Shown: positions 1 through 27,080 of the stretch, piece after piece
Numbering within the stretch: the stretch's first letter is position 1
How the letters are laid out: the number at the start of each line of letters is the position of its first letter
IMG/VR virus record: IMGVR_UViG_3300020411_002012
Coordinates: 1 to 27,080 of that record
From: a virus
Length of the DNA stretch: 27,080 nucleotides
Direction: 5' to 3' (one strand)
Program-made: the position numbers and the translations under genes
The notes under the pieces: generated by a model
Seen by the model: only the letters and a program-made list of their open reading frames with translations
Database searches by the model: none
What the model was told of the DNA's origin: nothing

Positions 1-1
1 A

Positions 2-112
2 GGTAATGATGATGAAGAACTTGTATCAGAAATTGATACTATCTTCGAGAAATTGGAAACAGTTATTGACAATCATTATGATAGATTGGATGAGTTGATG
101 AAAGAGAAATGA
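2..112 (+). CDS. 3' end of a small acidic, probably helical protein (5' truncated)
   Basis: The reading frame is open from the left edge and ends at TGA 110-112, giving 36 visible residues. The peptide is rich in Asp, Glu and Leu with hydrophobic residues at heptad-like spacing (LVSEIDTIFEKLETVIDN), so an amphipathic helix or coiled coil is likely. The start lies outside the window. A strong stem-loop terminator and promoter cassette follow immediately, so this is the last gene of its transcription unit. No function can be assigned. Confidence 0.6.
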   Translation, partial: GNDDEELVSEIDTIFEKLETVIDNHYDRLDELMKEK

Positions 113-115
113 TGT

Positions 116-180
116 GACAGTTCTCAAAGTGTCCACTAAACCCCCATTTGGGGGTTTTTTCGTGTATTATTAAAGAGTAG
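116..180 (+). promoter_or_regulatory. Stem-loop/promoter cassette, copy A
   Basis: This 65-bp block is nearly identical to 1044-1110 and shares its core with 535-596. It has a conserved lead-in (GACAGTT..CAAAGTG..CACTAAA), a perfect 8-bp stem with a 4-nt loop, a T run, and then TGTATTATTAAAGAGT. The TATTAT hexamer resembles a -10 box, but no clear -35 element sits 17 nt upstream. The cassette ends one unit and probably starts the next (gene at 200). T4-type phages are known to carry mobile promoter plus stem-loop cassettes (PeSL) of this kind; the assignment here is by analogy. Confidence 0.7.
138..160 (+). terminator. Rho-independent terminator A
   Basis: AAACCCCC (138-145) pairs perfectly with GGGGGTTT (150-157) around the loop ATTT, and Ts continue to 160. 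It lies 25 nt after the stop of the truncated first gene. Because the A and T runs flank the stem on both sides, it could also act on the opposite strand. Confidence 0.88.
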
Positions 181-199
181 AAAATGATTAACGCTTTTT

Positions 200-367
200 A
201 TGTCATCAACCAGAGTTTTAAGATTAACCGAAGCGGAGGAGAGCGTTTTAGTTGAAATGTTTTCCTTTTGCTCTCAGTTTGATTTTACAGAGCATCAAGA
301 TGATCCTAAGACCTTCGATGATCTATGGGAAAAGGTCTCTGATCCTTCCCCTTTTGATTACGTTTAA
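200..367 (+). CDS. Small acidic hypothetical protein (55 aa)
   Basis: ATG 200 to TAA 365-367 gives 55 aa, beginning MSSTRVLRLTEAEES and ending SDPSPFDYV. It is acidic with a mixed helical pattern and has no recognised domain. It is the first gene after cassette A and no Shine-Dalgarno sequence precedes the ATG. The next gene begins 5 nt after this stop, so the two are probably cotranscribed. A 60-codon frame at 252-434 overlaps it but is a shadow: it runs across the stop of this gene and the start of the next, and both of these fit the local gene spacing better. The call rests on position and coding character only. Confidence 0.6.
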   Translation: MSSTRVLRLTEAEESVLVEMFSFCSQFDFTEHQDDPKTFDDLWEKVSDPSPFDYV

Positions 368-372
368 GGATT

Positions 373-534
373 ATGAGATATTCTGTTCACTGTCCATCAG
401 CACCCTACGAAAATTCATCATTTGTAACACTTGATGAATGTTGGGATCTATGCCTAGACCTATCCGAAGAGTTTGGATATGCCGAGGTCAGACATGGAAA
501 CTGTGTTTTAGGATCATACACAAACGGACAATAA
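373..534 (+). CDS. Small Cys-containing hypothetical protein (53 aa)
   Basis: ATG 373 to TAA 532-534 gives 53 aa. An AAGGA sequence overlaps the upstream stop, 2 nt before the ATG, which is closer than the usual spacing. The peptide has four Cys (HCP, ECWDLCLDL, NCV) and a central acidic helix-like stretch (LDLSEEFGYAEV). The Cys residues are not arranged as an obvious zinc ribbon. It is the second gene of a two-gene unit lying between cassette A and the terminator at 550-571. No function is recognised. Confidence 0.6.
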   Translation: MRYSVHCPSAPYENSSFVTLDECWDLCLDLSEEFGYAEVRHGNCVLGSYTNGQ

Positions 535-596
535 ACAAACTGGCACACTAAAACCCCATTAGGGGTTTTTTATTGCTATATTATAAGAGTCAAAGG
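535..596 (+). promoter_or_regulatory. Stem-loop/promoter cassette, copy B
   Basis: This is a diverged copy of the 116-180 and 1044-1110 cassettes. It shares TGGCACACTAAA ahead of the stem, an 8-bp stem with a 4-nt loop, a T run, and CTATATTATAAGAGT in place of TGTATTATTAAAGAGT. The stem has four C/G pairs instead of five, with an extra A/T pair, so both arms have changed together. That supports selection for pairing. The cassette lies between the 53-aa gene and the 128-aa basic protein gene, with about 60 nt of leader following. Confidence 0.62.
550..571 (+). terminator. Rho-independent terminator B
   Basis: AAAACCCC (550-557) pairs with GGGGTTTT (562-569) around the loop ATTA, and the T run extends to 571. 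It begins 15 nt after the stop at 534. Confidence 0.85.
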
Positions 597-656
597 ATTA
601 GGGATTGATCTCCCTAAACTTTGACTCGCTAACTAACACAAACTGCATCGAATCTT

Positions 657-1043
657 ATGCCAGCAAAGTCTACTTCAACTGCTGTTAATTCTGCAAAGAA
701 AGTAACAACAACTCGAAAGACTCGCACAAGAAAAGCATCAACTAAGGCAACAACTTCTCGTAAGAAAGTTGCACTAAATACTCCTAAATCTGCACCAGTT
801 GTTGTGAAGGAAGTATCAAAAGTTGAAACCAAAAGTGTTAAGAATGTCCAAAGACGTAGACCAGTTAAAACACATTTAACTGCTCAAGATTACGTCACTG
901 ATTTCAAAGTAAGATGGGAAATCCATCAGTTTGAGATTCAAGAACTTAACACAGATTTAGTTGCAATCTATCAATCAGCAAGTAAAATTGCAGTTGATGT
1001 TGTTAACTATATCAAAACCTCTTACAACACCGCCTTCAACTAG
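657..1043 (+). CDS. Lys/Arg/Thr-rich histone-tail-like protein (128 aa)
   Basis: ATG 657 to TAG 1041-1043. Residues 1 to about 73 form a low-complexity, strongly basic tail built from Lys, Arg, Ala, Ser and Thr (for example TTTRKTRTRKAST and TSRKKVAL, then QRRRPVKTH). Residues 74-128 look like a compact helical domain (TAQDYVTDFKVRWEIHQFEIQ and further). Basic Ala/Thr/Ser tails of this type resemble histone H1-like bacterial proteins and usually bind nucleic acid by charge. The inference is a DNA- or RNA-binding phage protein, possibly acting on host or phage nucleoids. The gene is flanked on both sides by stem-loop/promoter cassettes, so it is a self-contained one-gene unit. No Shine-Dalgarno sequence is visible. 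An antisense frame at 629-832 is a composition shadow. Confidence 0.82.
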   Translation: MPAKSTSTAVNSAKKVTTTRKTRTRKASTKATTSRKKVALNTPKSAPVVVKEVSKVETKSVKNVQRRRPVKTHLTAQDYVTDFKVRWEIHQFEIQELNTDLVAIYQSASKIAVDVVNYIKTSYNTAFN

Positions 1044-1110
1044 GACAGTTGACAAAGTGGCACACTAAACCCCCACTAGGGGGTTTTTTCATGTATTATT
1101 AAAGAGTGGA
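1044..1110 (+). promoter_or_regulatory. Stem-loop/promoter cassette, copy C
   Basis: It starts directly after the stop of the basic protein and matches copy A along its whole length with few substitutions: GACAGTT, CAAAGTG, CACTAAACCCCC, loop ACTA (ATTT in A), GGGGGTTTTTTC and TGTATTATTAAAGAGT. TTGACA is present at 1049-1054 but is 39 nt from the TATTAT at 1094-1099 and is not conserved in copies A or B, so it is unlikely to be the -35 box. The cassette probably ends the basic-protein unit and starts the 1153-1500 unit. Confidence 0.7.
1067..1089 (+). terminator. Rho-independent terminator C
   Basis: AAACCCCC (1067-1074) pairs with GGGGGTTT (1079-1086) around the loop ACTA, with Ts continuing to 1089. 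It lies 23 nt after the 128-aa gene. Confidence 0.88.
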
Positions 1111-1152
1111 GGCAAGGCACTCCACATTATCCACCTTTACAATTTGTTTCAA

Positions 1153-1500
1153 ATGAGAAAACTTGAAAAGCAAATGAATTTCGCTCTATCAAACAAGGGC
1201 AACTGGAAAGGATCAAACACCTCAGTTGTTTACAATGAGTCAACAAATTGCTCTTCTGTTTATCTACATGGTCATCAAATTGCAACCCTTGATCATAACA
1301 CAAATGCTCTTAAATTAGACAGTTGTGGTTATGAAACAGTAACGACAAAATCTCGACTAAATGCAATTTTAGAAGAGGTAAAGTATGGTTGCAAAGTATT
1401 CCAAAGAAAGTTTAATTGGTTTGTAAGTTACAACGGTCAAACACAATCTTTCTTCGATGGAATGATACTATTAGATGCAAATCATCTAGAGATAGCATAA
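1153..1500 (+). CDS. Conserved-looking hypothetical protein (115 aa)
   Basis: I place the start at ATG 1153 (MRKLEKQMNFAL); a TTG at 1144 would add three residues and ATG 1174 would remove seven. The visible pattern is NWKGSNTSVVYN, then VYLHGHQIATLD, then a Gly/Tyr/Thr stretch (CGYETVTTKSRLNAIL) and a C-terminal hydrophobic strand pattern, suggesting a small alpha/beta or beta-sheet domain. I recall similar small proteins in marine T4-type phages but cannot name a family. It follows cassette C as a single-gene unit, and its own stop codon lies in the loop of a terminator. Function unknown. Confidence 0.75.
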   Translation: MRKLEKQMNFALSNKGNWKGSNTSVVYNESTNCSSVYLHGHQIATLDHNTNALKLDSCGYETVTTKSRLNAILEEVKYGCKVFQRKFNWFVSYNGQTQSFFDGMILLDANHLEIA

Positions 1501-1517
1501 ACTGCTATCTCTTTTTT
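1488..1517 (+). terminator. Terminator whose loop contains the stop codon
   Basis: AGAGATAGCA (1488-1497) pairs perfectly over 10 bp with TGCTATCTCT (1503-1512) around the loop TAAAC, followed by Ts to 1517. The TAA stop of the 115-aa gene (1498-1500) is in the loop, so the last three codons form the left arm of the stem. A ribosome at the stop codon would cover the stem. Confidence 0.82.
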
Positions 1518-1541
1518 CTGTCCTTAATTATTACTTACATC

Positions 1542-1661
1542 ATGCAATCTCTTGACCCTAAAGTATATCAACAACTGAAAGATCCATCACCAGTTGTTAA
1601 GTATTACTTTCTAATTAATCCAACAAAACCAACAACTAAGGAGGGTAATTACCATGTATAG
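1542..1661 (+). CDS. Very small hypothetical protein (39 aa)
   Basis: ATG 1542 to TAG 1659-1661, beginning MQSLDPKVYQQLKDPSP. A longer frame extends upstream to 1416, but it runs back through the terminator and the preceding gene, so the ATG after the terminator is the credible start. Its last 8 bases overlap the start of the next gene (ATGTATAG), which suggests translational coupling. The strong ribosome site of that next gene (AAGGAGGG, 1638-1645) is embedded in this coding sequence. No domain is recognised. Confidence 0.45.
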   Translation: MQSLDPKVYQQLKDPSPVVKYYFLINPTKPTTKEGNYHV

Positions 1662-1881
1662 TAGTGACGCATTTGGAAGAATCTTCTGGGTTGATGAAGA
1701 TTTAGAGTTTAAATCATGCCCACTAAATGTTGATGGGACTGGTGATTTTACAGTAGAAGATTATGTATCAGACTGGGAAGATTGGGAGGGAGTTAATATG
1801 TCTTTGCTCTTCCAAATTCACAGAACATGTTTACATTTAAAAAATGATTATGCAAACTCAGTATCACTTGTGGGGGTGTAA
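1654..1881 (+). CDS. Small acidic hypothetical protein (75 aa)
   Basis: ATG 1654 is preceded at 8 nt by a near-perfect Shine-Dalgarno sequence (AAGGAGGG, 1638-1645), one of the best in the window. The 75-aa product begins MYSSDAFGRIFWVDEDLEF and has an acidic Trp-rich middle (VSDWEDWEGVNM) followed by a helical tail. It overlaps the upstream 39-aa gene by 8 nt, and the next ATG lies 2 nt after its TAA (TAATCATG). It is part of a compact run of tiny genes. Function unknown. Confidence 0.65.
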   Translation: MYSSDAFGRIFWVDEDLEFKSCPLNVDGTGDFTVEDYVSDWEDWEGVNMSLLFQIHRTCLHLKNDYANSVSLVGV

Positions 1882-1883
1882 TC

Positions 1884-2015
1884 ATGGATAATAATGATAT
1901 TCAAATGCTCAAAGATTGTATCATGTTTGCATTAGATAATGATGCAGATTTAGATGAGCAAGATGTTAAGAACCTATGGAATCTTAACACAAAACTATCA
2001 CTTAATGAGGTGTAA
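1884..2015 (+). CDS. Tiny acidic helical protein (43 aa)
   Basis: ATG 1884 to TAA 2013-2015. The peptide (MDNNDIQMLKDCIMFALDND and onward, ending NEV) looks like two short amphipathic helices. GGGGGTG just before the upstream stop may serve as the ribosome site. The junctions on both sides have the same form, stop + TC + ATG, which strongly favours a real coupled gene despite its size. No function is recognised. Confidence 0.6.
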   Translation: MDNNDIQMLKDCIMFALDNDADLDEQDVKNLWNLNTKLSLNEV

Positions 2016-2017
2016 TC

Positions 2018-2224
2018 ATGGGCAGAGTATTACATTTAACCAACGATCAATTTGATGTCCTATATGATATTTTACAGGACACAGTTGATTATCTCGAATC
2101 CGATCTAATTACAACAGTAGATGATAACGGAAACGAGGTATTAGAGGACATAAGTGAATACGAAGCATACAAGATTTACCAACAATTAAAATCACTTAAG
2201 GAGGACAATTATGGCACTAAGTAA
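2018..2224 (+). CDS. Small acidic helical protein (68 aa)
   Basis: ATG 2018 to TAA 2222-2224, beginning MGRVLHLTNDQFDVLYDILQ. It has two likely amphipathic helices (NDQFDVLYDILQDTVDYLES; YEAYKIYQQLKSLKED) separated by an acidic loop. GAGGTG in the upstream gene can act as the ribosome site. Its 3' end overlaps the next ATG (2211) by 14 nt and contains that gene's AAGGAGG. I do not recognise a family. Confidence 0.7.
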   Translation: MGRVLHLTNDQFDVLYDILQDTVDYLESDLITTVDDNGNEVLEDISEYEAYKIYQQLKSLKEDNYGTK

Positions 2225-2357
2225 GAACTTACACATTCCCTATAGTAGAAAGAATTGGAGACAAATGAAAGCGAAGATTAACACTTTCTTCAATGAATTT
2301 GAATCCAATTATATACTACTACACAAACCAATTCCAGTTAAAGTTCTTATTAAATAG
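2211..2357 (+). CDS. Small basic hypothetical protein (48 aa)
   Basis: ATG 2211 to TAG 2355-2357, with AAGGAGG at 2198-2204, 6 nt before the start. The peptide is basic (MALSKNLHIPYSRKNWRQMK, later a hydrophobic C-terminus ending KVLIK), in contrast to its acidic neighbours. It overlaps the preceding gene by 14 nt. The ribosome site is the main evidence that this frame is translated. No function is recognised. Confidence 0.6.
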   Translation: MALSKNLHIPYSRKNWRQMKAKINTFFNEFESNYILLHKPIPVKVLIK

Positions 2358-2359
2358 TC

Positions 2360-2446
2360 ATGTTACATTTGCTCACGTTAGTAACAATCTGTGCTATAAT
2401 ATGCACAATGATTATTATCTACGTTTACAATCCCCATCATCATTAA
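2360..2446 (+). CDS. Possible single-pass membrane peptide (28 aa)
   Basis: ATG 2360 follows the previous TAG by 2 nt (TAG-TC-ATG), the same junction seen at 1881/1884 and 2015/2018. The product is almost entirely hydrophobic between residues 4 and 23 (LLTLVTICAIICTMIIIYVY), enough for one membrane span, and ends in NPHHH. There is no clear Shine-Dalgarno sequence, so translation would depend on coupling. Short hydrophobic frames can arise by chance in AT-rich DNA, so this is tentative. Confidence 0.4.
   Translation: MLHLLTLVTICAIICTMIIIYVYNPHHH
2392..2400 (+). promoter_or_regulatory. Extended -10 promoter candidate
   Basis: TGCTATAAT is a perfect extended -10 element (TGn plus TATAAT). A TTGCTC at 2369-2374 is 20 nt upstream, too far for a normal -35, so the extended element would have to suffice. 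It lies 67 nt before the gene at 2467, which has its own strong ribosome site. Confidence 0.5.
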
Positions 2447-2466
2447 CACAAACTCGGAGGTAATCT

Positions 2467-2745
2467 ATGCAACTAAATGATTTCGTAAAGGGTGAAATCG
2501 TCAGACATAAAGAAGATCAAGGAGTAGTTAATTTCATCTGTAAAGATTACATAACTCTTACTGTGGGAAAGTATAGAAAATCCCCTGAAGATGCTGCTCA
2601 TTCGATATCACCTTATAATGAAATTAACCTCTTAATTCTTTCTAATCAGTGGAAAGATTGCGAGATAGTTACTAACAGTCAACAGGGGCATAGATTAGCG
2701 GATTTGTATCATTCACAAGAGGGAAGATATGGAGACCCACAATGA
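2467..2745 (+). CDS. Hypothetical protein with a possible SH3-like N-terminus (92 aa)
   Basis: ATG 2467 has CGGAGG at 2455-2460, 6 nt upstream. The N-terminal strand pattern (MQLNDFVKGEIVRHKEDQG, VVNFICKDYITLTV) has the look of a small SH3-like beta barrel such as those of KOW or translation-related folds; this is a structural impression only. The C-terminal part is mixed, with ILSNQWKDCEIV and a hydrophilic tail. Its TGA overlaps the next ATG (ATGA, 2742-2745), indicating coupling. I have no confident family name. Confidence 0.75.
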   Translation: MQLNDFVKGEIVRHKEDQGVVNFICKDYITLTVGKYRKSPEDAAHSISPYNEINLLILSNQWKDCEIVTNSQQGHRLADLYHSQEGRYGDPQ

Positions 2746-2906
2746 CAAATAGTAACAACGATTGCAACCACTACGATGTTACCCACGGAGAGCAAATTAA
2801 CTACGTCTGGATAACACTTAAGGAGTTAATCGTCATCCAATGGGAATACATTAGAAAACACAGATTATGGAGGGTTATTAACAACGATGTGGAAAACTTA
2901 CCGTAA
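2742..2906 (+). CDS. Small hypothetical protein (54 aa)
   Basis: ATG 2742 overlaps the preceding stop as ATGA. The product starts MTNSNNDCNHYDVTHGEQIN, has a Trp-rich central helix (VWITLKELIVIQWEYIRK) and ends in VENLP. The overlap and the uninterrupted frame support translation; the family is not recognised. A 7-bp inverted repeat begins at its stop codon. Confidence 0.55.
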   Translation: MTNSNNDCNHYDVTHGEQINYVWITLKELIVIQWEYIRKHRLWRVINNDVENLP

Positions 2907-2922
2907 ATTGTTGAAAACAATT
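2906..2922. repeat. Short inverted repeat
   Basis: AATTGTT (2906-2912) and AACAATT (2916-2922) are exact inverted repeats separated by GAA. No T run follows, so this is not a standard terminator; it could be a small protein-binding site or chance. A weak promoter-like pair (TTGAAA 2911-2916 and TTAAAT 2933-2938, 16-nt spacer) overlaps it. Confidence 0.3.
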
Positions 2923-3071
2923 AAATGGTAAATTAAATCTAGTTGAGTGTTATATAGTGTGGAAAAACCTGTGGATAAAATGTAGTCTTAGCACGTAATC
3001 TATCGACAGTCAATCACATTTAACACACTGAAATTCTCTGAAACAAATGTCAACAATCCAAGAACAATCTC

Positions 3072-3100
3072 TTGACAAACTAACAGAAACTGTGTATAAT
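3072..3100 (+). promoter_or_regulatory. Consensus sigma70-type promoter
   Basis: TTGACA (3072-3077) and TATAAT (3095-3100) both match the consensus exactly and are separated by exactly 17 nt. The expected transcription start is near 3107. This places the promoter inside the longest reading frame of the next gene (3047-3316), which argues for the downstream ATG at 3126. Confidence 0.72.
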
Positions 3101-3125
3101 AAGACTGTTAGTTTGAAAGGCAAAA

Positions 3126-3316
3126 TGCAGTATCTCGTTGAGGATGAAGACGGCAAATTGCATGGCACATTCTATTCAGTAACTGACTTAGAATTGTACA
3201 TGGATGGTGTTAGAAACCGTAGAGGAGATAGGTATAAAGAATTGCCCAGACATTCCTGCTTTGATTATATCAAATCGATTGGTTGGTATCTATCAATTAA
3301 GGACGAGAATAACTAA
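3126..3316 (+). CDS. Small hypothetical protein (63 aa from the preferred start)
   Basis: The frame could begin at ATG 3047 (89 aa), but a perfect consensus promoter lies at 3072-3100, within that extension, and AAAGG precedes ATG 3126 by 4 nt. I therefore prefer 3126. The product begins MQYLVEDEDGKLHGTFYSVT and contains a mixed alpha/beta pattern with a basic middle (DGVRNRRGDRYKELPRH) and a C-terminal IGWYLSIKDENN. If the longer form is made, it would come from readthrough transcription. No family is recognised. Confidence 0.6.
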
Positions 3317-3393
3317 CCAGTTATTAACAACAATCATTGGGAATGTGTTTGCCCTAAAGTTACACAAATTGACCCCTAAATTACATCATTAAA

Positions 3394-3498
3394 ATGTCAC
3401 AAACATTCGCAATCTTTCTTCTAGAAAATGCAAACAATGGCAATGAAATCTTAGCAGTCCTCGATGATATCGTAGAGACAGTAGATACAGTGCTATAA
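3394..3498 (+). CDS. Tiny acidic protein (34 aa)
   Basis: ATG 3394 to TAA 3496-3498. The peptide starts MSQTFAIFLLENANNGNEIL and ends with an acidic amphipathic helix (VLDDIVETVDTVL). No Shine-Dalgarno sequence is visible. The composition is protein-like and I have a vague recollection of similar tiny genes in marine T4-type phages, but this is not strong evidence. Confidence 0.45.
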   Translation: MSQTFAIFLLENANNGNEILAVLDDIVETVDTVL

Positions 3499-3512
3499 GT
3501 AAGAACAATTGC

Positions 3513-3541
3513 TTGACAATTAGCAGTTAATAATGTATACT
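3513..3541 (+). promoter_or_regulatory. Strong sigma70-type promoter ahead of a gene-free region
   Basis: TTGACA (3513-3518) and TATACT (3536-3541) are separated by exactly 17 nt. The expected transcription start is near 3548, within the first hairpin described below. It lies just downstream of the 34-aa gene and about 170 nt before the next confident ATG (3718), so it makes either a long structured leader or a separate small RNA. Confidence 0.7.
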
Positions 3542-3650
3542 TAGAGGGGTTAATAGCCCCTCCTAAGTGTTACTCAGGGCAGTTAAATTAGCCCCCTTAA
3601 ATGTTAAAAACGGCCACTACCCTAACCTACAAAGGTACCCGAAAGGGCAT
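3541..3650 (+). ncRNA. Candidate structured leader or small RNA
   Basis: This stretch follows a strong promoter and holds no convincing gene. Pairings that can be seen: AGGGG 3545-3549 with CCCCT 3557-3561; GGGC 3577-3580 with GCCC 3591-3594; ACCT 3625-3628 with AGGT 3633-3636 (loop ACAA); and CCC 3638-3640 with GGG 3645-3647 closed by a GAAA tetraloop. AGGGG could alternatively pair with CCCCT at 3593-3597, so two exclusive folds are possible. A 22-codon frame (3601-3669, MLKTATTLTYKGTRKGMIYY and 2 more) is present but unsupported. I do not recognise a known riboswitch family. Confidence 0.35.
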
Positions 3651-3717
3651 GATATATTATTCAAAATAAATTTTCCTTATACATATAAAAAAATCGCCAA
3701 GAACATTTTACGCCACT

Positions 3718-3927
3718 ATGAATTTTAGACAAGATTATCAAGATGATCGTGTATGGTGTATGGAGCAGATTTTAAAGCATGAGGGATTTCTAGACAGTAG
3801 AATCTATGCCTGTGCCGATAAGTGTGTATCAGATGGACTGACAACAGACTCTAAGGACGTTATTAAAGCATGGGAAGACTGGAAAGTACGATTTCCTTCC
3901 AACTATCCCATAAATAATAGGTTATAA
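3718..3927 (+). CDS. Hypothetical protein (69 aa)
   Basis: ATG 3718 to TAA 3925-3927, beginning MNFRQDYQDDRVWCMEQILK. Helices seem likely at residues 9-22 and 43-57 (SKDVIKAWEDWKVRF), with two Cys in between (YACADKC). No Shine-Dalgarno sequence is visible. A late-promoter-like octamer sits in its last codons (3909-3916), so transcription of the following structural block may begin here. No family is recognised. Confidence 0.6.
   Translation: MNFRQDYQDDRVWCMEQILKHEGFLDSRIYACADKCVSDGLTTDSKDVIKAWEDWKVRFPSNYPINNRL
3909..3916 (+). promoter_or_regulatory. Late-promoter-like octamer upstream of the 3933 gene
   Basis: CATAAATA matches the NATAAATA core of T4-type late promoters. It ends 16 nt before ATG 3933, leaving room for a short leader containing AAGAG. 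It marks the change from small accessory genes to the structural block. Octamers of this kind can occur by chance in AT-rich DNA. Confidence 0.5.
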
Positions 3928-3932
3928 GAGAT

Positions 3933-4100
3933 ATGTCAAAAAGATTCACCCTTCAACTCGAGCTCAACGATTTCGAGGAGTTATCCATACACCTACCCGA
4001 TGAAGTTAGTGAAGACCTTGGATGGTATGAGGGAGATGAATTAGAATTTGAAGTAGACGATGTATCAGGTAGTTTTACTCTGAAGAAAGTTGAAGAATAA
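3933..4100 (+). CDS. AbrB/MazE-like small DNA-binding protein (55 aa)
   Basis: ATG 3933 to TAA 4098-4100. After an N-terminal strand (MSKRFTLQLEL), residues 21-53 follow the SpoVT-AbrB fold pattern: LPDEV, then LGWYEGDELEFEV, then SGSFTLKKVEE, where the LGW.EGDELE segment is the most telling part. Such proteins dimerise into a swapped-hairpin barrel and bind DNA, either as transition-state regulators or as MazE-type antitoxins. No toxin gene is adjacent, so a stand-alone regulator is more likely than an antitoxin. The protein is very acidic for a DNA binder, so its target could be a protein. A late-promoter-like octamer lies just upstream. Confidence 0.68.
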   Translation: MSKRFTLQLELNDFEELSIHLPDEVSEDLGWYEGDELEFEVDDVSGSFTLKKVEE

Positions 4101-4132
4101 AACCCTCCCCACCGAGCGACCACAATCTCAAA

Positions 4133-4426
4133 ATGACTGAACAATTCTCACAAGATGATATGAAAGCCATAGAGGCAAACTTTGAAGCGATTGAAAAGTC
4201 CTTTGGAGACATTAGAGATGGATTTAACACAGTAAATGAGACTATTATCAAGATTAGTTCTAATCAAAAGATTATTGCTGATCGTGTAGAGACTATTGAA
4301 AAGACATTATCTAAGATACCTACACCCGATAAAATCATGTATAAACCAGTGGGTGAAGACGACTACATGAATCTAGGTGATAATTTCGATATGTTATACG
4401 CAAAGATTAAGGAATTACAACAATGA
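4133..4426 (+). CDS. Coiled-coil protein (97 aa)
   Basis: ATG 4133 to TGA 4424-4426. Residues 8-62 show a continuous heptad-like pattern (MKAIEANFEAIEKSFGDIRD, then VNETIIKISSNQKIIADRVE), predicting a long, probably trimeric or dimeric coiled coil. The C-terminal part (residues 68-97) includes YKPVGEDDYMNLGDNFDMLY and a short helix. Its stop overlaps the ATG of the 861-aa virion protein (ATGA, 4423-4426). The coupling suggests the two products act together, perhaps as a tail or baseplate component or assembly partner. AAGGA near its 3' end is the likely ribosome site for the next gene. Confidence 0.75.
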   Translation: MTEQFSQDDMKAIEANFEAIEKSFGDIRDGFNTVNETIIKISSNQKIIADRVETIEKTLSKIPTPDKIMYKPVGEDDYMNLGDNFDMLYAKIKELQQ

Positions 4427-7008
4427 CTACTAGAAGGAGAAAAGGTGGTTGTCATACCGATGGGTCATTATGTAGAGAAGTAAATCGATTAACCGATGGT
4501 TACTATAGTGGTATAGGAAATCTAATAACACATTGTCAAGGGTGTATGCCTGACCCTGCGTTTGGTCCTGCTAGAATTATAGATGCACCTGTATATCCTC
4601 CTATTGTGCAACCTACAGGTCTAAAAGAAGAAGATAGAGATGCAGTTTGTTATAATAGTATGATATCATCTCCTTTTCCACCCAATTATGGTGGAGGAGT
4701 GAATTATGGATCACCAGCAAACTATGATGGTGTAAGTTTAACTAACTGTGGTAAGAATTTAAAAACTATTCCATGTGGAGCAGTCTTATTTGACTTTTTC
4801 CCTAATGGATTATCCTTTCAACCAATGGATAGTGATACTTGGTTTGGATATGTGTATGACATGGGTATTAATGCAGGTATAATTGGAGTACCTTGCTATC
4901 ATGTTACAACTGAGGGTTTAGTACAAAGTGGTAATGCTACAGCAGAAGCAACAAAAGGCGAATGTCAACAATGTACTGGTTTCTACTGCACCCCTGATAG
5001 AACATATATTAGATACACATATAATGGTCCTGATGAGACAGGTGACCCAGATTGCCCATATCCCCTTATATTCGCCATAGGCACTGATAGTAATAAAGTG
5101 GTGTTTAAGTATGATGAACTCGCTACAGCAGTTCCTAATGGGGTCTCAGGGTTGAATTTTGTATATACCCAAGATAGTTTAGATGAACCAGCATGGAGCA
5201 ACTATGATTATGGACAGGATCCTGTAGAAACGTCCCAATTAGGATGGGAAAACTCAGAAGTTGAGTTTCAAACGTTTGAAGTTTTTGATGGTCCAGTGTT
5301 TCAAAATGGAATTAAGACTGGATTATCAGTAAAATGTAGAATTAAACCAGCAATTGATGAGACAAATGACCCTGTTACCATTACAGGAACAGAATGGGAA
5401 TTAATGGAGATGATTTCTCCAGGTCAAAACTATGCTGTTAATGACGTTTTTACTATTGAGCACACTCATAGACACCCAAGTGGTGATGAAACTACCTTTT
5501 CTATTGCCTTAAAGGTCACTGCACTCGCTCCAACCACTAGTTTAAGCGGTGGAGCTGCATTTGATGTCATGATTCCTGGTGATATGCTTAATGGACACCT
5601 CGTAATGCGTGTCCAACATGCAGATTTAGACAATTTTCCTTATCATATAGCGTATTTGGATGAAAGAGGGAGTGCTTTTACTAAAGATACGCAGTATACA
5701 TCAAGTCGTAACCACGTAATTACCGCAATTGCAGGTCATGGCATCAAAGATCGTGCTTATTATGGTGGATTATTTGAATTTTTCGATAAATCTATCCAAT
5801 ATACGACTCATAGTGTCAAACCTGGTGCTCCAAACGTGTGGACTGACATAGAACAACCCGATGTTAGCGTGCAAATCACTAATGGATACGTTTCTGGCGT
5901 TACAATTAACGATGGAGGGCAATCTTGGGACAAATTACCGCCAAATTTGAAGGCAGAAGTGCAAATTTCGAGTCCACCAATCGTTACTGGTAAGACTGCG
6001 AAGGCAGAAGGCACGTTTACTAACGGTGTTTTGACAGATGTAAAGATTACTGACGTTGGATCTGGATATAATCAGGATTATCCACCAGATTTTTGGATTA
6101 GACACTTCGATCCAGAGGTAACTAACACAGTTTGGGATGGTATTCCTGATGAAGAAGACCAATATAACGAATTAATGCAGATATTTCGGGATTATGCAGC
6201 AACTGATAAGGAAGAAACTGCAGTACAGAAGAAATTAATTGATTATATTATCAATCCTCAAGATTATAATCCATATTGGAATGATACTTATAATACTAGG
6301 GAAGCGTCAAAATCTTCAAGAGATATGACAATTCCTGATCCAAATACGGAAGTGCAGGTAGATCCTTTTGTAAAACGAGTTATAGATCTTCCTCAAAGAC
6401 TATACAGTCCGTCTGTAATTGCGAAAGTGCGTGAAAATGTAGTGCCTTTAGATAGACCTATGCCAAAAGAGGAGTTAATGGAGAATAAAAATCAAATTCC
6501 AATTGATAGATCTCTATTAGATCAGTTAGATACGGATTTAAAGAATGCATATGCATCACATAATTCTCAAATACAAGAACAATTAACTAATATTACTCAA
6601 GTAACTGGTGTACCTGATAGTATTACCTATGATGAGAATAGTGTAAGGACTGTGCAGCGTAGATTTCTTGATATGCCCCATGCTTCGCCAGGCACTAAAT
6701 ACTATATGAAACAGTATAGATCAGATCCTAGAAAAGACATTTATTTTACTGTCACTTTAGGACATGACCCTGTTGAAAGTGGATGTGGACACTTTACTTG
6801 CACAGCTCCTACTCCACCAAGTGATTTTTCAACTTATGATGGAAGTACTGGTATAACTAGTACATACAGTTATGTTGTGTCAGGTCAAGTGCAAGGTCCA
6901 GGATGTAGAGGTTGGTCTGCATCAGGTCAACAGCATATACGACATCATATGACAAAATCAACTAATACTTACGCAGCTACTGTAGCTGCATACGGAAACC
7001 CCTTTTAA
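4423..7008 (+). CDS. Large probable virion structural protein, spike/baseplate associated (861 aa)
   Basis: ATG 4423 to TAA 7006-7008. The N-terminus is basic (MTTRRRKGGC) and Cys-rich, with C10-x6-C17, C38-x2-C41 and later C181-x2-C184-x4-C189, which could bind metal or form disulfides. Residues about 330-580 contain beta-rich repeats of the PGQNY / GSGY kind (PGQNY at 333-337, GSGY at 546-549) that also occur many times in the giant gene at 10216. The region after about residue 580 is more charged and helical. The C-terminus again has Cys and His (SGCGHFTC, RGWSASGQQHIRHHM). It is coupled to the coiled-coil gene upstream and is 1 nt from the PAAR gene downstream, so a role in the central tail spike or hub is inferred. 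It is not recognisable as T4 gp5. Confidence 0.8.
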   Translation: MTTRRRKGGCHTDGSLCREVNRLTDGYYSGIGNLITHCQGCMPDPAFGPARIIDAPVYPPIVQPTGLKEEDRDAVCYNSMISSPFPPNYGGGVNYGSPANYDGVSLTNCGKNLKTIPCGAVLFDFFPNGLSFQPMDSDTWFGYVYDMGINAGIIGVPCYHVTTEGLVQSGNATAEATKGECQQCTGFYCTPDRTYIRYTYNGPDETGDPDCPYPLIFAIGTDSNKVVFKYDELATAVPNGVSGLNFVYTQDSLDEPAWSNYDYGQDPVETSQLGWENSEVEFQTFEVFDGPVFQNGIKTGLSVKCRIKPAIDETNDPVTITGTEWELMEMISPGQNYAVNDVFTIEHTHRHPSGDETTFSIALKVTALAPTTSLSGGAAFDVMIPGDMLNGHLVMRVQHADLDNFPYHIAYLDERGSAFTKDTQYTSSRNHVITAIAGHGIKDRAYYGGLFEFFDKSIQYTTHSVKPGAPNVWTDIEQPDVSVQITNGYVSGVTINDGGQSWDKLPPNLKAEVQISSPPIVTGKTAKAEGTFTNGVLTDVKITDVGSGYNQDYPPDFWIRHFDPEVTNTVWDGIPDEEDQYNELMQIFRDYAATDKEETAVQKKLIDYIINPQDYNPYWNDTYNTREASKSSRDMTIPDPNTEVQVDPFVKRVIDLPQRLYSPSVIAKVRENVVPLDRPMPKEELMENKNQIPIDRSLLDQLDTDLKNAYASHNSQIQEQLTNITQVTGVPDSITYDENSVRTVQRRFLDMPHASPGTKYYMKQYRSDPRKDIYFTVTLGHDPVESGCGHFTCTAPTPPSDFSTYDGSTGITSTYSYVVSGQVQGPGCRGWSASGQQHIRHHMTKSTNTYAATVAAYGNPF

Positions 7009-7009
7009 T

Positions 7010-7513
7010 ATGGCAGGATTATCAGCAGCAGTTTACATAGGAAGTTGTAGTGGACATGGGCGTTGCATTCCAGCTAATGTTCATGCGGTAGTTAGTTGCG
7101 GTGGAACATGTAAATCTGCACCTAAAAAGAATATTGCAGCGATGGATGCCACTAATATATGGCCTCCATTTGCTCAAACACCTCTCAATGTGATGCAAAT
7201 TGTGGGTAACGTTGTTATTAACGGCAATTTTCCTATTGTCGATCAAGATCTTTTAACTAATCATCCACCATCTTGCACAAATAAGGTAGTAAGAGCAGGT
7301 TGCAAACACCCACCCCCTCCTCTTGATTGCCCTACACAAACTTTGTGTACGGAAGATATTGCTGGTGGTGGAGCTCATATTAGAAAGTGCTTTGCAACAA
7401 CCAAAACCGTGTTCTTTAATAAGAAACGAGCAGGTAGAGTGGGTGATCCACTTGGACCTCCTTGTTTATCAAAGATTGCAACGGGATCACCTAATGTTTT
7501 TATCGGAGTTTAA
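7010..7513 (+). CDS. PAAR-type spike-tip protein (167 aa)
   Basis: ATG 7010 to TAA 7511-7513, 1 nt after the preceding gene. The C-terminus reads RVGDPLGPPCLSKIATGSPN followed by VFIGV, the hallmark of PAAR proteins (G-S-P-N-V-F-I-x-G). An earlier pass contains HAVVSCGGTC and MQIVGNVVINGNFP. There are many Cys and His residues (CSGHGRC, HPPSC, AGCKHPPPPLDC, TQTLC), more than in the typical small PAAR protein, consistent with zinc binding at the tip. PAAR proteins sharpen the tip of contractile-tail spikes (T4 gp5.4, type VI secretion). At 167 aa it is longer than a minimal PAAR domain of about 90-100 aa, so the N-terminal half is an extension or degenerate repeat. Confidence 0.85.
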   Translation: MAGLSAAVYIGSCSGHGRCIPANVHAVVSCGGTCKSAPKKNIAAMDATNIWPPFAQTPLNVMQIVGNVVINGNFPIVDQDLLTNHPPSCTNKVVRAGCKHPPPPLDCPTQTLCTEDIAGGGAHIRKCFATTKTVFFNKKRAGRVGDPLGPPCLSKIATGSPNVFIGV

Positions 7514-7516
7514 ATT

Positions 7517-7663
7517 ATGGCAATGAAAGTCGCTTGGAATAGTGGTGGTAGCTATGTAGAAGCTATACCCAAAAAGACGAGACAAGGAAAAGGAAAACAT
7601 ACAAAATATTCTGCTTCATCTCGTAATAAAGCACCAAAACGACCTCGTGGACAAGGTAAATAG
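7517..7663 (+). CDS. Small basic protein following PAAR (48 aa)
   Basis: ATG 7517 to TAG 7661-7663; ATG 7523 is an alternative start. The product is Lys/Arg/Gly-rich (PKKTRQGKGKHTKYSASSRN, then KAPKRPRGQGK) with pI clearly basic. It lies 3 nt after the PAAR gene and directly before a strong terminator, so it is the last gene of the 3933-7663 unit. I recall similarly sized basic proteins with a GKxTKYxxxSRN pattern near PAAR genes in marine T4-type phages, which supports a real gene, but the role is unknown. It could contact DNA, RNA or the acidic tail components. Confidence 0.7.
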   Translation: MAMKVAWNSGGSYVEAIPKKTRQGKGKHTKYSASSRNKAPKRPRGQGK

Positions 7664-7667
7664 ACAG

Positions 7668-7691
7668 AAGGACTCTTCGGAGTCCTTTTTT
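7668..7691 (+). terminator. Rho-independent terminator with UUCG loop
   Basis: AAGGACTC (7668-7675) pairs perfectly with GAGTCCTT (7680-7687) around the extra-stable tetraloop TTCG, followed by Ts to 7691. It closes the spike/PAAR block 4 nt after its last stop codon. Confidence 0.93.
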
Positions 7692-7703
7692 ATTGAAAAC
7701 CCC

Positions 7704-7711
7704 GATAAATA
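7704..7711 (+). promoter_or_regulatory. Late-promoter-like octamer upstream of gp25
   Basis: GATAAATA matches the T4-type late promoter core NATAAATA and sits between the 7668-7691 terminator and ATG 7741, with 29 nt to the start codon. The terminator-then-late-promoter arrangement implies that gp25, gp6 and the giant gene form a separate late unit. Confidence 0.65.
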
Positions 7712-7740
7712 ACTAAGAATAATAGATCTTTTTTCTTTAA

Positions 7741-8160
7741 ATGGCGTTAAAGTCAATAACTAGCACTGATATGAAGAGGTCTAGAGCTTTTAAGGATATC
7801 TCTATGGGTATTCTTAAAAATCCGTTTACTCATGATATATCACCAGTGACTAATGAAGAATCTATAAAGCAATCTATACGAAATATAGTTTTAACTGCCC
7901 CTGGCGAAAAATTATTTAATCCTAAATTTGGATCTAGTGTATATAAGATGCTTTTTGAGCCTTTAGATCCGTTTATGATTGACTCATTGCAAGTTGAGAT
8001 TAGGAACACAATAAGTAACTATGAAAAACGAGTTACTGTAACGAATCTCAGGTGTATACCTGATTATGATAATAATTCCGTTACTGTGAGTTTGGAATAT
8101 AATATTATTGGTTTACCAATAACGGAGACCATTCAGTTTGTATTAGCGAGACCATCCTAA
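7741..8160 (+). CDS. 25: Baseplate wedge subunit gp25 (139 aa)
   Basis: ATG 7741 to TAA 8158-8160; no Shine-Dalgarno sequence is visible. The protein matches the gp25/GPW family: a basic N-terminus (KRSRAFKDI), NPFTHDISPVTNEESIKQSI, then the family core RNIVLTAPGEKLFNPKFGSS with YKMLFEPLD. The length agrees with T4 gp25 (132 aa). In T4, gp25 is a wedge protein that works with gp6 and gp53 and helps start sheath polymerisation; the fold is shared with type VI secretion TssE. Its stop shares one base with the start of gp6 (TAATG), as expected for coupled wedge subunits. Secure call. Confidence 0.95.
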   Translation: MALKSITSTDMKRSRAFKDISMGILKNPFTHDISPVTNEESIKQSIRNIVLTAPGEKLFNPKFGSSVYKMLFEPLDPFMIDSLQVEIRNTISNYEKRVTVTNLRCIPDYDNNSVTVSLEYNIIGLPITETIQFVLARPS

Positions 8161-10208
8161 TGTTACCAAATAATTTAACAACACTTGGTTTTGAAGATAT
8201 TAAGTCTTCTATCAAAACGTATCTAAGAACTAGAGATGAGTTCATAGATTATGATTTTGAGGGATCAGGATTGTCATATATGATTGATGTGTTAGCTTAT
8301 AACACTTATTATTCTTCATTTATGGCAAATATGTCTATGAATGAGGCATTTATCTCTTCTTCTACGGTTAGGGATAACGTTGTTAATATTGCAAAACTGT
8401 TAGATTATTGTCCAAGGTCTGTTGTTGCGTCAAAAGCTTGTATTCATCTAGATGTTCAAACTACACAGACTGCAGGGTCATATCCTAATAATATTACTCT
8501 TTTAAAGGGTCTTTCTGCTACAGGTGGTAATTTAGTATGGAATGTTTTAGATCCAGTTACTGTAGAAGTTGATCAAACTACAGGAAAGGCAAGATTTCAT
8601 AATGTAAAGGTGCAAGAAGGTAGTATCATAAACTATTCTTACACTGTAGATAACTTTGCAAAGCAGAGATATATAATTCCTTCTGAAAATGTTGATACTG
8701 CAACACTTTCAATAAGAGTGCGTCCAAATGCTAGTAGCACTACTTCTGATAGTTACAACTTAGTTGAGAACATAACTGAGGTTAAAAGTACTGATAGAGT
8801 ATATTTCTTATCTGAAACTGAAGATAAGAGATTTGAAGTTTTCTTTGGTGATGGAGTTATTGGAAGGAAATTGGTGGATGGTGAGGTCATTGATTTTGAA
8901 TATATTGTCACTAGTGGTGCTAAGGGCAACGATACTAGTGTATTTGCCTTTGTGGGCAAGTTTCTTGATAGTAATGCCGTAAACTATGGTGCTAGTGTAG
9001 CAACGCTCACAGTAGGCGATAAGGCACAATTAGGAGAGAAGGCAGAAACTGTTGAATCTATTAAATTTAATGCTCCTAGGTACTATGCAGCACAAAATAG
9101 AGCAGTAACTATTCAAGATTATGAAACTATTGTAAAAAGGATATATTCAAACGCTAAAACCGTTGCTGCATACGGTGGAGATGAATTAAATCCCCCTGTT
9201 TATGGAAAAGTCTATATTGCTATAAAAACTAGGACTGGATCATCTCTAAACGATGCTACAAAGCTTCAATTAGTGTCACAGCTTAAAACATATGCTATGG
9301 CATCTATTGAACCTGTTATTGTTGATACTAAGACGTTATATGTCTATCCTAGAGTTTTTGCTACCTATGATCCATCTACTGCATCTAGAGATGTATCTAC
9401 AATTTCAACAAATATACAAGATTCTATAACTGAATGGGCACAACAGGAAGAAATTAATAACTTTAATAATAATTTCAGTTTAAATAAGTTCCAAAAAGCA
9501 GTTACTGAGTCTGATCCAAACGTAACTGATACTTCCACTCAGATTTCAATTGTCCAGTATATTAATGCTACTGGTAATACATCTAATACATATTGCGTAT
9601 CAACTGGATCACCTCTACTAGATAGTGCTCCAAATATCCAAATTACTGAAGGTATTACGGCAACTGTCACAACAACTACTGACAGTACTGGTTGTAAAAA
9701 GGAACCTATCATCAAATCATCTAAATTTAGACTTGCTGATAGACCATCTATAGATCAATACTTTGAGGATGATGGATTTGGTAATTTAGTGGTTTTCTAT
9801 ATTAGTGGAACTAGAAAAATCATTACAAATCCGAAAGGAGGTACAGTTGACTATAATACTGGTCAAATATGCTTTGGACCAGTTAATATCGTTGGTGCTG
9901 GTGGAAATGTTCCTGTAATTGATAGTAACGGTAATATTGACGAAACTACAGTTGTTGTTACTGGACAAGTATTCCAAATTGCAGTTCAAGCAATACCATC
10001 TAACCCATCCATCATATACACTCCAGATCCAGGTACCGTAATTGAAGTTATAGTTCCAACTATATCCGTTTCTCCATTAGGTACTGATCTACCTTCGACT
10101 ATCCCACTAAATAGTCTTACGCCAGAAAACTTTGAAATTACCCCTACTGTTATTGACATTCCTGATATTAACAATGCTGGCAACTTGGCAAACATCTCCT
10201 GTTTTTAG
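8160..10208 (+). CDS. 6: Baseplate wedge subunit gp6 (682 aa)
   Basis: ATG 8160 overlaps the gp25 stop by one base; the stop is TAG 10206-10208. The N-terminus carries the gp6 signature: RTRDEFIDYDFEGSGLSYMI, DVLAYNTYYSSFMANMSMNE and LLDYCPRS. The middle has the baseplate J-like core (FEVFFGDGVIGRKLVDGEVI, TSGAKGND). The length is close to T4 gp6 (660 aa). In T4, gp6 dimers form the inner ring that joins the wedges and drives the baseplate change from hexagon to star. The C-terminal third is rich in beta-type Thr/Ile/Pro segments (residues about 480-675) and diverges from what I remember of T4. Secure call. Confidence 0.95.
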   Translation: MLPNNLTTLGFEDIKSSIKTYLRTRDEFIDYDFEGSGLSYMIDVLAYNTYYSSFMANMSMNEAFISSSTVRDNVVNIAKLLDYCPRSVVASKACIHLDVQTTQTAGSYPNNITLLKGLSATGGNLVWNVLDPVTVEVDQTTGKARFHNVKVQEGSIINYSYTVDNFAKQRYIIPSENVDTATLSIRVRPNASSTTSDSYNLVENITEVKSTDRVYFLSETEDKRFEVFFGDGVIGRKLVDGEVIDFEYIVTSGAKGNDTSVFAFVGKFLDSNAVNYGASVATLTVGDKAQLGEKAETVESIKFNAPRYYAAQNRAVTIQDYETIVKRIYSNAKTVAAYGGDELNPPVYGKVYIAIKTRTGSSLNDATKLQLVSQLKTYAMASIEPVIVDTKTLYVYPRVFATYDPSTASRDVSTISTNIQDSITEWAQQEEINNFNNNFSLNKFQKAVTESDPNVTDTSTQISIVQYINATGNTSNTYCVSTGSPLLDSAPNIQITEGITATVTTTTDSTGCKKEPIIKSSKFRLADRPSIDQYFEDDGFGNLVVFYISGTRKIITNPKGGTVDYNTGQICFGPVNIVGAGGNVPVIDSNGNIDETTVVVTGQVFQIAVQAIPSNPSIIYTPDPGTVIEVIVPTISVSPLGTDLPSTIPLNSLTPENFEITPTVIDIPDINNAGNLANISCF

Positions 10209-10215
10209 AAGTTAA

Positions 10216-10536
10216 ATGACGACCACAAATAAGGTTTCTCAGGTAGTAAGCAAGCAGTTACCGCAGTTTGTTGAAGATAATCACCCTCTTCTTAATAAAT
10301 TACTTGAATATTACTATAAATCCCAAGAAAAAACGGGATATGGTCAGAATATCTTAAATGATTTCTTACAATATCTGAATATTGATAAGTTAAACATTGA
10401 TATTCTTGATGGATCGACAAAACTTGTACAGGATGCTGCAGCAGATGCTACTACAATAACAGTTGAAAACGTAGACTCTTTTCTTGATAAAAACGGTAGT
10501 ATATTAATTAATGATGAGGTAATTTTTTATGAGAAG
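10216..10536 (+). other. Giant protein N-terminal region (residues 1-107)
   Basis: Residues 1-75 are mostly helical and carry QLPQFVEDNHPLLNKLLEYY, a pattern I associate with the N-termini of large tail proteins in marine T4-type phages. Residues 76-107 are a small beta module (TTITVENVDSFLDKNGSILI followed by NDEVIFYEK). A related module recurs near 12660-12810 (NGEIVIANDEIIRYKEK) and a looser version near 21570-21720 (VLRGQSGTTATAH). The N-terminus is the probable attachment point to the baseplate. Confidence 0.5.
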
Positions 10537-13500
10537 GCAGTTCCTTCTCCTAGTGTTGCTTTAAGTCCAGGTATTTCTTATGATCAGGTAAAGATAAAGT
10601 GGATTGGTCTTTCTAATCCTATTAATGATTTTGATGGTGTCAAGAACTCATTCCCATTACTATCACAAAATAGTCCTGTAAGTCCACCATCTCCACAACA
10701 CCTTATTGTTAAACTTTATAACAAGGTTTTAATAGGTGGAGTTGATTATACTATTGATAATAACAATATTAACTTCACTACTCCACCTAGAGCTAAAACA
10801 GTCTCTGATGGATTTGAATCTACAAATATTACATACTTAAAAGGTTTTTCTGAAGACTCTATTTTAGCGTTAGACGATATTTCTAATAATTTTGGTGATA
10901 ATAGGACTAGTTTTGATGTTACTAGAAATAGTATACCTTACAGAGCAGTAGTTGATGAGTATATTATTGCAATTTATGATGGTAATCTATTAACACCAAA
11001 AACGGATTTCACTTTTGATGAAACTACAATTTCATTCAATTTTATACCTTTAGTTGGAAGAAAATTAGCATTATTTTCTATTGAAGCACCAATTCCGTCT
11101 TTTGGATCGGGTGCAGTTGGATTTTCCCGTGTTAATGAAGCAGGTGCGGTAACAGGTATTGAAATTAGTAAAACTGGAAGCGATTATAGATTTGAATATG
11201 CACCTAAAGTTAGTATTAAGTCTAAAGAAGGATCTAATGCTGCAGTTAGGTCATTAATTAACGGTATTAAAAACACACAGTTACTTGGTGGTGGTAAAGG
11301 TTATAGTGAAAGTAACCCACCTACGGTAAATATACAAAGTCCAACAAAAGAAGGTGGCACACCAGCAAAACTTAGTGCTAAAGTAGTAGATGGTGCAGTA
11401 TCTGAAATAGTTGTTGAAGATTCTGGTAGTGGATATACATTTATACCAAGGGTTACCTTTGCACAACCAGGTGGAGCAACATTAGGTAATCCAACTATAG
11501 TTGGAGGATCATTTAGTGGTAGTATTCCTGTTACGAATGGTGGAAGTGGATATACTACTGCTCCTATAGTTTATGTTGATGAACCAACAGGTGAAGACCC
11601 TATTATAGCGACTTTTAAAGCGGTATTAAACGATAGAGGTGAAGTAGAGTCTATTACTACTCTTAACCCTGGTCAGGGGTATACAAGCACTCCTAGAATT
11701 GCAATTGTTGATCCAGTTGGGGCACAAATTTTAGAAACTAAGGTTGACTCAGATGGTAGATTGGTTGATATTGAAATATTGAGTGGTGGAAGTGGTTATG
11801 ACGATGTTCCATCAGTTTATATTGTTGATGATCGACTTAATGATGTTGGTGCTTCTATTGGAGGATCAGGAGCAACTGCTGTTGCTGCAATTTTCAATGG
11901 ACAGATTACAGATATTAATATAACTGAATTTGGTAGTGGATATAGTCAATCTGATCCTCCAAAAATTATAATTCAGTCTCCACCTTCAGCAACTGCTTCA
12001 GTAGAAATAGGAACAGGTGAAGTTACTGGATTTGAAATAATAAATGGTGGATCTGGATATGAGAAGTGTAGATTTGAAGGATGTGCTAGAGCTGCTAGTG
12101 GAATTACTTCATATACCAACAGTGGTGATGTTGTATTCTCTGGTGAGACTGTAGCTGCTTCCCATTCTACAAATGATGCTGTTACTTGTTTAGATGCAGT
12201 ATTTGTTAAGAGATTACTTGACAAATATACAGAACAATACTTACCAGACGTTCCAAAACTAGATTATGCTAGTATTGACGTTAGAAACGCTATTAAGAAC
12301 ATAAAAACCTTCTATTCTACAAAAGGTACTTCTTTTAGTGTTGCATATCTTTTTAAATTGCTTTATGGTGAAGATGTTTCGATTTCTTACCCTAAAGATC
12401 AGATTATTAAACCTTCTAGTGCAACTTGGTCTATTAATACGATTTTAAGGGCAACTTTAGAAAGTGGTGATCCAGTAAACATTAAAGATGCGTTAGTTCA
12501 GCAATTTGAGGATATTGCAGATGAAAATGTTAAGGATGCTAGTGCTCTTGTAGAAAATTACATTGCAATTAAGACTTCAGACCTTGAAATTTACGAATTA
12601 GTCTTATCTGAAGAAACTATTGACGGAACTTTCATTGTTCCTTACAAAACAAAGTTGGGTGAAGGATTGACAGAGACAACTGACGTTATTACTGTTGACT
12701 CTACTATTGGATGGCCAGAAAGAAACGGTGAGATTGTAATTGCTAATGATGAGATAATAAGATATAAAGAAAAGTCTCTAAACCAGTTTATTGAGTGTAC
12801 TAGGGCATCATCTGGCACAATTGCAAAACCTTGGGATGCTGCTTCTGAAGTTAAGTCTAATTTCAAGATTTATCTTAATAAAGATACTCCAGAAGAAGTT
12901 GTAATGAATATTGTTGGTATTGTTGATGCTCAACAAACTACTTTATCAGATACTGGATCATATTACCTTCCTGGAGATAAACTTACTGTTTCTAAACTTG
13001 GTGGTACTACAGAAGCTCCTCAATTAACAGGATGGTTATATAACGTTAAAAAACTAATTGAAGTTACTGGTATAACTTATGGTGGTGTTAATAATCAGTC
13101 TGCAACAGTAACATGTAGTAATGATCATGGTTTATTGGTAGGTGATCAGGTTACTATCTACGGTGCAAACCCAACCATATATAACGGCACATTCCTAGTA
13201 TCTTCAAGGGATTCCGCTAATGTATTCCAATATGTTCTTCCAAATAGTGCAGTTGTAGAACCACAAGGTAATATTTTAATATCAGTTGATTTGAATAAAG
13301 GTAAGTCAACTGATGCTGCTATCGAGAGCATAATCTCACTTTATACTACTAACGTACAAAATACATTCTTTAATAATGAGTATGTGTATGTTGCTTCTAC
13401 TGGTATACCTAACTACAACATTGGTCCTTTTGTTGGATCAGCACTTCTTCCAGGTAACCAGAGAAAACTTAATAGATTCCCTTTAACAACTCAAACTATA

Positions 13501-16500
13501 TCCACAAAGACACTAACAGAAACAGGATCTATTGGTACTTGGATTAATGGTGTTTCTGTATGGTCATATAAATCAACTACTAAGAAGACATTTGGTGCAG
13601 TAACATCTATTGATATTACAGATCCAGGTTCAAATTATGATGCTGAGAGACCTCCTACAATTACTATTGCTGGTGGAGGTGGATCTGATGCATCTGCTGC
13701 AGTTGTAGTTGATGGATCATTAACTGAAATTGAAGTTTTAACTGGTGGATCTGGTTACACTACTTCTCCACTTGTTTCTATTGTTGGTGGAGGTGGATCT
13801 GGTGCTTCTGCTACCGCAATCGTTACTAGAGGATCAGTTTCAAGAATTCTTGTTAATAATGGAGGTACTGGATATACTTCTAAACCATCTATCACTATTG
13901 TTGGTGGTGAAGGTACTGGAGCAACAGGTAATGCATCTGTAAGAGGTCCAGTTAAGAGTATTAATATTACTAATGGTGGAAGTAGTTACACTTCTGCACC
14001 AACAGTTACACTTAGTTCTGGTGAAGGTGCTGTAGCACAACCGATTGTAAGTAATGGTAGAATTATTTCAATTGCTATTATTTCTGGTGGTGTTGGATAT
14101 ACTACTGCTCCAGAAGTTACTATTTTGGGAGATGGATTTGGTGCAGTTGCAAAAGCAACTATTGATTTGGATGGTGAAAACGTTGGTAAAGTAACGAGTA
14201 TTGAAATACTTAATAGAGGTATAGGTTATACACAAGGTTTAACAACTATTGTTCTTGATTCTGTTGGAAGCGGTGGTAAATTCTCACCTAATGTTTTCCA
14301 ATGGGTTTATAACCTTCAAGCAACTACTAATACTGATAGTGCAAAAGGTGCTATTTTTGAGGGTCTTAATACTCAATATGGTGGTGAATATGCACATATT
14401 TCTAATCCACAAAGATTAAGGTATATTCTTGGTGATAACTTAATTAGCAATACTGATGGATCTATTACTGAAAAAGAAAGTCAATTAGAGCATTCTCCTG
14501 TTATTGGTTGGGCATATGATGGTAATCCCATATATGGACCTTATTCATATGAAGATCCTACTGATTTAGGTTCTAATATTGTTAGAATGAGATCTTCTTA
14601 TGCTTTAAAGACTAATTTGGTTTTTGATACTATATCTAATCCAAATCCAGTCAGAATTGATGGTCCTTTACTAACTTCTGAAATTGCAGGTAATTTTGTA
14701 GAAGATTATGAATACAATTTTGGTAGTGGAGATTTAGACCAATATAACGGTAGATTCTGCAAAACTCCAGACTTCCCAGATGGTAGATATTGCTATTTTG
14801 TAACTATTGATGCAACTGCTGCTGGTAATCCAATTTTCCCTTATGTTATTGGTGATAGGTATAATTCTCTTGTAGATGGTTGGAATTTATCTACAGATGC
14901 TATTCAGCAGAATATTCCATCTGGAGTTATTCGTTATAGAGATCCATATGAAAATGTTGATATTGATGTAGAGCGTACACCAAATGAAACTTCTAATGCA
15001 ATAACAACTGAAGATGGTTTTATACTTTTATTTGATCCTGAAGATGAAGATAGAAGTGGTGTTATTGAACAAGCAGAAATAGATGATCCAGAGCAAATGT
15101 ATGAGGAGTCACCTCTACAATTGTATGATTACTTCCCTAAAGTAAGATTTGACTCAAAAGTTGATATTGAAGTTGAAACTATTGAAAAATTTGAAGATGC
15201 ATCTGTTAGTGGATTTATTATTGAAAATCCAGGTAAAAACTATCAGGTTAATGATATTTTAGTATTTGATAATACAGATACTGATGGTAGTGGTATATCT
15301 GCTAGAATTTCTAAAATTACTGGAGAACAAGTACAACAATATACCTTTGAAAGTGTTGAAGGTATAAGTTATGGTATTTTAACTACTACTGTTCCTCATA
15401 ATATTGTTACTGGTGATGAGATTTTTGTTGACTATACTCCTATAATGGATAATACCAACAAAACTTATAAAGCAAGACAATATAAGGGTATAGAAGAGGT
15501 TACAGTTACACAAACAGGTAGTGGTTATAATGTAGACATTCCACCTGAAATTGTTATTGATGGTGATGGAGAAGATGCTGAAATACAAGCAGTTTTAACT
15601 TCTGTTGGTAGTATTGATACATTTAATATTATTAATTCTGGATCTGGTTATGTTAATAATCCTAGAATTATTTCATCACACCCACAGGTCTTCAAAAAAG
15701 CAGATTACTATGCAACATTAATCAGCAATAATGATTATGTTAAAATTAATGATATACATGTTAGTGATAATAAGGAAACTTTCCTTTGTGGATCAACTTT
15801 AGATGCTCAAGGAGATACAGTAGGGTTTATTGCTAAAATATCTGCTTTAGGTGTTAAAGAGTGGGAAAGAACTTTAGAATCTAGTTTACCTGCTGCTGGT
15901 ACTACTAATTTAGAATTTGAAAGACTTCTTGTAGATGGTTTAAATGTTTGGGTAGTTGGTCATAATAGACCAAATGGATCTTTATTAGAGTCTTATAACC
16001 CAGATGTTGTTTTAGTTAAGTATACACAAGCAGAAGATGGTTTAAGTGCTACATTAACTTGGCAAAAGGCATATTCTGGTATTTCTGGGTCTACAAGGGC
16101 TGATCATGTTACTTCTATAGTGAAACTGTCAGATAGTCGTTTTGTTCTTGGTGGTTTTACTAATACTAACTCATCTAATCCATATGATGCTTTTATTGCT
16201 GTAGTTGATACTGCAGGTACGTTTGTTAATAAGAGAAAACTATCATCTGCTGATAAATCTGAAAAGATTATTGATATGATAGTAAATGGAGATAATCTCT
16301 ATTACATAATGGAATTAGCAGATACTGCTGCTGAAAATGATATTACACTTGGTTTAGGTAAAGCAAGTGTATCTACTACATTAATTACTGTTGACTGGGT
16401 TAAAGAGATTGAGCAATCAGTATATTCATTCTTAAATGCAAGTCTTGTAGTTGATGAATATAATGAATTGTATATAACTTCAACTTTAAGATTGAAGAGT

Positions 16501-19500
16501 GATGATATTACTAGAGATAGTTTATGGGTCGGTAAATTTGCTATCGATTCTGATTTAATCTGGAGTTATAGGTATCTTATGCCTTCCAGAGAAGTAAGTG
16601 TAGTTAATAGAAGTGCTATTGATATATTTGGTAATTTAAATATTGCATATACTGAAGAAAACATCACTAGTGGTGAAAATAAGATAGGCACTATAAAAAT
16701 CAATTATAAAGGTGAAATAGTAAATCATACTCAAAATACATTTGATATTACTAATACAACTGATAATAATATTGAAGGTCTTGTTGCTGGTGCTCTTGAG
16801 GTAGATAATTCTGGTGATGTCTATGTATTTGGACAAACTAGGTGGAATAGAAATGAATGTGTATTTGATTTTGCTGCTAGTGAAACTGTAGATCTTTGTG
16901 GTCGTTATACTTTAAATACAGTTGGATTAACTAGTTCTGTAACATATGAAGATAATGTTGCTAAGATATATGGTTACAATCCATCTGGATTAAATTCTTC
17001 ATGGGTCAATTCTGCTATAAGAATTGATGCATCTGATTTGGGAGATGTATTAGCAGATAATTGGACTTTAGATTTCATGATCTATAAGGATGCTACTGCT
17101 TCACAAACATTATCTCAAGCAGATCAAACTATTTGTGGTATTGGTGGAGCAAAAGATGCAACAGGTGGAATGTGGTTGGGATATAATATTGCTAGTGGTG
17201 AATTACAGTTAGTTAGTGCAAATAATGCAACTCAGTTGCAAAATGGTAGTGGAGTATCATCATCTCAGACCAATATGTATGCTGATAACTCTTGGCAGCA
17301 TATAGCAGTTAGTAAAGAAGGTAATTCAGTTAAGGTATATGTTAATACTGTATTGGTTATTAATGCAACTATAACAAATACTGCATGGGGCAATAAGAAT
17401 CTATATTTTGGTAACCAAGAAGGATTTGGTGCAACTGCAACCGATTATAATAGTGCATTCCAAGGACAATTCTTTATTGATAACATTAGAATAAGAAATA
17501 GACCATTAGTTCCTACAGCTCCATCAGATTTTGCAAGTTTACCTCCAGCAACTATACTTGCCTTTGCTCATACTTGGGTAGATACTGCTTGGTTTACTAA
17601 CAATATTACTAAGTATGACTACATTGATTATAAAGGATTTGGTTTAAAAGTAGATAAGAATGCAGATGCTGCAAGACTTGGAGATAAAGGAATACAAACT
17701 AATTCTCAAATTAAGTTTACAAGAACTGCTATTGTTCCTGTTCTTGGCACTACAGCTACTGTAAGTAACATTACATATGCTTTAGGTGATAGTGGACTTC
17801 AGAATTTAGACTATAACGAAGCAGATTCCAATCATACTGATGCACTTGGAACTAATACTTACAGTACTGATGTTTGGTCATCTAGAAATGCTACCATTCC
17901 TGCTCCAGGATCTCAAAAAGTACAAGTTACTGCTGCTGTAAGAAATAGGTATTATTTTAAATCAGTAGAGACAATAAAGATTGACAATATTCAAAAATTG
18001 ACAATCAATCAGGAATTTCAAGTAACTGTTGGTGCTAAGCTTAATTTAAATAATGGTGCATCATTTGTTAATAGTGGTTATATTACTGGTGTTGACAATG
18101 CAAATAAGCACATTTATGTTGCAGTCAATAATAATGATTGGGCTAATGATCTTAATATCGGTGAATTAACTACTACTCGGTTTGATGAGCAAGATACTTA
18201 TGGTGTAATAGGACCAAATGTTGATGATACTAATGAAATTAAGCAATATCAATTCCTTGCTGTTACTGATACTACTCCAGGAACATTTGATATTGATTTA
18301 GCAAATTATAATGCTCCTACTGAGATTGGTGGCACTAATAACTTAGATGAATTCGGTAAATTTAAACCTTGGGGCACTGAAGTTTATAAAGCTAGAATTT
18401 TAGAAACTTCTGGCACTTCTCCATATATTCCTGGATCTGTTATTGAAGTACCATCTAGTAGTCTTAGTTGGAATGCAGCATACTCTACTGTCCAAATAAC
18501 TGGATTGACTGCTGTTGTTAAAATTGATTTAATAACAGATCTTACAAAGATACTTCAAGTAACTGCAGTTTCAAATAGTGATGAAGTTTATGTTATTACA
18601 AATAATTCACATTATTTGAGCAATGGTGATGTCATATATGTTGATGGAAACCCAACTACTCAAGTTGGTCCTACTGTTTATGATGAATATAATGGATCAT
18701 TTACTGTTAATTCAGTAATTGGTATTAAAGAGTTTACTTATAAATTAGGTGCTATAGCAGTAGCTGGTCCTGCTACAATTCCTGGCAATGTTGAAATATT
18801 TGCTAAATCTCCAATATTAAAACAGTATTATGGACATCAATACATCTTTGATGTTAGTCACTCTACTATGTTGGGTGGAAATCTTTCATTCTCTAAGGAT
18901 AGTCTTAACAAACTTGAATACTCTTTCAACTCTATAGAAAGAATTGGTACACCAGGAGTTACTGGTCAAGGATTACCAACACCTTCTGTAAAATTAAAAG
19001 TTGATGAAGGTATTGTTACTAATATTTCTTACTATTTTGATCCATCTAGGACAGGAGATGAATCTCCAGTTGATCCAAATAGTTTCTTAGATATTGTTCC
19101 TTCTCCATATATCGGTACATTTGTATTGACTTCTACATCTGGAGGTACTATTACTACTGGTGATAATACTTGTAGATTTAGGTTAGGTAGTGAGCCAGAA
19201 GGTCCAGCAGAAACTGTTAATACATCATATCAGACAAGTTCTATAAAAGCAGTTGGTAGTATTGGTGATGTTAGAATTGTTAATCCAGGTGGATTCTATA
19301 CAAAACTTCCTGCAGTAACTAGCATTATTTCTAGTAGAAAAATTGAAAGAGTACAAATTAATGAGCCAGGTACTGAATATTCGCCAGGTGAATATCTTTC
19401 AGTTCCTATTGGTGGAGATGGTGAAGGTGGTTATGTATCTATTAAAGTAGAAAATACTACAGATGATGAAGGTGATGTAACTCCAGGTCAAATTGTAGAA

Positions 19501-22500
19501 GTTACAGTTACTTCTCCAGGTAAAGGATACACTACAGCAGAAATAGATATTCAATCCATTCCTGGTATTCTTGGACCTGGATTGAGTGGATCTGGAGCAG
19601 ATTTAGAAGTCGTTATTCCTCCATATGGCACAGGTGCTTCTATCTTTACCAAAGGTACTAATGTTGGTAAGATTAAGAAGTTAAACAATAACAACTTTGG
19701 TTATGATTATACTCATGACTATACACTTAGACCTGAAATTACATTCCCATTGAATGCTCAGTTGATTAATACGAGTATTCTAGAAAGTATTACTATTACT
19801 AACCCAGGATCTGGATATACTCAAGCACCTGTTGTTTCTATCACTGGAGGTGGTGGAAGTGGTGCTATTGCAGAATCTACAGTTAAGAATGGTAGATTAG
19901 ATAGTATTATAGTTAAAGATCCTGGTGCTGGATATTCTACAGAACCTGTAATCAGTCTTAAGTCTTCATTCAATTATGTTGTTAACCTTGACTTAGCATT
20001 ATTACAATTTGCTTATCCACATGGTATTACTAATGGTGCAGAAGTTACTCTTAATGTAATTGATACAGGAGATGGGGCAGATTTCCCAGTTGCTGCTGGT
20101 GCTATTGGTACTTTAAATGGAGCTACAACATATTATGCAATTACAGGAGCAGCAAATTCATTGGATAATGATCAAATGAAACTTGCTCTTACACCAGCTA
20201 ATGCTGAATTGGGTGATGCAATGTCATTCATTAATGCAGGTGTTGGTCGTCAACAAGTGTTAACATCTTCATTTGGTGGTGCTGCTGAAGCAAATGTTAT
20301 TACCTCTACTTTCTTAGAAGGAGAATTACTATATCAAGGTGATACTCTAGAAAATGCAACTGCAACTGGATATGTTTCAACTAATAGTGGTTGGCAGATT
20401 GGATCTAGAATTGTTAAGATTGTTGATTATGATGGTCTCTTTAATACTGGACAGAAAATAACAGGAACAATTTCTAAGTCTTCTGGTGTTATTAGTGATA
20501 TTAAGATTGCTAAAGGTGTCTTAGAAATTGGTCCTATTACTAAAACTACAGGACAATTTGTTGATGATGTTGGTAAACCTTCTGAAATTATTCAAAAGAT
20601 TCAAGATTCCTACTATTATCAAGATTTCTCATATGCAGTTAACTCTTCTGTTTCAATTGAAGAATGGAAGAATACTGTAATTAAGAATGTCCATCCTGCA
20701 TCATTTAAAGTATTTGGACAATTAGAAATTCAGGATAAAGCAGAGATTACTAATAAGGAAACTGATTTTGAATTAACTAAGTCAGTTGAGTTGGCTAGAG
20801 ATGCAGTTGTACCAAATATTCAAAGTTTTGCTCTAGGTGAGCCAATATACCAAGAATTTAACAATACTGAGGTCTTATTCAGACAGAAGAGATTAACTTC
20901 TTCTGAAAATATTTTGACCTCTGTTGTACAAAGAGTTGATAATATATCTGGTTTATTTGATGGTCAAAGAACACAATTCCCACTAACAATTGAAGGTGAG
21001 AATGTAATTGCCAACTCAAACCAGTTGATGATTATTCTTAATGGTGTTGTACAAACTCCTGAAGAATCATTCAGGATCTTAAATGATTCTATTGTATTTA
21101 CTGAGCCACCAAATTCAGTTGCTTCTGTTAAGTATGTTGATGTAACAGTTCAACAAATTCCTACTAAGTTATTTACTGTAACTAATGCATCTGGTATTTT
21201 CCCTAATGTTGGAGATACTCTTAAGGGTGTTATTTCTGGTGCTGAAGCTAAAGCAGTTGGCACTGCAGGTGATACAATTACTATATTTGTAGAGTCTGGA
21301 ACATTCCAACTTAATGAAATAATTGAAGGTAGTGCTACTGGATTTAGTGCATTACTTCTTAATAGTGTTGATGAGGTAAATACTGGATTGTTTAGATTTG
21401 GTGAAAATGTTAGAAATTTTGATGGAGATACTGCAAAAGTTGAAAGAATTAACTTAGCAACTGGTCAAGAAACTCCAATAGCAGATGTTAGATTCTCAAT
21501 TGGAATAAGCACAGTACAATTTGATGTTATTCAAATTAGAACAGATGGTGTTGAAGCAGCTCTTCCTGAAGGTACTTTTGAAGTTGGTAGTCAATATCAG
21601 ATAGCATCTGAAATTATGACAATTCAGAGTGTTACTAATGGAGCACAATCAACTACAATAGAAGTTCTTAGAGGTCAGTCTGGTACTACTGCTACAGCAC
21701 ATTTAGCAGGAACACCAATTTATGGTACTGAAGTAGAAGTTACTAATAGTTTGCTATTAAGTAAAACAGTTGGTACTTATCAGTCAACACCTGGATTATT
21801 TGATATACAATTAAATGATATTGTAATTGCTGCTGGATCAGGAGTTGTTGCAAGAATTACTTCAACAACACCTTACCAAGACCCTGTAACTAATGAGTTT
21901 GTAGATACAGTCACTATTTCTGAAGGATCTACTTTCTTTGGTCTTCTATTCAATAGAATTACTTCTCAGACATATCCTAATGTAATTTTAGATAACTTAT
22001 CTCAATCACAGGTTAATATTGTAGAATATGATAATTTTGAGGCTGCTAATCCATTTAACGATAAATTCCCTGCTAATGAGATTATTAATAATTACATAAT
22101 CAAATATATTAGCCCATCTGGTGCTGCAGGTGCTCATACTTATGTTGGTGGTACATCAACTGCTGCTCTTACCTTTAATGATGATTCTACAAAGAATGTA
22201 ACTGATGCAACATATAATGGCACAACTGGTGAACTTGAATTGACTATTGGAAACCATAGTTACACAACCTCCAATACAGTTAAAATTGGAGAAGGTAAAT
22301 TATCGTTTACTTGTGATTTAGATGGTAATGCTACTACTCATGCATATCCAAGAACAACTGATCCTTGCTATAATACTTTAATTGCAATTGGTTCAGTTAC
22401 AGCAACTACAATTACAGTTAACGTTGGTATTGCTGGTGGATTTAGTGAAGGTGAGACAATAAGAAATTACAAGTTAGATTACTCAAATAATGATGGAGAA

Positions 22501-25500
22501 TTCTTAAACAATGATACTGCATATGTAAGAAAACTATCTCTAAGAAATGAGCAAGGTGATGGATTCTTCTCTAAAGGTCAAATCATTAGATCTGAGAACA
22601 GTAAAGCAGAAGTATTAGGATTTAACCGTGCTAGAAGCACTGTTTACCTTGGTAAGATGGGTAGATCAAAACCATCTGGTGAAGACTTCCATCGTGTTGT
22701 TTTTCATGATGATGCTCAATTAGATACATCTCAGAAGAAGTATGGTGATTCTTCACTATTACTTGGTAAAGCATTTACCACTCATATATTTGTTAGTGGT
22801 GTTACTGATGCTATTACAGCAAATGCTGGTGGTCCATTCACTGCTGCTAGTGGCACTACTTATAATCCTGTAACTGGTGACTTAGTTCTTGAGATTGGCA
22901 CTCATAGTCTTACTACAAGTAACACTATTCAAATTGCTACTGGTGGATTATCATTCACATGTGATGGTGATAATCATACTTCTACAAAGACATATCCTCG
23001 TGCTACTGATCCTGTTGCTGGTCAAACCCTTGCTATCACTGCGGTTTCAGCGACTACAATTACGGTTGATGTAGGTGTTGCATCTACTGATTTGGATTAT
23101 GTAAATATTGATTCTTCTACTGAGTTTGGATTTGGCACAGGTGACTTTACAATTGATGGATGGTTTAGACCTGATAATTTAACTGGTGCAAAAGCTATAA
23201 TTGACTTTAGGACTACTGGTACTGAAATTTCTCCTTACCTATATCTTGATGGTGGTAATGTTAAGTATTTTGTTAATGGATCTGTTGTAATTACAGGAAC
23301 AGCATCTATAGCTTCAGATACTTGGTACCACTTTGCTATATCGAGATCTGGTGGTGTAACTAAGATGTTTATTAATGGATCTCAAGATGGTAGTGATTAT
23401 GCTGATACAAATAATTATGGATCTACAAAACCAATTAGAATAGGTGCTACTATTGTTCCTGGTGATGGATTCATTGGTAGTATTGATGAAGTAAGAATTT
23501 CATCTGTTGCTCGTTATACTACAAACTTTACTGCTCCATTAGGATTCCATCAGGGAGATTTAGATACTAAACTACTTCTTCACTTTGATGGTACTGATGG
23601 TGAGAAGTGGACTGATGATTGGTCTGGTGAGCAAGATTGGACTAATGGACATGATTTCAATAATGATGCTATATTAGCAACTTCTCGTAAGATTTCAGAG
23701 CACATATATGTTGGTGGCACAGCAACTAATGCTGTATTGATCAACCAAGGTAATGTGTTAAAGAATGTAACTGATGCTTGGTATAATTCAAGAACAGGTG
23801 ATTTAGAATTAGAGATTGGATCACATAGTTACACAACTTCTAATACTCTTCAAATTGCTGCTATAAGTCTTACTTTCACTTGTGAGCAAGATGATCATGC
23901 TACAGAGCATTCATATCCTAGACCATCTGATCCTGTCTTCAATAAGAAGATTGCAATTACTTCTGTAACTTCAACAACAGTTACTGTTAATGTTGGTGTT
24001 GCTCTTCCAAAAGGATTTGTTGGTAATACACATCGTTATTTGGATGCTGCTGATTTACTATTAGCTAATAAGGAATTCCTTGCAGAAGAGATTGAAGCAA
24101 TAGTTCAACCAAGTCTTCCAGTATCATTAGATAACTCACAAAATACTTTAATAAATGCTCCTGATTACACTACAAATGATAACTTTAGTTGGGGTATTGG
24201 TGTTGGTAATGGTAAGATTGTAATTGGAAGTAGAGGAGATGATAGTAATACTGCTTTAGATATAGGAGCTATCTATATTCACGATCTAGATGGAAACTTT
24301 GAATCTAAGGTTACTGCTAGTGATGCTCAACAATATGATAAATTTGGTGATAGTGTTGCTGTAGGTAGTAATAAGATTGTAGTTGGTGCTCCACAATCAG
24401 ATCCCAATGGTCTTTCTTCAGGATCTGTTTATGTTTATGATCTTGATGGAACAAATGAAGTTAAGATAACTCCAACTGGAGGTGCTGCAGGTAGACTCTT
24501 TGGTAATGCTATTGCTGTTGGTGATAGTAAGATTATAGTTGGTGCTTATGGAAATGTTACTGGTGACGAAGCTGGTGCAGTATTTGTATATAACCTTGAT
24601 GGCACAGGAGAAGTTAAGATAGAACCAAGTGATGGTGTTGCTAATGATAGATTTGGATGGTCAGTTGCTATTGATACAGTCAATGATAAGATTATAGTTG
24701 GATCTCCAGATTCTGACCCACAAGCTTCTTCATCTGGATCAGTTTACATTTATAATTACGATGGTAGTGGAGAAACTAAGATTACTCCTGGTGACGGGCA
24801 AGAGAATGATTACTTTGGATGGAGTGTTGCAGTTGGTGATAATAACGTAATTTATATTGGTGCTCCTGGTGATGATGATAGAGGTTTCTCTGCTGGTGCA
24901 ATGTATGTTTATACTATTGCTGGTGTAGGAGTATCAAAACTTATTCCTTCTTCAGTTGGTAGTTACGATTATTATGGTTCAAGAGTTGCTGGATATGGAA
25001 CTAAAGTATTTGTTTCTGCATATGGAGCAGATGATAATGCACCTCAAGGTGGTGTAATCTATATGTTTAATCAAGATGCAACTGGTCCTATAGAAAAACT
25101 TTATGATACTACAACTAATACTAATAGTAACTTAGGTAGCACTGCTTTAGTTGCTGCTGAAGGTAGAGTTGTTGCAAGTTCTCGTGATCAAGTTGGTAGT
25201 GCATTGTATGCTGGTAGAGCATACTTATGGTCTTATGCTTCTGTTGCTGGAGATAATGCATATGATACAGAAGTTTCAAATTGTATTGATGCTCTTGTAG
25301 GTGACCTTCGTAATGGTAGTAATAACCATATGTGGGACTTTGCTGCTGCTAATGTTGATAGATCTGGTCCTCCTACTACTCAAGACCCAGTTACAACAAC
25401 AAGATTTACTGGTGAAGAAAGTTATCTATTATCAACTTATGGTCATGTAAGTAGGTTAGCTCAAGAGATTGTTACTAACCGATTAATTCCTGTTACAGGA

Positions 25501-27080
25501 ACACATGGGTTGACTCAAACTACTGATGCATCTCTAACAAATTCATTATCTACAACATTACATACACCAACTGGTGCTGCATATGATCCATCAACAGGTA
25601 TTGTAACTCTTACACTTAATAATCATGGATTTACTGCTGGCACTAAAGTCATGATGCATGATAATGCATTGAAGATGAGTTGTGGATTTAATGGTGCTAC
25701 AGGCCCTGATGCTGAGAAGACATATCCTAGATCAACTGATCCTATTAGTGGTAAGTTTATAGAAATTTCTAATATCCAAACCAATACGTTTGATATTCAA
25801 GTATTAGATACTCTTAATGGTAGCGTTCCTTCAACTAACACTGATGCTCATACATTTGTTTCTTTTGAGCCTCGTGGATTAGAAAGACAATTATCTACAT
25901 ATACCACACTTAGCAAGATTACACCTAAGGCTGCTGCTTATGATGCTACTACTGGTAATTTAATAATCAATATTGGCACTCATACATTAACTACTTCTGA
26001 TACAGTTTCACTTAAAGCAGAATCATTTGTATTCACATGTAATAAGGATGACAATACATTAGAAACTGCTTATCCTCGTGCTACAGATCCTGCAGCAAAT
26101 GCAGTACTTGCTGTTACAGCAGTAGGAACAAAAACAATTACAGTTAATGTTGGACAATCACCTGTTGATGAAAGATATGCACATACGTTTGTATCTGCTG
26201 CTAAGAATGCTGTAACAGTATTAAATTATACTACTGCAGATTGTCTTGATGTTAAATCAACAATTGAAAGTTTAGTATCAATTGCAGAAGACACACTTTC
26301 TGAAGGTATTAGTGCCACACAAATTGCAAATGGAGATTGGTTGGCATATGTTAGTAAGATAACTCCAGCATATGAATATCTTGGTGCTACTGTTGATGCT
26401 TTCATTGAAGTTCCAATAGACCTCTCTTTACATGTTGGAGATACTGACACAATTTACACAAATAGAATTGACCTTAAGACTAAGGATAGATTTAAGGATG
26501 CTGCAAATCTAATTCGTCTTAATAGAGGTGCAATTATTGATAAAGCATCGTTTGATTTGTTAGATCGTTATCCAGATTTGGCAGTCGATATGCCTCGTAA
26601 TGATGGTGGTGCTGGAGAAGGTACCTTAAGATGTAAGACTGATTTGGGTCAAATATTAGATGGAATTGCCGAAGACCTTGAAGATGGTGGAAATAGAAAT
26701 ACCATAAGAGGTGGTAGATTCTATCTTGGTAATAATGATGTATTATTACATATTAGATTGCAAGTATGGCAGTCTGCATATGCTCATGAGCGTTTGGCAT
26801 ATTATACAAAACAAGCAGTTACAGGTGATTTAGACGATACAAATACAGATTCTGTAATTATTAGTGATTGGAATATTACTAATGACACTCCAGGAGCACA
26901 GTTTAGTGTTTCTGCTGCAACTTACGATGTTGCATCTGGTGATTTGACCATGAATATTGGAGCACATCAACTTCCTGCTGGAAGAATGATCCAATTAGCA
27001 ACTAATTCATTATCATTCAGTTGCACATACGGTAGTGGAAATCATACTTATGTTGGTGGAATAGTTAAGTATGCTAATAC
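10216..27080 (+). CDS. Giant modular tail/baseplate protein, 3' truncated (at least 5,621 codons)
   Basis: ATG 10216 lies 7 nt after the gp6 stop, and the frame stays open to the last base, so the product exceeds 5,621 aa (roughly 0.6 MDa). The N-terminus (QLPQFVEDNHPLLNKLLEYY) and the helical KGTSFSVAYLFKLLYGEDVS block near residues 690-720 resemble the start of large tail proteins in marine T4-type phages. Its position matches T4 gene 7 (1,032 aa); cyanophage annotations place a large VrlC-named structural protein near here. In order: GxGY repeats, YHYH-like domain, propeller-like region, LamG, more GxGY repeats, six FTC/YPR modules, an interrupted LamG and an FG-GAP-like propeller. The likely role is a baseplate-anchored host-binding or tail-fibre-like protein. 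Identity as gp7 is inferred from synteny only. Confidence 0.93.
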   Translation, partial: MTTTNKVSQVVSKQLPQFVEDNHPLLNKLLEYYYKSQEKTGYGQNILNDFLQYLNIDKLNIDILDGSTKLVQDAAADATTITVENVDSFLDKNGSILINDEVIFYEKAVPSPSVALSPGISYDQVKIKWIGLSNPINDFDGVKNSFPLLSQNSPVSPPSPQHLIVKLYNKVLIGGVDYTIDNNNINFTTPPRAKTVSDGFESTNITYLKGFSEDSILALDDISNNFGDNRTSFDVTRNSIPYRAVVDEYIIAIYDGNLLTPKTDFTFDETTISFNFIPLVGRKLALFSIEAPIPSFGSGAVGFSRVNEAGAVTGIEISKTGSDYRFEYAPKVSIKSKEGSNAAVRSLINGIKNTQLLGGGKGYSESNPPTVNIQSPTKEGGTPAKLSAKVVDGAVSEIVVEDSGSGYTFIPRVTFAQPGGATLGNPTIVGGSFSGSIPVTNGGSGYTTAPIVYVDEPTGEDPIIATFKAVLNDRGEVESITTLNPGQGYTSTPRIAIVDPVGAQILETKVDSDGRLVDIEILSGGSGYDDVPSVYIVDDRLNDVGASIGGSGATAVAAIFNGQITDINITEFGSGYSQSDPPKIIIQSPPSATASVEIGTGEVTGFEIINGGSGYEKCRFEGCARAASGITSYTNSGDVVFSGETVAASHSTNDAVTCLDAVFVKRLLDKYTEQYLPDVPKLDYASIDVRNAIKNIKTFYSTKGTSFSVAYLFKLLYGEDVSISYPKDQIIKPSSATWSINTILRATLESGDPVNIKDALVQQFEDIADENVKDASALVENYIAIKTSDLEIYELVLSEETIDGTFIVPYKTKLGEGLTETTDVITVDSTIGWPERNGEIVIANDEIIRYKEKSLNQFIECTRASSGTIAKPWDAASEVKSNFKIYLNKDTPEEVVMNIVGIVDAQQTTLSDTGSYYLPGDKLTVSKLGGTTEAPQLTGWLYNVKKLIEVTGITYGGVNNQSATVTCSNDHGLLVGDQVTIYGANPTIYNGTFLVSSRDSANVFQYVLPNSAVVEPQGNILISVDLNKGKSTDAAIESIISLYTTNVQNTFFNNEYVYVASTGIPNYNIGPFVGSALLPGNQRKLNRFPLTTQTISTKTLTETGSIGTWINGVSVWSYKSTTKKTFGAVTSIDITDPGSNYDAERPPTITIAGGGGSDASAAVVVDGSLTEIEVLTGGSGYTTSPLVSIVGGGGSGASATAIVTRGSVSRILVNNGGTGYTSKPSITIVGGEGTGATGNASVRGPVKSINITNGGSSYTSAPTVTLSSGEGAVAQPIVSNGRIISIAIISGGVGYTTAPEVTILGDGFGAVAKATIDLDGENVGKVTSIEILNRGIGYTQGLTTIVLDSVGSGGKFSPNVFQWVYNLQATTNTDSAKGAIFEGLNTQYGGEYAHISNPQRLRYILGDNLISNTDGSITEKESQLEHSPVIGWAYDGNPIYGPYSYEDPTDLGSNIVRMRSSYALKTNLVFDTISNPNPVRIDGPLLTSEIAGNFVEDYEYNFGSGDLDQYNGRFCKTPDFPDGRYCYFVTIDATAAGNPIFPYVIGDRYNSLVDGWNLSTDAIQQNIPSGVIRYRDPYENVDIDVERTPNETSNAITTEDGFILLFDPEDEDRSGVIEQAEIDDPEQMYEESPLQLYDYFPKVRFDSKVDIEVETIEKFEDASVSGFIIENPGKNYQVNDILVFDNTDTDGSGISARISKITGEQVQQYTFESVEGISYGILTTTVPHNIVTGDEIFVDYTPIMDNTNKTYKARQYKGIEEVTVTQTGSGYNVDIPPEIVIDGDGEDAEIQAVLTSVGSIDTFNIINSGSGYVNNPRIISSHPQVFKKADYYATLISNNDYVKINDIHVSDNKETFLCGSTLDAQGDTVGFIAKISALGVKEWERTLESSLPAAGTTNLEFERLLVDGLNVWVVGHNRPNGSLLESYNPDVVLVKYTQAEDGLSATLTWQKAYSGISGSTRADHVTSIVKLSDSRFVLGGFTNTNSSNPYDAFIAVVDTAGTFVNKRKLSSADKSEKIIDMIVNGDNLYYIMELADTAAENDITLGLGKASVSTTLITVDWVKEIEQSVYSFLNASLVVDEYNELYITSTLRLKSDDITRDSLWVGKFAIDSDLIWSYRYLMPSREVSVVNRSAIDIFGNLNIAYTEENITSGENKIGTIKINYKGEIVNHTQNTFDITNTTDNNIEGLVAGALEVDNSGDVYVFGQTRWNRNECVFDFAASETVDLCGRYTLNTVGLTSSVTYEDNVAKIYGYNPSGLNSSWVNSAIRIDASDLGDVLADNWTLDFMIYKDATASQTLSQADQTICGIGGAKDATGGMWLGYNIASGELQLVSANNATQLQNGSGVSSSQTNMYADNSWQHIAVSKEGNSVKVYVNTVLVINATITNTAWGNKNLYFGNQEGFGATATDYNSAFQGQFFIDNIRIRNRPLVPTAPSDFASLPPATILAFAHTWVDTAWFTNNITKYDYIDYKGFGLKVDKNADAARLGDKGIQTNSQIKFTRTAIVPVLGTTATVSNITYALGDSGLQNLDYNEADSNHTDALGTNTYSTDVWSSRNATIPAPGSQKVQVTAAVRNRYYFKSVETIKIDNIQKLTINQEFQVTVGAKLNLNNGASFVNSGYITGVDNANKHIYVAVNNNDWANDLNIGELTTTRFDEQDTYGVIGPNVDDTNEIKQYQFLAVTDTTPGTFDIDLANYNAPTEIGGTNNLDEFGKFKPWGTEVYKARILETSGTSPYIPGSVIEVPSSSLSWNAAYSTVQITGLTAVVKIDLITDLTKILQVTAVSNSDEVYVITNNSHYLSNGDVIYVDGNPTTQVGPTVYDEYNGSFTVNSVIGIKEFTYKLGAIAVAGPATIPGNVEIFAKSPILKQYYGHQYIFDVSHSTMLGGNLSFSKDSLNKLEYSFNSIERIGTPGVTGQGLPTPSVKLKVDEGIVTNISYYFDPSRTGDESPVDPNSFLDIVPSPYIGTFVLTSTSGGTITTGDNTCRFRLGSEPEGPAETVNTSYQTSSIKAVGSIGDVRIVNPGGFYTKLPAVTSIISSRKIERVQINEPGTEYSPGEYLSVPIGGDGEGGYVSIKVENTTDDEGDVTPGQIVEVTVTSPGKGYTTAEIDIQSIPGILGPGLSGSGADLEVVIPPYGTGASIFTKGTNVGKIKKLNNNNFGYDYTHDYTLRPEITFPLNAQLINTSILESITITNPGSGYTQAPVVSITGGGGSGAIAESTVKNGRLDSIIVKDPGAGYSTEPVISLKSSFNYVVNLDLALLQFAYPHGITNGAEVTLNVIDTGDGADFPVAAGAIGTLNGATTYYAITGAANSLDNDQMKLALTPANAELGDAMSFINAGVGRQQVLTSSFGGAAEANVITSTFLEGELLYQGDTLENATATGYVSTNSGWQIGSRIVKIVDYDGLFNTGQKITGTISKSSGVISDIKIAKGVLEIGPITKTTGQFVDDVGKPSEIIQKIQDSYYYQDFSYAVNSSVSIEEWKNTVIKNVHPASFKVFGQLEIQDKAEITNKETDFELTKSVELARDAVVPNIQSFALGEPIYQEFNNTEVLFRQKRLTSSENILTSVVQRVDNISGLFDGQRTQFPLTIEGENVIANSNQLMIILNGVVQTPEESFRILNDSIVFTEPPNSVASVKYVDVTVQQIPTKLFTVTNASGIFPNVGDTLKGVISGAEAKAVGTAGDTITIFVESGTFQLNEIIEGSATGFSALLLNSVDEVNTGLFRFGENVRNFDGDTAKVERINLATGQETPIADVRFSIGISTVQFDVIQIRTDGVEAALPEGTFEVGSQYQIASEIMTIQSVTNGAQSTTIEVLRGQSGTTATAHLAGTPIYGTEVEVTNSLLLSKTVGTYQSTPGLFDIQLNDIVIAAGSGVVARITSTTPYQDPVTNEFVDTVTISEGSTFFGLLFNRITSQTYPNVILDNLSQSQVNIVEYDNFEAANPFNDKFPANEIINNYIIKYISPSGAAGAHTYVGGTSTAALTFNDDSTKNVTDATYNGTTGELELTIGNHSYTTSNTVKIGEGKLSFTCDLDGNATTHAYPRTTDPCYNTLIAIGSVTATTITVNVGIAGGFSEGETIRNYKLDYSNNDGEFLNNDTAYVRKLSLRNEQGDGFFSKGQIIRSENSKAEVLGFNRARSTVYLGKMGRSKPSGEDFHRVVFHDDAQLDTSQKKYGDSSLLLGKAFTTHIFVSGVTDAITANAGGPFTAASGTTYNPVTGDLVLEIGTHSLTTSNTIQIATGGLSFTCDGDNHTSTKTYPRATDPVAGQTLAITAVSATTITVDVGVASTDLDYVNIDSSTEFGFGTGDFTIDGWFRPDNLTGAKAIIDFRTTGTEISPYLYLDGGNVKYFVNGSVVITGTASIASDTWYHFAISRSGGVTKMFINGSQDGSDYADTNNYGSTKPIRIGATIVPGDGFIGSIDEVRISSVARYTTNFTAPLGFHQGDLDTKLLLHFDGTDGEKWTDDWSGEQDWTNGHDFNNDAILATSRKISEHIYVGGTATNAVLINQGNVLKNVTDAWYNSRTGDLELEIGSHSYTTSNTLQIAAISLTFTCEQDDHATEHSYPRPSDPVFNKKIAITSVTSTTVTVNVGVALPKGFVGNTHRYLDAADLLLANKEFLAEEIEAIVQPSLPVSLDNSQNTLINAPDYTTNDNFSWGIGVGNGKIVIGSRGDDSNTALDIGAIYIHDLDGNFESKVTASDAQQYDKFGDSVAVGSNKIVVGAPQSDPNGLSSGSVYVYDLDGTNEVKITPTGGAAGRLFGNAIAVGDSKIIVGAYGNVTGDEAGAVFVYNLDGTGEVKIEPSDGVANDRFGWSVAIDTVNDKIIVGSPDSDPQASSSGSVYIYNYDGSGETKITPGDGQENDYFGWSVAVGDNNVIYIGAPGDDDRGFSAGAMYVYTIAGVGVSKLIPSSVGSYDYYGSRVAGYGTKVFVSAYGADDNAPQGGVIYMFNQDATGPIEKLYDTTTNTNSNLGSTALVAAEGRVVASSRDQVGSALYAGRAYLWSYASVAGDNAYDTEVSNCIDALVGDLRNGSNNHMWDFAAANVDRSGPPTTQDPVTTTRFTGEESYLLSTYGHVSRLAQEIVTNRLIPVTGTHGLTQTTDASLTNSLSTTLHTPTGAAYDPSTGIVTLTLNNHGFTAGTKVMMHDNALKMSCGFNGATGPDAEKTYPRSTDPISGKFIEISNIQTNTFDIQVLDTLNGSVPSTNTDAHTFVSFEPRGLERQLSTYTTLSKITPKAAAYDATTGNLIINIGTHTLTTSDTVSLKAESFVFTCNKDDNTLETAYPRATDPAANAVLAVTAVGTKTITVNVGQSPVDERYAHTFVSAAKNAVTVLNYTTADCLDVKSTIESLVSIAEDTLSEGISATQIANGDWLAYVSKITPAYEYLGATVDAFIEVPIDLSLHVGDTDTIYTNRIDLKTKDRFKDAANLIRLNRGAIIDKASFDLLDRYPDLAVDMPRNDGGAGEGTLRCKTDLGQILDGIAEDLEDGGNRNTIRGGRFYLGNNDVLLHIRLQVWQSAYAHERLAYYTKQAVTGDLDDTNTDSVIISDWNITNDTPGAQFSVSAATYDVASGDLTMNIGAHQLPAGRMIQLATNSLSFSCTYGSGNHTYVGGIVKYAN
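11140..12090 (+). repeat. GxGY beta repeats, group 1 (residues about 309-625)
   Basis: Eight units of roughly 30-45 residues each carry a Gly-x-Gly-Tyr-type turn (GSDY, GKGY, GSGY, GSGY, GQGY, GSGY, GSGY, GSGY) followed by P.v.I-type strands, e.g. IVVEDSGSGYTFIPRVTFA. The pattern suggests an elongated beta-solenoid or a string of small beta hairpins. The repeats are at protein level; the DNA has diverged. Confidence 0.8.
12220..12590 (+). other. Conserved-looking helical domain (residues about 669-792)
   Basis: This block interrupts the beta repeats and reads YLPDVPKLDYASIDVRNAIK, then FYSTKGTSFSVAYLFKLLYG and EDVSISYPKDQI, followed by an acidic helix-rich segment. I recall closely similar FY.SKGTE.S..FLFR.LFGE blocks in giant tail proteins of other marine phages. 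It is probably a core structural element rather than a ligand-binding module. Confidence 0.5.
13580..14280 (+). repeat. GxGY beta repeats, group 2 (residues about 1122-1355)
   Basis: Six regular units of about 34-40 residues follow the pattern hxxIxITxGGSGYTSxP, then VTIxGGGGSGAxAxAxV.xG (GSNY, GSGY, GTGY, GSSY, GVGY, GIGY). This is the most regular repeat array in the window and resembles a beta-helix shaft. Confidence 0.85.
14380..14850 (+). other. YHYH-like domain (residues about 1389-1545)
   Basis: GWAYDGNPIYGP at residues 1431-1442 matches the core of the YHYH domain (G-hydrophobic-A-x-D-G-x-P-I-Y-G-P). It is followed by YSYEDP, an aromatic/acidic stretch (EDYEYNFGSGDLDQYNGRFC) and YCYFVTIDATAAGNPIFPYV. 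YHYH domains occur in many bacterial secreted proteins and in large phage tail proteins; their ligand is not established. The name-giving YHYH string itself is not seen here. Confidence 0.65.
15180..15690 (+). repeat. GxGY beta repeats, short group (residues about 1655-1825)
   Basis: Three units are visible: ENPGKNYQVNDILVFDN, VTVTQTGSGYNVDIPPEIVI and FNIINSGSGYVNNPRIISS. They link the YHYH-like domain to the propeller-like region. Confidence 0.65.
15700..16860 (+). other. Beta-propeller-like region (residues about 1829-2215)
   Basis: About six or seven blade-like repeats follow the logic strand-turn-'GGFT' strand-'FIAVVD..G' strand: e.g. KETFLCGSTLDAQGD with GFIAKISALGVKEWER, SRFVLGGFTNTNSSNPYDAF with IAVVDTAGTFVNKRKL, and GDVYVFGQTRWN. 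The style resembles bacterial propellers with SBBP or delta-60 type repeats. The number of blades is uncertain by eye. Confidence 0.5.
16890..17520 (+). other. LamG / concanavalin-like domain 1 (residues about 2226-2435)
   Basis: The sequence shows the LamG-type jelly-roll pattern: DNWTLDFMIYKDA, then MWLGYNIASGELQLVS, DNSWQHIAVSKEGNSVKVYV, and FFIDNIRIRNRPLVP near the end. The W.H.A..r.g..v.vYvNg block is the strongest part. Such folds usually bind glycans or other surface polymers. Confidence 0.75.
19260..19980 (+). repeat. GxGY beta repeats, group 3 (residues about 3016-3256)
   Basis: Five units occur: GGFYTKLP, GTEYSPGEY, GKGYTTAEIDI, ITITNPGSGYTQAPVVSITG with GGGSGAIAESTV, and DPGAGYSTEPVISL. 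The fourth is nearly the group 2 consensus, so the same repeat type recurs about 5.5 kb downstream. Confidence 0.75.
22702..23640 (+). other. LamG-like domain 2, interrupted by an FTC/YPR module (residues about 4163-4475)
   Basis: The LamG start (FHDDAQLDTSQKKYGDSSLL, ending at KA, 22773) and the LamG body (DLDYVNIDSSTEFGFGTGDF onward from 23089, with DTWYHFAISRSGGVTKMFIN and IDEVRISSVARYTTNFTAP) are separated by 315 nt holding H-I-F-V-S-G and one whole FTC/YPR module. Removing the 315 nt restores a normal LamG order in frame. Confidence 0.65.
24181..25240 (+). other. Seven-repeat FG-GAP-like beta-propeller (residues about 4656-5009)
   Basis: Seven units carry the FG..VAVG..KIVVGAP logic: FSWGIGVGNGKIVIGSRGDD, FGDSVAVGSNKIVVGAPQSD, FGNAIAVGDSKIIVGAYG, FGWSVAIDTVNDKIIVGSP, FGWSVAVGDNNVIYIGAPGD, YGSRVAGYGTKVFVSAYGAD and LGSTALVAAEGRVVASSRDQ. 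Most are followed by (G/S)A/SVYVY(D/N)LDG-like strands. Seven units fit a closed propeller of the integrin-alpha type, and D.N/D-rich turns suggest metal sites. Confidence 0.8.
26430..26820 (+). other. Helical DAANL domain between FTC/YPR modules (residues about 5406-5535)
   Basis: The segment reads FKDAANLIRLNRGAIIDKAS, LLDRYPDLAVDMP, then CKTDLGQILDGIAEDLEDGG with NRNTIRGGRFYLGN. A related start (YLDAADLLLANKEFLAEEIE) is at about 24034-24100 and a related end (NCIDALVGDLRNGSNNHMWD) at about 25279-25338, so two versions of this helical domain may be present, the first interrupted by the FG-GAP region. Confidence 0.45.

Follow-up and report, generated by a model that had tools for sequence, protein, structure and literature searches.

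The giant gene directly downstream of gp6 in this viral DNA very probably encodes the baseplate wedge protein gp7, in a form whose core has been split and whose additional modules are putative adhesive arms. Its gp7 identity is well supported by profile comparisons with known gp7 proteins. The stretch analysed (the window) is a whole virus record of 27,080 bases, and the phage appears to be a cyanophage-like member of the T4 superfamily, its host being read from its relatives. Giant size is already known in the family (syn9, 6,076 aa), and the window's member stands at the long end; the point of interest is its split-core anatomy.

The giant gene and its completeness

The open reading frame runs in frame +1 from an ATG at 10216 to 27078 on the + strand, a total of 5,621 codons without a stop up to the contig end at 27080. 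When the window was shuffled 20 times, no stretch free of stops exceeded 146 codons. As the window is the entire record, the contig end cuts the gene. The gp6 stop is at 10208, leaving 7 bases between the two genes, and the sequence-only reading of one gene of at least 16.9 kb, lying directly after gp6 and open at the window edge, is borne out. The stop codon that it sought beyond the contig is found in another contig (L006/G001), where a complete version of the gene encodes 7,860 aa followed by a stop. Across the 5,621 residues that they share, the window and G001 proteins have 94.4% identity, rising to 98% over aa 628-895. A 408-aa gene lies 3' of the giant-gene stop in G001, and the syn9 gene in that place is annotated as gp10-like. 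The window's own gene would probably be about 7,860 aa at full length, as read from this relative rather than from its own genome.

Nucleotide differences between the window and G001 number 253, 140 and 571 at codon positions 1, 2 and 3, indicating that the giant frame is selected at the protein level over its entire length. Amino-acid change peaks at aa 4501-5000, a section that includes the FG-GAP repeats (76 amino-acid-changing codons). In the window the gene breaks off at residue 5,621; in L007/G002, an independent contig, it does so near residue 5,611. A tandem-repeat array borders both breaks, and so assembly probably halted at the repeats. The giant ORF is real, being neither a chance frame nor an assembly artefact.

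Gene neighbourhood

The wedge cluster of the window has the order gp25-gp6-giant (Table 1), and S-TIM4 has separate genes, named gp9 and gp8, after the giant gene, which leaves gp7 as the wedge gene still missing. PHROG 701, the family to which the giant protein belongs, is categorised as 'head and packaging'; this was set aside, as the neighbours and the core blocks indicate the baseplate. The upstream phrog_719 protein (4423-7008) shares part of the GSGY-repeat region of the giant protein and has a weak PHROG 701 match. Elsewhere in the window are a small, strongly basic protein of 128 aa rich in Lys, Thr and Arg (657-1043) and a 55-aa protein that by eye is AbrB/MazE-type antitoxin-like (3933-4100).

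Table 1. Coordinates of the features described in the window (aa numbers refer to the giant protein)
Feature	Position	Strand	Basis or remark
Baseplate wedge-type protein phrog_719, 861 aa, with GSGY-type repeat	4423..7008	+	PHROG match
PAAR-type protein, 167 aa	7010..7513	+	phrog_281 1.9e-30
gp25 baseplate wedge protein, 139 aa	7741..8160	+	PF04965 2.1e-14
gp6 baseplate wedge protein, 682 aa	8160..10208	+	PF21379 2.1e-17, phrog_219 1e-212
Core block B1, N-terminal helices, aa 3-36	10222..10323	+	short-gp7 HMM aa 3-35, iE 3.6e-7
Insert 1, beta-rich GSGY-repeat module, aa 65-630	10408..12105	+	AlphaFold, motifs
Core block B2 (KGT helix block), FYSTKGT..YLFKLLYGE..ISYP, aa 659-730	12190..12405	+	corresponds to T4 gp7 731-759
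Insert 2, aa 731-3460, at T4 gp7 domain V position	12406..20595	+	colinear in all giants aligned
YHYH domain, aa 1385-1535	14368..14820	+	PF14240 4e-16 and 6.1e-9
LamG-type domain 1, aa 2301-2433	17116..17514	+	PF13385 4.2e-8
Core block B3 (HPA block), YYQDFSYAV..EEWK..V..VHPASFKVFG, aa 3461-3514	20596..20757	+	corresponds to T4 gp7 863-891
Variable modular region, aa 3961-5621	22096..27078	+	homologue colinearity lost from aa ~3960
TCD/YPR repeat 1, aa 3999-4073	22210..22434	+	repeat HMM
TCD/YPR repeat 2, aa 4215-4290	22858..23085	+	repeat HMM
LamG-type domain 2, aa 4294-4433	23095..23514	+	PF13385 1.4e-20
TCD/YPR repeat 3, aa 4523-4596	23782..24003	+	repeat HMM
FG-GAP repeats, aa 4660-5010	24193..25245	+	PF14312 1.7e-61, six stretches; seven counted by eye
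TCD/YPR repeats 4 and 5, aa 5123-5199, 5242-5316	25582..26163	+	repeat HMM
TCD/YPR repeat 6, partial, aa 5569-5612	26920..27051	+	repeat HMM; adjoins contig break

A probable gp7 core, divided into three blocks

A profile HMM trained exclusively on short gp7s of pelagiphage type (the relatives of HTVC008M plus Melnitz-3) matches the window protein at aa 3-35, 665-951 and 3043-3514, with an overall E of 7.5e-52 and an iE of 3.2e-27 for the last of these, the B3 region. All three blocks are matched in 14 of 14 giant proteins, and shuffled and reversed decoys reach E-values of at least 0.14 only. An HMM of T4 gp7 finds B2 in all 14 giants and B3, with weak scores, in 8 of the 14, in the same order. 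The E-values of both HMMs come from a small sequence set, and the decoys bear more weight than the E-values do.

Comparison by hhalign gives 95.5% (E 1.7e-8) for B2 against T4 gp7 and 49.7% (E 1.7e-4) for B3, compared with at most 1.3% for 28 control segments; B3 also aligns with the short gp7s at 2.5e-18. B1 reaches 96% with the short gp7s and 1.4% with T4, which is noise level, although its alignment falls at the expected place (T4 650-679). By order, B1 corresponds to the helical domain of T4 gp7 (643-689, Pfam), and AlphaFold predicts helices at 7-14, 17-22, 24-39 and 42-53 with low confidence. Among family profiles, phrog_964 (T4 gp7) matches B2 at 1.1e-5, phrog_17744 links T4 gp7 to the window by matching T4 646-758 as well as B2 and B3, and PHROG 26741 likewise links T4 gp7 to the window blocks. 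Two pieces of PF23786 (284 positions), both below the curated cut-off, are found about 2,730 residues apart, with profile positions 176-221 at aa 685-730 (E 2.4e-4) and 235-278 at aa 3461-3500 (E 0.0083).

Domain V of T4 gp7 (766-861, 96 aa) sits between the T4 counterparts of B2 and B3. Domains V and VI (Gp7_5th, Gp7_6th) are seen in T4 only and are absent from the Pfam matches of the window, and a counterpart of the first ~640 residues of T4 gp7 was not detected in the giant protein.

Structure searches did not confirm the fold. Foldseek of the model of window residues 1-1150 against the PDB gave no significant match, the top hit being a 1,031-residue chain of 9f4a, an entry holding a gp7 (probability 0.08, TM 0.06). 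The core helices are of low confidence in AlphaFold, the short-form gp7 model has a mean pLDDT of 36 and was left out of the fold search, and gp7 was not among the matches of a profile search of short-form gp7 against the PDB.

The sequence-only reading had raised, as unproven, the idea that the N-terminal part is gp7, with residues 1-800 as the part to compare with T4 gp7. The identity is now supported by three blocks in order; the core, though, is spread over the first 3,514 residues rather than residues 1-800. A separate gp7 gene elsewhere had been named as grounds for refutation; in the whole genomes of three relatives, G011 (174,307 bases), G012 and G018, B2 and B3 occur only in the giant ORF and there is no second gp7. 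S-SZBM1_205 (L104 9260-11107), also named 'baseplate wedge initiator', was considered as a second gp7 and rejected: the repeat parts and a short non-core stretch match, and B2 and B3 are unmatched. Its name was probably carried over from the shared repeats.

Inserts, modules and repeats

Residues 1-3960 are colinear, strongly conserved and of near-constant length in the cyanophage giants aligned in full (P-SSM2 excluded). Insert 1 is modelled by AlphaFold as beta-rich with a pLDDT of ~75-92 over aa 70-620, and carries G.GY motifs at aa 359-611. Insert 2 places ~2,730 residues between B2 and B3, which adjoin in compact gp7-like proteins. The giant frame of one relative (L051 8120-18754; G017, a 154,990-base genome) stops at residue 3,544, just past the gp7 core, where either a deletion or an assembly join leads it into another frame of fibre-like type.

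The variable region contains tandem TCD...YPR..DP repeats of ~75 aa, present in 0 to 23 copies per giant protein. Protein length follows repeat number at ~92 aa per copy (r = 0.97 for 20 relatives, shared ancestry uncorrected). The FG-GAP repeats, which probably form a seven-bladed propeller, are by motif search confined to the window, G001 and G005 (one repeat) when compared with the other full-length relatives that were read. All full-length cyanophage giants read (P-SSM2 excluded) end in a conserved C-terminal stretch of ~650 residues. Structural and adhesion-type modules were expected together in this protein, and the gp7 core is indeed accompanied by LamG, FG-GAP and repeat modules, adhesion being suggested by the module names.

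The giant family and its relatives

All four consecutive quarters of the giant protein match PHROG 701, a profile of 6,136 positions, with up to 2,753 bits. Relatives of the first 1,000 residues are present in 479 phage records, nearly all from Synechococcus or Prochlorococcus phages. Complete relatives range from 5,998 to 8,396 aa, which agrees with the expectation of a protein among the larger ones of phages, the size itself not being new. The homologue of syn9 (ABA47070) has 6,076 aa, S-TIM4 ORF_101 6,603 aa and S-SZBM1_208 6,619 aa; the closest relative of the window differs from these three in being longer (7,860 aa, with a calculated mass of 840 kDa). They are alike in occupying the slot after gp6, in being colinear over aa 1-3960 where fully aligned, and in the conserved C-terminal end of complete relatives. 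The P-SSM2 homologue has 5,195 aa. In OQ319120 (S-BM1; 18492-31676) the giant ORF is unannotated, the record listing mainly antisense ORFs, and the gene extends past the end of the linear record.

The S-SZBM1 homologue, named 'baseplate wedge initiator', is a virion protein and shares 43% identity with the window across 3,887 aligned N-terminal residues. Purified virions of that phage yielded 71 of its peptides (13.5% coverage), with an emPAI of 0.41, compared with 0.23 for gp6 (S-SZBM1_209) (PMC9146016). The virion proteomics proposed as a check have, in effect, been carried out on this homologue.

Remoter relatives, still directly after gp6, are far shorter: 1,016 aa in HTVC008M, 896 aa in Melnitz-3 and 482 aa in ACP17. 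They share the three blocks (B1 and B3 being weak in ACP17) and GSGY-type repeats with the giants. Unlike the giants, they have inserts of ~50-550 aa rather than thousands and do not have the C-terminal adhesin region. T4 gp7 (1,032 aa, about 7 times shorter than the giant) resembles it in gene order after gp6, in having B2 and B3 in the same order, and in carrying an insert, domain V, at the site of Insert 2. It differs in having an N-terminal part of ~640 residues, and domains V and VI, for which no counterpart was detected in the giant. The gp7 orthologue of vibriophage XM1, gp17, has 242 aa, and its unresolved stretches bind the tail spikes (PMC10457771). In the type VI secretion system, (TssF)2-TssG is equivalent to (gp6)2-gp7, and loops of TssG anchor TssK (PMC6300606). 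Compared through these papers alone, XM1 gp17 and TssG hold the same gp7-type wedge position, and by analogy the putative adhesive loops of the giant may lie outside the gp7 core, as the receptor-binding parts do in both.

Alternative readings

The gp7 chain could be cut after translation into a gp7 part (~1-3,540) and an adhesin part, which would be compatible with gp7 identity. Colinearity stops at ~3,960, the core stops at 3,514 and the G017 frame itself stops at 3,544, all of which would suit a cut; however, neither a protease nor a site of cleavage is known in this case, and the C-terminal end conserved in the full-length giants suggests a single functional chain. We consider cleavage improbable.

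It is also quite improbable that the giant is a tail fibre or adhesin beside gp6 and outside the wedge core, with gp7 lost or replaced. The syn9 homologue is annotated 'structural protein, putative fiber', the LamG, FG-GAP and repeat modules would fit a fibre, and long tail fibres are not visible in S-SZBM1 (PMC9146016). A fibre would nevertheless leave it to be explained why the gp7 core blocks occur in order, why aa 1-3960 are strongly conserved and vary so little in length, and why three whole genomes contain no other gp7.

There is a negligible chance that the ORF arose as a chimaera in assembly or conceals stops: the contig does terminate at a repeat array, but an independent contig carries a colinear, 94%-identical complete gene free of the hidden stops once suspected, purifying selection extends over the whole frame and colinear homologues are numerous, which together with the shuffles rule out a chance ORF or an assembly error.

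A proposed model for the giant gp7

For a giant gp7 with a split core, the following arrangement is proposed. A small gp7 core would be retained but divided over residues 3-36, 659-730 and 3461-3514, and these three helical blocks should pack against two gp6 chains, as in (gp6)2-gp7, so that the core and gp6 would together start the wedge, as they do in T4. The two inserts would loop out of the core, and the long C-terminal part would come after it; inserts and C-terminal modules may project as adhesive arms that contact the cyanobacterial surface. If the T4 number of six copies per baseplate applies, six chains of 840 kDa would amount to ~5 MDa.

Among cyanophages, which abound in the ocean, some do not have T4-type long fibres. 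It is possible, although we offer it tentatively, that gp7 itself is now the host-recognition organ, with six single-chain arms of ~0.84 MDa on a split core, tuned by gain and loss of repeats, propeller and LamG domains, replacing separate long tail fibres. Across its relatives, gp7 would extend from compact forms of a few hundred residues up to 8,396, with the core kept and length following repeat number. What has been a 'hypothetical structural protein' becomes a model, open to testing, of the sites at which host-binding parts may be attached and of how they may vary.
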